From the NCBI GenBank assembly GCA_017559385.1, contig JAFYSK010000031.1:1-64000 (forward strand): DNA of 64,000 nucleotides, given 5' to 3'. The notes beneath the pieces were generated by a model, which was given only the letters and a program-made list of their open reading frames with translations, searched no databases and was not told the DNA's origin. The stretch comes from Paludibacteraceae bacterium. Its GTDB lineage: Bacteria > Bacteroidota > Bacteroidia > Bacteroidales > Paludibacteraceae. Of this stretch, positions 1-64,000 are shown piece by piece. The position numbers were made by a program, and so were the translations under genes. Position 1 is the stretch's first letter. The number at the start of each line of letters is the position of its first letter.

Positions 1-509
1 GGTATGGGCGCATCGTCGTCCATGAAATATAGTATATCTAAGTCCGTGCCGACAGAGCATACTCGCCCCATGCGCATCATCATTCTATCTTGGAGAATAT
101 CCATTTGCTCGTTTAATTTTGTGTAATCTAACACTTCCGAAGTTTCATCTACCTGTGTCTTGTCCGTATTGTTGTCGTTCCACATAGACAGAGCGTATTC
201 CCAGTTCGTTTTGTAACGCTTGTTTTTACACTCCTCTTTCAAGAAAGCAACGAGGTACTTTTTCTGCTTCGGTGTCAAAATATCTTCTTTTCCTGTATGG
301 AGGAAATATCCAATTTTATCCAAACGGACACAAGTGTGTATTTTCTTTCCATCGGTTTCGTCATCCCATATATGCATGTGTGGAATAGCAAAATCATCAT
401 CACACACAAACACCTTAAATTTCGGTGACTCCTGTTTACCATTTTTCTTAAAGGTGGTGAAATAACCAACCACAGCCATTTTGTACAACATATCGTGACT
501 CTCTTTCAT
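1..509 (-). CDS. Hypothetical protein, 3' end beyond the window
   Basis: Reading the minus strand from the ATG at 509 gives an open frame of 169 codons that runs off the left edge. It begins MKESHDMLYKMAVVGYFTTF. A central stretch reads IPHMHIWDD, then CVRLDKIGYFLH and LTPKQKKYLVAFLKEEC. The His-containing beta segment followed by a helix is reminiscent of small proteins found on Bacteroidales mobile elements, but I do not recognise a named family. It lies 44 bp downstream of the primase gene on the same strand, so it is probably the third gene of that operon. ATGs at 491 and 479 are alternative starts. The function is unknown. Confidence 0.6.
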   Translation of the reverse strand, partial: MKESHDMLYKMAVVGYFTTFKKNGKQESPKFKVFVCDDDFAIPHMHIWDDETDGKKIHTCVRLDKIGYFLHTGKEDILTPKQKKYLVAFLKEECKNKRYKTNWEYALSMWNDNNTDKTQVDETSEVLDYTKLNEQMDILQDRMMMRMGRVCSVGTDLDILYFMDDDAPI

Positions 510-553
510 AAAAGTTTTTTCATTCAATCAAGCTATAGAAAAGGTGTTATCCT

Positions 554-3313
554 TTATACCTTTACATCTCCATCGGTGCAATGGAGAACTGCGGTTGGAA
601 TGGGTATTTTCCAAAAATAACCTAATTTTATTTTTTTCCATTGCGCCATAGTGCCTTGGTATGTGAATGGCAAATCTAACTTATCACGTAGACAGTGGTA
701 TGCAGCGATAGCAGAAGCCCAGTTGTTGGAGATGCGGTCTTCAACAGGAGCACCATTGAGAGCAGCGATGATATCTTGTCGAACGCGGTTGTATGAGTGT
801 GCATATTCAGCCTCCACTAATGCACGATGACTCAATATCTCTAGCGTTAAATGCGTGCATCCTACTTTACGCATATCCTTAAGGCGTTGAAAGTTTGCTT
901 TTGCCTCAGTGCTAAACTCGGATTTATTGTAGCGTAAAAAGATGAAACGAGAAAAGAGAGCGATATCAGCGGTTGCCATCTCTTGACCAGAGAGAATAAT
1001 TCCACTATCTACACGAGTAACCTCTCGTTTTTTATCCTTATCCATGTTCATGCGGTTACGACCTGTACCATCCCAGAGGCCTTTGAGAAACTCGCGTTTA
1101 TCAATGTCGATGGTATTTTTAAACTCATCAATATGCACCAAGGCATTAGCACATTGAGCAACAGCATCAGCTAATGCAGGAAGAGTGGAGTTTTGTATGT
1201 TAGGAGGGGTATTCTCTATGATGAAAAATGACATTAGTGAGTGACCTAATTCAGATTTACCTGATCCCTTGGGACCAAAGATATTTAGGATGGGAAACGA
1301 TTTGGTTTGTGCTGTAACCACATCACGGAATAGGGTTGCAAGCAGAAATGATATGCCGATTTTGGCATTGTCTCCAAAAACCTCTATCATCATCTGCGTG
1401 TATTGACGTAATGTGGTAGCGCCCAAGTTATGGTGAACAAAACTCCGTTCAAACTGATAGAGTGATTTTTGGCGTTCGTAGATAGAAGAGAAAGCTGGTA
1501 AATAGAAATTACCGTCGGGCAAACGTACGATACCAAACTTATCAACAGTTTGCCATGTGCGACCATCAAAAATACCATTGCCAAAAGCATAGAATCCTTG
1601 TGATTGCCAACCGAGTTGGTAAATGGGCTCAGCCTTTTCTGTGACCTTAAAAAGGAATAATTTGAGTTTGGTTAGTTGGTCTTCCTTTGCTAGCCAAACA
1701 TAGTTGCCAATACTTTCTACTTTTTGCTTGAAACGACTGAGACTGACAAGATCTTCCGTTTTGAATTCTACAATGGACTTGTCCCCATCTTCGTTAACCA
1801 CTTCGAAGAGGCGAACAGCGGAGGTACCATCAGAGACATGAAAAAGAGGGTTCATGATGAAATTAGACCAACGCATGATCTTTCCATTTTGACCAATGGA
1901 AATATAGCAATTGCCTTGCGCTTGGAAACCATATTGGTCAAAAGTATTGATGTCTAAATGGTTTTTAGTTTCACTCTTAAGAGCAGCCTCACAACGTGTA
2001 TGCTGAGCAGAGCGAACAGCTTTGTTCCACATTGACTTGCTTTTGATAACATCATTGAGTTGGTTGACATAGTGGTCAATCTCATGAGGTTTCTCCAGGC
2101 GAGCAATGAGTGCAGAAACAGATGAAACAATATCGGGATGCGACATCTCTCCTGCTTGTACAAGCTTCTTTGCATACCAAATAGGAAACTCTTCAATAGG
2201 TAAATCGCTGTATGCAATGAGTGATTTGCAATAGGAATCGGGGTCTTGTTTGCGCGAGTCAGCGCCAAGAGGAATCTCTTTGACAGAGACCTCAAATCCT
2301 AACTCCCAAGCCTGCATGGCGGACTTGATAACCTTCTGTATTCCTGTACCATACGCGTTTCCTGCTTTGGGAGCATCGGCATCTGGAAGGAAGAGGAGTT
2401 TGTGCGCATTGCGTTGGAGCAGATGGAGTTGCTCGTTGGTCCAGTCGGAGCCAAGAGAGGCAACAGCATTCCACACGCCGATAGATTGCAAGCGGAGAAC
2501 ATCTGGAGCACCTTCAACTAGGACGTATGTTTCATCCTTGGCAGCAGCACGAGATGCTTGATCGAGACCAAAGACAGTTTGGCTCTTACGATAAAGGATA
2601 TTAGAGGGTGTGTTGATATATTTGCTCTCCTTAGAATCTTCTGATAGTGTGCGTGCAGTATAGGCAATAATTCGTCCATAGCGGTCGCGAATAGGAATCA
2701 TGATTCGTCCGCGGAAGAAATCGTACGTATTACCTTTGTCGTTGGTTTTGATCAGCCCCATCTGAGAAAGAAGCTTGGTAGAGATAGCACTTTGCTTGGC
2801 AAATGCAAGAAGGTGGTTAAAAGAGTTGTATGCATAGCCAATACCTGCTTCTTCTACGAACTTGTTGCCCCAGCGATTTACGGCGTATTGATATGCAGTT
2901 CGTGACTCTTCGTCTTGATTGTGAAGGTTAGCAGAGAAATAACGTTGCACAGTAGAATAAACAGAAAGCATAGCTTCGCGAAGCTGGTCATTCTCTTTTT
3001 CCTCTTGTGTGCGTACACGTGCGTCTTCCTCTATATAGATATTGAACTTTTTAGCTAGGAATCGGATAGCATCCGGAAAACTGAGACCTTCTTTCTTTTG
3101 GATAAACGCGATGGCGTCACCACCTTCGCCACATCCAAAGCAGTGCCATGTGTTTGCACCAGGGTTGATAATGAGAGAAGCCGTCTTCTCGTTGTGTAAT
3201 GGACAGCAGCATTTGTATTTTCCGCCAGATCTCTCTAGTTTGGCATATAGAGCGATGACATCTTGAATGCTTACTTGCTGGCGAACAGAATCGATGGATT
3301 TAGGTAGTATCAT
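554..3313 (-). CDS. Primase-helicase: CHC2 zinc finger, Toprim and C-terminal P-loop ATPase
   Basis: This 919-aa protein combines a DnaG-type primase front with a ring-ATPase-like back, the architecture of replication proteins of phages, plasmids and integrative elements. A CHC2 zinc finger is visible (Cys37, His40, Cys58, Cys61). It is followed by the RNA-polymerase fold segment FRGRIMIPIRD near residue 205. The Toprim domain has VEGAPD (Glu267) and LPDADAP (Asp311, Asp313). A Walker A motif GPKGSGKS lies at 680-687 and an acidic Walker B LVHIDE at 725-730, resembling DUF927/superfamily-3-like helicase modules. Cellular DnaG lacks this ATPase, so this is not the housekeeping primase. It sits 57 bp after a 75-aa gene and before a partial gene on the same strand. 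The array of repeats upstream (3.79-4.33 kb) could be its origin; that link is inference. Confidence 0.85.
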   Translation of the reverse strand: MILPKSIDSVRQQVSIQDVIALYAKLERSGGKYKCCCPLHNEKTASLIINPGANTWHCFGCGEGGDAIAFIQKKEGLSFPDAIRFLAKKFNIYIEEDARVRTQEEKENDQLREAMLSVYSTVQRYFSANLHNQDEESRTAYQYAVNRWGNKFVEEAGIGYAYNSFNHLLAFAKQSAISTKLLSQMGLIKTNDKGNTYDFFRGRIMIPIRDRYGRIIAYTARTLSEDSKESKYINTPSNILYRKSQTVFGLDQASRAAAKDETYVLVEGAPDVLRLQSIGVWNAVASLGSDWTNEQLHLLQRNAHKLLFLPDADAPKAGNAYGTGIQKVIKSAMQAWELGFEVSVKEIPLGADSRKQDPDSYCKSLIAYSDLPIEEFPIWYAKKLVQAGEMSHPDIVSSVSALIARLEKPHEIDHYVNQLNDVIKSKSMWNKAVRSAQHTRCEAALKSETKNHLDINTFDQYGFQAQGNCYISIGQNGKIMRWSNFIMNPLFHVSDGTSAVRLFEVVNEDGDKSIVEFKTEDLVSLSRFKQKVESIGNYVWLAKEDQLTKLKLFLFKVTEKAEPIYQLGWQSQGFYAFGNGIFDGRTWQTVDKFGIVRLPDGNFYLPAFSSIYERQKSLYQFERSFVHHNLGATTLRQYTQMMIEVFGDNAKIGISFLLATLFRDVVTAQTKSFPILNIFGPKGSGKSELGHSLMSFFIIENTPPNIQNSTLPALADAVAQCANALVHIDEFKNTIDIDKREFLKGLWDGTGRNRMNMDKDKKREVTRVDSGIILSGQEMATADIALFSRFIFLRYNKSEFSTEAKANFQRLKDMRKVGCTHLTLEILSHRALVEAEYAHSYNRVRQDIIAALNGAPVEDRISNNWASAIAAYHCLRDKLDLPFTYQGTMAQWKKIKLGYFWKIPIPTAVLHCTDGDVKV

Positions 3314-3370
3314 ATTATTTTAGGATTGTAAGGCGTTAATAAAGAGTTGGAACTTGTCCAACTCAATGAA

Positions 3371-3598
3371 TTAGATATAAAGACTGGCGTGTTTTATTTT
3401 ATGGTTTCGGGTGGCTTCCTTGTAGAAACGTGTCATAATCTCCGAAACAACCTCTTGTTCCAGTTTGTTCATGTTGTCGTTGTCGCACTTGTAATAAAAT
3501 GTGGAGTTGCTCCAACCTGTGCGATTCATAACTTGGCGCTTGAACGCTTGTCTGCGTTTGTAGCCTAATGCAAGATAAAAGAGTTTAAAGCTTATCAT
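3371..3598 (-). CDS. Small basic protein, first gene of the primase operon
   Basis: This is a 75-aa basic protein with a helical N-terminus (FKLFYLALGYKRRQAFKRQV), then MNRTGWSNSTFYYKCDND and a helix EQEVVSEIMTRFYKEA. The phrase TGWSNSTFYYK looks like a helix-turn-helix recognition region. A DNA-binding regulator or replication accessory protein is possible but not shown. Three things support a real gene: a TACCTTTG -7 element at 3636-3643 about 38 bp before the ATG, the same strand as the primase, and a 57-bp gap to it. No named family was recognised. Confidence 0.55.
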   Translation of the reverse strand: MISFKLFYLALGYKRRQAFKRQVMNRTGWSNSTFYYKCDNDNMNKLEQEVVSEIMTRFYKEATRNHKIKHASLYI

Positions 3599-3635
3599 AT
3601 GTGTATTATTTTAGTTTGCGTTTTGAAAGACCGTG

Positions 3636-3643
3636 CAAAGGTA
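3636..3643 (-). promoter_or_regulatory. Bacteroidetes -7 promoter element for the 75-aa/primase operon
   Basis: The minus strand reads TACCTTTG, the Bacteroidetes -7 element. It places the transcription start near 3629, about 31 nt before the ATG at 3598. The expected TTTG -33 element is weak here (TTTTAG), so the promoter may depend on an activator. Confidence 0.5.
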
Positions 3644-3789
3644 GGACAAAACTCCTAAAAACTAAAAGACAAAATTTTAGGGGGAAATTAAGACACTATA
3701 ATAAGTATTTTATAACTGAAAAAACAGAGAAATATATGTATTGATACTGTGGAATACACTGAATATCACGCATTTATGATTTAGCGGTC

Positions 3790-4330
3790 AAACTAGTCAA
3801 AGATAGTCATTTTTTGATGATCAAAGTCGAAAGATTTTTCTGTTATGTGATAGAAATATCATTTTTGAATGAAACGAATAAGTGTAACTGGCAGAATATG
3901 AAGATATTATAGGTTTGTAATTATAACTTATCAACACTAGTCACAACTCTTCATTTTTTGATGCTGAAGTCGAAAAGTTTTTTTGTGTTTTTTTATAGCA
4001 TGACTTATTGTCTGATAAGAGAGTAGAAGTGCAAGCCTCAGATTATCAGATTATTATCAACAAGTAATTACACCAATTACATATCTTCGTTTTTTGAAGC
4101 CGAAGTCGTGAAAAAAATACAGATTGTGGAAAAAGTCACAAAAGTCACAGGCGTGCTTTTTTGACCATTGAAGTAGTAGTAGTTTTAGTGAATAAGTAAT
4201 ATACACTAATATACACTAATATACATTATGCAATTTTAGAATATCCAAGTCGAAAAAATCTAACACTTCTTAACATATCTAACACTTCTAACACTTTGTA
4301 ATTTTTAGTTGTCGAAGTCGAAAATAAAAA
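3790..4330. repeat. Array of about 70-bp modules with conserved core and module-specific short tandem repeats
   Basis: Six degenerate copies of a core resembling TTTTTTGA-N6/8-AAGTCGAAAA occur in the same orientation. The AAGTCG-like parts begin at 3824, 3967, 4103, 4171 (diverged, AAGTAG), 4247 and 4315. The spacings are 143, 136, 68, 76 and 68 bp, close to one or two times 70. In several copies the T-run and the TCGAAAA part can pair as a small hairpin. Most cores are preceded by their own short direct repeats: AAGTCACA twice near 4135-4150, ATACACTAAT three times at 4201-4225, and TAACACTTCT-like units at 4261-4295. No ORF spans the region. An iteron-type origin or an operator array for the adjacent primase operon is the likeliest reading. 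Confidence 0.6.
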
Positions 4331-4347
4331 TAGTTAGTGCTCAAACA

Positions 4348-4375
4348 TTCGGCAATATTTTGAATTATTGCCGAA
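4348..4375. promoter_or_regulatory. Palindrome CGGCAA-N12-TTGCCG, matching the AbiEi operator
   Basis: A perfect 10-bp inverted repeat, TTCGGCAATA (4348-4357) and TATTGCCGAA (4366-4375), has the geometry CGGCAA-N12-TTGCCG. The same half-sites with the same spacing occur at 9095-9132 over the AbiEi promoter. No clear promoter overlaps this copy. It may be a second binding site for the AbiEi-like antitoxin. Confidence 0.55.
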
Positions 4376-4424
4376 AAATAGAAAATAAGATGTGATAGAA
4401 AGGATGCAAAAATGAGTCAAAAAG

Positions 4425-4507
4425 CGCATTTTTTGCATTATAATTGGGGTAAAGTGCCTCACTGAGGGGGGTAGAGGCAAATATAAATCACTATTTTGCA
4501 CTTTTAA
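4425..4507. repeat. 83-bp direct repeat, left copy
   Basis: This is identical to 8907-8989 at 80 of 83 positions and in the same orientation. The repeat contains a GCCTC...GAGGC hairpin with an internal CCTCACTGAGG palindrome and a G-run. The minus strand of both copies also carries TATATTTG, a -7-like element (4478-4485 here). The two copies bracket exactly the ATPase and TOTE-like genes. Confidence 0.85.
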
Positions 4508-4547
4508 CGTATTAAATAGTGAGTAACGAGTAAGAAACACACTGTAA

Positions 4548-7418
4548 TCAGAATAGCAAACTAATGACTTGTTCGGCAATGGATGCGTCGGTTAGGCGCA
4601 TAGAGAAATTGTGTTTGGTATTGGCACCAAGATAATTGATGTCACCATACCACAAGATATGGCGATCGATGATGGCACATTGCAAGTATATAGATTCTCG
4701 TTTGGTTATAGGCAGTTCATCTAATGGTGAAACTGAAAATAGATCTAACTGATTTTCGGTTTCAGCAGTGATGATATCTTGCGTGAAGAGTTGAATACTA
4801 CAGCCGTTGCGTTGTTGATCTTGAAGCGCATAGAGGCAATCTAATGCAGCAGTAGATTGAATAGAGGGTGTGTAAATAAGAATAGATTGCTTGGCATTGC
4901 GCAAATCGCGTAGGAATAGTGGGGCAAAATCAATGCCACTGAAGATGGTGTTGTGATGCAGCGATGTAGTGTCGAGTTGGTCACTTGAAATAGAAGATTG
5001 CAATTGGTAACCATTACCAGCATAACCTTTGAGCCGTCTGCGATACATCTTTTCGCACAAAGGTACATGGATGTCAATATAATCATAAACTATCACATCA
5101 TCTTTGCCATCGTATTCACGATGCAAGCGACCTGTGTATTGAGCCACTAAGCCTTTCCATGCAATGGGCAAAGTAAGGAATAGGGTATCTAATCGAGGAA
5201 AATCAAATCCTTCTCCGATGTATTTGCCCGTAGCAATAATCACCAAACTTTGCTCGGACGGGATACTACGTAAGGTCTCCATTGTAAGGCGTTTCTGCTT
5301 AGTAGAATCCGAACCCGTTAGACAAATGACATTCTGGCAGTGAGGTGCTAGCATTTGTGCTAAGACGTTGACGTGAGCAGTGAGTTGCGTAAGGATAATA
5401 GGTGTGCGTCCCTGCTGTATTGCTTGGCACACATCTGAGATTATCATACGATTTCGAAGTTCGTTATTGGCTATTTCGTGGATTTGCTGCGTGTAAGTAA
5501 GTGGCTCGGCGGAGATGTTCTTAAAGGCAGTGAAACGAGGACGAAGTTCGCGCGTGAAGGAATGATGCTGAGCACTCTTGTTGGCCGTATAACGTATAGG
5601 TCCACATTGCATGAAGATAATAGGTTGGTGACCGTCTTTGCGTATCGGGGTAGCTGTTAAGCCGTAAATGTATTGGGCATTAGCGAAGCGTAGTACACGT
5701 TCAAACTGAATAGCGGATACGTGGTGACACTCATCCATAATAACCATACCATAGTTGCGAACAAATTCCTTAACATCGTCGTTATTGATACACGATTGGA
5801 TGACAACAATGTCAATGATATTGCTTAGGTGATTGCCTGATGAATCGAGGGTACCTATAGGAGAGAATGTTTTTTTTCTTCCTCTTCTTGTAGGCGTTTG
5901 AGGAGCTTCAAATTCGATTGATAGGAAACGCGAAAGGGTGTTTTTCCATTGTTCAAGAAGCGCCTTAGTATGGACAAGAATAAGCGTATTGACTTGTCTG
6001 GATGCTATCAATGCAGCAGCTGTTACTGTCTTGCCAAAAGCAGTGTTGGCAGATAAGGTGCCATTGTTTTTGAGGGTAAGTTTCGATAGAGCAAGTTGCT
6101 GTTCATCACGTAGCTGTCCATTGAAAGATACATGTATTGATTGACCATGATAGGTTTGGTCCTCAAAGCGATATGCGATAAAGTTGCTATCAAGGAGTTG
6201 AGTGACAGCATCTTCGCAGCCACGTGGTAAAACTAAGAAATCTTCGCTAAGTTCAGCGCAACAGATAATCCTCGGTGTGGAGAAAGTAGAAAAACGCATC
6301 GCTTGCTTGGTGTAGAATTCGGGATTTTTGAACGAAGCAATGCGCTTGAGGTGATTAATGACTTTGGCTGATAAACCACTGAGAGGAATATATAAACCAT
6401 TTGCTTGAACGATGGTCAGTTGAGTGGGGAAATCCTGCTGGGTAAGCGGTGAGGATTTGGGCAGGAGCCAAGGTCGCTCTTCGGTAGATGAAGCGAGTTC
6501 GCCTAAATCTTTAGTAGTGTGAGTTTGAAGGATGGTGTCCAATTGCTCAGTAGAAATAGTTGGAATATTTCGCAGAAAATCCCATTGGTTAGGATAGGGA
6601 GAAAAGTTGTCATCCACAAAGAGACTATTTCCTTGTTTGCGTGCTTGACCTTGCAGAGGTAAGGCAACAAGGTTACCTAATCCACCTTCGGGCAATTGAT
6701 CTTGGTTGGGGAAGAAACGATCATATGACTTAAAGGAGATACGTCCGTTTCTATTGGTAGCTTCCGTAAGAATAGTAAAGCCTAGTTTTCGTGCAAGACG
6801 ACTTGGAGTTGGCTGTTCAAAAAACAACCATACGTGTGCACCATTGCCCGAGCGAGAACGCTCGACGGCTGGGGTTAGTCCCCAATCTCGACAAACAGAG
6901 ACAAATGTTTGTACGTCAGATTGATAGCCGTGCTCAGAATTCTTGTCATCAAAATCAGCACAAAGGAAATAACATGTGTTATCTTCTAGTATAGGGTATA
7001 ATCCTATAACATCTCGTGCATGTTCGTCCTTCCCCTCGAGATGTTTGTAGATGGCGTCATTATCTAATGGCGCGAATTGCCTATTTGGGCAGTCGGCACA
7101 TTTATGTTTCTTCTTATCACAAAAAGTAGGATGCCATTCGTTTTGACAGACGGGTTGGTAGCCACTCTTGTTGGTGCTTTTGCTGTACCATCGTCGGGCA
7201 AAGACATCTGTCCGTCCACGGAATCGAGATTGAAATAGTTGAATTTTCTCCTCAACTGACAATGAAGGTGCAAGGTGCGAGTTGGGCTCGTCTTGTGTTG
7301 GCTTGGCGGGCGTGTGTTGGGCTAATTGCAAACGCAGTTGACGATTCTCTTCTGACAATTGTTCTACTCTCAGAAGCAGTGCATCGCGTTCGCGCAGCAG
7401 ATCGTCGTAGGTTTGCAT
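4548..7418 (-). CDS. TOTE-like conflict protein: AEP primase domain, SF2 helicase, PLD-like C-terminus
   Basis: This 956-aa multidomain protein reads as a member of the TOTE-type conflict systems, in which an archaeo-eukaryotic primase (AEP) domain is joined to a helicase and a nuclease. Residues 1-35 are a coiled coil. Cys91, Cys100, Cys107 and Cys110 look like a zinc knuckle. The AEP domain shows the metal-binding pair in FLCADFDD (Asp155, Asp157) and SRSGNGAHVW with His195. The SF2 helicase has ANTAFGKT (457-464), MDECHH (561-566), GLTATP (586-591) and QYTGRLHR (760-767). Residues 840-956 resemble a phospholipase-D-like domain (AIIDRHILWYGD), but a canonical HxK motif is not evident. The gene starts 6 bp after the ATPase gene, so the two are co-transcribed. 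A role in defence against phage or plasmid DNA is inferred from family and context. A replication role for a mobile element is the alternative. Confidence 0.85.
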   Translation of the reverse strand: MQTYDDLLRERDALLLRVEQLSEENRQLRLQLAQHTPAKPTQDEPNSHLAPSLSVEEKIQLFQSRFRGRTDVFARRWYSKSTNKSGYQPVCQNEWHPTFCDKKKHKCADCPNRQFAPLDNDAIYKHLEGKDEHARDVIGLYPILEDNTCYFLCADFDDKNSEHGYQSDVQTFVSVCRDWGLTPAVERSRSGNGAHVWLFFEQPTPSRLARKLGFTILTEATNRNGRISFKSYDRFFPNQDQLPEGGLGNLVALPLQGQARKQGNSLFVDDNFSPYPNQWDFLRNIPTISTEQLDTILQTHTTKDLGELASSTEERPWLLPKSSPLTQQDFPTQLTIVQANGLYIPLSGLSAKVINHLKRIASFKNPEFYTKQAMRFSTFSTPRIICCAELSEDFLVLPRGCEDAVTQLLDSNFIAYRFEDQTYHGQSIHVSFNGQLRDEQQLALSKLTLKNNGTLSANTAFGKTVTAAALIASRQVNTLILVHTKALLEQWKNTLSRFLSIEFEAPQTPTRRGRKKTFSPIGTLDSSGNHLSNIIDIVVIQSCINNDDVKEFVRNYGMVIMDECHHVSAIQFERVLRFANAQYIYGLTATPIRKDGHQPIIFMQCGPIRYTANKSAQHHSFTRELRPRFTAFKNISAEPLTYTQQIHEIANNELRNRMIISDVCQAIQQGRTPIILTQLTAHVNVLAQMLAPHCQNVICLTGSDSTKQKRLTMETLRSIPSEQSLVIIATGKYIGEGFDFPRLDTLFLTLPIAWKGLVAQYTGRLHREYDGKDDVIVYDYIDIHVPLCEKMYRRRLKGYAGNGYQLQSSISSDQLDTTSLHHNTIFSGIDFAPLFLRDLRNAKQSILIYTPSIQSTAALDCLYALQDQQRNGCSIQLFTQDIITAETENQLDLFSVSPLDELPITKRESIYLQCAIIDRHILWYGDINYLGANTKHNFSMRLTDASIAEQVISLLF

Positions 7419-7424
7419 GGGGAA

Positions 7425-8693
7425 TCACTTATTCACTAACCACTTAGTTGCAGGTAATACTTTTATAGTATATCCATCCACTTCTATAGTCTCCTCTTGT
7501 GAGAATGTAAGAATAGTTAAATCTTGGCAGTGAAATTTACGTGCACCTTGTAGAAGGGAGTTAATTTCTCGTTTACGAGTTTTTTCTTCGGTCATATCAT
7601 AGCAAACCTGATAAATGCTTTCCACTATGCCACCTTTTGCTATAAGAAAATCCACTTCGAAACTACGATCGCGATAATAAAACACATCAGCATAAGTAAT
7701 GCTTGCTCTGTGTAATAATTCTATAAAGACAGCATTTTCTAAGCGCCATCCCATATTTTGTGTAGTGAAAGTATTTGTTCGGAATGATAAAAACGCAGGA
7801 TCTACTACATAAAGTTTTTCACCGCGTATACGTTCACGACTCTTAAAAGAGAATTTGCGGACAGACTGCAATAAAAATGCCTCTTGTAAGTAATGACAAT
7901 AAGTTTCTATAGTATGATCAGTTACTCCAAAGAGTTCGCCCAATGCAGAAGCATTGTACTCTTGTGCAAAATTGTCCATCATGTATGTAGCCAAGCGTTG
8001 AAGAACTTCTGGGTATCTAACTTTGAAACGTTTTGTGATGTCCCTTCTTATGATTGCCTCCAATAAACTCATGATATAGTCTTGCTTATTGCTTTCTGTT
8101 AGCAACTCGGGGAAACCTCCTTGTACAAGATAATTATTAAGGGTAACCTTAAGTAACGCTTGAGCTTTGGTGGTTAAAGAAGTGGTATCAACTTGTTTGT
8201 ATTGGGCATACTCCTTGAACGAGAAAGGGAAGAGTGTAATTTTGTGGTGACGACCAGTTAGATGGGTGGTCAATTCATTTGAGAGTAATTTAGCATTACT
8301 TCCCGTTACAAGTAGGTGTATGTTTTGTCGAAGCAAACGGTTGACGAAAAGTGGCCAACCATCTACATTTTGTATCTCGTCTAAAAATAAATAATCAAAT
8401 TCTCCATATACAATATATAGAGCTTCTAGAAGATTGTTAAGATCTTCGCGCTTGAGATTTTCTAAACGTTCATCGTCAAAATTGACATAGGCTGCTTTTA
8501 CTCCAGCATCATGCAGTACTTTCCTACATAAAGTAGATTTTCCGCTTCGGCGAACTCCGATCACTACTTGCGCTAATTTACTGTGTAAGTCTATTTGTGA
8601 TTCTTGTTCACGGGTACATAGACCATCAAAACTCTCTTGTAAAAATTCTTCGCGGAGTTCTGCTATTGTAGGCAATAATTCTTGTACAGTCAT
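7425..8693 (-). CDS. AAA_14/DUF4143 family ATPase
   Basis: This 422-aa P-loop ATPase belongs to the common AAA_14 plus DUF4143 family of unknown physiological role. VIGVRRSGKSTLCRK near residue 45 is the Walker A, DYLFLDEIQNVDGWP the Walker B region and LLVTGSNAKLL the sensor. The C-terminal half has a winged-helix-like segment and ENAVFIELLHR...YYRDRSFEVDFLI, typical of DUF4143. Start choice: the open frame extends to 8789, but a strong promoter (-7 at 8715-8722, -33 at 8742-8745) lies inside that extension. The ATG at 8693, giving MTVQELLPTIAELREE, is therefore the real start. It is the first gene of the operon with the TOTE-like gene. Members of this family are usually solitary, so this coupling is of interest. 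Confidence 0.85.
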   Translation of the reverse strand: MTVQELLPTIAELREEFLQESFDGLCTREQESQIDLHSKLAQVVIGVRRSGKSTLCRKVLHDAGVKAAYVNFDDERLENLKREDLNNLLEALYIVYGEFDYLFLDEIQNVDGWPLFVNRLLRQNIHLLVTGSNAKLLSNELTTHLTGRHHKITLFPFSFKEYAQYKQVDTTSLTTKAQALLKVTLNNYLVQGGFPELLTESNKQDYIMSLLEAIIRRDITKRFKVRYPEVLQRLATYMMDNFAQEYNASALGELFGVTDHTIETYCHYLQEAFLLQSVRKFSFKSRERIRGEKLYVVDPAFLSFRTNTFTTQNMGWRLENAVFIELLHRASITYADVFYYRDRSFEVDFLIAKGGIVESIYQVCYDMTEEKTRKREINSLLQGARKFHCQDLTILTFSQEETIEVDGYTIKVLPATKWLVNK

Positions 8694-8714
8694 AATGAGT
8701 AAAAATTTAGGCTG

Positions 8715-8745
8715 CAAAGGTAGTAAAAATACTTCAATTGACCAA
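8715..8745 (-). promoter_or_regulatory. Promoter of the ATPase/TOTE operon
   Basis: On the minus strand TTTG (8745-8742), a 19-bp spacer and TACCTTTG (8722-8715) match the Bacteroidetes consensus exactly. Transcription would start near 8708, leaving a leader of about 14 nt before the ATG at 8693. Confidence 0.75.
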
Positions 8746-8764
8746 ATAATTATCGGGTAAACTG

Positions 8765-8834
8765 CGATATTTTGCAAAAAAACACACATTTAACTACGAT
8801 ATATTACATACTTTACTGTGCTTATTTACGATAT
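8765..8834. promoter_or_regulatory. Three direct repeats (CGATAT core) at exact 32-bp spacing
   Basis: CGATAT occurs at 8765, 8797 and 8829, exactly 32 bp apart (about three helical turns). The flanks are similar: CTGCGATATTTTGC, CTACGATATATTAC and TTACGATATTTTGC. The first copy begins about 20 bp upstream of the -33 element of the ATPase/TOTE promoter. The same-face arrangement suggests cooperative binding of a regulator. Confidence 0.55.
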
Positions 8835-8906
8835 TTTGCGCAAAAAAAATATCCAAGTTGCAACAGATTAACACTCGCCATAGGAATGTGTATTTGGGTT
8901 AAAAAA

Positions 8907-8989
8907 CGCAATTTTTGCATTATAATTGGGGTAAAGTGCCTCAGTGAGGGGGGGAGAGGCAAATATAAATCACTATTTTGCACTTTTAA
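8907..8989. repeat. 83-bp direct repeat, right copy
   Basis: This partners 4425-4507, with 3 mismatches in 83 bp and the same orientation. Just upstream at 8848-8877 there is also a diverged copy of the module core seen at 4240-4268 (AATATCCAAGT, then TAACACT). The similarity between the two flanks therefore extends patchily beyond the 83 bp. Confidence 0.85.
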
Positions 8990-9094
8990 TTGAGTACGAT
9001 CGCCTCATTAGGCACAGGTGATGATTGCAATTATAATCGTCTTTTACTCCAATTAACTATGGTCTCGTCTGAACAATTTTAAATAAAACGCAAT

Positions 9095-9132
9095 AATTTT
9101 TCGGCAAAATTTGGAAATATTGCCGAAAAATT
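9095..9132 (+). promoter_or_regulatory. Operator palindrome over the AbiEi promoter
   Basis: A perfect 13-bp inverted repeat, AATTTTTCGGCAA (9095-9107) and TTGCCGAAAAATT (9120-9132), straddles the -33 element. AbiEi antitoxins are known to repress their own promoters through inverted repeats, so this is the likely autoregulatory operator. Confidence 0.7.
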
Positions 9133-9141
9133 GTACCTTTG
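9110..9141 (+). promoter_or_regulatory. Promoter of the AbiE-like pair
   Basis: TTTG (9110-9113), a 20-bp spacer and TACCTTTG (9134-9141) match the consensus. They lie within the open frame that starts at 9111, which shows that the antitoxin starts further on at 9159. Confidence 0.75.
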
Positions 9142-9158
9142 CAGAAAATTTCAATTTC

Positions 9159-9866
9159 ATGACATATAAAGAAAATATTTTAACGTTTGCACGCGAACAT
9201 GAAATGTTTAGCATTGCTGATGCTCAAAAGAACATTGCACCAGATATTCCTATTGAGCAGATGACTTGGTATCTTAATCAAATGGTTAAGGCAAAGACGC
9301 TTGCACGTATAGGTAGTGGAACCTTTACTATTAATACCAAATTCGATTTTACTGATAGATTGGAAAATGTTGCTGTAGAGATTTATGATTCATTGCATGC
9401 AACATTGCCATTTGCACGCATGTGTATATATGATAGTTCATATATCTCACCTCTACAACACCATTTAGCTGGTAACAATATAATTTACGTAGAAGTAGAG
9501 CGTAATGCACTTGAAAGCGTATTCTTTATGTTAAAGGATGCGTATAAGAATGTTTATCTTAAGCCTACAAAAGAGACTATTTACCAATATGTTGATAACG
9601 AGGTTCAGTCAATATTTGTTAAACCACTAATTTCTGAAGCTCCAATAAAAATGGTAGATAGTTATCCTATTCCAACAATTGAAAAATTGTTAGTAGATTT
9701 ATACAAGGATAAAGATTTCTACATGTATCAAGGTGCAGAGTATGATTATATATTTGAGAATGCGCTTACGCTATATAATGTAAATACAACAAAACTTCTT
9801 CGATACGCATCGCGTAGAGGGATAAAAAATGAAATCCAAAACCAATTGAAAAAATATGATAAGTAA
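9159..9866 (+). CDS. AbiEi-like antitoxin (DUF6577-type), winged-helix transcriptional regulator
   Basis: This 235-aa protein has the AbiEi-like layout. An N-terminal winged-helix region (residues about 1-60; MTYKENILTFAREHEMF, then WYLNQMVKAKTLARIGSG) is followed by an antitoxin domain ending in RRGIKNEIQNQL. In type IV AbiE systems the antitoxin represses the operon and counteracts the nucleotidyltransferase toxin without direct contact. The start at 9159 is chosen because the promoter (9110-9141) overlaps the earlier ATG at 9111. The stop codon overlaps the start of the toxin gene by 11 bp, as expected for a coupled pair. The family assignment rests on layout and partner; the DUF6577 name is from memory. 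Confidence 0.75.
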   Translation: MTYKENILTFAREHEMFSIADAQKNIAPDIPIEQMTWYLNQMVKAKTLARIGSGTFTINTKFDFTDRLENVAVEIYDSLHATLPFARMCIYDSSYISPLQHHLAGNNIIYVEVERNALESVFFMLKDAYKNVYLKPTKETIYQYVDNEVQSIFVKPLISEAPIKMVDSYPIPTIEKLLVDLYKDKDFYMYQGAEYDYIFENALTLYNVNTTKLLRYASRRGIKNEIQNQLKKYDK

Positions 9867-10380
9867 GGAATGTTTTACGAATGAGTGGATCAACAAAGTA
9901 TCCGCTGATTTGAAGTATAATGACAAGAACCTTATTGAAAAGGTTGTTCGTGCATTATCGTTGCTTGAGATGTTGGTAGCAGCAGGCTGTCCTTTGGTCT
10001 TTAAAGGAGGTACCGCTCTTATGTTGATTCTTTCTGGCAAGTTGCACCGATTATCTATAGATATTGATATTATTTGTCCGCCAGGAACAGATATAGAACA
10101 ATATCTTGCGAAGTTTGAGGAATATGGTTTCTCTTCTAAAGAGTTGGTTGAACGCAAGCAACGCGATACTAATATTCCAAAAAGTCATTCTAAGTTATTT
10201 TATCAAATAGCCTATTGCAATAGCGATAAGCCAAGTTATATATTACTGGATGTTTTATACGAAGATGTACACTACGAACAGACAAATGAAGTGGATATTG
10301 CCTCACCTTTTTTGAAGTTAGAAGGGAAACCTCTTAAAGTTCGCGTGCCATCTGCAGAAGATATACAATTCATTATATAA
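9856..10380 (+). pseudogene. AbiEii-like nucleotidyltransferase toxin, C-terminally truncated
   Basis: The 174-aa product keeps the nucleotidyltransferase core: FKGGTALMLIL (Gly51-Gly52) and SIDIDI with Asp69 and Asp71, the metal-binding pair, then a possible third acid in YILLDVLYED. AbiEii family members are normally close to 270-300 aa. Here the frame stops right after VPSAEDIQFII, where the family usually continues into a helical C-terminal domain. No continuation is visible in the 110 bp before the next terminator. It is probably an inactivated or minimal toxin. A genuine short form cannot be excluded. Confidence 0.65.
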
Positions 10381-10416
10381 AATCAAACACTCTATATTGC
10401 ACAACATTACAAACAT

Positions 10417-10460
10417 CAAAAAAAACACCCCCGGCGTATTAAAACGCGGAGGTGTTTTTT
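10417..10460. terminator. Bidirectional terminator
   Basis: AACACC...GGCG, loop, CGC...GGTGTT forms a strong stem, preceded by an A-run and followed by a T-run. It separates the plus-strand AbiE pair from the minus-strand VWA gene and can serve both. Confidence 0.75.
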
Positions 10461-10492
10461 CGGGAAACAGTACAAATCCCTAAACCACAATA

Positions 10493-11221
10493 TTATTTCT
10501 TTTCGTCACGCTTGAAGAAACTGCGTTTGGTCTGCATCTGGCGATATCTGCTTTTGCGCTCGGTCTCTGGGGTATCAATACACATGCACATATCCACATC
10601 TTCCATTGCCGCACAGAACATAGTGTGTCCATCTCTGTAACTTTCAAAAGCCTTCTTAGCACCATGATTGGAAAACTCCCAAGCCTGTGCATTTTGCACA
10701 TCGATATTCAGTTCTAAACACACTTTGGTGACATCTTGGTTGGCTCCCATAAAGGTGAAGTTCCAGCCTTCTTGCTCTTTGAGTCGGCCAATGAGTTGAT
10801 GAATCTGGTGATAAGTAAACTCTTGTGAAGCATTCTCATAGCCATCCGTGATGATAGTAACAGATGCCACTGCTCGTTCGTGCTTCTTCACCTCCTTCTC
10901 AAGGCGTGTGAGCGCCATACCGATAGCATCTAGCAATGGGGTGCAGGCACAAGGAACAAATTCTTCCTTCTTCATGAGTTGAATTTGTGCAGCAGGCACC
11001 ATGTCAAGGATATAAGGCATAGACTCGGTGTCAAAGAGCATGAGCGAAGCGAAATGCTCCTGAGTGTCGGCATGCTTCTCGGCTGTAGTTTTGATGCCAC
11101 TAAGAACTTCGTTGCAACCTGTAAAGGCAGCTTGGCGGATCTCATCCATAGAACCGCTCTTGTCAAGGATAATAAGGTTGTAGATTCGTGTTTTGGTTGT
11201 AGGTTTTTGATTTTCTTTCAT
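10493..11221 (-). CDS. VWA-domain protein, cytosolic
   Basis: This 242-aa single von Willebrand factor A domain protein has no signal peptide. The metal-ion-dependent adhesion site is complete: DKSGS (Asp20, Ser22, Ser24), Thr94 in CACTPLLDAI and Asp126 in ITDGYENA. Stand-alone VWA proteins of this kind are often scaffolds in stress-response or metal-chelation complexes, but nothing in the neighbourhood fixes a partner. The C-terminus is basic and Cys/Met-rich (MFCAAMEDVDMCMCID). A small membrane-protein ORF lies 93 bp upstream behind a good promoter and may be in the same transcript. Confidence 0.8.
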   Translation of the reverse strand: MKENQKPTTKTRIYNLIILDKSGSMDEIRQAAFTGCNEVLSGIKTTAEKHADTQEHFASLMLFDTESMPYILDMVPAAQIQLMKKEEFVPCACTPLLDAIGMALTRLEKEVKKHERAVASVTIITDGYENASQEFTYHQIHQLIGRLKEQEGWNFTFMGANQDVTKVCLELNIDVQNAQAWEFSNHGAKKAFESYRDGHTMFCAAMEDVDMCMCIDTPETERKSRYRQMQTKRSFFKRDEKK

Positions 11222-11314
11222 AATTGTTTAGGATTTAAAAAGTTTATATTAGGTTAAATGGATAGTATTGTCACTCTTTTTTTCGTTCAATAACTCAAGA
11301 GAAGAGTGTATGAT

Positions 11315-11497
11315 TTAGAATGGTAGGTAACAATCATCATCGATGTCAGAGGAAGTAGTCGTGTCAGTTGATTTGTCGGTATTTCTACCGATTTCATCGG
11401 AGTTTTGGCATAAAACTAGTTTGGTTAGACACAAGAAAATAGGCATTGATAATATATCAATAACCAGGGCAGATAACAAAGTGGGATGGTAAATCAT
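11315..11497 (-). CDS. Possible 60-aa membrane protein
   Basis: The frame encodes one hydrophobic segment (LLSALVIDILSMPIFLCLTK) followed by a polar, Thr/Asp-rich tail. It begins about 40 nt after a transcription start predicted from a consensus promoter (11545-11575), which is the main reason to believe it. There is no recognised family. Alternatively the promoter serves the VWA gene and this stretch is leader RNA. Confidence 0.4.
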   Translation of the reverse strand: MIYHPTLLSALVIDILSMPIFLCLTKLVLCQNSDEIGRNTDKSTDTTTSSDIDDDCYLPF

Positions 11498-11544
11498 TGT
11501 CGTTAAAGTTTAGGGGGTAATATGCGTTTTTTTGATTTCGAATG

Positions 11545-11575
11545 CAAAGATACAATGTTTTTTAGTAATACCAAA
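11545..11575 (-). promoter_or_regulatory. Promoter upstream of the 60-aa ORF and VWA gene
   Basis: The minus strand shows TTTG (11575-11572), a 19-bp spacer and TATCTTTG (11552-11545). Confidence 0.7.
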
Positions 11576-11665
11576 TATTTTTGTGTGTTTTTTACACATA
11601 TTTTTTAGATTATTATAGGGTAATAATAATTTTTAAAAAAAATTTGCTTGTGGCTATATAAGAAC

Positions 11666-11695
11666 AATCGCCCGATGCCTTTGCATCGAGCGATT
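11666..11695 (-). terminator. Strong hairpin after serS
   Basis: AATCGCCCGATGC and GCATCGAGCGATT pair over 13 positions with one mismatch and a 4-nt loop. The U-tract is weak. It lies about 190 bp after the serS stop and is the best candidate terminator for that operon. The rest of 11498-11880 holds short repeats such as a duplicated GATTCCCGTTACCC near 11796-11822 and no gene. Confidence 0.5.
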
Positions 11696-11881
11696 GATAT
11701 CATTACTTACCGCCTTGGGCGGGTTGAAGAAGTTTTATAAGTTTTAGAAGTTTTAAGGGTTTCGTGCAGCGTTGCTGCTTGTTTCAAAGAGTCGATTCCC
11801 GTTACCCGATTCCCGTTACCCGATAACCGATAACCTATAACCTATAGCCCGAAGGCGTCCATAGCTCGCTCTGCGAGCGTC

Positions 11882-13234
11882 CTACTTGATCATATCGCAG
11901 CCCATGTATGGTTGAAGTGCTGCAGGGATGCGGATGCCTTCAGGTGTTTGGTTATTCTCCAAGAGTGCAGCCACAATACGTGGAAGAGCCAAGGCAGAAC
12001 CATTGAGGGTGTGCGCCAAGGTCACTTTCTTATCCTCTGCGCGGCGATAGCGGCAGTGGAGGCGGTTAGCTTGGTAGGTATCGAAGTTAGATGTAGAAGA
12101 AACCTCTAGCCAGCGGTGTTGTGCCTCGGAGTAAACCTCGAAGTCGTAGCAGAGTGCTGCAGTGAAGGACATATCGCCACCGCTAAGGCGTAGGATACGA
12201 TATGGGAGTTCGAGTTTTTGGAGAAGACCCTCTACGTGCTCAAGCATCTCCTTGTGACTAGCGTCAGAGTGTTCTGGTGTATCGATGCGAACGATTTCTA
12301 CTTTGCTAAACTCGTGTAGTCGGTTGAGTCCGCGTACATCCTTGCCATAGGAACCTGCCTCACGGCGGAAGCATTGGGTATATGCGCAGTTTTTGATAGG
12401 TAGTTGAGCCTCGTCGAGGATGACATCGCGGTAGATATTGGTGACAGGTACCTCAGCAGTTGGTATGAGGTATAGATTGTCGAGTTGGCAGTGGTACATT
12501 TGTCCCTCTTTGTCAGGCAATTGTCCAGTGCCATAGCCACTGGCTTCGTTGACAACGGTAGGTGGCATGATTTCGGTGTAACCAGCAGCGGCAGCCTCAG
12601 CAAGGAAGAAGTTGATGAGTGCGCGTTGCAGGCGTGCGCCTAAACCTACATATACAGGGAAGCCTGCGCCAGAGATTTTGACGCCAAGGTCAAAATCGAT
12701 GAGGTTATATTTCTTGGCCAAATCCCAGTGTGGGAGTTTGTCATTGTTGGCTAGTTGTTCGTCAGTAGCGGTATCCCAGTCGCGTATTGCGATGGTACCA
12801 TCAGCTGCGAGTTTGTCGATCATAGGTTGGTTGGCCCAGTTACCGATTTTCACGACGAGGTTATCCTCAGCGCTGCGTCCTTCAGGTACGAGGTCGTACG
12901 GTACATTAGGGATGGTGAGAAGTAGTGCGGTGAGTGCTTCTTCAGCTTTAGCCATCTCAGCATCGAGTTGAGGGATAGATTGTTTGAGTGCACCTGTTTG
13001 TGCTTTGGCAGCCTCTGCTTCTCCGCGTTTGCCTTGCGCCATGAGTGCACCGATAGACTTAGAGATGCGGTTCATCTCGGCAGAAGCGTTGTCTTTCTTT
13101 TGTTGAGCAGCTTTACGCTCAGCGTCTAGAGCGATTACTTGCTCGATAATCTCCGCTGCAGCAGCGAAGTGTTTCTTCTCCAAGCCAGCGATGATAGCTG
13201 CCTTGTTGTCATATATTTGTTTGAGTGTAAGCAT
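11882..13234 (-). CDS. serS: Serine-tRNA ligase
   Basis: This class II synthetase charges tRNA-Ser. The 450-aa protein has the N-terminal helical tRNA-binding arm (residues about 30-110, with LDAERKAAQQKKD). Motif 2 is seen in CFRREAGSYGKDVRGLNRLH and motif 3 in NGSALALPRIVAALLENNQ. The start is taken at MLTLKQIYDNKA (13234), the family-typical N-terminus; the open frame runs upstream to 13273 without a likely start. It is the third gene after rplU and rpmA, 223 bp behind a terminator-like hairpin that may be read through. Confidence 0.95.
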   Translation of the reverse strand: MLTLKQIYDNKAAIIAGLEKKHFAAAAEIIEQVIALDAERKAAQQKKDNASAEMNRISKSIGALMAQGKRGEAEAAKAQTGALKQSIPQLDAEMAKAEEALTALLLTIPNVPYDLVPEGRSAEDNLVVKIGNWANQPMIDKLAADGTIAIRDWDTATDEQLANNDKLPHWDLAKKYNLIDFDLGVKISGAGFPVYVGLGARLQRALINFFLAEAAAAGYTEIMPPTVVNEASGYGTGQLPDKEGQMYHCQLDNLYLIPTAEVPVTNIYRDVILDEAQLPIKNCAYTQCFRREAGSYGKDVRGLNRLHEFSKVEIVRIDTPEHSDASHKEMLEHVEGLLQKLELPYRILRLSGGDMSFTAALCYDFEVYSEAQHRWLEVSSTSNFDTYQANRLHCRYRRAEDKKVTLAHTLNGSALALPRIVAALLENNQTPEGIRIPAALQPYMGCDMIK

Positions 13235-13299
13235 ACAAATGTATTGTTCAGCGCCCGCAAGCGGGCTGTTCAAGATTGTTCTGGGTTGTTAGGCGCCTT

Positions 13300-13350
13300 C
13301 TAGTATATCTAGTATATCTAGTATATCTAGTCAAACTAGTATATCTAGTT
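13300..13350. repeat. 9-bp minisatellite (TAGTATATC)
   Basis: Four to five tandem copies of TAGTATATC, interrupted once by TAGTCAAAC, lie between GGCGCC palindromes in the spacer upstream of serS. The copy number could vary between strains. Confidence 0.8.
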
Positions 13351-13363
13351 AACCGGCGCCTTT

Positions 13364-13412
13364 CAAAAAACAAATTTCTCCTGCCAACTGCCGAGGCAAT
13401 CGGTAGGAGAAA
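13364..13412 (-). terminator. Terminator after rpmA
   Basis: On the minus strand TTTCTCCTACC pairs with GGCAGGAGAAA around a 16-nt loop, followed by TTTGTTTTTT. This would end the rplU-rpmA transcript. Confidence 0.7.
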
Positions 13413-13457
13413 CTTATTTGCCATTCCTCTTGCCGAGACTATGGGTATAATCCCAAA

Positions 13458-13721
13458 TTATGCCTCTGCGATAGGTTGGATAGATACGTAAGACTTGTTG
13501 TTACGTTTCTTTTGGAAAGTAACGATACCATCGGTCAACGCAAATAGAGTGTGGTCGCTACCCATACCCATGTTCTCACCTGGGTTGTGTACTGTACCAC
13601 GTTGGCGTACGATGATGTTACCTGCTTTAGCGAATTGTCCACCAAAGATTTTGATACCTAAGCGTTTGCTTTCTGATTCGCGGCCGTTCTTGGAACTACC
13701 GACACCTTTCTTGTGTGCCAT
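13458..13721 (-). CDS. rpmA: 50S ribosomal protein L27
   Basis: This is an 87-aa L27, complete and of usual length. It starts [20 protein letters not shown], giving the conserved glycine-rich N-terminus that reaches the peptidyl-transferase centre. [20 protein letters not shown] follows. It is 35 bp after rplU in the usual L21-L27 pair. Confidence 0.97.
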
Positions 13722-13756
13722 ACTTCTTTAAAACTTGGTTTTTTAAGGGTTACACA

Positions 13757-14074
13757 TTAAGCCAACACGATCTCTTTAACTACGAGATTGGTCAAATCTT
13801 GACGATGGCCGTTCAACTTACGATAGCCTTTGCGACGTTTTTTGTGGAAAACGAGAACTTTCTCGCCACGGCACTCGTTGTCGAGTACTTCGCAAATTAC
13901 TTTAGCGCCCTCTACGAGAGGAGCACCTACTTTTACCTCACCGTTGTTGTCAACGAGGAGCACTTTCTCGAATGTTACCTCAGCGCCTTTCTCAGCGTCC
14001 ATGCGGTTAACAAAGAGTTTTTTGCCAGCTTCCACACGGTATTGGAAACCTTGCATTTCTACAATTGCGTACAT
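13757..14074 (-). CDS. rplU: 50S ribosomal protein L21
   Basis: This is a 105-aa L21 starting [19 protein letters not shown] and containing the family signature [14 protein letters not shown] near the C-terminus. It is first in the rplU-rpmA pair. A consensus promoter at 14302-14333 implies a leader of about 220 nt, long enough for autoregulation, although I cannot identify a known leader structure. Confidence 0.97.
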
Positions 14075-14301
14075 TGTTCAAATGTTTTTAAATTGTTACA
14101 TCGGCAGGGCGAGATACTAAGTCGTCGACGTTGGCATGCGGAGATCGTTCAGACGCCCATCGGGCTGTTCAAAAGTTCAGTCGCGTAAACGCTTGTTCAG
14201 CAGTAACCCCTGAACCCCTAAACTTCTAAACTCCTAAACTTTCCTGCATCATCCGTCCCCTCAGTAGCGCTACTTGAGAGCCCTAAACGCGAAAAATCGC
14301 G

Positions 14302-14333
14302 CAAAGGTACTGCTTTTTTTTGAAATGACCAAA
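14302..14333 (-). promoter_or_regulatory. rplU-rpmA promoter
   Basis: The minus strand shows TTTG (14333-14330), a 20-bp spacer and TACCTTTG (14309-14302). Confidence 0.75.
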
Positions 14334-14439
14334 TTATTGGTGTTTTTTTTGTAAAAAAAGTCTTGGGAATCGGGTTATAGGCGAGGAGGCGAGGAGGTGA
14401 TAAGGCGATAAGGCTATGAGGTGATAAGGTTATGAGGTG

Positions 14440-14635
14440 ATCAGTGAAAATCCGTGCTATCAGTGGGAACTATTAACCGTTAGAACCCTTAAAACTTTTA
14501 AAACACTTTTAACACGCCGAGGTTCCACAGATTTCATGGATATACACGAACGTATCTGAGAATCAGTGAAAATCAGTGCTATCAGTGGGAAATGTTAACC
14601 CTTAAAACCTTTAAAACTCTTTTAACACGCCGACA
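14440..14635. repeat. Two copies of a dispersed about 70-bp spacer repeat
   Basis: GTGAAAATCCGTGCTATCAG (from about 14443) and GTGAAAATCAGTGCTATCAG (from about 14565) each continue with GTGGGAA, a TTAACC...CTTAAAAC stretch and AACACGCCGA. A third relative lies inverted at 33452-33475. Upstream at 14375-14440 are GAGGCGAGGAGG and GGTGATAAGG short repeats. No gene is seen in 14334-14645. Confidence 0.7.
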
Positions 14636-14645
14636 GGCGAGGAGG

Positions 14646-15446
14646 TTAGAGCCACTTGGCTAGCGCGTCGTAATATTTCGGTGAAACCGGGATAGGCTTG
14701 AGGTTAGGTTGGTTCAATTCGGCAGAAATCATACCCTCTTTGTCACGACGGAGAACCTTGATGTGTTGAGGGTTGATATAGTAGCTACGCTGGCAGCGGA
14801 GCAAACCGTGCTTAAGCATAAGTTCTTCTAGCGATTTCATCGAGGCTCTGAGGGGATAATCCTTGATACGTTCGCCCTCTAAATAGCGAATATGCACATG
14901 GTTTTCGTCGGCTTCAACGTAAAGAACGGCAGAAGAGGCGATCATGAGTTTGAGTTTTTGGGTATTATCAACGAAACGCATGAGGGAATCGTCGTAAACA
15001 GAGTCATCTACTACTTTGCCCGCATACGCATAGGCGAGATTGAGGGCGAGATAGGGATATATCATGGTCAGCAGGAGGGCGTATAGCGACTTGCCAACTA
15101 TGTAAAAATATGCGAATTCACCGTGAAACATGAGGGTAATATAGAGAGCAGTAAACATGCTCATAACGAAGAGTTCGCTGAGCTGCCAGATAATCATCTT
15201 GGCCCAAGTCATGGTAAAGGTACGATGAACAGCAAGGAGGATACCACGAGATATAAGTACTACGCCTAGTAGGATGCAGAAGATGATAGTGGCGTTGAAG
15301 TTGATGGTAGAACCAGGGGTGTTGAGTATAGTGACCCACATCTGTGGTTGATAGAGCAAAACAAAACAAAGCCAGAAGACAGGCAGTGTAGCTAGGTAGC
15401 TAAGATTGCTACGTAGAGAGGTCATAAGAGGTGTGATTTTAGCCAT
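14646..15446 (-). CDS. Membrane-bound LytTR-family transcriptional regulator
   Basis: This 266-aa protein has four or five hydrophobic segments in residues 15-150 and a C-terminal LytTR DNA-binding domain (about 165-266). The LytTR part includes VLYVEADENHVHIRYLEG, RASMKSLEELML and RCQRSYYINPQHIKVLRR. No receiver domain is present, so activity would be controlled by the membrane part rather than by a kinase. Targets are unknown. The gene is monocistronic, facing away from the SGNH hydrolase gene. Confidence 0.85.
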   Translation of the reverse strand: MAKITPLMTSLRSNLSYLATLPVFWLCFVLLYQPQMWVTILNTPGSTINFNATIIFCILLGVVLISRGILLAVHRTFTMTWAKMIIWQLSELFVMSMFTALYITLMFHGEFAYFYIVGKSLYALLLTMIYPYLALNLAYAYAGKVVDDSVYDDSLMRFVDNTQKLKLMIASSAVLYVEADENHVHIRYLEGERIKDYPLRASMKSLEELMLKHGLLRCQRSYYINPQHIKVLRRDKEGMISAELNQPNLKPIPVSPKYYDALAKWL

Positions 15447-15565
15447 AATTTCGTCCTAATTAATGATGTGACAAAATCAGTAATTGATATATTTGGTCAC
15501 AAATACCGACATTTTATCCCTATATTTGAGTTTTCTACAAAAAGTATGCCGTATAATCACAAAAG

Positions 15566-15597
15566 TTTGAGGATGTCGTAAAATGGCAGTAATTTTG
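15566..15597 (+). promoter_or_regulatory. Promoter of the SGNH hydrolase gene
   Basis: TTTG (15566-15569), a 20-bp spacer and TAATTTTG (15590-15597), with a leader of about 56 nt. Confidence 0.65.
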
Positions 15598-15659
15598 CAG
15601 CGAAAACAGCAAATAATTATATCAAGTCAGTATAAACCAAAAAACAGACAAACTAGATT

Positions 15660-16343
15660 ATGAAAAGTAGGATTATTGCATTGGGTGACTCTATTATTAA
15701 AGGAGTGGTATTGAATATAGAACAGTCGGGCAAGATCCATTATGCCTTGGCTGATCATAGTATTGCAGAGCAGTTAGCTAGTAGCAAGCATATGGAGGCT
15801 GTTAATTTAGGCAAGATGGGTTGTACGATTGAGGCAGGTGAGCGGATATTGGATCATCATTTGCCAAGTATTGAGAATGCAGAGTATGCTATTTTGTGTT
15901 ATGGTGGCAATGATAGCGATTATAATTGGCGTGCCATAGCCGCTAATCCGCAAGCTGAGCATCATCCAAAGACGGCTATAGGTGTATTTGAAAAGACATA
16001 TGCTAGGATTATTGGCAAGGTTAGGGCTGCAGGAATAACGCCCGTGGTGATGTCGTTACCACCGATGGATTCGGCGAAATATTACAATTTCTTGACATCG
16101 GTATTCTCGTCAGAGGAGAAGCGAAATGTGAGTCGTTGGTTGAAAGGTGGTGCTAGTGCGATAGCAGCAGGTCATGAGCTGTACAACGATGCGGTAAAGC
16201 GTGTAGCTGCCAGTACAGATGCATTGTTGGTGGATGTGTCAAGTGCGTTTAAGCAATCGGCGGATTATTTATGTGCAGATGGAATACATATCAATGCACA
16301 TGGACAGCAAATTATTGCCGATTTGATCGGGAAAAGTATTTGA
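15660..16343 (+). CDS. SGNH/GDSL-family hydrolase
   Basis: This is a 227-aa cytosolic GDSL esterase-like protein. Block I is ALGDSIIKG (Ser11 nucleophile), block III contains YGGNDSD, and block V is DGIHINAHG with the Asp-x-x-His pair. The family covers esterases, lipases and acetyl-hydrolases; the substrate is unknown. There is no signal peptide. It converges with the capA-like gene, the stop codons being one base apart, so the two transcripts likely overlap. Confidence 0.85.
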   Translation: MKSRIIALGDSIIKGVVLNIEQSGKIHYALADHSIAEQLASSKHMEAVNLGKMGCTIEAGERILDHHLPSIENAEYAILCYGGNDSDYNWRAIAANPQAEHHPKTAIGVFEKTYARIIGKVRAAGITPVVMSLPPMDSAKYYNFLTSVFSSEEKRNVSRWLKGGASAIAAGHELYNDAVKRVAASTDALLVDVSSAFKQSADYLCADGIHINAHGQQIIADLIGKSI

Positions 16344-16344
16344 A

Positions 16345-17454
16345 TTATTTCTGCAATCGCTGGTTGGTGAGTTGGTGATGCAGTTTGAGTTCGTAGACTG
16401 CCGTTTCGTTGAGTAGGAACGGCAGTTTTCCGTCTAGATAGTCTTGTGTAGGGATGCAGTAGTAGTTGGAGGTATTAGGGTATGCGGGGTCGCCCTCACC
16501 GAGGAGGGAGCCTTTGTGTACATAGAAGGGTACGAACTGCAGGTTTTGGATTTGTTTGGTATGTCGGTTGATATCGAGTAGAGCGATGATGCCTCCGTTG
16601 GAGTTTTTCCATCGTTGGTTGCTGACGAGGTTGCCTAAAGAATAGACGACGGGGACTTGACGTCCGTCGGCAGCTGTGAGTGTTTCTTGATCTTGTACGA
16701 CATGCGGATGGCTGCCGATGATGACATCGAAGCCGAGGTCAGCTAGCCATTGTGCGAGGCCATGTTGGTAGGCATTGTGTAGTAGTTGGTATTCAGTGCC
16801 CCAGTGTATGAACATGATTCGCAGATCAATGGTAGTATCTTTGAGGCTGCGTGCGATGTCTTGTTCGATTTGTTCGGTGTCGATATAATTGACGACATTG
16901 GGTGCTACAGGTGGTATCTGATTGGTGCCATAAGTAGCGTTGAATACGGCGATTTTTAGCCCTGCGATATGGATAAGGATAGGATATTGTTTTTCGCGTT
17001 GTTCGGCGTTGATGTATGCTCCCATGGTAGGATACTGGCTCATGAGTTTGAGTGTACGTTGGAGGCCAGATTGTCCGGAGTCGTTGATATGGTTGTTGGC
17101 CAGCGCAAAGATATCGAATCCAGCATCGGTGAGTGCATAGAAGAAGGCGTCGGGTGTACGGAATCGTGGGTATCCGCTGTATTTGTATCCGGGGAAGGTG
17201 GTTTCGACATTGACGATATTGATGTCGGCTTGACGGATGTATGGTTGTAAGTATCGGAAGTTGGGTTCGTAGTTGTATCGGCGTGTATGTGTGTCCCATG
17301 CGTATTGGAATTGTGTAGAATGCTGCATAGCATCGCCAGCAAAGAGTATGCGTACATAGTCGCGCGACAGATCCTTGAGGTAGTACTGGTGTACGGTCTG
17401 TGCGTGTAGCAGGAGGGTTAGCAGTAGTAGTGGAAGTAGGATGATTCGTCGCAT
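16345..17454 (-). CDS. CapA-like metallophosphatase, exported
   Basis: This 369-aa protein has a signal peptide (RRIILLPLLLLTLLLHAQ) and a CapA/PgsA-type calcineurin-like fold. FAGDAMQHS, NVETTF, ALANNHINDSG, HWGTEYQ and GSHPHVVQ carry the expected Asp, Asn and His metal ligands in order. The family is named for poly-gamma-glutamate capsule synthesis, but most members have no proven role and no capB/capC is nearby. A paralogue lies 0.6 kb upstream on the same strand (18031-19242), with rpsO between the two. Confidence 0.85.
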   Translation of the reverse strand: MRRIILLPLLLLTLLLHAQTVHQYYLKDLSRDYVRILFAGDAMQHSTQFQYAWDTHTRRYNYEPNFRYLQPYIRQADINIVNVETTFPGYKYSGYPRFRTPDAFFYALTDAGFDIFALANNHINDSGQSGLQRTLKLMSQYPTMGAYINAEQREKQYPILIHIAGLKIAVFNATYGTNQIPPVAPNVVNYIDTEQIEQDIARSLKDTTIDLRIMFIHWGTEYQLLHNAYQHGLAQWLADLGFDVIIGSHPHVVQDQETLTAADGRQVPVVYSLGNLVSNQRWKNSNGGIIALLDINRHTKQIQNLQFVPFYVHKGSLLGEGDPAYPNTSNYYCIPTQDYLDGKLPFLLNETAVYELKLHHQLTNQRLQK

Positions 17455-17523
17455 GGGAGATGGGTGCAGGGTTTTAGTCGCACGGGGTGCTGTTTTAGGG
17501 GTTTTAGGGGAGATTAGAAGATA

Positions 17524-17560
17524 AAAAAAGGTGTACCCAATGGCACACCTTGTTTTTTTG
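17524..17560 (-). terminator. rpsO terminator
   Basis: AAGGTGT and ACACCTT form a stem around a 10-nt loop, flanked by A- and T-runs, directly after the rpsO stop. It could work in both directions. Confidence 0.7.
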
Positions 17561-17573
17561 CATTGGGTGGTAA

Positions 17574-17843
17574 TTACTTACGGATACCCAACTCTTTGAT
17601 GATAGCACGATAGCGCTCGATGTCTTTAGCCTTCAAGTAATCGAGAAGACGACGACGCTTACCTACCAACATAGTCAAAGCGCGCTCAGTAGCGAAGTCC
17701 TTGTGGTTCTTCTTGAGGTGCTCGGTGAGGTGTTGGATACGGAAAGTGAAGAGTGCGATTTGGCTCTCAGCGCTACCAGTGTTAGTAGCAGCATTGCCAT
17801 GTTTAGCAAAGATCTCTGCTTTTTTCTCAGATGTTAAATACAT
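17574..17843 (-). CDS. rpsO: 30S ribosomal protein S15
   Basis: This is an 89-aa S15 of usual size: MYLTSEKKAEIFAKHG, then TGSAESQIALFT, the 16S-binding LTEHLKKNHKD, and KRRRLLDYLK. The start at 17843 matches the family; the longer open frame to 17942 overlaps the promoter at 17940-17971. It is monocistronic, between two capA-like genes. Confidence 0.96.
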   Translation of the reverse strand: MYLTSEKKAEIFAKHGNAATNTGSAESQIALFTFRIQHLTEHLKKNHKDFATERALTMLVGKRRRLLDYLKAKDIERYRAIIKELGIRK

Positions 17844-17939
17844 AATTGTATTAAAAATTAATAAGTTAAACGATGATGACCTCGCATGATTTTCCATCGA
17901 AACGATGTCACATTTATTTGGTTTTACAGAAACCGGCTG

Positions 17940-17971
17940 CAAAGGTACGACAAAAAATGCACATACGCAAG
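17940..17971 (-). promoter_or_regulatory. rpsO promoter
   Basis: TACCTTTG (17947-17940) lies 20 bp from a CTTG -33 element on the minus strand. It gives a leader of roughly 90 nt. Confidence 0.6.
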
Positions 17972-18030
17972 AAAACGAGTGATTTTTTTTTGAATTAACG
18001 AGAATATTGACAATTTTCGCGGCAAGGGGA

Positions 18031-19242
18031 CTACTCTACACTACTGGATTGGAGGGTGCCATCGTTATGGATGATGAGTGGTGACTCGGGGAAGTCGAGT
18101 TGGCTGAGTCGTTGTATCTCTTTGACGACGATGTTGGTGGAGTCGAGTTTGGGTCCTGTACGGTCGATCTGACGTGCGGAAACTATTTTGCCGCCGCAGA
18201 AGTCGCCTTGTGAGGTGAGTGTGACAAGGAGGATGGGTGCATAGCCGCAAATGCCTTTGATATAGACGCTGTAGGGTGTGCAGAAGTTGCCTAGTGAGTA
18301 GGCGATGAGTTTGCCTTTGTAGAGCTCCATGCCTCGCAGGACATGTGGTCCGTGTCCGAAGACGAGGTCGGCTCCGGCGTCGATGCAGTGGTGAGAGAAG
18401 TTGTAAACATTGCCTCGGCGTCCACCTCCGAAGAACTCATCTTGTCTGGTAACTCGAGTGGCTGCTACTCCTTCTGCTCCACCGTGGTGTGTAACGATAA
18501 CGAGGTCGCATTGGTGTTGTTGTCGGAGTAGTTGGATATTGTGTGTGACATGTTGGAAGTCATAGATATCGCACATATCGATAAAAGGGGCGAAGGCGCA
18601 GATGCCGTATCTGATGCCGTCTCGTTCGACGATGGCTATTTCAGCTCGTTCGCGCAGTCCAGCATAAGCAATGCCAGCTTGGTCGAGTACGCGCATGGTG
18701 GATATGACTCCTTCTTCTCCGAAGTCACGTAGGTGGTTGTTGGCAATGGACAGGAAGTCGAATCCGGCATTGACGAAGTGGTGAACATATCGCTCGGGTG
18801 AGCGGAAGAAGAAGGCATATTTAGGGTCACGTACTGTGCGGCATTTGCCGCCTTTGTCGAGAAGTAGGCATTCGAGGTTTCCGGCGGTGAAATCGGCGTT
18901 TTTTAAGTATGGAAGTACCTGATTAAAGAGGTGTGATCCGTCGTGGATTGGTAGTCGTTGTGCATTGGATGGATAGTTGATGCCTAGTACCATATCTCCG
19001 ACGCATGCGATGGTAAGTTCTCGTACGGTATCGATGACGACGAGCGTATCAGGTAGAGTGATGGAGTCGCTGTGAGGAAGTGTGTCAGCAGGAAGTATGA
19101 TGGAAGTATCAAGTGTATCGGTGTGGTTATTTATATGGGCATAGATCAGCCCGCAGCATGTAGATGCAGCACCAAAGACCAGTATGTAAAGCAGTAATTT
19201 GCGCATTTGAGCGATTAATTCATTAATTTTGAGTCGGGACAC
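18031..19242 (-). CDS. Second CapA-like metallophosphatase, membrane-anchored
   Basis: This 403-aa paralogue of the gene at 16345-17454 has a single N-terminal hydrophobic segment (LLLYILVFGAASTCCGLIYA) and a Thr/Asp/Leu-rich linker. The phosphatase domain then shows CVGDMVLG, GNLECLL, SIANNHLRDFGEEG, VTHHGG and GHGPHVLRG. An ATG at 19206 (MRKLLLYILV) would place the hydrophobic segment at the very N-terminus and may be the true start. It is 3 bp after the small membrane-anchored gene, in line with the giant surface-protein gene, so the three may form one transcript. Confidence 0.8.
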   Translation of the reverse strand: MSRLKINELIAQMRKLLLYILVFGAASTCCGLIYAHINNHTDTLDTSIILPADTLPHSDSITLPDTLVVIDTVRELTIACVGDMVLGINYPSNAQRLPIHDGSHLFNQVLPYLKNADFTAGNLECLLLDKGGKCRTVRDPKYAFFFRSPERYVHHFVNAGFDFLSIANNHLRDFGEEGVISTMRVLDQAGIAYAGLRERAEIAIVERDGIRYGICAFAPFIDMCDIYDFQHVTHNIQLLRQQHQCDLVIVTHHGGAEGVAATRVTRQDEFFGGGRRGNVYNFSHHCIDAGADLVFGHGPHVLRGMELYKGKLIAYSLGNFCTPYSVYIKGICGYAPILLVTLTSQGDFCGGKIVSARQIDRTGPKLDSTNIVVKEIQRLSQLDFPESPLIIHNDGTLQSSSVE

Positions 19243-19245
19243 TGA

Positions 19246-19620
19246 TTATTGTTGGTGTACAGAGTCGGAAGTCTGGACACGATTTTTTCTTCTCAGATAA
19301 ATGCCGTAGGCAGCAGCCAAGAGGAGCAGAGGCAGAACAGCATCGCAGAGAGGGTTTTCCATTGGGTCCTCAGGTGGTTGATTTGGACTTACACGTTGTG
19401 GTCCACGAGGAGTGCTGCTGCCTGCATTAGGCATTTCTTCGCCTATAGTCAGTTCCATAGCTGCGCTAGGGAGTGTACTACCCGATAGCGACATAGCTGA
19501 AGTGGATTGGAATGTGGCATTAGGCACAGACGCTGTTTCGTGTACTGCAAGATCTGCTGCTAACAAACTAGTAGTAAAACTAACACAAATAATCAAAAGT
19601 ATGTATTTCATTGTTTTCAT
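19246..19620 (-). CDS. Small exported protein with C-terminal transmembrane-Arg anchor
   Basis: This 124-aa protein runs from the ATG at 19620 (MKTMKYILLIICVSFTTSLL, a signal peptide); the frame is open to 19659. A Ser/Pro-rich linker (RGPQRVSPNQPPEDPMENP) is followed by CDAVLPLLLLAAAYGIYLRR and KNR. That tripartite end, a short motif, a hydrophobic helix and a basic tail, resembles sorting or anchor signals. Short proteins of this design are, to my knowledge, common next to large Bacteroidales surface proteins. It lies 47 bp after the giant T9SS gene from this start (8 bp from the longer one) and 3 bp before the capA-like gene. No function is known. Confidence 0.65.
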   Translation of the reverse strand: MKTMKYILLIICVSFTTSLLAADLAVHETASVPNATFQSTSAMSLSGSTLPSAAMELTIGEEMPNAGSSTPRGPQRVSPNQPPEDPMENPLCDAVLPLLLLAAAYGIYLRRKNRVQTSDSVHQQ

Positions 19621-19667
19621 CTTAAATTCCATTTTAGTTGTTAAATACTCAGTTTTCATTTTAATGG

Positions 19668-22600
19668 TTATTCAACAACCACTTTGATTGTTTGTGTTTG
19701 CATGGTATTTTGTACTCTCACGAAGTATGCTCCTGTTTGTGGTACAGAGAAACTATGTTGGAAGTACTGTGTTTGGTCGGCATGTAGGAGTTTGCCTGTT
19801 GCATCATACACCCACACATTTGAATTAGATAATAAACCATTGATAGTGATGGTCTTGTTGTGTGTGGTAGCCCAGATACTTCCAGAAGTAAGATTCTCCG
19901 TATCCGTTGTTACCTTAGGCGCCATCTTCACAGAGAGGAAGAATCGTCCTGCGCTCTCGGTTTTAGCCGTGTGGAAAGTGTAGTCATCTTGCAACAGGTT
20001 GGTATATACATCTTGTGTTACATCGTACAACCATACCTCTTGTACTTGGGCTAGTTCGTTGCGCAGGTTAAGCGAGAAGGTATAGTTGCCTGCTTGCGCA
20101 GCATACATGCCTAAAGAGATTGGTTGACTAGCTAAATCCTCGTTGAGGGCATTGAATGCACGTTTACCTTGATCAGCGCCTATGGTGTAAAGGACAGGCT
20201 TGGTGTAGTACTTATAGTAATCACCGAACCACTTGAAGAAGTCCGCATTCATCTCGTACTCATTGGTGAAGCGATCAGCAATAAGAAGAGTAGTCTTGTC
20301 GCTCTCGCCCTTGGCGTTGGTGAGCGATACAGCCACGATAGCTGGGTCCTCTAACTCGTCCACCTCGCTTTGAGCACGGTGAAGGATTGATTTCTTGCCT
20401 CGGTTGCTTGCCTCGAAGCTTGCGTTAAGTTCTTTACCATCAGTGTGGTCTAGATTGTCAGGATCACCCACTTGCACAAAGTATGCAGTAAACGGCATCA
20501 TTTCCACGTCGGAAGCCAATTCTTGACGGTATTCATACCAACCACCATCAATTGGAGTAACGAGGAAAGGGATATCTCCATTATCATCATACAATCGGTC
20601 ACCCGTTAGAGGATCAATACCTGTATATTTCAACAATGATAATCCTGCGAAGCCTGTTGTTTTAGGTTGGTAATAATTGAGGTATGGGTTACCTACGAGG
20701 TTCCATCCCTTGTTGTTAGGGGTATTATCTGATTTCACACCCCACGCGTTTAGAGCGACTGTCTTGTTAGTTTGCTCTGCCGTCAATACGTCTTGCTCCA
20801 TTGGGAAGCGAAGTTCGAATTTTACAGCAGGTTTAGAGATATCTCCTGTGATACCTACAATATATCCTTTACCGGCTTCAATCTTAGTACCTTCATACAC
20901 TTTCCAGTGGTTATCATGTGGGTTAGTAGAAGCCGCACGACTCTCGCCATCGTAGTACATGAGGAACCAGTCAGTGTTGTATACAGCTTTTCTGCCATCT
21001 GCCCAAGAGACATCTGCGATATTGCAATCATAAGGAAGAGCGAACCAATGCCAGTTGTTAGCATCAATACGCACATCGATAAAGATAGGAGCTTTAGAGG
21101 AAGATGTAATATTTAGTGATGCATGTATATCTGCTGCCGCCACTTCATCTTGTACGCGACGCAAAGATATATTATTTACGCTATAATCAGTAGCATTAGC
21201 AGGCACTACGAGCTTACCACCTGGATATATATAGATGTCTCGCACTTGGTTCACATCATTGACAGTTTCAGCATCAGCTTTAGTAAGGGTGGCATTTTTT
21301 AGAATGACCACATCGCAGGTAGAGCAACGAATCTTACTCGTCTCGTAATCTGGCTCAGAAGTCTCGCTATCTTTTACAATTGCACTAAAGATTTCATCTG
21401 TAGTGGATTTTTCTCCAGCGACCAAGATAGGTACTTGAGATGTTTGCTCTGTTAGTACATTTCCCTCGTTATCAGTCAACTGCAATTGAATATTCAAGCA
21501 AGAATATTGTGCGAGATCTTCAATTTCGATGAAATAAGTATTTTCATCTGCATTGCGAGTATATTCATTCAATGTTTTGCTATTATCTAGAGTTTCTAGT
21601 GTGCGGTAGTAGTTGTTGTAATCGAATCCTCCGACATATCCTAGTCCATCGCAAGTAGCATCTTGGATTTCATCGCTAGAACTACTACCACTACCTATAC
21701 GGAAGCCACTCCATTCTGAACCCAAAGTTTCAAATGTAGATGACAAATCACCACATGTTGCTGCCGCAGTGGCCTTGTTGGTTGCAACGGCATTTGCTCC
21801 GCTGGTAACGGTATTTTTACGAATAAGCAAGCATCGGTTGGTAGATAGAGCATAATTGGTTTCTACTTCGTCTGTTTTAATATTATCACCATTGAAGCAG
21901 AAGAATGATGATTGGTCATTAACAGATTTTCCATCAATGTGCAAACGAACATCATCTCCTGTTCCACAACCTTGATCTGATTTACCAATCTTGGTCAGTT
22001 CGCCACTAGGGAAGGTAGAACCTATGACATCAATCAACACATCATTCCTATACAAGCCAAGACTACCACGTCCGGAGAATGCAAGTACACCCTTTTCGGT
22101 AAGGATATTCCAGTTTTCATATCCTTGTTGTTCCTCTGCACATTCTTCTGCAGAGTAGTTAGCATCGTAATAAACCAAAATAATCTCCTCATTAGATGCC
22201 ACTTTGCCTTTTGTCTGTCCAAATTGTGACAAATCCAATATTCCATTCTCTGATTTAATTGTATATCCATTAAGATCGATAGTTGCCGTTGTTCCGTTGA
22301 AGATTGCTAAGAGTTTGTTTTCACCGTGAGATTCAAAGTATTTTGAGAAGAACAATTCGTCAGCAACATTTCCACCTACATTACCGTGCTCTTCTTCACC
22401 TTTGATGACGACTTTTGGATTGAGTTCATTATCTTTATCCACTTGAATTAGAATACCATTAGTTTCCCATTCTACAATATCAATGGTAGGACCTGTAGTA
22501 GTGAATGCTCCAGAGGCAACGCATGATTCATTGTCGGCAGGAGTGAGGGTGAAGGTGTATGCGGAAGATTCTGCTAAGTTGCTAACTACAACGGGCGAAG

Positions 22601-25600
22601 CAGCAGCAGAGATAGTTTGTACTTTTGTACTACCATTATATACTTCAACATTACAAGCATCGGCATTGGTCCATGAGATAGTAGCCGAAGTACGCGCTGC
22701 AGATACTGACACGTTTAATGGTGTAGAGGTACACTCTACAGGCAAGAAGTGGAAAGCGTCACTACCTGACTTGTACATACCAAATTTTTGACCATACATG
22801 CGTAATATACGTCCTTCTTCGGTGACTGCAGTACATGAGATTCGATATGTCTCACCATCTTCGGTGTAGAGGTTCCACTCATATTGGCTATCCGTCGCAT
22901 TTGATATGTTCGCATAGTTGCGAATACTTGTACCATCTTTCGCTGTGCTAGCCCAAAGACATGCATCGTTGTTACCAACAAGGCGAAGAGCTGTACCATT
23001 CTCAGTAAAGCGTGTGCTATGTACTGCGCGCGCGGTATATAGGTGTGTCTTAGGTGCAGCGATTACGGTGCCGGCATTCACTTCCACACCAAAACCAATA
23101 TATGTGCCTTCTGAAGGCATATTAGCTGGTAGAGCATAGTACTCAGAAGCTTTATCAACTACAATAGCGAATTGGTCTGGCAACGAGCGTCCGTTGAGAG
23201 TAAAGGTGGTAGTAGAAACCTCTGTTTCAGCATCTTTAGCCGTTAGTGTGATGGTTGTACTCTCTTTGGTGTTAGCGGTGGTTGGAGTATAAATTACCTC
23301 AACTACATCATTGATACCATTGCTGACATTTTCAAGTGGTGTTACAACAAAATTGCTGCTTGTTGATGTTCCTGTGATAGTAGCTGTGGTGGTGAATGAC
23401 TTCACAGCGATAGGAACATTCACCTTCACGCTTTGACCATTGGATGATGTTACCCACATACCCTCTTTAGCTACGATGGTAGGACCACAACTAGGTAAGG
23501 TAGTATAGTTATAACCACCAATAGTAGTTACTTTCACTTCATCCAAGAAGAAACGACTACCGGAAGTGTTTTTACCAGCAAAGGTGATTCGTGTGGCTGA
23601 AGTGCCGTCTTTGATGGTTACCTCATATGTTTTCCAAGCACCTTTGATCATTGTAACGCTTGTTTTATCAAGTGTTCCACCGCCAGTGATAGAAAGAACC
23701 AAATCTGTTTGCTCACTATTATTCTCCCATGCAGCTGCTTTGAATGATAGTGTAGCAGAACCGCTCAACTGAGATAATGCAGGAGTCGTAACGGTACCTT
23801 TTGCACTGCCACCACCCAATTTTATACATGTTTTTGCTCCATAAACATTTTCTCCAGACCAACCCGTTACGTCACTCTTAGAAACAGTGTTATCCTTATC
23901 AGAAGATGCCGTATTGAAATTATTATCATTACCGCCAGGGCTATCATACTGATTAAATGATTCATAGAAAATCGTTTCTCCAGCGCCTGTGGAGCTAGCC
24001 TTTTTCCATACGGCATAGTATATTTCATCTTTTGTAATAGTTGGATTCGTGATGAGTTCTGGTTTGGTTGCTTCCTCTATTGTTTTTTCAGCAACACTCC
24101 AACCATCGAATATATATCCATCACATGCGTAATTAGCAGGAGATGGGTCAGCAGGTAATTCAAGGTTAGCGCCACTAAGATATTTGTCTTCTTGTACAAC
24201 GTATACTTGACCACTTGCCATAAAGGTAACAGTGTATAGCTCTGCCCAATGCGCATAATAGGTCACATCGTCTGTAGGCTTATTGGTTGTACCTACCTCT
24301 GTAATCTTTGTACCATCCGTAGAAGCAGTGTACCAACCATCGAATTGATAGCCTGAACGCGTTGGATCTTCTGGCATTTCAATATCTTCGCCATCATAGA
24401 TATATGTACTAGTCTCAGATCCAGGGCAATCAGTATAGTTTTGATCCCAAGTGATTGTGATGGTCTTGGCTGTCCATGCGGCGTAGAAGGTAGTGCTTTC
24501 ACTGACGGTCGCCGATGAACCTGCGGCGTAGGTCTTAGTTCCATCAGACCATCCTGCGAAGGTATAACCATCCTTAGTTGGTGTTTGATCGCAGAGGGTA
24601 AATTCTACATCCTTGGTTACAGTTGTTTCATCGCAAGTTGCTCCAGTACCACCATTGAGATCGTATGTGATAGTTGCTTTGGTGTTATCACAAGTGGTGG
24701 AGTAGTCGGAGTAAGAGGTAGAATTGTGAGTATATGAAAGACTTATTCCATAATATCTCACATTGTATCCACTCTCTTTTTGATGATACACCCTCACTCC
24801 ATATGCAGAAGTTGCGTTAGCGATAGGAAGATTTGCTGTAAAGTTAGAACCTGTAGTTTCCGTGATTTTATCAGTTAATAAAACTGCAGTGCCCAATTCT
24901 TTTCCTTCTTTATCTAGCCAAATGGCATATACTGAATTAGTTAGATCTTCCTTTGGGGTACCACCACCTAACTTTGCTGTAATTGTAACCGATGATGGAA
25001 TCGATGAAACAATAGGCGTGGATGTGTCAGATTTTCTTACTTGTATGTAACGCTTATTATATTCTGAACCATCTTGGTAATAACCTTCTACAGCACTTGC
25101 TTGAGCAAAGAGAACATAACCCGTTGTTATGGCATTTCCATTCTTTCCTATTTCTCCCCTACTAAATACCTTAGTTGTAGTTTCCCCACCTCCTTCTACT
25201 GTTGCGAAGACGGCATAGAAGATAGCGTTGGATTCGATTTTACCAAACTCAGTAATAAAAGTAGGTTCTTCATCTGTGCTACCACTGATTTCCTGACCTA
25301 TCCAACCAACAAATACTTTGTCATCGCAAGCATAAGTAGCAGCCTCTGGATCAGCTGGAACGTCAATTGCAGTTCCTTCTATGGCAGTTTGACTTGAATG
25401 TTGTTGTCCGTTTGCCCACCAAGTAATAGTATATTCTATTGGTGGGATACAAGAAGGATTACTATTGTAAGTGATGGTAGTGGTAGTAGTATATATTAAA
25501 ATTTTAGATATACGTACACCATTGCCTGATGCAGAAGAACCTGAATTACTTGTTATGCGTAGTTTACCATTTCCTGATAATGTATTTCCATCCGTGTAAG

Positions 25601-28600
25601 TATTTATACCCGTTTGTGAATTCCCAGAAACAGTAACATCTTTCCATACATTTGTACCATCTCCAATAGTCAGTTTGTTATAAGAATCCCCTCCAAATGT
25701 TCCGCCATAAACAACAACTTTTGAAAGTTTACTCAAGTCAAAAGATGCTGATTCTATATAAGAACCGGAGTAAAACAAACGATAATTATTTTTGTCTGTT
25801 GTAGTTCCATAATATGACCAAGTATCATATTGAAGTGTTTGAGAAAGCTCTTCTCCTCCGCCACCTTCGGTCTTGCTATATACAGCGTAAAGTGTGCAGT
25901 CGCTTGTAGGTTTGTAGTGGCTACCTGCGAGGAAAAGTGTAGGAACTGTGGTCGTTTCTGCTACACTAGCCTCTGCCCAACCTGCAAAAGTCCAGTCGGT
26001 ACATGTAGGAGTGGGCCCTGCTGGCAAAGTGATACCCGTTTCACTCGTTCCTTCCATCGCATCAACAGTAGGATTATTAGTACCAGTATTGAATGTAATA
26101 GTATGAAATTTGCTCCATTTAGCATAATATGTTTTGTCGCCAGTAATGGTGCCAGTATTTTCGCATTTAGAGCCACTCACCTCTCCAGGACTTAAACCTT
26201 TAGCATTATACCAACCACCAAACTCATATCCATCCAAAGAGAGGGATGTGTACAAAGATTCTATCTCCTTTGAAACGGTATTGTAATCGTATGTAAGTAC
26301 AAGATTACCATCAACAAGTTCACCTTCCTCATATGTGAATGTACCTGTTTTTTCGTCTGGGTAGTTAGGGTTTAATGTTACTTTGTATTGATTGATAGTC
26401 CATTTTGCGTAGAGGGTTGTATTTTGGATGATTTCAGCACCTGCAGTGGCAGCAATAGTCAATTCGGAATTGGTGTACCAACCAGCAAATGTATAACCAG
26501 TTTTAGTAGGGGTAGGTAATTCTGCTGGCAATGTAGTTCCTGAAGTCGCTGGGATGGTATTGCCTCCGTTGGTGTTATAAGTGATACTATAAATAGTAAA
26601 ATTAGAACCCTTAACAACATCTCCATCGCAGTAATTAGTTCCATCTCCTAATGCTTGGATACTCCACCAATATTCGCCGGCAGACAATTTAGAAGCCAAA
26701 TCACCTGTCCAAGTGATATTATTGGCTAAGTCATCTACACATGTTCCAGATTCGCCAACTTTACCAAAACATAGTTTTTGGCTTGCAGCATTGTTTTTGG
26801 TGTTATCCGCAGGTGTCCAAGAGAATTTGACATATGTTTTTCCATCTGTATGTACATAATTTGTTTCAACGGTCAATCCTGTAGCAGCGCCCAATTGTTC
26901 GCAAGGAGTGGTACATTCAGGAGTAGAATGGTAGTAGGTGGTAGAACTAGTACTGCCTCCTGTAGTGGATTCCCATGTGATAGCAATACTTGTGAGATAC
27001 ATTGCATTACTTGCAGAACGCAACCCAATATATTCGTAATCTTCTGTGATAATAAGTTCAGTAGAAGTTCCACAAACGATAGATCCTAATTTGGTCCCTT
27101 TTGTCGCTGCATCAGAAGCATACAAATTACCTACAGCATCGTATGGCGAGTTTTTTCCATAGACATCCAGTGTACGACCACTAGTTGTTCCAGAATCCCA
27201 TACAACAATAACCTTCTTCACTTTACCTCCAGAAGCTGTAGTTATGATACCTGTATTGCTATTGTTTGAACGAATTTGTATAACGCCAGTTATATTATTG
27301 TTATTTCCGTTACTCGTTGATCCTGCGTATTTTGCTTCTGAGGTGTAAGTTTTGTCTGAGAATTCAACATAACTAGTATTGGAACTCTTCTGCCCATTAA
27401 TAGAATGTGTGAGGTTATCAACTACTGTAGTTATACTTTCGCCACCTTGAGTAATTTCTGTTCTTTGATAGACAGCATAGAGGGTGATATTGCTTGTTGG
27501 TTTGTATGTACCAGCAGCGATAAGGGTTGGTTTTGTAGTCGTTTCTGTGGTAACTGCGGAAGTTGTTTTCCAACCTGCGAAAGTCCAACCTTCTGATTGG
27601 CAGGCAGATGAAAGTGTAGGTGTAGGCAAATCGACACTTGCACCTTCAAGTTCCGTATTGGTCACACTACCAGAGCCAGGCACGAGGGTGACGGTGTATT
27701 TGGGAAGTTCTAATGTTTTGAAACTAGTTTGTGTACCATAAGCGGTTCCATTGCCGTTTGTTGCATAAGGACGAACATAATAGGTTGTATTGGCAATAAG
27801 ATCAGTAAAATTCTTACTGAAAGCAGTGCCTGTAGTTATGTATGTTGTACCCACTTGCACTTTGGTATTGCTAATCGTAGGATTACTACTTGTTCCATAT
27901 ACAAAACCATAGCTTTCAATAGAGCAACCCGCAGAACCAAGTGAGGTTATACCACCTGAACAAGATACTGTCGCTGTAGTGGATGTGATGTTGCTGTGGC
28001 TACCCGCAGAAACGGTTGGGTTTGTGGTACAAGAAGGAGGAGTATCTACTTCATACTCAACATCCAATTTATAGACTTGACCGTTGTATGCATTTCCCAA
28101 TGAAATACAAAAATATTTCGCATTAGACACTGTACATGTGTATTTATTACTACTTTCACCTGTTATGTTAACTGCTGTACTTCCAGTAGTATAAGCACTT
28201 GTACACTCAGTTGTGCTGAATGCACAATGATAAGTAGTTTTACTTGCGGCATTTGTCAATACATAGACTGTAACACTCTTAATATTACCTGGCATAGCCG
28301 TTTTGTTCGAGATAAAGGCACTTGTTGATTTGGCTAATAACATTGCATGTGAAGAGCTATATGTCTGCTTTTTACATTGGAAATAATTGATGACATATGA
28401 ACTTTTATTGTTGCCTGTCGCAGTTATAGTTGTCGTGCTAATTGTCGTATTAGATGTGCTAGTAAGGGAACTACCAAGATTATTTAATGTTAAAGTCTCA
28501 CCCCACACCTCCGCACTGACGGTAAGGGTTAGGAACATGACGAGCAGGAGGCGGAGAGATATAGATGAGGTTAGAAATTTGCGCGAAGAAGAATGTTTTT

Positions 28601-28688
28601 TATAAGGGGGGGTGTTCGCACATAAAGCGCTTGACAAATAATCAAACTGATTGGTTGCCACTTGGGCGAAAGTAGTAGATTGTTTCAT
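19668..28688 (-). CDS. Giant T9SS-secreted surface protein with InlB/Listeria-Bacteroides repeats
   Basis: The 3006-aa product has an export signal after an unusually long N-terminal stretch (hydrophobic core about 43-60, LRLLLVMFLTLTVSAEVWGE). Residues about 220-325 are fibronectin-III-like. At least eight InlB B/Flg_new repeats follow, each with a FxGW core and a YAxW/Y end (for example YTFAGWYTNSE...LYAKW near 732-763). They lie mostly between about 330 and 1600 and are interspersed with beta-sandwich segments. One such segment contains FYESFNQYDSPGG and FFLDEVKVTT. A lamin-tail-like domain is suggested by KLLAIFNGTTATIDLNGYTI. The last 80 residues (GLLSNSNVWVYDATGKLL...GAYFVRVQN) are a type A T9SS sorting domain. 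It should be transported by T9SS and anchored or released at the surface. Adhesion is the usual inference for such repeats; ligand unknown. Confidence 0.85.
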   Translation of the reverse strand: MKQSTTFAQVATNQFDYLSSALCANTPPYKKHSSSRKFLTSSISLRLLLVMFLTLTVSAEVWGETLTLNNLGSSLTSTSNTTISTTTITATGNNKSSYVINYFQCKKQTYSSSHAMLLAKSTSAFISNKTAMPGNIKSVTVYVLTNAASKTTYHCAFSTTECTSAYTTGSTAVNITGESSNKYTCTVSNAKYFCISLGNAYNGQVYKLDVEYEVDTPPSCTTNPTVSAGSHSNITSTTATVSCSGGITSLGSAGCSIESYGFVYGTSSNPTISNTKVQVGTTYITTGTAFSKNFTDLIANTTYYVRPYATNGNGTAYGTQTSFKTLELPKYTVTLVPGSGSVTNTELEGASVDLPTPTLSSACQSEGWTFAGWKTTSAVTTETTTKPTLIAAGTYKPTSNITLYAVYQRTEITQGGESITTVVDNLTHSINGQKSSNTSYVEFSDKTYTSEAKYAGSTSNGNNNNITGVIQIRSNNSNTGIITTASGGKVKKVIVVWDSGTTSGRTLDVYGKNSPYDAVGNLYASDAATKGTKLGSIVCGTSTELIITEDYEYIGLRSASNAMYLTSIAITWESTTGGSTSSTTYYHSTPECTTPCEQLGAATGLTVETNYVHTDGKTYVKFSWTPADNTKNNAASQKLCFGKVGESGTCVDDLANNITWTGDLASKLSAGEYWWSIQALGDGTNYCDGDVVKGSNFTIYSITYNTNGGNTIPATSGTTLPAELPTPTKTGYTFAGWYTNSELTIAATAGAEIIQNTTLYAKWTINQYKVTLNPNYPDEKTGTFTYEEGELVDGNLVLTYDYNTVSKEIESLYTSLSLDGYEFGGWYNAKGLSPGEVSGSKCENTGTITGDKTYYAKWSKFHTITFNTGTNNPTVDAMEGTSETGITLPAGPTPTCTDWTFAGWAEASVAETTTVPTLFLAGSHYKPTSDCTLYAVYSKTEGGGGEELSQTLQYDTWSYYGTTTDKNNYRLFYSGSYIESASFDLSKLSKVVVYGGTFGGDSYNKLTIGDGTNVWKDVTVSGNSQTGINTYTDGNTLSGNGKLRITSNSGSSASGNGVRISKILIYTTTTTITYNSNPSCIPPIEYTITWWANGQQHSSQTAIEGTAIDVPADPEAATYACDDKVFVGWIGQEISGSTDEEPTFITEFGKIESNAIFYAVFATVEGGGETTTKVFSRGEIGKNGNAITTGYVLFAQASAVEGYYQDGSEYNKRYIQVRKSDTSTPIVSSIPSSVTITAKLGGGTPKEDLTNSVYAIWLDKEGKELGTAVLLTDKITETTGSNFTANLPIANATSAYGVRVYHQKESGYNVRYYGISLSYTHNSTSYSDYSTTCDNTKATITYDLNGGTGATCDETTVTKDVEFTLCDQTPTKDGYTFAGWSDGTKTYAAGSSATVSESTTFYAAWTAKTITITWDQNYTDCPGSETSTYIYDGEDIEMPEDPTRSGYQFDGWYTASTDGTKITEVGTTNKPTDDVTYYAHWAELYTVTFMASGQVYVVQEDKYLSGANLELPADPSPANYACDGYIFDGWSVAEKTIEEATKPELITNPTITKDEIYYAVWKKASSTGAGETIFYESFNQYDSPGGNDNNFNTASSDKDNTVSKSDVTGWSGENVYGAKTCIKLGGGSAKGTVTTPALSQLSGSATLSFKAAAWENNSEQTDLVLSITGGGTLDKTSVTMIKGAWKTYEVTIKDGTSATRITFAGKNTSGSRFFLDEVKVTTIGGYNYTTLPSCGPTIVAKEGMWVTSSNGQSVKVNVPIAVKSFTTTATITGTSTSSNFVVTPLENVSNGINDVVEVIYTPTTANTKESTTITLTAKDAETEVSTTTFTLNGRSLPDQFAIVVDKASEYYALPANMPSEGTYIGFGVEVNAGTVIAAPKTHLYTARAVHSTRFTENGTALRLVGNNDACLWASTAKDGTSIRNYANISNATDSQYEWNLYTEDGETYRISCTAVTEEGRILRMYGQKFGMYKSGSDAFHFLPVECTSTPLNVSVSAARTSATISWTNADACNVEVYNGSTKVQTISAAASPVVVSNLAESSAYTFTLTPADNESCVASGAFTTTGPTIDIVEWETNGILIQVDKDNELNPKVVIKGEEEHGNVGGNVADELFFSKYFESHGENKLLAIFNGTTATIDLNGYTIKSENGILDLSQFGQTKGKVASNEEIILVYYDANYSAEECAEEQQGYENWNILTEKGVLAFSGRGSLGLYRNDVLIDVIGSTFPSGELTKIGKSDQGCGTGDDVRLHIDGKSVNDQSSFFCFNGDNIKTDEVETNYALSTNRCLLIRKNTVTSGANAVATNKATAAATCGDLSSTFETLGSEWSGFRIGSGSSSSDEIQDATCDGLGYVGGFDYNNYYRTLETLDNSKTLNEYTRNADENTYFIEIEDLAQYSCLNIQLQLTDNEGNVLTEQTSQVPILVAGEKSTTDEIFSAIVKDSETSEPDYETSKIRCSTCDVVILKNATLTKADAETVNDVNQVRDIYIYPGGKLVVPANATDYSVNNISLRRVQDEVAAADIHASLNITSSSKAPIFIDVRIDANNWHWFALPYDCNIADVSWADGRKAVYNTDWFLMYYDGESRAASTNPHDNHWKVYEGTKIEAGKGYIVGITGDISKPAVKFELRFPMEQDVLTAEQTNKTVALNAWGVKSDNTPNNKGWNLVGNPYLNYYQPKTTGFAGLSLLKYTGIDPLTGDRLYDDNGDIPFLVTPIDGGWYEYRQELASDVEMMPFTAYFVQVGDPDNLDHTDGKELNASFEASNRGKKSILHRAQSEVDELEDPAIVAVSLTNAKGESDKTTLLIADRFTNEYEMNADFFKWFGDYYKYYTKPVLYTIGADQGKRAFNALNEDLASQPISLGMYAAQAGNYTFSLNLRNELAQVQEVWLYDVTQDVYTNLLQDDYTFHTAKTESAGRFFLSVKMAPKVTTDTENLTSGSIWATTHNKTITINGLLSNSNVWVYDATGKLLHADQTQYFQHSFSVPQTGAYFVRVQNTMQTQTIKVVVE

Positions 28689-29118
28689 ATATTCTTTGTC
28701 GCTTTGCGACGTTTAGTGTGCCATTGGCACGTTGTTTTGTTATCTATGTTATTGGTCGCTAAGCGACGTTGATTACACAGTGTTTGTCTGTCGTTTATCC
28801 TATGCTCATCTCTCGGTCGTCTCTCGGTTGTATCTCGGTTATCTCTCGGCGAAGTCCCTATGAAGTCCTTATGAAGTCCCTATCGAGATAGGTGGCAAGT
28901 AAGCGGCATAGCCGAGGTTACAAAAGCCTACCCCCGCCCCCTCCCTAAAGGGAAGGGAGATTAACAAAGAAGCCCTAACGCTTCGCTGTTTTAAAAATCA
29001 TAAAGGTTAAAACAAAAAGAAGCGCAAGTTTACACTTGTGCCTCTCTGAATGCATCACAATCTCTACTTCTACCCACATTCAAAGAGTGTCTTAACCGTT
29101 GTTCATTGAATGACGATA
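28689..29118 (-). other. Long 5' leader of the giant surface-protein gene
   Basis: From the promoter at 29119-29150 the leader would be about 420 nt. It contains GTCGC..GCGAC palindromes (28696-28709, 28764-28776), four CTCTCGGT-type units at 28810-28847, three AAGTCCCTATG-type units at 28853-28881, and a hairpin with a downstream U-rich run near 29018-29042. No ORF of note is present. Confidence 0.5.
29014..29042 (-). terminator. Hairpin with U-rich tail inside the leader
   Basis: On the minus strand GCACAAGT-GTAA-ACTTGCGC pairs with one mismatch and is followed by TTCTTTTTGTTTT. It lies about 70-95 nt after the predicted start of the giant-gene transcript. It is either an attenuator or a terminator for the gene ending at 29281. 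Confidence 0.5.
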
Positions 29119-29150
29119 CAAAGGTACAACAAAATTTGCGAACATGCAAA
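29119..29150 (-). promoter_or_regulatory. Promoter of the giant surface-protein gene
   Basis: TTTG (29150-29147), a 20-bp spacer and TACCTTTG (29126-29119) on the minus strand. Confidence 0.7.
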
Positions 29151-29280
29151 TTTTATGTAGAAAAAGTTAAAAGTTTTAAGAGTTATGGATGTGTAGAGTA
29201 TAAAGGCGAAGTAACAAGCCTACCCCACCTGACTCCAAACTACTCAACCCTACACCATCCTACTCCACACAGATGATAGA

Positions 29281-30162
29281 TTACTTCAGGGTGAATGGGT
29301 ATGAGCCGATGTGGTGGCCATCGACGAAGAAATCGGCATTATAGACACCCTGCTGCAAGATCTCCTCTACAGGCCAATACATAGTGCCAGAGACTGGTTC
29401 ACCCGCATACTCGAATGACTTGGAGATGGAATAAGCAATCTTCTTGTTCTCGAAAGCAAAAAGATGAGACACATCCTTCTGCATGATATCGCCATCCGGA
29501 CGAGTGAGACGCAGATAAACCGTCTTCATACCCGGTTCGGCTGTGACATTCTTGCCAATAGTATAATCGAACTGAAGCTTGAGTATCTTATCGAAAGATT
29601 TGGTCTTCTTATCACGCCTATCCAATGTGGTAACAGCGAAACTGCTAATCTCCAAACGAGCCGCACGAGTGACCTTCTGCTCAAGCTCGGTACGCTCCTG
29701 CTGCAACTGCTCGGCCTGACGAGTGACCTGCTGATACTGCTGCTTGACCTGCTGATTCTCCTGAACAAGCTGTTTGTTGGTCTGACTAAGCGAGTCGATC
29801 TGTTGGACATAAGTGACCATGACCGCACGAAGCGTAGCCAACTCCTTCTTGAGCTCGGCAATACGACGCGCATTAGTAGCCTTGGTGATACGCAACTCCT
29901 CTAAGAGGTCTTGCACACGCTGTTTCTCGCGAGTGAGGAGCTCAACCAACGAGTCGTTGTGGATATCAGGAGCCTGATAACCATCGAACTGCATAGCTAA
30001 CGCTTCGTACTCGTCTTCGAGCATCTCCTTCTCGAAAGACATCTGCTCGACAATCTCCTGGATCTCGGTGCTCTGCTGGCGGTTCTTAAGAACCAAGAAA
30101 ACAATGACGCCGACAAGGACAACAAAGAGAGAAATAAGCGGGATTAGAACTTTTTTATTCAT
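29281..30162 (-). CDS. Membrane-anchored coiled-coil protein, conserved in Bacteroidales
   Basis: This 293-aa protein has one N-terminal membrane helix (VLIPLISLFVVLVGVIVFLV), a long coiled coil from about 30 to 165 (for example QQYQQVTRQAEQLQQERTEL) and a C-terminal beta domain ending YNADFFVDGHHIGSYPFTLK. The topology suggests a periplasmic or envelope-facing structural role. It is sometimes annotated as a chromosome-partition-like protein because of the coiled coil; I see no ATPase motif to support that. It follows murF by 121 bp on the same strand. Confidence 0.7.
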   Translation of the reverse strand: MNKKVLIPLISLFVVLVGVIVFLVLKNRQQSTEIQEIVEQMSFEKEMLEDEYEALAMQFDGYQAPDIHNDSLVELLTREKQRVQDLLEELRITKATNARRIAELKKELATLRAVMVTYVQQIDSLSQTNKQLVQENQQVKQQYQQVTRQAEQLQQERTELEQKVTRAARLEISSFAVTTLDRRDKKTKSFDKILKLQFDYTIGKNVTAEPGMKTVYLRLTRPDGDIMQKDVSHLFAFENKKIAYSISKSFEYAGEPVSGTMYWPVEEILQQGVYNADFFVDGHHIGSYPFTLK

Positions 30163-30283
30163 ATGTATGACAATTGTTTAGTGTTTAGTGGCGGCAAAGC
30201 CGCATTTATTCCAACAATGAAGACAATCTAATATCTACAATAATAACAATTATTTTTAAAACTATATCAACAATTATTGACAA

Positions 30284-31684
30284 TTAGAGTATGTCGAGCA
30301 AGGTTTCCATCTTGGTGGAACGAGAACCCTTGAGCAAAATCTTACGGTCGCGCAAAGGATGCGCCTCTAGATATACACGCAAATCATCCACCGTATCGAA
30401 AATAGGATATGGCGAAGTAGTCAAACGATACTCCGGACCCACCAAATACACAAAATCCGCCTTACGCTCAGCCAACATATTAACGATATTCTGGTGCTCA
30501 AGATGCGTATAATCGCCTAACTCGCGCATCGCACCTAAAATAAACGTATCCCCCTGGAAAACACTAATAGCCGCCTGCATAGAAGTAGGATTAGCATTAT
30601 ACGCATCCACAATAAGCTGGTTATGCGCAGTCTGCATAGCCTGAGAACGATTATTAGTAGGCACATACTGGCGGATAGCCGCTAGACCCTGCTCGCGCGA
30701 GATACCGAAATACTCACCCACACAAAGAGCCGCAGAGATATTCTCAGCATTATACGCACCGACAAGATTGGTGCCGGATGGCATTACACCGGTAGTGTAA
30801 TGCAGATCGCTGCGCTGTAGATCGGACCCTTGGTCCTGTAGATCGCTGTGCTGTAGATTGCCTGCAGCTTGTTGAGAGTTGAGAGTTCTTATCTCGCCTT
30901 TGCTCGAACGATCACTCGCAGAGCTCGTGTACGAGAGTTGAGAGTTGAGAGCATTCTCATGCATGCGCATGAGGTATGGGTTGTCCGTATTGCGGAAGAT
31001 AGTGCCGTTGTGGGCAACGAGGTAGTCATACAACTCCTGCTTGGTGCGCTGAACACCCTCAAAAGAACCAAAACCCTCTAAGTGCGCACGGCCTACATTG
31101 GTGATCAAACCGCAGTTGGGTTCGGCAATCTCTACCAACTCCTTGATATCACCAGGATGAGATGCTCCCATCTCCACAATAGCCAATTCATGCGCACGAG
31201 TGATTTGCAATAAAGTGAGAGGCACACCAATCTGGTTGTTGAGATTGCCCTGGGTATAATGGAGATTGTACTTAGTAGAAAGGACAGTAGCCAATAGCTC
31301 CTTGGTAGTAGTCTTGCCATTGGTGCCGGTTACGCCAATAATAGGCAAGCCCAAGTGACGACGCCATGCGCGTGCGAGGTCCTGCAAAGCGAGGAGAGTG
31401 TCCTCGACGAGGAGGAGACGGGAGTTGAGAGTTCTTATCTCGCCTTTGCTCGAACGATCACTCGCAGAGCTCGTGTACGAGAGTTGAGAGTTGAGAGTGC
31501 TGAATACTTCGGGGTCGTCAATGACTGCCAACAAAGCACCTTGCTCAAGCGCCTGAAGAGCAAACTTATTGCCATCGAAATGCTCGCCATGAAGCGCAAA
31601 GAACACGCAACCTGCTGGCAGGTTACGTGTGTCTGTACTGACAAGGAGTGACTCCTTATTTTGTATCAAAAAATCCCAATTCAT
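30284..31684 (-). CDS. murF: MurF ligase carrying two in-frame repeat insertions
   Basis: UDP-MurNAc-tripeptide:D-Ala-D-Ala ligase, which finishes the cytoplasmic muropeptide precursor. GVTGTNGKTTTKE (117-129) is the ATP loop, TQGNLNNQIGVPLTLL the substrate region, and VDAYNANPTSM and KGSRSTKMETL the C-terminal motifs. Residues 63-88 and 246-271 are nearly the same peptide (LNSQLSYTSSASDRSSKGEI), encoded by an identical 76-bp DNA repeat. Residues about 275-297 (NLQHSDLQDQGSDLQRSDLH) come from a second repeat type. In relatives the stretch between NTDNPYL and the LVGAYN motif is ordinary central-domain sequence. Here most of it is repeat-derived, so part of that domain appears replaced. The catalytic residues remain, so the protein may still work; the gene is likely essential. 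Confidence 0.88.
   Translation of the reverse strand: MNWDFLIQNKESLLVSTDTRNLPAGCVFFALHGEHFDGNKFALQALEQGALLAVIDDPEVFSTLNSQLSYTSSASDRSSKGEIRTLNSRLLLVEDTLLALQDLARAWRRHLGLPIIGVTGTNGKTTTKELLATVLSTKYNLHYTQGNLNNQIGVPLTLLQITRAHELAIVEMGASHPGDIKELVEIAEPNCGLITNVGRAHLEGFGSFEGVQRTKQELYDYLVAHNGTIFRNTDNPYLMRMHENALNSQLSYTSSASDRSSKGEIRTLNSQQAAGNLQHSDLQDQGSDLQRSDLHYTTGVMPSGTNLVGAYNAENISAALCVGEYFGISREQGLAAIRQYVPTNNRSQAMQTAHNQLIVDAYNANPTSMQAAISVFQGDTFILGAMRELGDYTHLEHQNIVNMLAERKADFVYLVGPEYRLTTSPYPIFDTVDDLRVYLEAHPLRDRKILLKGSRSTKMETLLDIL
30800..30862. repeat. GTAGATCGCTGxGCT repeat inside murF
   Basis: Copies of AGATCGCTGCGCTGTAGATC and its variant with GTGCTG lie in the murF coding region. The reverse complement forms the spacer just upstream of murF (31738-31790: CTACAGCGAAGCGATCTACA and neighbours). 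The same repeat family is therefore both intergenic and coding. Confidence 0.75.
30876..30951. repeat. 76-bp in-frame repeat in murF, copy 2
   Basis: Identical over all 76 bp to 31422-31497. The offset of 546 bp is a multiple of three, so both encode the same peptide. The element is bounded by GAGTTGAGAGTT units, a motif also present as an intergenic tandem at 57919-57962. Confidence 0.9.
31422..31497. repeat. 76-bp in-frame repeat in murF, copy 1
   Basis: Exact partner of 30876-30951. It contains GCTCGAACGATCACTCGCAG and ends in GAGAGTTGAGAGTTGAGAG. It encodes residues about 63-88 of MurF, between the N-terminal substrate domain and the ATP domain. Confidence 0.9.
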
Positions 31685-31737
31685 GGTTTTTATTTAACAA
31701 CAATGTAGACAATTATAAGCCAACAATGAAGACAATC

Positions 31738-31790
31738 TATCTACAGCGTCAGCGATCTACAGCGAAGCGATCTACAGCGCCAGCGATCTA
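31738..31790. repeat. Tandem CTACAGCGxxAGCGAT spacer repeat
   Basis: Three units of about 16-18 bp (CTACAGCGTCAGCGAT, CTACAGCGAAGCGAT, CTACAGCGCCAGCGAT) lie between the MFS and murF genes. They are inverted relative to the copies inside murF. Confidence 0.8.
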
Positions 31791-31794
31791 GTAA

Positions 31795-33168
31795 CTACTT
31801 CTTGTTAGGTAGTTCGAGGCCATAGCCCTTCTTCTTGTCCTCGACCTTGAGCGCGAGGCTGAGCAAGAGAGCCAATACGCCGAATGAAGCGAAGACAATC
31901 ATTGGCACAACATAGCCGTTGGTAGAAACGCGAAGTGAACCAATCAACATTGGCACCAAGCACAAACCAATATTCTGTACCCAGAAGATGAGGCAGTAGG
32001 CTGAGCCAAGGATCTTCTCGTCGATGATCTTAGGCACCGAAGGCCACATAGATGCAGGCACCAAAGAGAAGCTAACGCCCAAAACCAAGATAGTAACCAA
32101 AGCCAAGGTCTTGCTAGGATATGCAGGCAAGACAAAAGCGAAGATACTATGGCAAATAACCATGATTACCGCACCAACCATCATCATAGAAGCACCCTTG
32201 CCCTTGTAGTCGATGAACATACCGAGGAAAGGAGTCAATACCATGGCCAAGATTGGGAACCATTTGAAGAGACCAGATGCCTCGGCATTGCTGATCAAGA
32301 GTGTCTCCTCGAGGAAGTTGGTGGCAAAGCGTTGGAATGGGAAGATAGCTGAATAATAAAGCACGCACAAGAGGGCGATGATCCAGAACATCTTGCTGGA
32401 GAAGATCTTACCGAGGTCAGAGACATGGAACTCCTCGTCAGGATCGTGCATGTCGGTAGCCTCGCCGATAGCTACGAGTTGCTTGTCGAACTTGGTATCC
32501 ATGATGGTGAATACGAAGAAATTGAGCAAGCCCACCACAAGCAAGAGCGCAGCAAAAAGCAACGATGCAACGACAGAAGGATTGCCATTAACCGCAAAAT
32601 GCTGGCTAATAGCAGGAGAGAAAGCCATAGCCGCAAAGACACCAATGCGTGCGATAGCCATCTCGAGGCCCATAGCGAGCGCCATCTCCTTGCCCTTGAA
32701 CCACTTGGCGAGGATCTTGCTGACAGTGGTACCGGCCATCTCGCAGCCGCAACCGAAGATCATGAAGCCGAAAGCAGCCATCTTAGCAGAGCCCGGCATA
32801 GCGGTCCACCAAGAGTTGAGCCAAACAATATTATTGGCATCAAACCAATCGGAGATACCGATATACTTGATAGAAGCACCGAGCACCATCAAGCCCGCAG
32901 AAAGCAAGCCAGTGAAGCGAACGCCCATCTTATCGAGGATGATTCCGGCAAAAATAAGGAAGCCGAAGACACAAAGGATATATTCGGCAGAAGCATATGT
33001 ACCAAAGACACCTTGATCCCAGCCAAGCGTATCATTGAGTACCGATGCTAAAGGAGAAAGGATATCCACGAACATGTAGGCGAAGAACATCATCGAAGCT
33101 ACGAGTATGAGGACCGCCCAGCGTGCGAAAGCAGAGTCGCGGAGAGTAGATTGAAGAGCTTTTGTCAT
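31795..33168 (-). CDS. MFS transporter
   Basis: This 456-aa major facilitator has about 12 hydrophobic segments. LDKMGVRFTGLLSAG is the motif-A-like loop between helices 2 and 3, and MFIDYKGKGASMMMVG its second-half equivalent. The start is set at MTKALQSTLRDSAF (33168); the open frame to 33204 runs into 10-bp phased GTTCAA repeats. The substrate is not predictable. It precedes murF on the same strand by 110 bp. Confidence 0.85.
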   Translation of the reverse strand: MTKALQSTLRDSAFARWAVLILVASMMFFAYMFVDILSPLASVLNDTLGWDQGVFGTYASAEYILCVFGFLIFAGIILDKMGVRFTGLLSAGLMVLGASIKYIGISDWFDANNIVWLNSWWTAMPGSAKMAAFGFMIFGCGCEMAGTTVSKILAKWFKGKEMALAMGLEMAIARIGVFAAMAFSPAISQHFAVNGNPSVVASLLFAALLLVVGLLNFFVFTIMDTKFDKQLVAIGEATDMHDPDEEFHVSDLGKIFSSKMFWIIALLCVLYYSAIFPFQRFATNFLEETLLISNAEASGLFKWFPILAMVLTPFLGMFIDYKGKGASMMMVGAVIMVICHSIFAFVLPAYPSKTLALVTILVLGVSFSLVPASMWPSVPKIIDEKILGSAYCLIFWVQNIGLCLVPMLIGSLRVSTNGYVVPMIVFASFGVLALLLSLALKVEDKKKGYGLELPNKK

Positions 33169-33177
33169 AATTGTATT

Positions 33178-33214
33178 GTTCAAAAATGGTTCAACATTGT
33201 TCAAAATGGTTCAA
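33178..33214. repeat. Helically phased GTTCAA repeats before the MFS gene
   Basis: GTTCAA starts at 33178, 33189, 33199 and 33209, at 10-11-bp spacing, beginning 10 bp upstream of the start codon. The same arrangement is found before leuS, the four-helix-bundle gene and tkt. Confidence 0.85.
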
Positions 33215-33227
33215 TGTTGTTTGTTGT

Positions 33228-33353
33228 TTATAAGGCTTCGTCCTCTGGTTTGGGAGTCAGAGGACGAAACTTGATTTTTTTCTGTTTTTTGAGCCAAGCC
33301 GCCTTGCGACGCTCGTACTCATCATAACGAGATTCTAAATAACCGTCGGCCAT
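33228..33353 (-). CDS. 41-aa conserved small protein
   Basis: ATG at 33353 to TAA at 33228 encodes a highly charged peptide beginning MADGYLESRYDEYERRKAAW, then a KKQKKIKF patch, ending TPKPEDEAL. Small proteins starting MxDGYLExxYxEYExRKAAW are, from memory, widespread in Bacteroidales and often annotated as dehydrogenase-like or hypothetical. I see no catalytic motif. The pattern strongly suggests a real gene. Confidence 0.7.
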   Translation of the reverse strand: MADGYLESRYDEYERRKAAWLKKQKKIKFRPLTPKPEDEAL

Positions 33354-33399
33354 GCTTAAAATCAAAGATTTTAAGAGTTTTAGGCGCACCTGTGGTGCT

Positions 33400-33530
33400 G
33401 TTTTAAAAGTTTTAAGCGGCGGAGCCGCAGCGTAAAGGGTAAATAGGAGCCACTGATCTCACTGATTTTCACGGATTTCTATTGAATAATCTGTGTCTAT
33501 CTGTGCAATCCGTGGGAGGTAATTTAGGGG
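33400..33530. repeat. Spacer repeat, third copy of the dispersed family
   Basis: CCACTGATCTCACTGATTTT and CACGGATTT (about 33452-33478) are the reverse complement of the repeat core at 14443 and 14565. TTTTAAAAGTTTTAAG units lie just before it. There is no gene between 33354 and 33548. Confidence 0.65.
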
Positions 33531-33548
33531 TTCTAGGGGATGACGAGA

Positions 33549-34049
33549 TTATTTGATGCCGAGGTGCACCTTGACATCAGCAGTAATATTGATAGCGTCA
33601 TCAGCTGCGAAAAGCAAAGATGCTGACTCCAATACATATGTGCAACCCTTAGCAGTAGCCACCTTGTTGATAGCCTCGAGAAGTTTGAGCTGGATAGGTT
33701 GCATCAACTCAGCTTGCTTAGCCTGAAGATCCTTTTGGATAGTTTGGTAGAACTGTTGGATGCGTTGCTCCATATCAGCCAACTCCTGTTGACGGTATTG
33801 CTTAACACCATCGGTGAGAGTAGCGTGTTGTTGTTGAAACTCAGTAACCTTTTTAGAATACTCCTCTTGCATGTTAACCAAGATATTCTCGTAAGAAGTT
33901 TGGAGTGAATCCAAAGTAGCACCTACGGTTTTGATCTCAGGCATAGCAGCCATGATCTCTTGGGTGTTAACATGAGCAACGACAGAAGCTTTTTGTGCGA
34001 AAGCAAACATTGGCAATGCCAATGCAAGCATAAGAATAATTTTTTTCAT
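33549..34049 (-). CDS. OmpH/Skp-family periplasmic chaperone
   Basis: 166 aa: signal peptide (KKIILMLALALPMFAFAQ), beta segment VVAHVNTQEIMAAMP, a long helical hairpin rich in Gln/Glu (about 45-125), and a C-terminal strand CTYVLESASLLFA. Skp-like trimers hold unfolded outer-membrane proteins. It is the second of two tandem copies directly after bamA, the usual Bacteroidales layout. Confidence 0.9.
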   Translation of the reverse strand: MKKIILMLALALPMFAFAQKASVVAHVNTQEIMAAMPEIKTVGATLDSLQTSYENILVNMQEEYSKKVTEFQQQHATLTDGVKQYRQQELADMEQRIQQFYQTIQKDLQAKQAELMQPIQLKLLEAINKVATAKGCTYVLESASLLFAADDAINITADVKVHLGIK

Positions 34050-34103
34050 TGTTTTATAGTTTTTTTAGTTATTAATTCTAGTAGGGCTAGTAGTACTAGA
34101 GGG

Positions 34104-34622
34104 TTATTTGGCTCCGAGTTTTTGCAGAACCTGGTCGGAGATGTCCAGTTTGCTAGACATATAGATAAGACTAGGTTCGGCAGATCGGTCCTTGACGATA
34201 TCGTAGCCCTTCTCGGAAGCGATATCCTGGATGGCATTGTAGATCTCGTCTTGTATAGGTTTGAGGAGTGATTCGCGCTTTTTGTACCACTCGCCATCTT
34301 GTCCGAAATACTTGCGTTTGAGTTCGAGCACCTGTTGTTCCTTGGCCAAGATCTCGGCTTCGCGTGCTTGTTTCATCTCGGGTGAGAGGAAGATCTGCTC
34401 GGTTTGGTAGTTAGCAGCCAGCACCTTGGCCTCGTTTTGTGCCGCATCGATATCCTTCTGCCAGCGTCGTGAGATCATGTTGAGTTGCTCGTTGGCGGTC
34501 TCGTACTGAGGAAGGTTCTTGAGGATATACTGCATATCGACATAGGCTACAGAGAACTTCTGAGCGCTGATGGATGCAAAAGCAACCAAAGATAATATTG
34601 CAATAGTTAGTATTCGTTTCAT
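34104..34622 (-). CDS. OmpH/Skp-family periplasmic chaperone
   Basis: 172 aa: signal peptide (RILTIAILSLVAFASISAQ), FSVAYVDMQYILKNLPQY, a helical hairpin and a C-terminal GYDIVKDRSAEPSLIYMSS strand. It is the tandem paralogue of the gene at 33549-34049. The spacer between it and bamA is filled with AAAAGTTTT and GTTTCA short repeats (34625-34735). Confidence 0.9.
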   Translation of the reverse strand: MKRILTIAILSLVAFASISAQKFSVAYVDMQYILKNLPQYETANEQLNMISRRWQKDIDAAQNEAKVLAANYQTEQIFLSPEMKQAREAEILAKEQQVLELKRKYFGQDGEWYKKRESLLKPIQDEIYNAIQDIASEKGYDIVKDRSAEPSLIYMSSKLDISDQVLQKLGAK

Positions 34623-34624
34623 GT

Positions 34625-34735
34625 GTTTTTAAAAGTTTTAAAAGTTTTAAAAGTTTCAGGGTTTCAGAGTTTCAATGTTTCAAGGCTGAAACAGCGAAGC
34701 GTGAAACAGCACCAAAGGTGCGTGAAACTCTTTAA
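34625..34735. repeat. AAAAGTTTT/GTTTCA short tandem repeats
   Basis: The spacer directly upstream of the ompH start codon has three TTTTAAAAG units followed by GTTTCAGG, GTTTCAGA, GTTTCAAT and GTTTCAAG at about 10-bp intervals. GAAACAGC and GTGAAAC copies then follow. Confidence 0.75.
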
Positions 34736-34750
34736 CATCGCCAAAGGCGA

Positions 34751-37405
34751 TTATAGTTCTTGTCCGAGGACGAAGTGGAACTGTGATCCACCATATTGTT
34801 TAGATCCGTTGATATCGTCGAAGCCCCATCCCCAGTCGATACCCATCAAGCCGAACATCGGCAAGAAGAGGCGTACACCGAGACCGGCCGAGCGTTTGAG
34901 TTTGAATGGGTTGTAGTCCTTGATATCGGCGAAGCAGTTACCAGCTTCGACGAAGGCGAGTGCCCAGATAGTAGCATTCTGCTCGAGCGAGATAGGATAG
35001 CGTAGCTCCATGGTGAACTTGTTGTAAACATAACCCATGTTGCGTCCGACAGCAGGGTCGTAAGGCGTGAGTGAGCCAGACTGGTAACCACGCATGGAGA
35101 TATACTCGGTGGAATAGCTGGAGTAGCTAGACATACCATCTCCACCCATATAGTAGCTCTCGAACGGAGACTTGGCATTGCGGTTGTAGTGGCCGAGGTA
35201 ACCAAACTCTGCTCGTGTCATGAGGACCAGTTTAGCATCGGGTGTGAGAGGAGTGAAGACCTTGCCGGAGAACTTCCACTTGTGGTACTCGAGCAGGTTG
35301 TACTTCTCGGATGTAGTCATCTGTGCATACTCGGCATCGGTGGTACCCTTGATGAGAGAGTAAGGCGGTGTGATCTTGAGTCCGAGTGTGAACTGAGATC
35401 CGCGGCGGGTATAGATAGGGTTGTCGATGCTAGAGCGTGAGAGTTGCAGGTTGAGTGCGAAGTTGTGGCTATTACCGTCGGTGAGGATCATGTAAGGCCA
35501 GTCCTTCATCATATAGAGCTGGTAGCTGAGTTCGCCATAGAAGGAGAAATAGTCGTCAGGCCAGCTGAGTCGTTTACCATATCCGATGCTAACACCGAAG
35601 GTTCGTAGGTACTTCTCTGGGTCGTACTCGGACTCCTGTAGTTGTTGTAGGTAGTCGGAGTTGCCGTAGTAGGTGTAGTTGTAGTAGTAGTTGTTGTAGA
35701 GGTCTTGGTAGGCTTGGTAGTAGCGGTCGGAGTAGCCAGACTGTGCCGCATAGAAGATGCTAGCGCTGAGTGAGTTAGGTCGTTTGCCGCCTAGCCAAGG
35801 TTCGAGGAAAGAGATCGATGCAGAAGTATAGTATCGTCCGTTGGTACGAGCATTGATGCTGAATGTTTGTCCTTCGCCTTGAGGGACGATGCGGTAGCTC
35901 TTTGGGTTGAAGAGGTTTTGAATGGCGAAGTTGGTGAATTTGAGTCCGAGTGATCCGACGAGTCCGGTAGCGCCCCAACCGAGTGAGAACTCAATTTGGT
36001 CGCTAGACTTGGTTTCGAGTTGGTATGTGATATCAACGGTACCATCCTCGGGGTTAGGTTGGATATCAGGAACGAGTTTCTCCTGGTCGAAGTGTCCCAT
36101 CTGTGCGAGTTCGCGCAAAGAGCGCATGATATCCGACTGGCTATAGAGTTGTCCAGGCTTGGTATAGAGCTCTCGTCGCACGACATGCTCGTACACGCGC
36201 GTGTTACCTACAATATTAACCTCGTTGATGGTAGCAGGTTTGCCTTCGTACATACGCATCTCGAAGTCGATGGTATCATTTTCGACGCTGACCTCGACGG
36301 GGTTGACGCTAAAGAAGAGGTAGCCTTGGTCGGTATAGAGTTTAGCGACGGCATCGTCGTCTTCGTTGAGTCGTTTGTTGATTTCCTTGAGGTTGTATGT
36401 ATCGCCTTTCTTGATACCCAAGATGGCATCGAGGTACTCATAAGGGTAAACGGTATTGCCGACCCATGTGATATCTCCGATGACATACTTGCTACCCTCG
36501 TCGATGGTAAGGTAAACATCAACGCGTGTGGAGTCGATAGGTGATTGTACGATGCTATCGGAAAGGATGATAGCGTCGCGGTAACCGATCTCGTTGTACT
36601 TTTCGATGATGAGTTTCTTATCGTTTTCAAACTCGGTAGCGACGAACTTCTTAGGTCGGAAGAGGTTGATGATGTGGTTGTCGTTGGTCTTCTTCATGGC
36701 GCGGTTGATCTGGGTAGCAGTGAGCGCTTGGTTACCGTGGACGAAGATTTGACCGACGCGTGTTTTTTCGTTTTTATAGACATTGATAGCGACCTTGACG
36801 TACCCAGGTTTGTCAGGGTCATCGTATTGATTGACAACGACTTTGGTATGATAGAAGCCTTTTTCTTCGAGGTGTTTGGTGATGATTTTCTTGGCACGGT
36901 CTGCGAGGTCGTGCGTCATTTGTCCGCCCTGTTTGATACCGACTTTGACTTCGATCTCCTCTTGTTCGGTTTTGCGTAGTCCGTTGTAGACGATGGATGA
37001 GACGCGTGGTCGTTGTGTGAGTGCGATTTCGAGCCAGATCTTGTCGCCTTCGATTTTGTTGGCCTTGAACTTGATGTCGGAGAAGAGTCCTTGTTTCCAG
37101 AATCGTTTGAGCGACTTGGTGATTTGTGCTCCAGGAACCTCGATCTTGTCGCCTACGGCAAGGCCGGAGAATCCGATGAGGACAAAGTCCTCGTAGCTAT
37201 CGGCTCCGGTGACGATGATGTCTGCGATCTCGTAGGTTTTAGGTTGGAGTGTATACTCGATGACGGGCAATGGAGCTTGCTCGGCAGTAGAATCATTAAG
37301 TGTTACAGCCAGAGAATCGCTGGTAGCGATAACAGTGGAATCAACTTGCGCAAAGAGTGGCAGTGCAAGTAGCAGGGACAGTATGATAGAATTAAATTTG
37401 TTCAC
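34751..37405 (-). CDS. bamA: Outer-membrane assembly factor BamA
   Basis: This 884-aa central insertase inserts beta-barrel proteins into the outer membrane. A signal peptide ([17 protein letters not shown]) is followed by about five POTRA domains (residues about 70-460; for example [20 protein letters not shown]) and the barrel ([19 protein letters not shown], then [17 protein letters not shown], ending FHFVLGQEL). Start: a GTG at 37405 overlaps the end of uppS by 14 bp and puts the signal peptide at the N-terminus. The open frame extends to 37558 but gives no signal peptide at its start. The operon order is DUF6089, DUF6089, uppS, bamA, ompH, ompH. Confidence 0.93.
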
Positions 37406-38129
37406 TAGTTTTTCCAAATCTTCGTTCGCGATTTTGGTAGTCCACAATCGCATGATAAAATTCTTCGTTCGTAAATTCAGGCCATAGGCACGAAGTGAAA
37501 TATAGTTCAGAATAGGCGAGTTGCCAAAGGAGGAAATTGCTGATTCTGAGTTCACCACTGGTGCGTATGAGCAGGTCTGGGTCGGGCATTTGTGCGGTAG
37601 TCATATGGTTGGCCAGCAGTTCCTCGTTGATATCTTCGATTAGAAGCTGATGCTTTTGCACTTTAGCCGCGATATTTTTGGCAGCCTGGATGATCTCCCA
37701 TCTAGCGCTATAACTGAGTGCTATGACGAGTGTGAGGCCGGTGTTGTTGCTCGTTTGTTGGATACACTCGAGGAACTTGCTGCGTGTAGCTTGTGGCAAG
37801 CGTGATAGGTCGCCAATGGTCTGCAAGCGGATATTATTGCGCATGAGTGTAGGTGTCTCCTTGGCGATGGTATCGACTAGGAGTACCATGAGCGCATCGA
37901 CTTCCTCTTTGGGTCGGTTCCAGTTCTCAGTAGAGAAAGCGTAGAGAGTGAGATACTGAATTCCGATTTCAGCCGCAGCTTCGGTGATGCGGTGAACGGT
38001 TTCGACTCCTTGTCGGTGTCCGAACATACGCGCAAGTCCTTGGCGTTTGGCCCATCGTCCGTTGCCATCCATGATGATGGCTATATGGCGTGGTATGCGG
38101 TCTGGTATGATCTGTTGTTTGTATCCCAT
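37392..38129 (-). CDS. uppS: Undecaprenyl diphosphate synthase
   Basis: 245 aa. This cis-prenyltransferase makes the C55 lipid carrier for peptidoglycan and surface glycans. The N-terminal [17 protein letters not shown] has the catalytic Asp. [21 protein letters not shown] and [19 protein letters not shown] complete the conserved regions. Its last codons overlap bamA, giving tight translational coupling. Confidence 0.96.
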
Positions 38130-38136
38130 AGTAGTA

Positions 38137-38958
38137 TCATCTGCAAATGAGACAGATGCCAGGATCTTGCATGAACTCGAATGCTACTCCGATGGTAAAG
38201 GTGGAAGCAACATCGTTGTTGAAGATATTAGCACCGTTCATATTGTGAGAGTTGTTGAATAAATTATAGGGGCCTTCCTGTTGATTATCTTGGGCTCGAG
38301 GGGTAGTCTCACCCTCGAGGCAGTCGCCATTGTGGATATAGAGGTTGTGCTGCCAAGCTAGTTGCAGTTGCCAACGAGGAGCGAAACGCCATTTGAATCC
38401 GACGCCGACGGGGACATACAAGGCAGCACGGGTTTGAGCTCGCTCATAATAGATAGTATCAGGCTTCACTTGTCGCTCTTTGCCGAGGAACGCATATCCT
38501 TCGTGATTCGTGGCGTCGTGATTGAGAAAAGAGACGCCAAAACCGAGGAAGATGTATGGAGTGAAGTTTCGCACGCGGATGTCGTAGGCATTGTAGCCAT
38601 AGTGGAAGAAATTATACTCACCAGTCACATCACAATGCCACATAGGGGTTTGGTACTTGGCAGCAGGTATATTCCACTGGTTATCCGGCTGGAAAGTGTG
38701 GATAAATCGTTGGCTTTGCGCTTTGGCTTGGACCGCCCAACGGTCGTTGATCTTAGCGCGAAACTGGAGACCATAGGTCTCGGAAGTGGACATGAAGGGG
38801 TGTGGAGCTAACTCGCCCATATAGTATGCGGCACCCGCCTGTGCACCGATTTCGAAGCGGTACATAGGGGTTTCCTGCGCAAGAACTGATGTGGAAGCCA
38901 ATAGCATCCACACCAATCCTATACCAAAAGCTATATGAGAGCGATTAGACTGAGCCAC
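38137..38958 (-). CDS. DUF6089-type outer-membrane beta-barrel protein
   Basis: 273 aa with a signal peptide ([15 protein letters not shown]). The first strand region is [18 protein letters not shown] and later strands include [17 protein letters not shown] and [19 protein letters not shown]. It is a predicted eight-stranded porin-like barrel of unknown role. It is second of two paralogues ahead of uppS-bamA, 3 bp after the first. Confidence 0.8.
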
Positions 38959-38961
38959 AGA

Positions 38962-39915
38962 TTAATAGGTAATCAAACGATCTTCGTACCACTTACCGAA
39001 GTTGAAGATAGCACTGATAGAGAACATGCAGTCGTGGTTAGCACCAACGATTTGCTTGTGGAGCTGATCGAAAGTAGGACGACCGTTCATCTTATCCGCT
39101 GGGATATCTGAGAGATTAACCGTGACATATGATCCGCCCTCGATGTTGCTGTTGAGGCCACCAGGTTTGTTACCAGAGAAGAACAATTGGTATTGGAATG
39201 TGCCCTTGAGCTGGATATTATCGTTAATACGCCACTTAACACCCGCTGCGAAAGGGATATAGAGTGCACAAGCTGTCTCTGCCTTTGTCCAAGAGACATT
39301 ACCATTATTGTCATAAACTTGTTGTTGGCCAACGCGTGGGTAGCAAGTATAAATACAACCTTGGCTTCCAAAGTTATTCATAGGGCCGCTATGGTTGTAG
39401 ATTTTGCGTAAGTGTGCATCCTTGTTGAAAACGGTAACACCCAAACCGAAGCCTAGGTAAGGAGTGAACTTGCGGACACGAGCACCACCCTCGCTAAGAC
39501 CATAAGGAAGGAGGTTATACTCAGCCATGACATCGGTATGCCACATGGCATTGTAGTAGATATTACGTGTCTCGTTTTTATCGTTCAAGTACTCGGCATA
39601 AGAAACGCGTTGACGAGTAGTCTGTGCTTTGATATGCCAGAAAGGGTTGAAACGATAACCGACACTAAAACCAAAAGTCTCAATACCAGGCCAACCTAGA
39701 TTAGGTTTCTCAGCAAAACCTAGTACATCGTAGGTTTGAACACGAGAAACGACACCTGTACCAAGGGGGTCGTGTTGACCCACATAAAAACCAATACCCG
39801 CAGATACGCCAAACTCGAAACGGTCGATCTGCACTTCGTTAGCAGCTTGAGCACGAGAGGTGAACATAGCCATAGCTAGTACCATGAGTGCAAGCGCAAA
39901 TTTGAATCTATTCAT
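38962..39915 (-). CDS. DUF6089-type outer-membrane beta-barrel protein
   Basis: 317 aa with a signal peptide (FALALMVLAMAMFTSRAQA). EFGVSAGIGFYVGQHDP and TPYLGFGLGVTVFNKDAH parallel the neighbour. Residues about 180-205 add a Cys-containing loop (SQGCIYTCYPRVG) absent from the paralogue. It is the first gene of the operon, behind a consensus promoter. Confidence 0.8.
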   Translation of the reverse strand: MNRFKFALALMVLAMAMFTSRAQAANEVQIDRFEFGVSAGIGFYVGQHDPLGTGVVSRVQTYDVLGFAEKPNLGWPGIETFGFSVGYRFNPFWHIKAQTTRQRVSYAEYLNDKNETRNIYYNAMWHTDVMAEYNLLPYGLSEGGARVRKFTPYLGFGLGVTVFNKDAHLRKIYNHSGPMNNFGSQGCIYTCYPRVGQQQVYDNNGNVSWTKAETACALYIPFAAGVKWRINDNIQLKGTFQYQLFFSGNKPGGLNSNIEGGSYVTVNLSDIPADKMNGRPTFDQLHKQIVGANHDCMFSISAIFNFGKWYEDRLITY

Positions 39916-39957
39916 AATCTTTGTCCCTTAAGATAGTTATTTACAATAATCAGCGCG

Positions 39958-39989
39958 CAAAGGTACTGCTTTTTTTTGACATATGCAAA
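39958..39989 (-). promoter_or_regulatory. Promoter of the DUF6089-uppS-bamA-ompH operon
   Basis: TTTG (39989-39986), a 20-bp spacer and TACCTTTG (39965-39958) on the minus strand. The -33 end abuts the radA stop codon at 39990. Confidence 0.75.
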
Positions 39990-41342
39990 TTATTTTTTAA
40001 ATAAAAATTTAAAGGCATCCGCGACACGGGCCACTTCAATGACTTGAATATGAAGATTGTGGGTGTTATATTTTTGTCCGTAGGGTACAATAATTGCGTT
40101 GAAACCGAGCTTTTCTGCCTCTCGGATGCGTTGGTCGATGCGGTTGACAGGTCGTATTTCGCCAGCCAGTCCGACCTCACCGGTGATGCAGATATGCTCA
40201 TCGAGTGGGATATCCATATTAGAGGACAGAACGGCAGCTAGTACGGCCAGGTCGATGGCAGGGTCGTTGACACGGAGTCCGCCTGCGATATTGACGAAGA
40301 CATCTTTCTGAAGGAGTTTGAAGCCGACTCGTTTCTCAAGGACGGCGAGTAGCATATTGAGTCTTCGTCCGTCGAAGCCGGTGCTACTGCGTTGAGGGGT
40401 GCCATAGGCAGCGCTAGCCACGAGCGCTTGTACCTCGATGAGTAGTGGTCGGACGCCCTCGACCGCAGCAGCGATGGCAATGCCGGAAAGTCCGTCGCGG
40501 TTGTTAGAGAGAAGGAGTTCGCTAGGGTTGGTGACTTCGCGTAGTCCGTCCTGTTGCATGGAGAAGATGCCAATCTCGCTGGTAGAGCCGAAGCGATTTT
40601 TTTGTGCACGGAGTATGCGATAGACATAATGTTGGTCGCCCTCGAACTGGAGGACAGTATCAACGATATGTTCGAGCACTTTAGGTCCGGCCAGTGAGCC
40701 CTCTTTGTTGATATGTCCAACGATAAGGAAGGGGGTATTGGTTTCCTTGGCGTATTGCAAGATTCGTGCTGCACACTCCTTGACTTGAGAGAGGCTGCCG
40801 ATGGTGGCATCGATGGCTTCGGTGCCGATGGTTTGTATACTGTCGATGACGACTATTTCGGGTTGGATATCGGTAACCGACTCGAGTATTCGTTCGAGGG
40901 AAGTCTCGGCCATAATATACAGATTATCAGCAGATCCCGCTAGTCGTTCGGCACGGAGTTTGAGTTGTTTGGTGCTTTCCTCTCCGCTAGCATAGAGGGT
41001 GCGTCGTTGGCCCATTCGCATGAGTACTTGCAGTGCCAGTGTGGACTTACCGATACCGGGTTCGCCGCCCAGAAGGACAAGGCTGCCAGGTACGAGTCCG
41101 CCACCGAGAACACGGTTGAGTTCGGACGATTGCATATCGATGCGCATCTCCTCGCGTGCCTGAACCTCCTGAATACGTTGTGGTTTGTTGCCGCGTGCGA
41201 CAACACCTTTTTTGCCGGTGAATTCAGTAGATGTTTCCTCCTCGTAGGTACCCCACTCTCCGCATACGGGACAGCGACCTATGAGTTGTGGAGCTTTGGC
41301 TCCGCAGGATGAGCAGATGTATTGGGTTTTGGGCTTGGACAT
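39990..41342 (-). CDS. radA: DNA repair protein RadA
   Basis: This 450-aa branch-migration helicase acts in recombination. The zinc finger is Cys10-x2-Cys13 and Cys24-x2-Cys27. The RecA-like core has LGGEPGIGKST (91-101) and the RadA-specific KNRFGSTSEIG. The C-terminal Lon-protease-like domain ends near IVPYGQKYNTHNLH. It is the last gene of the dnaN-exonuclease-rnz-radA row. Its 5' spacer contains GGGTTTTAAGG short repeats. Confidence 0.96.
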   Translation of the reverse strand: MSKPKTQYICSSCGAKAPQLIGRCPVCGEWGTYEEETSTEFTGKKGVVARGNKPQRIQEVQAREEMRIDMQSSELNRVLGGGLVPGSLVLLGGEPGIGKSTLALQVLMRMGQRRTLYASGEESTKQLKLRAERLAGSADNLYIMAETSLERILESVTDIQPEIVVIDSIQTIGTEAIDATIGSLSQVKECAARILQYAKETNTPFLIVGHINKEGSLAGPKVLEHIVDTVLQFEGDQHYVYRILRAQKNRFGSTSEIGIFSMQQDGLREVTNPSELLLSNNRDGLSGIAIAAAVEGVRPLLIEVQALVASAAYGTPQRSSTGFDGRRLNMLLAVLEKRVGFKLLQKDVFVNIAGGLRVNDPAIDLAVLAAVLSSNMDIPLDEHICITGEVGLAGEIRPVNRIDQRIREAEKLGFNAIIVPYGQKYNTHNLHIQVIEVARVADAFKFLFKK

Positions 41343-41389
41343 GGTGGAAGGAGTTTATAGGGTTGAAAGAGTTTTAAGGGTTTTAAGGG

Positions 41390-42172
41390 CTATAGGTCGA
41401 TGGTTGTTCGTTCGATGGCGAGGACGGTATTGGGGAAGACCTGTTGGGCTTCGTCGAGGAAGATATTGTGGTCATCTTCGCGTGTACTAAAATGACCGAT
41501 TACTAGTTTTCCAGCCTGAGCCAATCGAGCAATATTAGCGGCCTGTTTAGCCGTTGAATGCGTATGTTTTTTGCATTTATCAAGATCGCGCTCGGTATAG
41601 GTAGCCTCGTGATAGAGAACATCCACTCCGTGTATCTGCTCGACTATTTGTTCGCGATACACAGTATCGGAGCAATAGGCATAGCGTTTGCGAGGTTCCT
41701 GACCACGATGCTTTTCAATAAAGAGGAAGCCGCATGTAGGGACCTTATGCTTGAGAGGTATAGACTCGACGGTGACGGTTCGATCCTCCCAAATCACCTC
41801 GCGTTTGCGGGGATTGATAGGATGGAACAGCAACTCGTAGGGCAGATCCTGACAATGATAATCGAGCATCGGACGTAGCAGTTTCTCCAGATCAGGATGG
41901 GCATAGATATGCAAAGGCTGAGTACGGTTCATCATACCCAAGGTAGATATCAGGCCGATGAGGCCAAAGCAATGGTCGCCATGTAGATGGGAGATGAAAA
42001 TGGTATAGAGACGCGCAGTCTTGATACCAAGTTGGCGCATGGTGATTTGTACTCCTTCGCCACAATCCACAAGAAAAGACTTGTCGCACAACTCAACCAC
42101 CTGCCCCGAAGGCGAGTTTTGGAATGTAGGCATTGCACTGCCGGAGCCGAGTATGGTGAGTTGGTTGTTCAT
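41390..42172 (-). CDS. rnz: Ribonuclease Z
   Basis: This metallo-beta-lactamase-fold endonuclease processes tRNA 3' ends. LTILGSGSAMPTFQNSPSGQ is the N-terminus, SHLHGDHCFGL the metal motif, and YHEATY and KLVIGHFSTR later ligand regions. The start at 42172 (MNNQLTILGSG) fits the family. The open frame to 42289 would overlap the exonuclease gene. At 260 aa it is shorter than the usual 300 or so. Confidence 0.9.
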   Translation of the reverse strand: MNNQLTILGSGSAMPTFQNSPSGQVVELCDKSFLVDCGEGVQITMRQLGIKTARLYTIFISHLHGDHCFGLIGLISTLGMMNRTQPLHIYAHPDLEKLLRPMLDYHCQDLPYELLFHPINPRKREVIWEDRTVTVESIPLKHKVPTCGFLFIEKHRGQEPRKRYAYCSDTVYREQIVEQIHGVDVLYHEATYTERDLDKCKKHTHSTAKQAANIARLAQAGKLVIGHFSTREDDHNIFLDEAQQVFPNTVLAIERTTIDL

Positions 42173-42182
42173 TGGTTGGGAG

Positions 42183-42974
42183 TTATCGACGGAGAGACAT
42201 GTAGATGCGAGCGAAGACCCCTTTGGTATACTGAGGGAAGTCGCCTTGCTGAATCCATCCGTAGTAGCCTGAGTCGCGACGGAAGACATCGGTTACACGC
42301 TGGCCTTTGTACTTGCCGAAATTGAAAATCTCCACTCCTTCAGCATCGTAGGCGATGCGTCCAGCGAAGTCGGCAAAACGAGTAGAACCTGCGGTGAAAT
42401 CGGCCAATTCATCGACATTACCTGGCAAATCGTAGCGTTGAAGTTGCGCCATGAGCACCTCGTAGGTAGCCATGGTATCGGCATCTGCAGCGTGGGCATT
42501 GGTCAGATCCTTGCCGCAATAGAACTTGTAGGCAGCTACTAGTGTGCGAGGTTCCTGGCGCTGGAAGATGGTGAAGACATCAATCATGCGTTTGGCCTTG
42601 AGGTCAACATGAACACCAACACGCATAAACTCCTCGGCTAAGAGCGGAAGATCAAAGTGATTGGAGTTGTAACCCGCCAAGTCAGCATCTTCTAGCACAG
42701 CCGCCAAATCGGAAGCTATATCCTGGAATGTAGGGCAATTGACTAGATCCTCGTCATAGATACCATGCACGGCACTAGCCTCCGGTGAGATATGCATTTG
42801 GACTTCCTGTCCGAGCATCATGTATGTAGGTTTGAGACGCAAGGTCTTCCCCTCGGAACTACCATTGGGAAAGACCTTGTAATAACTCAACTCGACGATT
42901 CTATCGGATGCGATATTAAGTCCCGTAGTCTCCAAATCAAAGAAGACTAACGGGCGAGTAAGCTTGAGATTCAT
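42183..42974 (-). CDS. DEDD-family 3'-5' exonuclease (DnaQ-like) with C-terminal exoX-like domain
   Basis: 263 aa. The exonuclease domain has VFFDLETTGLN (Asp-x-Glu), NSNHFDLPLLAEEF and NAHAADADTMATYEVL, supplying the four acids and a His. Residues about 205-263 contain FNFGKYKGQ and GYYGWIQQGDFP, a small domain seen on exodeoxyribonuclease X-like proteins. It lies 14 bp downstream of dnaN. A role in repair or proofreading is inferred. Confidence 0.88.
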   Translation of the reverse strand: MNLKLTRPLVFFDLETTGLNIASDRIVELSYYKVFPNGSSEGKTLRLKPTYMMLGQEVQMHISPEASAVHGIYDEDLVNCPTFQDIASDLAAVLEDADLAGYNSNHFDLPLLAEEFMRVGVHVDLKAKRMIDVFTIFQRQEPRTLVAAYKFYCGKDLTNAHAADADTMATYEVLMAQLQRYDLPGNVDELADFTAGSTRFADFAGRIAYDAEGVEIFNFGKYKGQRVTDVFRRDSGYYGWIQQGDFPQYTKGVFARIYMSLRR

Positions 42975-42988
42975 TCTAATAGAATAGA

Positions 42989-44110
42989 TTAATCATTCAA
43001 AAGCATTGGCATGAGCAATACGAGCAGATCTTGACCCTCCTCGTTCTCAGAAGGAAGGATAAGTCCCGCACGAGCTGGGTCAGCCAATTGAAGCACCACT
43101 TCTTGTGATGTGATATTAGCCAAGATCTCAATGAGGAATGGTGCCTTGAATCCAATTGACATAGGCATACCGGTGTAATCACAGGTGATGGTCTCCTCTG
43201 CAGAAGTAGAGAAGTCGATATCTTGTGCTGAGATCTTGATGAGGTTCTCGCTAAGTGCAAGCTTGAGCAGGCTGGTACCGGTGTTAGCGAAGACAGCAAC
43301 ACGCTTGCAGGCGTTGATGATAGTTTGACGATCAACGGTTACCTTGTTGGTATTATTTTGTGGAATAACAGCATTGTAGTTAGGGAAGCGGCCCTCAATT
43401 TGGCGGCAAGCGATAATGGTAGAGCCAAAGACGAACTTAGCATTCTTTTGTCCGAAGGTAACTACCACATCCTCAGCCTCTTTTTGAAGCACTTGACGCA
43501 GTAATTGCGCAGGCTTCTTAGGAAGGATAAAGCTAACAGGTTGTACACCCTTGACACCCTCGTTAGAGTAACGAACCAGGCGATGAGCATCGGTAGCAAC
43601 CATGGTAATCTTTTGCTCGGAGAGGTCAAAATAGATACCGTTCATCACAGGACGAAGCTCGTCGTCGGCTGTGCAGAAAAGAGTTTTATTGATAGCCTCA
43701 AGGAGGACATTAGATGGCATTGTAAATGCATTGTCGCCATCCTCCATAGGCATTTGAGGATACTCCATACCGTTGGAACCTACAAAACTATAGGTACCAT
43801 TGGAACTAGCGATATTCAAGCCAAAGTTTTGGTCATCGATATGGAATGTCAATGGTTGCTCAGGAAACTCCTTAAGCGTCTCAAGCAACATTTTACCAGC
43901 AACAGCCACTTTACCCGCGCCTTCAGCGTTTTCCACAACGATGCTGGTACGGATGGTAGTTTCGCTGTCAGAAGCAGTCAAGGTAAGCACATCGCCTTCC
44001 AAGTCAAACAACACACACTCCAAAATCTGCAAACTATTCTTTGCAGCAATCACACGACTAACTGCCTGCATTTGAGCAAACAATTTAGTACTTGATACAT
44101 TAAATTTCAT
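42989..44110 (-). CDS. dnaN: DNA polymerase III sliding clamp
   Basis: 373 aa, three clamp domains: MKFNVSSTKLFAQMQAVSRV at the N-terminus, FVGSNGMEYPQMPMED mid-protein and the C-terminal LVLLMPMLLND. This is the processivity ring for replication. It is first in the row dnaN-exonuclease-rnz-radA and shares a divergent promoter region with murI. Confidence 0.97.
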   Translation of the reverse strand: MKFNVSSTKLFAQMQAVSRVIAAKNSLQILECVLFDLEGDVLTLTASDSETTIRTSIVVENAEGAGKVAVAGKMLLETLKEFPEQPLTFHIDDQNFGLNIASSNGTYSFVGSNGMEYPQMPMEDGDNAFTMPSNVLLEAINKTLFCTADDELRPVMNGIYFDLSEQKITMVATDAHRLVRYSNEGVKGVQPVSFILPKKPAQLLRQVLQKEAEDVVVTFGQKNAKFVFGSTIIACRQIEGRFPNYNAVIPQNNTNKVTVDRQTIINACKRVAVFANTGTSLLKLALSENLIKISAQDIDFSTSAEETITCDYTGMPMSIGFKAPFLIEILANITSQEVVLQLADPARAGLILPSENEEGQDLLVLLMPMLLND

Positions 44111-44171
44111 ATTCTTCGCGATTTAATTTATTCTAGTTACACATAGTACGCCTAGAGCTACTATTCGGCTG

Positions 44172-44203
44172 CAAAGATACAAAAATTATACCATTTATGC
44201 AAA
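44172..44203 (-). promoter_or_regulatory. dnaN promoter
   Basis: TTTG (44203-44200), a 20-bp spacer and TATCTTTG (44179-44172) on the minus strand. The start is about 60 bp before the ATG. Confidence 0.75.
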
Positions 44204-44206
44204 TAA

Positions 44207-44238
44207 TTTGCGTAATTTATTTATTTTTTGTAATTTTG
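44207..44238 (+). promoter_or_regulatory. murI promoter
   Basis: TTTG (44207-44210), a 20-bp spacer and TAATTTTG (44231-44238). Its -33 element is only 3 bp from that of the divergent dnaN promoter. Confidence 0.7.
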
Positions 44239-44289
44239 CGCTCAAATTCCGTATCACTAAACACAAAACTCTAAACACTAAACACAAAA

Positions 44290-45135
44290 ATGATAGGCAT
44301 TTTTGACAGCGGCTACGGCGGTTTGACGATACTGAACCACATCCGTCAGAGATTACCTGAATACGATTATTTGTATTTGGGCGATAATGCCCGTGCTCCG
44401 TACGGAACACGCTCATTTGATGTGATTTACGAGTACACTTTAGAGGCAGTGAACTACCTACAGAAACGTGGGTGCCAATTGATTATTTTAGCATGTAACA
44501 CCGCCAGTGCTAAAGCCCTGAGGAGTATTCAGCAAAACGATATCAACCCTGACGAAATACGAGTATTGGGTGTGATACGCCCGACAGTAGAGGTTGTACC
44601 TACGCGTACGCGCACGAAACATATAGGAATATTAGCAACCCAGGGGACAGTAGCCTCGGAGAGTTATGTGATAGAGTTGCAGAAGCAAGATCCAGAATTA
44701 GTAATCACTCAGCAAGCCTGCCCGATGTGGGTTCCGCTGATTGAATGTGGCGAGCATATGCACGAGGGTGCGGACTATTTTGTAGAGAAGTATCTGACAG
44801 AATTGCTTGCGCGTGATCCGCTGATTGACACCATCATTTTGGGCTGTACCCATTACCCTTTATTACAAGAGAAGATTGAAGCTTTCCTGGCCAATCAGAG
44901 CATATCAGCGCAGAGTGTTTCGGTGGTAGCCCAAGGCGAGATTGTAGCGGAGAGTTTGGCAGACTATCTAGAGCGTCATCAAGACATTGCAGAGCGAGCA
45001 ATGGCAGGATCAAGGGGTAGTTGTACGTTCTTAACTACCGAATCCGCCAATAAGTTTTCGGATTCAGCTTCCATTTTTCTAGACGAAGAGATTCTTGCAA
45101 AACATATTGAATATAGCGTTATAAGCCAAACTTGA
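44290..45135 (+). CDS. murI: Glutamate racemase
   Basis: 281 aa. Makes D-glutamate for peptidoglycan. IGIFDSGYGGLTIL (Asp6, Ser7), ACNTASA (Cys69) and LGCTHYPLL (Cys186, His188) supply the two-cysteine racemase centre. In many Bacteroidales murI follows the bamA-ompH genes; here it lies about 7 kb away and diverges from dnaN. Confidence 0.95.
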   Translation: MIGIFDSGYGGLTILNHIRQRLPEYDYLYLGDNARAPYGTRSFDVIYEYTLEAVNYLQKRGCQLIILACNTASAKALRSIQQNDINPDEIRVLGVIRPTVEVVPTRTRTKHIGILATQGTVASESYVIELQKQDPELVITQQACPMWVPLIECGEHMHEGADYFVEKYLTELLARDPLIDTIILGCTHYPLLQEKIEAFLANQSISAQSVSVVAQGEIVAESLADYLERHQDIAERAMAGSRGSCTFLTTESANKFSDSASIFLDEEILAKHIEYSVISQT

Positions 45136-45185
45136 TTACTTGAAACTTCGACAACTTCAATGTATAAATTAACACATTTACTATT

Positions 45186-45548
45186 ATGACTTTTAAACAA
45201 TCTGTTGTACATGTGTTTGAAAACTTTTCAAACATTAATGGAAGAGCTAGCCGCTCTGAGTATTGGTGGTGGTATTTATTTACATGTCTTGTCCGATTTG
45301 GAATATTCACATTACGTATTCTTATTGATAACCAAACAGCTATAGCATTATTTATATTACCTATAACAATTTTAATGCTGATTCCAGATATATGTGTAAG
45401 CATACGTCGTAATCATGATAGTGGTCATAGTGGCTGGTGGATTATATGTCCAGTTGTAAATATTGTCATGTTGTTTCTTCCTTCTGATCCTGAAAAAAAT
45501 GAATATGGTTATCCTGAGGGGATAGAAGAAGCTGAAGAAGAACTATAA
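45186..45548 (+). CDS. DUF805 family membrane protein
   Basis: 120 aa with four hydrophobic segments. The family signature is seen in INGRASRSEYWWW near the N-terminus, IRRNHDSGHSGWW in the middle and a PSDPEKNEYG tail. The role is unknown. It follows murI by 50 bp and ends at a strong terminator. Confidence 0.88.
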   Translation: MTFKQSVVHVFENFSNINGRASRSEYWWWYLFTCLVRFGIFTLRILIDNQTAIALFILPITILMLIPDICVSIRRNHDSGHSGWWIICPVVNIVMLFLPSDPEKNEYGYPEGIEEAEEEL

Positions 45549-45566
45549 TTCAACAATATGTCAAAT

Positions 45567-45597
45567 AAAAATGCACTCCCAACGGAGTGCATTTTCT
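45567..45597. terminator. Bidirectional terminator between DUF805 gene and leuS
   Basis: AATGCACTCC-CAAC-GGAGTGCATT is a perfect 10-bp stem with A/T runs on both sides. It serves two converging genes. Confidence 0.85.
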
Positions 45598-45619
45598 ATA
45601 TTATATATAAGGCGCAGCC

Positions 45620-48427
45620 TTACATTACGACATTGACAATCTTGCCTGGAACGACGATAACCTTCTTTGGAGCAGCACCGTTCAATTGTTTGGTGGTCAG
45701 TTCATGAGCCATGACGATCTTCTCTACCTCTTCACGTGGAGTGTCCTTGGCTACCTCAATCGTGAAGCGCACCTTGCCATTGAACTGAACAGGGTACTTT
45801 TGAGTAGCTTCTACCAAGTACGCCTCATTACACTCAGGCCACTCAGCGTGGCAAACAGAACCCGTTTCGCCACAGAGATGCCATGCCTCTTCAGCAATAT
45901 GAGGAGCGTATGGAGCGAGCAAGATAGCGAAGGTCTTGAGAATCTCAATCTTGTTGCACTTGAGGGCTTGCAACTCGTTTTGAGCAATCATGAAAGCAGG
46001 GATAGAAGTGTTGAACGAGAAGTTCTCAATATCCCAAGTGATCTTCTTGATGAGCTTGTGTAGGCTACGCAACTCCTCTGCTGTTGGCTCGTCGTTAGAA
46101 AGGGTTTCGAACATGTTCCACCACTTGCGCAAGAAGCGGTGTACGCCATCAATACCGTTGGTGTCCCAAGGTTTGGACATCTCGAGTGGGCCAAGGAACA
46201 TCTCATACAAGCGCAAAGTATCCGCACCGTACTTAGCCACCACATCGTCTGGGTTCACCACATTGAACATAGACTTAGACATCTTCTCTACCGCCCAACC
46301 ACAGATATATTGCTTGTCGGTAGGAGTACCTATGTATGGGTTGTCAATATCGGTAGTACCATCAGAATATATGAACTCAGCGTTCTTGAACTCAGGCATC
46401 CAGTTGCGGAAAGCGTCAACATCCAAGACATCGTTCTTAACGATATTAACGTTTACGTGGATAGGTTGAACTTTATCTTTGTACTCAGGGTTGTTGATGA
46501 GATTGTAGCTGATAAAGAGGTTGCCCGTTGCACCTTCGCCGATGTAACGATACACGAAGTTAGAGCGACCTTGGATCATACCTTGGTTGATGAGTTTGCG
46601 GAATGGCTCGTCCTCGCAGATATAGCCGAGATCATAGAGGAACTTGTTCCAGAAACGGCTATAGATAAGGTGACCCGTAGCGTGCTCGGTACCACCGATA
46701 TAGAGGTTGACTTGGCGCCAATAGTCGTTGGCATCTTTGCCCACGAGCGCAGCGTCGTTATGGTTGTCCATATAACGGAGGTAATATGCTGATGAACCAG
46801 CAAAACCAGGCATAGTGCAGAGCTCAAGTGGGAAGATGGTTTGATTATCAATCAATGATTTAGAAACAACCTGACTGTTGGCGGTATCCCACGCCCAGAG
46901 ATCGGCATTACCTAAAGGAGGTTCGCCTGTGGTAGTAGGTTTGAAGTCAGAAACAGTAGGCAGCTCAAGTGGCAAGCAAGTTTCTGGAATCATATATGGC
47001 ATGCTGTCCTTGTAGTACACAGGGAATGGTTCGCCCCAATAGCGTTGGCGACTAAACACCGCATCGCGGAGACGGTAGTTCACTTTTACGCGGCCGAGAC
47101 CGGTATTGGTGATGCGTTCTTTCATGCGCTGGATAGCCTCTTTGACCTCAAGACCATTGAGGAAGCCTGAATTGATCATGATACCCTCTTTGGCATCGAA
47201 ACTTTGCTCGCTAACATCTGCACCCTCGATAAGTGGGATGATAGGAAGATTGAAATGCTTAGCAAAAGCATAGTCACGGCTATCATGAGCAGGTACAGCC
47301 ATGATTGCACCGGTGCCATAACCACTAAGCACATAGTCGCTGATGTAGATAGGTATCTCGGCATTGGTGAGTGGGTTGATGGCATACGAACCAGTAAAGA
47401 CACCTGTGACACGACGGTCAGCAATACGCTCACGCTCGGTACGATTCTTGACCATTTGCAGGTATGCCTCTACCTCAGCGCGCTGCTCATTGGTAATGAC
47501 ACGAGCCACATACTCGCTCTCAGGAGCAAGCACCATGAAGGTTACTCCAAAGACGGTATCTGCGCGGGTAGTAAAAATGGTGAAAGGCTCGTCTTGTCCC
47601 TTGATAGAAAAACGCATCTCGGCACCTTCGCTACGTCCGATCCAGTTGCGTTGGGTTTCCTTGAGGGAGTCGGTCCAATCAACGGTATCAAGTCCTTGAA
47701 GCAGGCGTGGCGCATAAGCGCTAACACGGAGGTTCCATTGGCGCATGACGCGTTGCTCAACAGGGTAACCGCCACGAACAGAAAGACCCTCGCTAACCTC
47801 ATCGTTGGCAAGCACACAACCGAGTTGCGGGCACCAATTCACCTTGGTATCAGCGAGATAGGCGATACGGTAGTTCATGAGACGCTCTTGTTGCTCTTTC
47901 TCGGAGAGGGTTGCCCAAGTAGGGTCGGTTTGCTCGAACTTCTCAATCAGTTTGCTGATAGGTTGTGCCTTTTGCAAAGAGGTATCGAAGTAAGAGTTAA
48001 ACATTTGGATGAATGCCCATTGTGTCCACTTGTAGAAATCTGGAGAGCAAGTTTTGATCTCGCGATCCCAGTCGTAGTTGAAACCAATCTTTTGGAGCTG
48101 CTCGATGTAATGAGCGATATTCTCCATAGTGGTTTTCTCAGGGTGTTGACCTGTTTGGATAGCATATTGCTCGGCAGGCAAACCATAGGAGTCAAAGCCC
48201 ATTGGGTGGAGGACATTGAAACCTTGTAGGCGTTTATAACGACTATATATATCGCTAGCGATATAACCTAGAGGGTGACCCACATGCAAACCCGCACCCG
48301 ATGGGTAAGGGAACATATCAAGCACATAGAATGGCTTTTTGTCGCTTTGATTACTTACTTTGTAAGTACCTGCTTTCGCCCATTCGGCTTGCCATTTCTT
48401 TTCAATATCGGAAAAATTATAGTCCAT
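45620..48427 (-). CDS. leuS: Leucine-tRNA ligase
   Basis: 935 aa, class I synthetase. [15 protein letters not shown] holds the HIGH-type motif and [15 protein letters not shown] the KMSKS loop. The CP1 editing domain (residues about 230-440) includes [14 protein letters not shown], and the [17 protein letters not shown] motifs indicate active proofreading. The start at 48427 ([12 protein letters not shown]) follows the family; the frame reaches 48457 inside GTTCAA repeats. Confidence 0.96.
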
Positions 48428-48441
48428 AATTTTATTATTTG

Positions 48442-48500
48442 GTTCAAAATTGTTCAATATGGTTCAATAGCGCTGCGCGCTGTTCAATGTTGTGGTTCAA
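48442..48500. repeat. Helically phased GTTCAA repeats before leuS
   Basis: GTTCAA starts at 48442, 48452 and 48462 (10-bp steps), then 48482 and 48495. The array begins 15 bp upstream of the leuS start, and a GCGCTGCGCGC palindrome interrupts it. Confidence 0.85.
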
Positions 48501-48506
48501 TGTGGC

Positions 48507-48908
48507 TCAGAGTTGTTCAGTGTTGTATTTAGAACCTTTCATATCGGATTTTTTGATAGCTTCAATTAAGTTATGAATCATAATAGCTATAGAATTAACA
48601 TTCTGTTTAACTATTTCCAATTCATCTTCTGTAATATAGCCAACATCAAAAGCTCTATATAATCGGCTTAATACTTCTTGGATAGATCCTCTCGCAATAG
48701 TCAAGAATTGCAAAAACTCTTTGTTTCCACCTCGTCCAAATCCTTCTACGATATTATCCATAATAGATCCTGCCGCAGAACGGATTTGTTGAACAAAGCG
48801 AAAATCTTTTGCAAATTCTTCCTTGCGTGTCAGCATATATACATCTTTGCAAATTACACGTGCACTCTGCCAAACGCGCAAGTCTTCTATTTTACGAATA
48901 TCTGCCAT
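48507..48908 (-). CDS. Four-helix-bundle protein (S23/IVS type)
   Basis: 133 aa. The pattern DLRVWQSARVICKDVY, then FRFVQQIRSAAGSIMDNIVE, GFGRGGNKEFLQFL and ARGSIQEVLSRLYRA is typical of the four-helix-bundle family first found inside 23S rRNA intervening sequences and elsewhere associated with mobile or variable loci. Its function is unknown. It sits between leuS and tkt on the same strand, flanked on both sides by phased GTTCAA/TTGAAC arrays, as if inserted into a repeat-bearing spacer. Confidence 0.88.
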   Translation of the reverse strand: MADIRKIEDLRVWQSARVICKDVYMLTRKEEFAKDFRFVQQIRSAAGSIMDNIVEGFGRGGNKEFLQFLTIARGSIQEVLSRLYRAFDVGYITEDELEIVKQNVNSIAIMIHNLIEAIKKSDMKGSKYNTEQL

Positions 48909-48921
48909 TCAAGTAAACAAA

Positions 48922-48960
48922 GTTGAACTATGCTGAACAACGTTGAACTATTTTGAACTA
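48922..48960. repeat. Helically phased TTGAAC repeats before the four-helix-bundle gene
   Basis: TTGAAC-type hexamers start at 48923, 48933 (CTGAAC), 48943 and 48953, exactly 10 bp apart. They are the reverse orientation of the arrays at leuS and tkt. Confidence 0.85.
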
Positions 48961-50970
48961 CGAAAGCAACGCTTTTACTTGGTTATATACATTCTCTGCA
49001 GTGAAGCCGAGTTTCTCGTCAAGCACTTTGTATGGAGCAGAGAAACCGAAAGAGTTGAGACCCCAAACAGTACCGTGCTCGCCTACAAGCCCCTCGAGGT
49101 TGCATGGCAAACCTGCAGTAAGACCAAAACGTGCTACACCTTGTGGAAGAACTTCTGCTTGATACTCTTTGCTTTGTTGACGGAAAATAGCCTCAGAAGG
49201 TACACTCACGATTTGGAGACGAACACCCTCAGCACGAAGGAGCTCTGCACCTGCCATCAACGTACTTACCTCACTACCAGAAGCAATCATCACCACTTGT
49301 GGGTTCTCGTCTTTGCTTACTACATATGCACCCTTCTTCACACCTTCCTCAGAAGTGTTTGGCACACTAGCTACATCTTGACGAGAAAGGATAAGAGCAG
49401 TAGGCGTATAGACATTCTCCATAGCCATCTTCCATGCAGCAGTAGTCTCCTCTGCGTCAGCAGGACGAAGTACCATCACACTTGGACGGCCCGAGTGGTT
49501 GTGGAGCTTCTCCATAAGACGGATTTGTGCCTCTTGCTCTACTGGTTCGTGGGTAGGACCATCCTCACCTACGCGGAAAGCATCGTGGCTCCAAACGAAC
49601 ATCATTTGGATTTCCATGAGCGCAGCCATACGGATAGCTGGTTTCATATAGTCAGAGAAAACGAAGAAGGTTCCGCATGCAGGGATAATACCACCATGAA
49701 GCGCCATACCAATGCAGACGCAAGCCATAGTGAGTTCACTTACACCAGATTGGAGGAAGCGACCGGTAAAGTCATCGGCTGTGATGACATGGGTATGTTT
49801 GAGGAAGCCGTCGGTCTTGTCCGAGTTGCAGAGATCGGCAGAAGATACAATCATATTGCCGACATGCTCAGAGAGGAAGGCGAGGGCAGAAGCCGAAGCG
49901 GTACGGGTAGCGATATTGTCTTTTTGCTGGAGCAGGCTCCAGTCGAGGCAAGGTGTCTCGCCGCTCATGAAGGTCTCGTACTCGTTGGCAGCCAATGGAT
50001 TAGCCTCTTTCCACTCATGGTAAGCCGCATAGCGTTGGTTGGTAATCTCGCGGAGTTCTTCGGCACGTTTGTCGAAGAGCGCTTGTACGTCAGGGAAGAT
50101 TTGGAATGGGTTCTCAGGGTCGCCTCCGAGGTTTTTGACAGTAGCCTCAAAGCTTGCGCCAGACTTGCTGAGTGGTTGACCGTGCGTAGAGGTCTTGCCC
50201 TCCCAACTTGCACCTTCCGCATTCACACAACCCTTACCCATAGAAGTATGACCAATAATGAGCGAAGGACGAGATGGCTCGTTTTGTGCATTGATGATAG
50301 CTTGGCGGATAGCGTCAGGATCGTGACCATCGATATCCTGTACATACCAACCCCATGCCTCGTATTTCATGGCTACGTTCTCTGAAGAAACTTCGTTGCA
50401 AGAAGTAGAGAGCTGAATCTCGTTGGAATCGTAGTACATGATGAGGTTGTTGAGTTTGAGGTGACCTGCCATACGGCCAGCACCTTGACTAATCTCCTCT
50501 TGGATACCACCATCAGAGATGAAAGCATATATTGTTGGGTTGTGAATCTCGCCATAACGAGCATTGAACCATTTAGCTGCGATAGCTGCACCTACTGCGA
50601 AAGTATGACCTTGACCGAGAGGACCAGAGGTATTCTCAATGCCGCGCTCTACATTGCGCTCTGGGTGACCAGGAGTAACACTACCCCATTGACGGAGTTG
50701 CTTGAGTTCGTCCATGGTGAAGTGACCTGTCATGCAGAGTTGTGCATAGAGCATTGGTGACATGTGACCAGGATCAAGGAAGAAACGATCACGAGCCTCC
50801 CAACATGGGTTCTCTGGGTCGTGGATCAGGAACTCCGAGTATAGTACTTGTACGAAGTCTGCACCACTCATGGAACCACCAGGGTGACCACTCTTAGCTT
50901 TTTCTACCATAGCAGCAGCAAGAATACGAATATTATCTGCCGCTTTTGTCATTAATTGATTTGAGTTCAT
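48958..50970 (-). CDS. tkt: Transketolase
   Basis: 670 aa. TPP-dependent transfer of two-carbon units in the non-oxidative pentose phosphate pathway. AKSGHPGGSMSGAD at the N-terminus, the TPP motif region GDGxxQEE-like in ISDGGIQEEISQGAG, and DGPTHEPVEQ in the pyrimidine domain are clear. The start is taken at 50970 (MNSNQLMTKAADNIR). It is downstream of the DUF7935-DUF6452-DUF6048 row. Confidence 0.95.
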   Translation of the reverse strand: MNSNQLMTKAADNIRILAAAMVEKAKSGHPGGSMSGADFVQVLYSEFLIHDPENPCWEARDRFFLDPGHMSPMLYAQLCMTGHFTMDELKQLRQWGSVTPGHPERNVERGIENTSGPLGQGHTFAVGAAIAAKWFNARYGEIHNPTIYAFISDGGIQEEISQGAGRMAGHLKLNNLIMYYDSNEIQLSTSCNEVSSENVAMKYEAWGWYVQDIDGHDPDAIRQAIINAQNEPSRPSLIIGHTSMGKGCVNAEGASWEGKTSTHGQPLSKSGASFEATVKNLGGDPENPFQIFPDVQALFDKRAEELREITNQRYAAYHEWKEANPLAANEYETFMSGETPCLDWSLLQQKDNIATRTASASALAFLSEHVGNMIVSSADLCNSDKTDGFLKHTHVITADDFTGRFLQSGVSELTMACVCIGMALHGGIIPACGTFFVFSDYMKPAIRMAALMEIQMMFVWSHDAFRVGEDGPTHEPVEQEAQIRLMEKLHNHSGRPSVMVLRPADAEETTAAWKMAMENVYTPTALILSRQDVASVPNTSEEGVKKGAYVVSKDENPQVVMIASGSEVSTLMAGAELLRAEGVRLQIVSVPSEAIFRQQSKEYQAEVLPQGVARFGLTAGLPCNLEGLVGEHGTVWGLNSFGFSAPYKVLDEKLGFTAENVYNQVKALLS

Positions 50971-50994
50971 AATGTATGTTTGTTGTTTGTTATT

Positions 50995-51045
50995 GTTCAA
51001 TATGGTTCAATGTGGTTCAATATTGTTCAAAATTGTGTGGTTCAA
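50995..51045. repeat. Helically phased GTTCAA repeats before tkt
   Basis: GTTCAA starts at 50995, 51005, 51015 and 51025, exactly 10 bp apart, with a fifth at 51040. The array fills almost the whole spacer upstream of tkt. Confidence 0.88.
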
Positions 51046-51051
51046 TGTGGT

Positions 51052-51714
51052 TTAGAAGCGATAGCCGATGTAGTAATTGAATCCCCAGTTAAAATCCTTT
51101 CTATATCCCAAACCTGGAACATAGTATGGCATCACTTGTCCTGGTTTAGCATTGCGAGTTATCAGTAATTTGATACGGCCATACCACCCCATATGCAACC
51201 CCTTCCACAAAAATACTTGGCATCCAGCTACTAGTTCACCCCAACAGTCATAGCGAAATTGATCGTAAAAATCCAACCGCTGATTAGGCCAATAATTCAC
51301 AGATTGTTTAACATTGGTCAAGTCATAATTTTGCAAAGCATTAGCAAAACGCAAACCTACCATAAAATTATTCTCGGCCACACCCTTTTTTATCACTGCT
51401 AAGTCAATTCCTAACCTGGCAAAACCACCTAGTCCTTTATATTGACCACCATCAGCACCACATTCCGCCATCGCATAACCCAACTCAACAGTAGGATAAA
51501 AGCGATTTAGTAAGCGAGCATTGATTACCACCTCGTAATCCTGTATCTTACCGGCAGAACGCGCCGCTTCGATAATAGGCATAGCAAGATCCAACTTTAC
51601 GCCTATTCCTTGAAATACTGGGATCGTATCTTTATAGACATCTTGTTCCCCCTGCGCGTACGAAGAAAGCGCCCACGCAACAAACAGCAATATGAGTGTC
51701 AATCGCTTACTCAT
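51052..51714 (-). CDS. DUF6048-type outer-membrane protein
   Basis: 220 aa with a signal peptide (LTLILLFVAWALSSYAQG). The beta-rich body includes GVKLDLAMPIIEAARSAG, YPTVELGYAMAECG and ends FNWGFNYYIGYRF, with the terminal aromatic expected for a barrel. The start at 51714 (MSKRLTLILL) overlaps the preceding lipoprotein gene by 8 bp. The DUF6452-DUF6048 pair is, from memory, a conserved Bacteroidales neighbourhood. Role unknown. Confidence 0.82.
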   Translation of the reverse strand: MSKRLTLILLFVAWALSSYAQGEQDVYKDTIPVFQGIGVKLDLAMPIIEAARSAGKIQDYEVVINARLLNRFYPTVELGYAMAECGADGGQYKGLGGFARLGIDLAVIKKGVAENNFMVGLRFANALQNYDLTNVKQSVNYWPNQRLDFYDQFRYDCWGELVAGCQVFLWKGLHMGWYGRIKLLITRNAKPGQVMPYYVPGLGYRKDFNWGFNYYIGYRF

Positions 51715-52195
51715 GCATATGTATGCACAAATTATCCTGCGCATAGGATTCTACGTTGGCATTGATAATACTCACACTATCTACACGAGGATCGCTAGAC
51801 CACGCATACGATATAGTATGGAATATTGCACAACCACAAGCCATACTAATATACTGAATTCTAGGCGTATGTTCAATAAATAATGTATCTATCTGACCAT
51901 GATACTGGACCAAATATTGCGTTATTGTAGTATCCGGGCGCAATTCTAGAGGCATAGCTTTGAGCGACTTACCCTTGAGCACAACATTATTACCCACCCC
52001 CATAAATGCCACACTATCCCACTGCACATACGAGATCGTATCACCTTCTAATGTAACAGAATCGGCCGACAAGATCACCTGCATGGTTGCTTGCAACTCT
52101 TGATGACACACCTTATCGGGTTCACAAGATACAAGACCAAAAGAGCCAAGAGCCAAGAGCCAAGACAAAATTAATATAGAAGGGCGAGAATTCAT
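51707..52195 (-). CDS. DUF6452-type lipoprotein
   Basis: 162 aa with a lipoprotein signal (LLALGSFGLVSC, lipid Cys24). EPDKVCHQELQATMQV follows, and a C-terminal conserved stretch has MACGCAIFHTISY. Predicted periplasmic lipoprotein, translated with the DUF6048 barrel that follows and overlaps it. Confidence 0.82.
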   Translation of the reverse strand: MNSRPSILILSWLLALGSFGLVSCEPDKVCHQELQATMQVILSADSVTLEGDTISYVQWDSVAFMGVGNNVVLKGKSLKAMPLELRPDTTITQYLVQYHGQIDTLFIEHTPRIQYISMACGCAIFHTISYAWSSDPRVDSVSIINANVESYAQDNLCIHMHE

Positions 52196-52198
52196 CGC

Positions 52199-52711
52199 TT
52201 ACAATAAAGTCTGTGCTTCTTTCTTTAATGCTTGCAGCGCAAGTTCGTTAGGCGTATCACCATTGGTAGCATAAGCCGTAATCAACATTTTTGCATAATC
52301 AAGAGCCGTAGCATCAACAGGCAATTGCTGAGCAATGGTAGTAACGAACGCTAGTGTTTGCTCTTTGGCATTTTGAATCATACTCCACACCTGTTCACTG
52401 ACATATACTTGTTGACTCAAGTTATGCTCATATTCCATTCGTACGGTTCGTATAAGATGCTGCTGCACCTGCAGAATCGTCATTTCACCCAAATTGAGTT
52501 CTAGAAGCATATGCTCAGGCGTAGTGCGCTCGAGTAGGAGCGACAGGCGCTCATACGCACGCAGGCGAATGGGGGAAATCTCTTTTTGCGCATGACGCTT
52601 GAGCTCCCATAAACGTTTTTCAGCCTCAGCCTTGTAGAACTGACGCATAACGAGCCATGTGGCAAGTAGCACACATAGTGCAGGAATACAATATTTGAGA
52701 ATTTCTACCAT
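52199..52711 (-). CDS. DUF7935-type membrane-anchored protein
   Basis: 170 aa: one N-terminal membrane helix (YCIPALCVLLATWLVMRQFY) and a long, mostly helical cytosolic part (EKRLWELKRHAQKEISPIRL, then LRAYERLSLLLERTTPEHML). The sequence type is widespread in Bacteroidota and its role is unknown. It is first of the row leading to tkt, behind a TACCTTTG promoter. Confidence 0.75.
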   Translation of the reverse strand: MVEILKYCIPALCVLLATWLVMRQFYKAEAEKRLWELKRHAQKEISPIRLRAYERLSLLLERTTPEHMLLELNLGEMTILQVQQHLIRTVRMEYEHNLSQQVYVSEQVWSMIQNAKEQTLAFVTTIAQQLPVDATALDYAKMLITAYATNGDTPNELALQALKKEAQTLL

Positions 52712-52739
52712 AATCTAGATAATTAGCACTTACAGCCTG

Positions 52740-52771
52740 CAAAGGTAGTGATTTTTTTTTAATTATGCAAG
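52740..52771 (-). promoter_or_regulatory. Promoter of the DUF7935-DUF6452-DUF6048 row
   Basis: A -33 element CTTG (52771-52768), a 20-bp spacer and TACCTTTG (52747-52740) on the minus strand. Confidence 0.65.
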
Positions 52772-52788
52772 CAGAATGCCAAAAATAC

Positions 52789-53343
52789 CTATTTTTGGAA
52801 GATTTCGCCTAATTTATGCTTAATATAATGCTCATCTGTAAAATGGCTTCGTAGATGTGGAGTCATTTCTGCATGAGCAAAAAACTTCTGATATTCGCGT
52901 TTGATATCTTCCCCAAGATTGGGGTCATGCTGAGTATAATGGCAGACCGTATTGAGTGTATCTTTGGGTTTAAAAGCTTTAAAGCGAAAGAGGTCCTGCA
53001 TAGTCAGTTTGAACTCTTTTTCGCCATTTTCGCGACGACCACGATATTTGTTGATTCCAACGGCTTTTTTGAGCGAAGACATCGGATTGAGAACAGGGTT
53101 TATCACCAACTTTTTCCCGTTGAAATCGGCACAAAGTACATAATATCCACCTAATGAACTACCAATAAGGTACTCCACATCGGGATTTTTAGCGATGAAA
53201 TCGTTGATTTTCGCCACAGACTCATCCACAAGATGGTTTACTTCGAGTGGACACCACTCAATGTCAGGATAGTATTTGCGCAGGTTGGTTATGGTATCCG
53301 AATGGATTGAACCTGCAAAACCGTGTATGTAAACTGCTTTCAT
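52789..53343 (-). CDS. YqiA/YcfP-like alpha/beta-hydrolase
   Basis: 184 aa. YIHGFAGSIHSDT is the oxyanion region, LIGSSLGGYYVLC the nucleophile elbow (Ser of GSSLGG) and SHFTDEHYIKH the C-terminal His region. It belongs to the small esterase-like YqiA/YcfP group, substrate unknown. The start at 53343 is chosen because the promoter -7 element (53352-53359) overlaps the longer frame. The mRNA leader would be only a few nucleotides. Confidence 0.85.
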   Translation of the reverse strand: MKAVYIHGFAGSIHSDTITNLRKYYPDIEWCPLEVNHLVDESVAKINDFIAKNPDVEYLIGSSLGGYYVLCADFNGKKLVINPVLNPMSSLKKAVGINKYRGRRENGEKEFKLTMQDLFRFKAFKPKDTLNTVCHYTQHDPNLGEDIKREYQKFFAHAEMTPHLRSHFTDEHYIKHKLGEIFQK

Positions 53344-53351
53344 ATTGAGTG

Positions 53352-53383
53352 CAAAGATACTGCTTTTTTGCGAGATAAACAAC
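53352..53383 (-). promoter_or_regulatory. Promoter of the esterase gene
   Basis: GTTG (53383-53380), a 20-bp spacer and TATCTTTG (53359-53352). The start codon lies only 8 nt beyond the -7 element, so the message may be leaderless. Confidence 0.6.
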
Positions 53384-53468
53384 TATTATAAGCACCAAAG
53401 TTTTTTCTTTAAAAAAATTAAAGTCATAACATGCTGATTTCCTTTTACTTACAAGCATTCAATGGGAA

Positions 53469-53479
53469 GGGGGGGGGGG
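53469..53479. repeat. Homopolymeric G11 tract upstream of a promoter
   Basis: Eleven consecutive G residues end 9 bp before the -33 element (53489) of the lipoprotein promoter. The flanks are AT-rich. Such tracts slip during replication and can vary promoter strength. Confidence 0.9.
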
Positions 53480-53488
53480 TAAAATAAA

Positions 53489-53520
53489 TTTGCAAGTATC
53501 AATTATTTTTTATACCTTTG
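53489..53520 (+). promoter_or_regulatory. Promoter of the small lipoprotein gene
   Basis: TTTG (53489-53492), a 20-bp spacer and TACCTTTG (53513-53520), with a leader of about 60 nt. Confidence 0.75.
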
Positions 53521-53587
53521 CACCGTAATTGTCAGGTTAGATCAAAACAATAAACACACATATTAACCCTACTAAATTTTAAATTTT

Positions 53588-53956
53588 ATGAAAAAAGCTA
53601 TCAAATTTTTGCTAGTTAGCATCGTTGCAATCGTAATGGCTAGCTGTGCAGGTCTTAACACGACACCTTACCAAAACGACCCAGTTCAAACAAAAGTTAT
53701 CATCAAAGAGGCAAACTACACTATCGTTAAAGAGGTAGAAGGTTCGTGGTCTGCAACTTACGTATTCGGTATCGGTGGTTATTCTAAAAAATCTCTTACC
53801 AACAATGCTATTGGCAACATGTACAAAAACGCTCAACTTACAGGTAGCCAACAAATCATTAACATTACCACTACAGTTTCCACCAAATCTGTTTTGGGTA
53901 TTTACTTAAAGAGAGAAGTAACAGCTCATGGTTATGTGATTGAGTTTAAAGAATAA
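53588..53956 (+). CDS. Small lipoprotein (DUF6567-like)
   Basis: 122 aa with a lipoprotein signal (FLLVSIVAIVMASC, lipid Cys20). The mature part is a small beta-rich domain: VKEVEGSWSATYVFGIGGYS, then QIINITTTVSTKSVLGIYLK and a C-terminal TAHGYVIEF strand. It resembles small Bacteroidales lipoproteins in which a glycine-rich hairpin precedes a conserved NxT strand. The family name is tentative. Its promoter is next to a G11 tract and it ends at a clear terminator. Confidence 0.75.
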   Translation: MKKAIKFLLVSIVAIVMASCAGLNTTPYQNDPVQTKVIIKEANYTIVKEVEGSWSATYVFGIGGYSKKSLTNNAIGNMYKNAQLTGSQQIINITTTVSTKSVLGIYLKREVTAHGYVIEFKE

Positions 53957-54013
53957 TTAAATCATCTATATAAAGAAGAGTTAACAACAAATATCAAATG
54001 GTATATAAATAAA

Positions 54014-54047
54014 AAAATCGTTCCCTAAAGAGAGAACGATTTTTTTG
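54014..54047 (+). terminator. Terminator after the small lipoprotein gene
   Basis: AATCGTTC and GAACGATT pair around a 10-nt loop, preceded by A7 and followed by T7. It may also serve the converging gene at 54066-54884. Confidence 0.85.
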
Positions 54048-54065
54048 TTATGTTGAGATGTTATA

Positions 54066-54884
54066 TTATATATCTCTAACCAAACGAACACTTCCTCGTT
54101 CACCATTCTCGGCATAATAGCCTTTAGGATCAGTACCAGAAACAATTACATAATTCGAATCAAAAATAACCCCATAAATACGACTAGTAGACCAATAGTA
54201 GCCTTTCTTTAACAAATACTCACCATAATACTCACTATAATCATAATCATAATTATAATCAATCCAACCAGCAGCTGGAAGAAATACTGCCCCAACACGC
54301 TCTATTTTAGACCACTGAGCAAGTGTATATGTTTGAAATTCCGCAAAATCACTATGAAAACCAGATCTAAAAATAATATCTTTAGGACACTCCCAATCAT
54401 CTGGAAGCAAAATCAATCCATTTACACCATCTACTTGAGCTACACCTAAGAGAAACGATGCATTTTTACGCTCATAGAGCAAATATTTCCACTCATCCTT
54501 TGACAACGTACGCCATTTACTAGCAGGGTCATCACCAATCTTATTCCCGCCCCAATCAACAAACGTACCATTAGTACCAGAAGTAGGATTAGCCCCTGTA
54601 CCCCAAGCAAATAAATCTACCCATCCATCATAGGAAGGAGAAAGATTTAGATTAGCATCGCCAATATAATCAATTTGTTTTTCTGCAAAACGCCATAGAT
54701 GATTTTTGGGATGATATTGCAAGTTTCCTGAAGAAAAAACAACTTTCTTTCCATATTCATCAACCGAAAAGCTCTTTGAAGAAAAATTTGAATTATTAGA
54801 TGGTTTATCAGGATTATTATTGGGTTCACAGCCCACCAATAATGGCAACGTGCATATGATTACAACATAAAGCAGGTTCTTCAT
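54066..54884 (-). CDS. Surface lipoprotein of the GNLQYHP/WRFAE type
   Basis: 272 aa with a lipoprotein signal (YVVIICTLPLLVGC, lipid Cys19) and an Asn-rich linker. The body has VVFSSGNLQYHPKNHLWRFA, GWVDLFAWGTGANPTSGTNG, SKDEWKYLLYERKNA and ends GSVRLVRDI. The pattern is common in Bacteroidales and Prevotella lipoproteins and distantly recalls formylglycine-generating-enzyme-like folds, without the catalytic cysteines. Function unknown. Confidence 0.72.
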   Translation of the reverse strand: MKNLLYVVIICTLPLLVGCEPNNNPDKPSNNSNFSSKSFSVDEYGKKVVFSSGNLQYHPKNHLWRFAEKQIDYIGDANLNLSPSYDGWVDLFAWGTGANPTSGTNGTFVDWGGNKIGDDPASKWRTLSKDEWKYLLYERKNASFLLGVAQVDGVNGLILLPDDWECPKDIIFRSGFHSDFAEFQTYTLAQWSKIERVGAVFLPAAGWIDYNYDYDYSEYYGEYLLKKGYYWSTSRIYGVIFDSNYVIVSGTDPKGYYAENGERGSVRLVRDI

Positions 54885-54962
54885 ATCTCATTCATTTTTT
54901 ATATTTTTCCCTACTCTCTTGGGGATTTTCGGGTTACTCCGTTGTACCTATTGTTTTGAAAT

Positions 54963-55158
54963 ATACGCACATAAAAAAGCACGGTACTTTCAGTATCCTG
55001 CTCAAAGGTGTTTGGCGTAACCCGACAAAAAGAATAACTAAAAGCCCGTGCTTACACACGAGCATTTTAACTATCATTCTTTTTTTGCCATCTAGTCGCC
55101 AAACTTTTTGAGCAAAGAATAATGCTAAAACGCTTTTTCTATTTTACGATGTGCGTAT
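54963..55158. other. 196-bp long-inverted-repeat element (MITE-like or structured RNA)
   Basis: The ends ATACGCACAT (54963-54972) and ATGTGCGTAT (55149-55158) are perfect 10-bp inverted repeats. Inside them nested pairings continue in order: AAAAAGC/GCTTTTT (54974-54980 with 55132-55138), GCTCAAA/TTTGAGC (55000-55006 with 55107-55113), GTTTGGCG/CGCCAAAC (55010-55017 with 55097-55104), AAAAAGAAT/ATTCTTTTT (55027-55035 with 55076-55084), and an apical stem at 55040-55068. A bubble of about 18-19 nt per side lies between the second and third stems. TCGGGTTAC (54929-54937) could alternatively pair with GTAACCCGA (55017-55025). No transposase, no target duplication and no clear promoter are seen. 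It is either a miniature transposable element or an RNA with a 6S-like long hairpin. Confidence 0.65.
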
Positions 55159-55228
55159 CAACCACACACTAATGTTTCATAGGCAGAATATTTTACTGTT
55201 TTTATTTAGTAATCAATCTATTACATTA

Positions 55229-57004
55229 TCAAATTCCCATGCTAGCTTTGATAGCAGGCACTTTGGCTTCAGCTTCGGCTACAGCCTTGTCGTAGTCGGC
55301 TGGAGTTGGCATCTCGGCAGGGATCTCGAAGTAGAACTTTATTTTTGGTTCGGTACCACTTGGGCGAACAGAAATCTTCATACCACCTTCGGTGAAGTAT
55401 TGGAGCACATTGCTGGTTGCATTGAGTGCCATCACGATAGGTGTCTCTACCCACTCGCCATTCACGAGTTCGCGTTGAACGAGGGTCTTGAAGTCTTTGG
55501 ATTTAACGACTTTCTCGCCAGCAATCTCCACAGGAGGGTTTTGACGGAAGTTAACCATCATGGCTTGAATCTCCTCGGCGCCTGACTTACCAGGACGAAC
55601 AACATTGATAGTAGTCTCGCGTTGGAATCCGTACTCCATATACATATTAAGGAGATAATCGTAGAGAGTCATGCCGTTATCCTTCGCATAGGCTGCAATC
55701 TCGCAGATGAGACAGATAGCAGAAGGAGAACATTTATCGCGCACGCCGTCAAAAGCCAAGAAACCGAAGCTCTCTTCGCCACCGCCAATGTATTTGTGGG
55801 TACCTTCCCACTCGCGGATACGATTGGCAATCCACTTGAAGCCTGTATATTCGTCCGTCAAAGTCACACCTTGTGCGTCTGCCATCTTGCGGATTAACTC
55901 GCTGGTAACGATAGTCTTAACGAGATAATGCTCAGGGCGGAGTTTACCAAGTTTCTTCATATTATTGATGATGTAGTAGCAGTACATCATGCAGGTTTGG
56001 TTGCCGTTGATGATGGTCCACTCGCCTTTGTCGTTGCGGCAAACGATCGCAATACGGTCAGCATCTGGGTCGCTGGCAATCACGAGGTCGGCGTTGAGTT
56101 GGGTACCGAGGTTCATACCCATGGTCATTGCTTCAGCGTTCTCTGGGTTAGGACTTTGCACGGTAGAGAAATTGCCATCGATGACCATTTGCTCAGGTAC
56201 TACATGGATATTCTCAAAACCCCAAGAGCGAAGGCACATTGGGATGATTTGGCGTCCTGCGCCGTGGAGAGGAGTATAAACGATATTGAGGTCTTTTTGA
56301 CGGAGAATGGTCTCTTGGTCGATCATGACAGTCTTCACGGCTTGCATGTAGTCGTAGTCCATCTCTCCACCGATGATCTCGATAAGATGCTCATTGCCAG
56401 TCATTTTCACATCAGCGAGGGTCACCTTGTTCACCTCATCGATGATACCTTGGTCGTGTGGTTGGAGCACTTGGCTGCCGTCTTCCCAATAAGCTTTGTA
56501 GCCGTTGTACTCTTTAGGGTTGTGGCTGGCGGTCACGTTAACACCACCTTGCGCAGAGAGGTGACGGATAGCGAAGCTAACCTCTGGTGTTGGGCGTAGG
56601 CTCTCAAAGAGATACACCTTGATGCCGTTGGCAGCAAATACCGCAGCTACGGTCTCGGCAAAGAGGCGGCCATTGTTACGGCAGTCGTGACCAACTACGA
56701 CGCTAACGGTGTCACCCTTGAGGGTGGTAAAACCGCCTTGTTGTTGCACTTTGAGAAGGTAGTTGGCATAACCTTGGGTGGCTTGTGCCACGATGTATTG
56801 GTTCATACGGTTGGTACCAGGACCCATGAGGCCACGGAGACCACCTGTACCAAATTCAAGAGTGCGATAGAAACTATCGATGAGTTCGGTTTTGTCTTCC
56901 GCCTCGATCATAGCTTTGACAGCAGCTTGTGTCTCAGCATCATAAGGCGCTTTAGTCCATTGTTCAGCAATGGCTAATACTTTTTCGAGTTCTTCGTTTT
57001 TCAT
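55229..57004 (-). CDS. Phosphoglucomutase/phosphomannomutase family protein
   Basis: 591 aa, alpha-D-phosphohexomutase superfamily. GTGGLRGLMGPGTNRMN near the N-terminus, VNVTASHNPKEYNGYK with the phosphoserine, SDPDADRIAI for the metal loop, GGGEESFGFL for sugar binding and VRPSGTEPKIKFYFEI for phosphate binding are all present. It interconverts hexose 1- and 6-phosphates for glycogen and surface-sugar synthesis; which sugar is preferred is unclear. The start at 57004 (MKNEELEKVLAIAEQ) follows from the promoter at 57044-57075. Confidence 0.93.
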   Translation of the reverse strand: MKNEELEKVLAIAEQWTKAPYDAETQAAVKAMIEAEDKTELIDSFYRTLEFGTGGLRGLMGPGTNRMNQYIVAQATQGYANYLLKVQQQGGFTTLKGDTVSVVVGHDCRNNGRLFAETVAAVFAANGIKVYLFESLRPTPEVSFAIRHLSAQGGVNVTASHNPKEYNGYKAYWEDGSQVLQPHDQGIIDEVNKVTLADVKMTGNEHLIEIIGGEMDYDYMQAVKTVMIDQETILRQKDLNIVYTPLHGAGRQIIPMCLRSWGFENIHVVPEQMVIDGNFSTVQSPNPENAEAMTMGMNLGTQLNADLVIASDPDADRIAIVCRNDKGEWTIINGNQTCMMYCYYIINNMKKLGKLRPEHYLVKTIVTSELIRKMADAQGVTLTDEYTGFKWIANRIREWEGTHKYIGGGEESFGFLAFDGVRDKCSPSAICLICEIAAYAKDNGMTLYDYLLNMYMEYGFQRETTINVVRPGKSGAEEIQAMMVNFRQNPPVEIAGEKVVKSKDFKTLVQRELVNGEWVETPIVMALNATSNVLQYFTEGGMKISVRPSGTEPKIKFYFEIPAEMPTPADYDKAVAEAEAKVPAIKASMGI

Positions 57005-57043
57005 ATTGCTTGTATTTTTAAAGTTTGCATAATTCATCGGGTG

Positions 57044-57075
57044 CAAAGGTACGAAAAATTTGCGAACCATGCAAA
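57044..57075 (-). promoter_or_regulatory. Promoter of the phosphohexomutase gene
   Basis: TTTG (57075-57072), a 20-bp spacer and TACCTTTG (57051-57044) on the minus strand. Confidence 0.75.
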
Positions 57076-57185
57076 TTTTATCTAATTTTGGATTAAGAAT
57101 TTTGAATTTTGAGATGTAAAGATGGATTTACTCGGCGGGGTTGGTAGAGAACAAAACCTATGGTAGCACACAGTGAAAGTTGCTT

Positions 57186-57236
57186 AATCACCTATAAATC
57201 ACCTATGAATAACCTAAGAATCACCTAAGATTTATG
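57186..57236. repeat. Tandem AATCACCTAx repeats
   Basis: AATCACCTAT, AATCACCTAT, AATAACCTAAG and AATCACCTAAG follow each other at 11-14-bp steps in the spacer between the phosphohexomutase and hpt promoters. Otherwise nothing but promoters is seen in 57076-57382. Confidence 0.75.
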
Positions 57237-57309
57237 GTAAAAATATCCGTTCTTATTTAACGAGCAAACCAACAAAACAAAATTACAGTTTCAAAAAAAG
57301 TGATAAATA

Positions 57310-57341
57310 CTTGCGTATTTAAGTAAAAAGTTGTACCTTTG
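57310..57341 (+). promoter_or_regulatory. hpt promoter
   Basis: CTTG (57310-57313), a 20-bp spacer and TACCTTTG (57334-57341), about 42 bp before the ATG. Confidence 0.7.
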
Positions 57342-57382
57342 CGACTTAATTTGTACAAACCATCATAACTCTATCAAACATC

Positions 57383-57922
57383 ATGCAAACAATAGAAGTA
57401 AACGGACTCGTTTTTGAAGAATATTTATCTGCCGAGAACATAGCAGAGATTGTAGGTAATGTAGCGGAGCGTATAAATACAGATTACACAGGCAAGGAAC
57501 CATTGTTTATCTGCGTATTAAATGGCGCGTTCATGTACGCATCGGACTTGTTCAAAAAAATCACATTGCCCAGCGAAATCACCTTTGTTCGTTTAAAATC
57601 ATACGAAGGAACGGCAACAACGGGCGAAGTAAAAATTTTAACTCCGTTAACTATGGATATCCAAGGTCGTGATGTGATTATTATAGAGGATATCGTGGAT
57701 ACAGGTTTAACCATGCATGGTTTTATGCACCAGTTGAGAGGCATGGGAGCAAATTCTGTAGAATTGACCTCGTTCCTGTTTAAGCCAGAGGCATTGAAAT
57801 ATGCAGATGCAACTCCTAAATATATAGGATTGGAGATTCCAACCAAGTTTGTCTTGGGTTATGGATTGGATTTTGACGAGAAAGGCAGGAACTTGCCTGC
57901 GTTGTATGTACTGAGGAGTTGA
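57383..57922 (+). CDS. hpt: Hypoxanthine phosphoribosyltransferase
   Basis: 179 aa. Purine salvage: transfers phosphoribosyl from PRPP to hypoxanthine/guanine. FICVLNGAFMYASDL, RLKSYEGTATTGEVK and the PRPP loop VIIIEDIVDTGLTM are diagnostic, and the tail has YGLDFDEKGRNLPALYVL. GAGAGTTGAAAGTT short repeats separate it from mlaE. Confidence 0.93.
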   Translation: MQTIEVNGLVFEEYLSAENIAEIVGNVAERINTDYTGKEPLFICVLNGAFMYASDLFKKITLPSEITFVRLKSYEGTATTGEVKILTPLTMDIQGRDVIIIEDIVDTGLTMHGFMHQLRGMGANSVELTSFLFKPEALKYADATPKYIGLEIPTKFVLGYGLDFDEKGRNLPALYVLRS

Positions 57923-57962
57923 AAGTTGAGAGTTGAAAGTTGAGAGTTGAAAGTTGAGAGTT
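57919..57962. repeat. Tandem GAAAGTTGAGAGTT repeats
   Basis: Units of GTTGAGAGTT and GTTGAAAGTT alternate at about 14-bp period between hpt and mlaE. The unit matches the borders of the 76-bp repeats inside murF. Confidence 0.85.
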
Positions 57963-57977
57963 AAAAGTAAAGAATAA

Positions 57978-58724
57978 ATGATTACAAAATTTTTACAAGG
58001 CATAGGAGAATACACCTTATTGATGGGTAAGGTGTTACGCATGCCCGACAGATGGCGTATGTTTTGGCGTCAGCTGAGCAAAGAGATGGAAAAGCAAGGA
58101 TTAGAGTCTATTCTCATCACGCTGATTGTGAGCGTGTTTATGGGTGCGATTATGACTTTGCAAACCAAGTTGAACACAGAAAATCCTTTGTTGCCGGCAT
58201 ATTCAACAGGATTGGTAACTCGTGACTGCATATTATTGGAGTTTTCGAGCACAATATTGTGTCTGTTGTTGGCAGGTAAAGTAGGTAGTAATATTGCATC
58301 CGAAATTGGCACCATGCGTATAACCGAGCAGATTGATGCCATGGAGATCATGGGTGTTAATTCAGCCAACTACTTGATCTTACCAAAGGTAGTGGCTTTT
58401 ATGGTGATGATGCCACTGTTGGTTACCTTATCCATGTTCATGGGCTTGGTAGGAGGTTATGGCATTAGTGCTATTACTAGCGTATTGCCCGTATCGGAAT
58501 ACCTATTGGGTATTCAATATGCATTTATACCATTTTATGTATTTTACTCCTACATTAAAACTATTGTGTTCGCCTTTGTGATTGCTAGTATGGCTTCGTA
58601 TTATGGTTATTATGCGAGAGGTGGAGCATTGGAAGTAGGTAAAGCAAGTACAAGAGCTGTAGTAAATAGTAGTATCGTGATTTTATTACTGGATGTAGTA
58701 TTAACTAATTTGATGCTTAATTAA
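57978..58724 (+). CDS. mlaE: MlaE-type ABC transporter permease
   Basis: 248 aa with five or six membrane segments and the MlaE-specific SEIGTMRITEQIDAMEIMGV loop that couples to the ATPase. It belongs to the Mla/MCE lipid-transport system that keeps outer-membrane lipid asymmetry. The ATPase gene follows after 3 bp. No MCE-domain substrate-binding gene is seen next to it here. Confidence 0.93.
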   Translation: MITKFLQGIGEYTLLMGKVLRMPDRWRMFWRQLSKEMEKQGLESILITLIVSVFMGAIMTLQTKLNTENPLLPAYSTGLVTRDCILLEFSSTILCLLLAGKVGSNIASEIGTMRITEQIDAMEIMGVNSANYLILPKVVAFMVMMPLLVTLSMFMGLVGGYGISAITSVLPVSEYLLGIQYAFIPFYVFYSYIKTIVFAFVIASMASYYGYYARGGALEVGKASTRAVVNSSIVILLLDVVLTNLMLN

Positions 58725-58727
58725 TTT

Positions 58728-59501
58728 ATGATACAAGTTAAGGATGTAGTAAAAAGTTTTGACGGGAATGCGGTATTAAACCATGTGTCAGCAACTTTTG
58801 AAGACGGCAAAGTGAATATGATCATAGGCCAATCTGGATCGGGTAAAACCGTATTAATGAAATCCATGATTGGTTTGCATCAGGTGGATGAAGGTCAAAT
58901 CATATTTGACACCAGTGGAGGCAAGCAACAAGACTTGGCAAGCATGACTGAAAAAGAAGTACGCTTATTACATCGCGAAGTAGGAATGTTGTTTCAAGGC
59001 TCTGCTTTATTTGACAGTATGACCGTGCAAGAGAATGTAATGTATCCATTGGAGATGTTCTCCGACATGAGCAAAAGCGAGATGGTTGCGCGTGCACGAT
59101 TTTGTTTGGAGCGCGTAAACATGCCAGAACGCTCGTTTGGCTTGATGCCTAGTGAAATCAGTGGTGGTATGCAAAAGCGTGTGGCGATTGCTAGAGCGAT
59201 TGCGTTGAATCCGCGTTACTTATTCTGTGATGAGCCCAACTCAGGTCTAGACCCAAGAACCAGTTTGGTAATTGACAAGTTGATTCAGGATATTACTCAA
59301 GAGTATAATATTTGTACTATCGTGAATAGTCATGACATGAACTCCATCATGGAGATTGGTGATAATATTGTATTCTTGCGCAACGGTGTGAAAGAATGGC
59401 AAGGTAGTAGACATGAGATTTTCCACGCCGACAACGAAGCGTTGAATGACTTTGTATTTGCCAGCGAGTTGTTTAAAAAAGTGAAGAGCGCTGCGCAGTA
59501 A
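58728..59501 (+). CDS. mlaF: MlaF-type ABC transporter ATP-binding protein
   Basis: 257 aa. Walker A GQSGSGKTV, Q-loop LFQGSALFDSMTV, signature EISGGMQKRVAIARA, Walker B LFCDEPNSGLD and the switch His in VNSHDM. It pairs with the MlaE permease just upstream. The next genes follow after a 69-bp spacer with a GC-rich hairpin. Confidence 0.93.
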   Translation: MIQVKDVVKSFDGNAVLNHVSATFEDGKVNMIIGQSGSGKTVLMKSMIGLHQVDEGQIIFDTSGGKQQDLASMTEKEVRLLHREVGMLFQGSALFDSMTVQENVMYPLEMFSDMSKSEMVARARFCLERVNMPERSFGLMPSEISGGMQKRVAIARAIALNPRYLFCDEPNSGLDPRTSLVIDKLIQDITQEYNICTIVNSHDMNSIMEIGDNIVFLRNGVKEWQGSRHEIFHADNEALNDFVFASELFKKVKSAAQ

Positions 59502-59527
59502 TTTTAACGACAATATAGACAATAATT

Positions 59528-59554
59528 GCGCGGCAATCAATATCCCTGCCGCGC
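59528..59554 (+). other. GC-rich hairpin after mlaF
   Basis: GCGCGGCA and TGCCGCGC form a perfect 8-bp stem with an 11-nt loop in an AT-rich spacer. No T-run follows, so it may stabilise RNA ends or attenuate rather than terminate. Confidence 0.5.
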
Positions 59555-59570
59555 CTATAAAACAAAAGGT

Positions 59571-59858
59571 ATGAAACGGATATTATTTATATTGGCCATT
59601 GTTTGCGGGTTGGCAGTTATGGCGCAGCAGAAACCAGCACGAGTGCCTGCATATCAGGGTGTGATTGAGCGGGTACAGCCCAACGGTGACACCATCTATG
59701 TTCGCTTACATGGTGATGAAAGAAACCATTGGATGACATTGGAAGATGGTACAACATTGGTACAAGAAAACAAGAAAGGTTATATCTGCTATGCAAAGAA
59801 AAAGCAAAATGGTCAGATAATAGCCACACGAAGAAAAGTAAAACAAGTAAAAAAATAA
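59571..59858 (+). CDS. Free-standing exported protein resembling the M6-protease prodomain
   Basis: 95 aa with a signal peptide (RILFILAIVCGLAVMAQQ). The mature part aligns by eye with the N-terminal prodomain of the next gene: VQPNGDTIYVRLHGDERNHW here and IQPDGSKITVYQHGDEHFHW there. Both are followed by a Gly-containing turn and an aromatic strand (KGYICYAKKKQNGQI versus NGFYRLTEA). It ends 2 bp before the protease start, so the two are co-translated. A protease inhibitor, folding helper or relic of duplication are all possible. The start at 59571 gives the signal peptide. Confidence 0.7.
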   Translation: MKRILFILAIVCGLAVMAQQKPARVPAYQGVIERVQPNGDTIYVRLHGDERNHWMTLEDGTTLVQENKKGYICYAKKKQNGQIIATRRKVKQVKK

Positions 59859-59860
59859 AT

Positions 59861-61474
59861 ATGAAAAAAGTTCTCACAACCCTATTGTCCTTTCTAATAG
59901 CGACTACAACATGGGCTGTACCTGCGCGCAAAACAGGAGTAACAGTAATACAGCCAGACGGTAGCAAAATCACTGTGTATCAACATGGTGACGAACATTT
60001 TCATTGGCAAACCAATGAAAAAGGCGAGTGGATAGAATTGAGCGAAAATGGATTTTACCGCCTTACTGAAGCATTGAGCAACGAACAAATAGAGGCAAAA
60101 CGAGCACAATCAATTCGTCGAGTTCAACATGCCGCATATCCATTGAATGTAGCACCAAGAGGATTGGTGATATTGGTTAATTTTGCGGATGTCGCATTTG
60201 AAACAGAGAAAGCAGAAATGGATAGCATGTTGATTGGAGAAGATTACACTCGCAATTATTCTTATACTTATAGAGGCAAGACATACAACATCAACTCACA
60301 AGGATCAGCTCGTCAATATTTCCACGACGCTTCTAATGGGCAATATAATCCTCAGTTTGATGTAGTAGGTCCTGTGACCGTAAGCAAAAGCATGTCATAC
60401 TACGGAAAAAACGATAGTTATGGAAGCGATATGTACCCCGACAAAATGGTCAGCGAAGCGTGTACAATAGCAGATACGGTGTTCAACGTAGACTTTGCTC
60501 AGTATGACAACAACAACGACGGAGAAGTAGATTTTGTATTTGTCATTTACGCCGGTTATGGCGAAGCAGATGGTGGAGCAAGCACTACTATTTGGCCGCA
60601 TTCTTGGCAATTATCAGCAGCAGGTACTCGATGCGAAGTAGATGGTAAAACGGTCAACCTATATGCGTGTGGAAATGAGTTAGACTACTATTCAAAAATG
60701 CACACGGGTATTGGAACCTTCTGCCATGAGTTCAGCCATGTATTGGGTTTGCCAGACTTATATGTAACTAACACTGCTTCTCATACGACAATGAACGAAT
60801 GGGACATCATGGATTATGGACCATACAACAACGAGGGAAATACACCACCTACATTCTCCGCATACGAGCGATTCTTTATGGGTTGGCTACAACCACGATT
60901 GATTGTTAATCCTGAGAACATAGAATTGAAAGATCTTCAAGAAAGCAATGAGGCACTATTAATATCTTCAACCGACCAACATAACTTGATCGGTAATAAT
61001 CCTGATCCAACGACGTTCTATTTGGTAGAAAATCGTCAACAAGTAGGTTGGGACGAACACTTGCCTGGTCATGGTATGATGCTAACAAAGATACAATATA
61101 GTTACTCTCGTTGGTATCAAAATACCGTAAACAACTCATCTAGCAAGATGGGTGTGGATTTGATTGAAGCCAAAAGTAACTCTGATAATCAAGGTAAGGC
61201 GACCGATCTTTTCCCTGCAGGAGGAAGCCAATATTTAGGTATAGCAGAACACGCTATTGAGGAAATAGAGGAGACAGATGGTGTAATCACCTTCAAATAC
61301 AAGGGTGGCGTAGAAGACCCAGGTACAGCAGTAGACAATACTATTTTGAATCAAGAAGTAATAGCTATTTACAACATCCTAGGACAAAAACAACTAACGA
61401 CTAATATCGAAGATTTGACTACAGGAACATACATTGTAGTTACCTCTTCTGACAGTTATAAAATTGTACGTTAA
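59861..61474 (+). CDS. M6-family metalloprotease with T9SS C-terminal domain
   Basis: 537 aa. A signal peptide (VLTTLLSFLIATTTWA) and a prodomain (about 20-90) are followed by the M6 catalytic domain: LVILVNFADVAFE, an Asp-rich segment DNNNDGEVDFVFVIYAGYGE, and HEFSHVLGLPD (289-299), the HExxHxxGxxD zinc motif. The tail IYNILGQKQLTTNIEDLTTG, then TYIVVTSSDSYKIVR, is a type A T9SS sorting signal. Predicted secreted or surface protease for protein degradation. The stop codon overlaps the xth start by one base. Confidence 0.9.
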   Translation: MKKVLTTLLSFLIATTTWAVPARKTGVTVIQPDGSKITVYQHGDEHFHWQTNEKGEWIELSENGFYRLTEALSNEQIEAKRAQSIRRVQHAAYPLNVAPRGLVILVNFADVAFETEKAEMDSMLIGEDYTRNYSYTYRGKTYNINSQGSARQYFHDASNGQYNPQFDVVGPVTVSKSMSYYGKNDSYGSDMYPDKMVSEACTIADTVFNVDFAQYDNNNDGEVDFVFVIYAGYGEADGGASTTIWPHSWQLSAAGTRCEVDGKTVNLYACGNELDYYSKMHTGIGTFCHEFSHVLGLPDLYVTNTASHTTMNEWDIMDYGPYNNEGNTPPTFSAYERFFMGWLQPRLIVNPENIELKDLQESNEALLISSTDQHNLIGNNPDPTTFYLVENRQQVGWDEHLPGHGMMLTKIQYSYSRWYQNTVNNSSSKMGVDLIEAKSNSDNQGKATDLFPAGGSQYLGIAEHAIEEIEETDGVITFKYKGGVEDPGTAVDNTILNQEVIAIYNILGQKQLTTNIEDLTTGTYIVVTSSDSYKIVR

Positions 61475-62238
61475 TGAGAATCATTTCCTACAACCTCAAC
61501 GGTATACGCAGCGCTATCAACAAAGGTTTGTTTGATTGGCTCGCTAATGAGCAGCCAGATGTGTTTTGCATTCAAGAGAGTAAAGCACAGCCCGAACAAA
61601 TAGATGTGATGACAATGCAAGAGTTAGGGTATCAAAGTTATATCCACTCTGCCGAGAAAAAAGGCTATTCAGGTGTTGCCATTTTTACTCGTATTCAGCC
61701 TGATCGTGTAGTAGTGGGTATGAACAACCCTAAATACGACTGCCAAGGTCGAGTTATTCGTGCAGATTTTGGCGATTTGACCGTTGTGTGCGTCTATATT
61801 CCATCTGGTGAGGCGGAAGGCCCTAAATATCATTACAAGATGGAGTTTCTAGAAGACTTCTTGATATGGATTAACGAGTTGCGTAAAGAGCGCCCCAATA
61901 TTGTAGTATGCGGCGACTACAATATAGCTCACAAACCTATCGACATCAACAACCCTAAACGCCAAGTGGGTGTGAGTGGATTCTTGCCAGAAGAGCGAGA
62001 ATGGCTAGATCGTTGGGAAGCAAGCGGAATGATCGATACTTACCGCATGTTTGACCAAAGCAGTGAAAAATATAGTTGGTGGAGCTTTCGTGCGGGTTCA
62101 CGCGCAAGGAATGTAGGATGGCGCATTGATTATCATTGGATTAGTGCTCCCCTGAAAGAGCGTATTGTCCATGCAAACATATTGGCAGAAGTGGTGCATT
62201 CGGACCACTGCCCAGTTGGTATAGAAATTAAATTATAA
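61474..62238 (+). CDS. xth: Exodeoxyribonuclease III
   Basis: 254 aa, AP endonuclease/3'-5' exonuclease of base-excision repair. [25 protein letters not shown] (metal Glu), [22 protein letters not shown] and [10 protein letters not shown] are the expected motifs. ATG overlaps the protease stop codon. Confidence 0.95.
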
Positions 62239-62243
62239 AAGAA

Positions 62244-62990
62244 ATGGATACACTACGAACTGAACATCTATACAAAAAATACGGAAAGCGTACAGTGGTT
62301 AACGATGTGAATATACATCTCAACCAAGGTGAAATTGTAGGTCTACTAGGCCCCAATGGAGCTGGAAAGACTACCACATTCTACATGACCACAGGATTGG
62401 TACTACCTAATAGTGGAAAAATATTTCTAAATGATATGGACATATCCAGTATGCCTATGTATCGTCGTGCCAAATTGGGAATAGGATATCTGCCACAAGA
62501 GGCAAGTGTGTTCAGAAAAATGAGTGTAGAGGACAACATTCGTTCTGTACTAGAAATGACCGATTTCACCAAAGAATATCAACAGGAGAAACTAGAACAA
62601 CTTATTCAAGAGTTCAATCTGGGACATGTTCGCAAAAACATAGGTGATCGATTATCAGGTGGAGAGCGCCGTCGCACAGAGATAGCGAGATGCCTAGCTA
62701 TTGAGCCTAAATTTGTAATGTTGGATGAGCCATTTGCCGGTGTAGATCCAATTGCAGTGCAAGAGATCCAAGATGTGGTATGGAAACTAAAAGATAAGAA
62801 TATCGGAATATTGATTACTGACCATAATGTAGATGAGACATTGATGATTACTGACCGTGCATATCTACTATTTGAAGGAAAGATTTTATTCCATGGTACC
62901 CCAGAAGAGCTAGCGGCTAATCCAGTAGTAAGAAACAACTATTTGGGTCGCGATTTCGAGTTAAAAAAGAAGACCAAAGCGGAAGAATGA
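62244..62990 (+). CDS. lptB: LPS export ABC transporter ATP-binding protein
   Basis: 248 aa. Walker [31 protein letters not shown] with the LptB-type Q-loop region, signature [13 protein letters not shown], Walker [16 protein letters not shown] and switch His in ITDHNVDET. It powers LPS extraction from the inner membrane with LptFG, which are not in the window. Its stop overlaps the next start (ATGA). Confidence 0.95.
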
Positions 62991-63997
62991 AACATCTGTC
63001 GCTGACAAAAATACGACAACTATTTCTTGTACATGTGATTGCTCTCACAGCAATTTCATGCAATCCTATAGAGCCGGACGTTAAACTAAGTATCACGCCA
63101 TGTGCCCCTATGCCTACCGCTAGAGCTGCAGCAACATGCTTTGTCATTGCCAACAAAGCATATATTTGGGGAGGAAGAGACAGCGTTGGCACATACTGCA
63201 ATGACCTGTGGCAATATGATAGTACCACTGACTCATGGAAACATCTTGGGGTTACACCACTGACTGGCAGAGTAAATGCTACGGCATGCGTCTATGACGG
63301 AAGAGCATACGTTGGTTTAGGCTTTAACGGCACATACAACAATGTCAAAAGCTACCTCACTGACTGGTGGTGTTACGACCCAGTACAAAACACATGGGAA
63401 CAGCTTGAGAACTACCCAGCTAGCACATCAGACAGAGCTGTCAGTTTAGTGGGAGATGGAGAACTATATGTGGGATATGGCTTTAACTGGACACACGAAC
63501 GTGACATGTATCGATACAGAATAGCAGATGACACATGGGAATATATAGATGTCCACCTTGATAGAAACGCATTTACTTTTCCCATTCGTAGTTTTGGAGG
63601 TGTGGGAAGCACTTGCCAGAACCGGCATTTTGTAGGGACAGGATTTAGAGGACATAGTCTAAACTGGTGGGGGGAATGGCTTCCAGAAGGTAAATGGCTG
63701 AAACGCAAGAATGTACCTGGTGCTAAAAGAACACTAGCGGCATGTACAGCTAGCGATGATTATGTTTATGTGATAGGAGGAATGCATTATGGCGGAGTTA
63801 ATACAGACGGCCAAATCCTATCAGATATTCTACAATACAATCCACAGGATGACTCTTGGATGAAAGTAGGAGAAATACCATCCGGAGGCTTATTTAACCA
63901 TATATCGTTCCGCGTACATAACGACATATACATAGGACTGGGTGAGAACGAGAATCTACAACTAACCAATCAACTATATTGTGTTCATGAAAAATAG
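62987..63997 (+). CDS. Kelch-repeat lipoprotein
   Basis: 336 aa with an N-terminal lipoprotein signal ([13 protein letters not shown]). Five or six kelch repeats follow, each with a DLWQYDxxTDSW- or WxxL-like end and glycine pairs ([59 protein letters not shown]). A beta-propeller binding protein at the cell envelope is expected; ligand unknown. It overlaps lptB by 4 bp. Confidence 0.85.
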
Positions 63998-64000
63998 TTT

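Follow-up and report, generated by a model that had tools for sequence, protein, structure and literature searches.

A non-coding element of about 85-100 bp, here called R, flanks two probable anti-virus genes in the stretch of Paludibacteraceae DNA analysed (64,000 nucleotides, hereafter the window), and the presence of its relatives at the tail ends of unrelated defence genes suggests that exchangeable defence cargo has its edge at R. The explanation we prefer, and hold tentatively, is that R may well be a portable, terminator-like cargo-end module at the seam where swappable defence cargo meets its surroundings. The relevant features of the window are as follows, G028 being the genome with the sister locus:

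554..3313, minus strand: DnaG-type primase of 919 aa, taken as mobile-element backbone
4160..4412, no strand: non-coding tail left of R1, also present in G028, the alignment being rich in gaps (about 50-75% per bin)
4413..4507, minus strand: R1, on the cargo strand, 3' of the TOTE gene with a gap of 40 bp
4548..7418, minus strand: TOTE-type protein of 956 aa (AEP primase, SF2 helicase, C-terminal PLD-like domain without HxK)
7425..8693, minus strand: AAA_14/DUF4143 ATPase of 422 aa (PADLOC PDC-S01, 1.5e-100)
7456..8704, minus strand: 1249-bp block without any difference to G028, flanked by blocks of about 95% (TOTE) and 97%
8694..8902, minus strand: ATPase upstream region, matching G028 at 97% identity as far as the R2 edge
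8895..8989, minus strand: R2, separating the ATPase upstream region from the divergent AbiE genes; the G028 homology stops at its left edge
9159..9866, plus strand: AbiEi-type gene (DUF6577; PADLOC AbiEi, 6.6e-73)
9856..10380, plus strand: short AbiEii-type gene, spanning 1-166 of a 344-position model

The initial annotation had described 83-bp direct repeats around the ATPase and TOTE genes (4425-4507 and 8907-8989), and these are indeed found in the same orientation with 80/83 identical positions; GCCTC...GAGGC and the conserved motif TATATTTG (minus strand), which it had also reported, occur in both copies. The similarity extends to 95 bp (4413-4507 and 8895-8989; 89/95 identical), and the differences at 6 of 95 sites imply that this is no fresh duplication. 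R2 is situated between two gene starts and not 3' of any gene. A third copy was found neither in the window nor elsewhere in the same genome (2.0 Mb, 85% complete), where the remaining matches are at most 24 nt long; with only two copies in its own genome, R is ruled out as a genome-wide repeat.

The locus is probably part of an integrative element at tRNA-Lys. The window primase shares about 69% identity with the 1062-aa primase of AbiL-encoding elements, a tyrosine integrase adjoins tRNA-Lys in the same genome (G000:C63, for which no link to C39 was seen), and an integrase remnant is present in G028; no second tRNA-Lys end was detected within positions 1-20000 of the window. This setting is reminiscent of the defence islands and hotspots on integrative elements and phage satellites, in which variable TOTE, AbiE, AbiL and DUF4143 genes accompany an integrase, ArdA or primase near tRNA genes; it differs from them in the conserved non-coding element of about 90 bp that borders unrelated cargos on their 3' side.

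A survey of 178 genomes of the genus, all genomes surveyed being drafts, recovered 10 strong R copies (E 2.3e-5 or better) in 9 genomes. All ten adjoin defence or candidate-defence genes: six lie 3' of AbiL, two 3' of TOTE, and one 3' of a DUF4143 ATPase (in G018, 6-14 nt after the gene), with R2 between AbiE and the ATPase. As the six AbiL-linked copies represent one lineage, these amount to about four independent contexts. Matches to the R model at E 0.01 or better occur in 33 of the 178 genomes; 28 weaker ones among the matches listed (E 6e-4 to 0.01) were dropped, 21 of them by score alone, and the seven that were read (L223, L224, L225, L227, L230, L233 and L238) revealed no defence link. 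Outside the genus no convincing copy was found in 214 genomes of the order, searched with a profile in which one of eight rows (G018) was in the wrong orientation, as it also was in the R-edge profile. There, with the window's own genome set aside, 5 of 213 gave a match of E 0.001 or better, the best of them in G534 (E 2.3e-6, better than that of G018). That match was taken as chance since it falls within a coding sequence that by eye resembles AbiEii; the other four were dismissed after reading. Also rejected were 33-nt blastn matches in G353 and G354, which belong to another genus of the family (E 9e-5 and 7e-5), for which the R profile gave E of about 1. Plasmids and phages contained no match covering 80% of R, and specific R patterns found nothing in viral_contigs, which speaks against R being virus-borne; a shorter pattern picked out 4 contigs there, with a best R-profile match of E 0.045.

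The AbiL-linked copies offer a view of how R relates to its cargo. PADLOC identified AbiLi (2.8e-66) and AbiLii (1.4e-16) in G013 and AbiLii in G010 and G091, and the AbiLii proteins of G108, G119 and G128 are 99-100% identical to that of G013. All six AbiLii homologues at least 61% identical carry R, as against none of the four at 28-35%. R and the AbiLii stop codon overlap by 5-18 nt, and in G010 and G013 R is located between two converging stop codons. Between G091 and G010 the homology of the AbiL-R unit stops 5-9 nt inside the outer end of R and the surroundings differ; between the window and G028 it stops at the left edge of R2, G028 having retained the cargo and one repeat and lacking the right one. 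Each of these edges rests on one genome pair, two comparisons being possible. Furthermore, DUF4143 genes 91-96% identical over the last 262-280 bp have 3' flanks unlike that of G018. R did not appear after the HTH gene in four AbiL-free elements sharing the primase/HTH backbone (L118, L090, L120 and L121, the last with other ORFs beyond the HTH), which argues against R being part of the primase backbone; L119 was left out of this comparison because its contig ends about 70 bp past the HTH. R1 and the R of G013 are 81% identical despite their unrelated cargo. In G013 versus G091, R (76% alike) exceeds the AbiL coding DNA (63-64%), whereas in G091 versus G010 it is less alike (76%) than the coding DNA (85-87%); hence R is not always better conserved than its cargo. 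This last comparison and the L121 result both lower our trust in the cargo-end explanation slightly.

Based on these observations we propose that a defence cassette would have the order promoter, gene(s) and R, with R usually directly 3' of the defence operon as the cassette end, and would be carried by the islands and integrative elements that this genus of gut Bacteroidales harbours. R would terminate cargo transcription, as suggested by a T-run in 7 of the 8 aligned copies, and would thereby prevent read-through between cargo and backbone, while cargo would be exchanged by recombination ending at or near R. The arrangement in the window might then represent two seams side by side, with R2, being either another cassette's end or its target, next to the ATPase-TOTE-R1 unit. 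From the fully identical block amid surroundings of 95-97%, the ATPase ORF itself appears to have been exchanged recently. The initial annotation envisaged a cassette gained, lost or looped out between its repeats, perhaps with other cargo elsewhere. In favour of this, R is rare, accompanies defence cargo at cassette edges and adjoins AbiL as an alternative cargo; against it, the R copies found in the 178 genus genomes include neither a single R with nothing between the window's flanks nor a second R-cargo-R arrangement. No excised form was seen either, and looping-out between R1 and R2 is conjectural.

An alternative, which we consider rather unlikely but deserving of serious weight, is that R is no more than a 3' regulatory or terminator element that old cargo lineages share and pass on by inheritance, recombination having no special tie to it; homology would then stop at R because selection stops there. 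The T-run, the position between converging stop codons and the overlap with the AbiLii stop codon all fit this explanation. The identity of R1 and the G013 copy across unrelated cargo, though, requires transfer of R or common descent, and R2 both sits between two gene starts and has its edge at the junction between two genomes. It is distinctly less probable that R is a miniature, MITE-like insertion which landed in defence islands and was then carried along. R is small and has few copies in varied contexts, and its self-complementarity in G010 is strong (reached by 0 of 300 shuffles), but in the other five of the six copies tested it was reached by 46 to 251 of 300 shuffles; no target duplication was seen by eye, and all the strong copies, in their roughly four independent contexts, are at defence genes. 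Least probable in our estimation is that R encodes a small RNA regulating the neighbouring defence genes, with TATATTTG, which would serve as a -7 box, followed after about 55 nt by a terminator on the minus strand. This motif is found in 4 of the 8 aligned copies, and cargo-strand fold z-scores are -3.5 (R1), -2.9 (R2), -4.6 (G028), -4.6 (G010) and -2.6 (G128). Yet the box is altered in G013 and not conserved in G091, G010 and G018, the z-scores are only -1.3 in G091 and -1.5 in G013, the other strand of G010 folds too (-4.7), and the folds differ between copies. A conserved structured RNA was rejected for want of a common fold: the consensus has -0.61 kcal/mol, and for 6 of its 17 pairs at least one sequence does not pair. 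The missing common fold also counts against the preferred explanation, as does a simple terminator scan, which marked neither R1 nor R2.

Integrons provide a further comparison, their gene cassettes consisting of a gene and a 3' attC. The layout, with gene(s) followed by an element of about 90 bp and portable as a unit, is similar; the multi-gene cargo with its own upstream region, an integrase below cut-off and the lack of an array are different. That R is a site-specific recombination site, at which a recombinase acting in trans moves promoter-gene-R units in integron-like fashion, R-cargo-R being two adjacent cassettes, strikes us as improbable, on a par with the miniature insertion. Its more specific form, in which Bacteroidales integrative elements would have an integron-like system not yet described that shuffles multi-gene anti-phage cassettes of promoter, defence genes and R by recombination at a direct repeat-central part-direct repeat site, is slightly more doubtful still. 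R does comprise two direct repeats of about 30 nt that enclose a central part, the repeats of G010 being identical over 31 nt, AbiL and R occur as a unit in the different surroundings of G091 and G010, and the tyrosine recombinase of the tRNA-Lys element has sub-threshold similarity to integron and XerA models. Against this, the one recombinase covered (G000:C63) scores 40 bits versus a cut-off of 265 for the integron integrase (TIGR02249) and 72 versus 220 for XerA, R has no Rfam match at the gathering score, including none attC-like, and two copies occur in one genome only. Returning to the cargo-end module, R would provide a concrete site for testing cargo exchange, which bears on how defence genes are swapped into and out of mobile elements, and as a sequence tag it could reveal new defence genes, as attC tags integron cassettes.

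The domain assignments of the cargo were borne out by HMM searches. The TOTE gene matches AEP-TOTE (PF22548, 5.7e-96, 321 bits against a Pfam gathering score of 27) and ResIII/Helicase_C, with a PLDc_2 match below cut-off, and the ATPase matches AAA_14 (116.6 bits) and DUF4143 (78.9 bits), both above gathering scores. The two genes are on the same strand with a gap of 6 bp, the ATPase upstream; the ORF finder would permit the ATPase to begin at 8789, and the ATG at 8693 agrees with homologues. The TOTE protein shares with AEP-TOTE conflict proteins the combination of an AEP, an SF2 helicase and a C-terminal PLD-like domain, and the AEP and helicase motifs DFDD (DFDN in G027), SG.GAHVW, AFGKT and DECHH are kept in all eight members from the genus. 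Catalytic PLD nucleases have the motif HxK...D (HxKxxxxD); by contrast, HxK is absent in 7/7 readable members (G027 being unreadable), which show QCAIID, RCAIID or RTTIVD at this position. The ATPase resembles other AAA_14/DUF4143 proteins (a PADLOC candidate family) in domain content and differs in its location just upstream of a TOTE gene.

This pairing, on which the initial annotation remarked, is not general: TOTE is found in 8 of the 178 genus genomes and the ATPase family in 107, and close homologues of both are adjacent only in the window genome and G028 (2/8 TOTE genomes). Remoter AAA_14-type ATPases are upstream of TOTE in two of the six other TOTE genomes, which speaks against the adjacency being chance. 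The best explanation is that these are separate defence genes that come together without forming an obligate pair, and their adjacency calls for caution against reading them as a two-component system. TOTE was not found in viral_contigs; the 15 phage records listed of 728 with a match cover 36-44% of it and are by name mostly helicases, while 36 of 224 plasmid records cover at least 80%, with identities of 42-44% among 15 listed. In literature listings and the opening parts of abstracts, a corpus mostly outside subscription papers, no match for the TOTE conflict system was found, and DUF4143 turned up in one paper, on a Thermus Argonaute.

The two same-orientation repeats that the initial annotation placed around a cassette are real, with 80 of 83 positions identical, or 89 when the comparison is taken over 95 bp. 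This non-coding element of about 85-100 bp, here called R, has no third copy in the same genome, where the remaining matches do not exceed 24 nt. The features of the locus are:

554-3313, DnaG-type primase gene
4413-4507, minus strand, R1
4548-7418, minus strand, TOTE gene
7425-8693, minus strand, AAA_14/DUF4143 ATPase gene
7456-8704, difference-free block of 1249 bp against the related genome G028, nearly the ATPase ORF
8895-8989, minus strand, R2
9159-9866, plus strand, AbiEi-type gene
9856-10380, plus strand, AbiEii-type gene

Searches with blastn over 178 genomes of the genus recovered six strong copies of R, namely R1, R2 and one in G028 (R1 is 94% alike to both of the others), and, at 81-82%, those of G013, G108 and G119. 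The last three show other cargo at the repeat, as they accompany the AbiL defence genes (AAA_21 ATPase and RloB; AbiLi/AbiLii by PADLOC). Tracing AbiLii led to a copy in G128 and to diverged copies in G010 (nhmmer 4e-11) and G091 (2.5e-11), and a sequence-only model yielded 10 strong copies in 9 of the 178 genomes, newly adding one in G018 that lies 6-14 nt past a DUF4143 ATPase. The local score of 37 between the G018 and G091 copies, against a best of 18.5 in 200 shuffles, marks the former as a true relative. A defence or candidate-defence gene adjoins all 10 strong copies, although the six linked to AbiL represent one lineage and the independent contexts number about four. R is present with all six AbiLii of at least 61% identity and absent with all four of 28-35%. 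Across 214 genomes of the order, the only convincing copies were the two of the window, in a search whose model had one of its eight rows misoriented.

R comprises a C-rich centre (G-rich in G018) between two direct repeats of about 30 nt, which are identical across 31 nt in G010 and in the eight copies tested beat nearly all shuffles (the value was reached by 0 to 8 of 300). Seven of eight copies have a T-run, and in several individual copies the fold is better than that of shuffled sequences; a common fold is unsupported, a simple scan detected no terminator in R1 or R2, and no Rfam family reached gathering score on R.

In the two comparisons possible, homology stops at or close to the outer edge of R. 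AbiL and R together are 86% alike between G091 and G010 across 1984 columns, and this homology stops 5-9 nt inside the outer end of R as drawn. R fills the gap between the stop codons of AbiLii and HTH (a gene of the primase-bearing backbone) in G013, and that from AbiLii to the stop of the next gene in G010; its overlap with the AbiLii stop is 5-18 nt long, and it follows TOTE at a distance of 40 nt. After HTH, R is absent from four elements that share this primase/HTH backbone and lack AbiL. Conservation of R relative to AbiL is mixed, R being the more alike between G013 and G091 (76% vs 63-64%) and the less alike between G091 and G010 (76% vs 85-87%). Judged by its behaviour in these sequences, R would appear to act as the seam and 3' end of defence cargo. 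We accordingly read the R1/R2 bracket as two neighbouring seams, which is no proof of a cassette looping out between them. Such a seam could stem from ordinary homologous recombination, from selection for a terminator or from a recombinase recognising R.

The domain assignments of both cargo genes held: the TOTE product combines AEP-TOTE (PF22548, 5.7e-96), helicase and PLD-like domains, and the second gene encodes an AAA_14/DUF4143 ATPase. The AEP and helicase motifs are present in all eight TOTE members of the genus, and the HxK of the PLD motif is missing in all seven readable at that site. TOTE homologues occur in 8 of the 178 genomes and the ATPase family in 107 (E 1e-30 or better). Their proposed pairing did not generalize, close homologues standing side by side only in the window's own genome and G028. 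In G027 (directly) and in G111 (with two genes in between), TOTE is preceded on its own strand by more distantly related AAA_14-type ATPases, which counts against pure coincidence. AbiE-type gene pairs are found beside or near TOTE in three of the eight TOTE genomes (the window's own, G137 at locus L074 and G002 at L076), in varying order and orientation, and GmrSD-type genes in G067; these neighbourhoods have the look of defence islands.

Relatives of the DnaG-type primase occur in 37 of the 178 genomes, and all five loci read lie in what look like mobile elements. By about 11.8 kb the window reaches host genes, with a seryl-tRNA synthetase (named by eye) whose DNA matches 161 of the 178 genomes. 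The ATPase-TOTE-R stretch recurs in G028, adjoining tRNA-Lys and a 62-residue tyrosine integrase remnant, and the intact integrase (475 aa, Phage_integrase) is found beside tRNA-Lys with an ArdA gene on contig C63 of the window's own genome. C63 and contig C39 have no end overlap joining them, and positions 1-20000 of the window yielded no second tRNA-Lys end. Two G028 contigs overlap exactly at their ends over 141 bp; joined there, they would give the G028 cassette a seryl-tRNA synthetase on its far side, matching the window. We infer that both represent one and the same locus, G028 being a deletion derivative. The AbiEii ORF (9856-10404) matches its model over the N-terminal half alone; its last 38 bp (10367-10404) recur in G028 at 97%, beside seryl-tRNA synthetase.

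Homology to G028 is mosaic. TOTE is about 95% identical, the region upstream of the ATPase is 97% identical as far as position 8902, and the tail left of R1 is gapped and poorly conserved. Homology stops at 8902, no more than a few bases from R2's left edge. On the far side lie R2 and AbiE in the window, and in G028 a DUF4143-like C-terminal fragment, another DUF4143-type ATPase split over the two overlapping contigs and a DUF3987 gene. G101, G104 and G133 carry DUF4143 genes whose last 262-280 bp match the G018 gene at 91-96% identity, with 3' flanks unlike G018 straight after the stop codon; G101 and G104 have their flanks in common. These patterns suggest that the ATPase ORF moves independently. 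The 7456-8704 block, at 100.0% to another species with neighbours at 95-97%, may be an assembly artefact.

Other repeats were noted in passing. A 76-bp direct repeat, 100% identical, lies at 30876-30951 and 31422-31497 (spacing 546 bp), and the non-coding tail left of R1 has three copies of GAAGTCG (3966, 4102, 4314), a motif counted 13 times in the 64 kb on both strands. In G091 the AbiL and R unit (about 2.6 kb, L213 3310-5940) has a copy of a tRNA-Asp 3' end on either side, with no further ORF of at least 90 aa inside. In G013 and G108 a pair of direct repeats of about 145 bp, some 81-88% alike, encloses a GNAT-like gene (named by eye); G119 has a single copy without that gene there and with a differing flank beyond, leaving an empty site unproven. 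Copies of this repeat are:

L024, 15948-16091 and 16839-16980
L025, 4452-4593 and 5342-5585
L026, 2991-3234

Past the HTH gene, the G082 element (L121 12805-19572) carries an AAA-type ATPase ORF and, by eye, a Cas9/Cas1-like pair.
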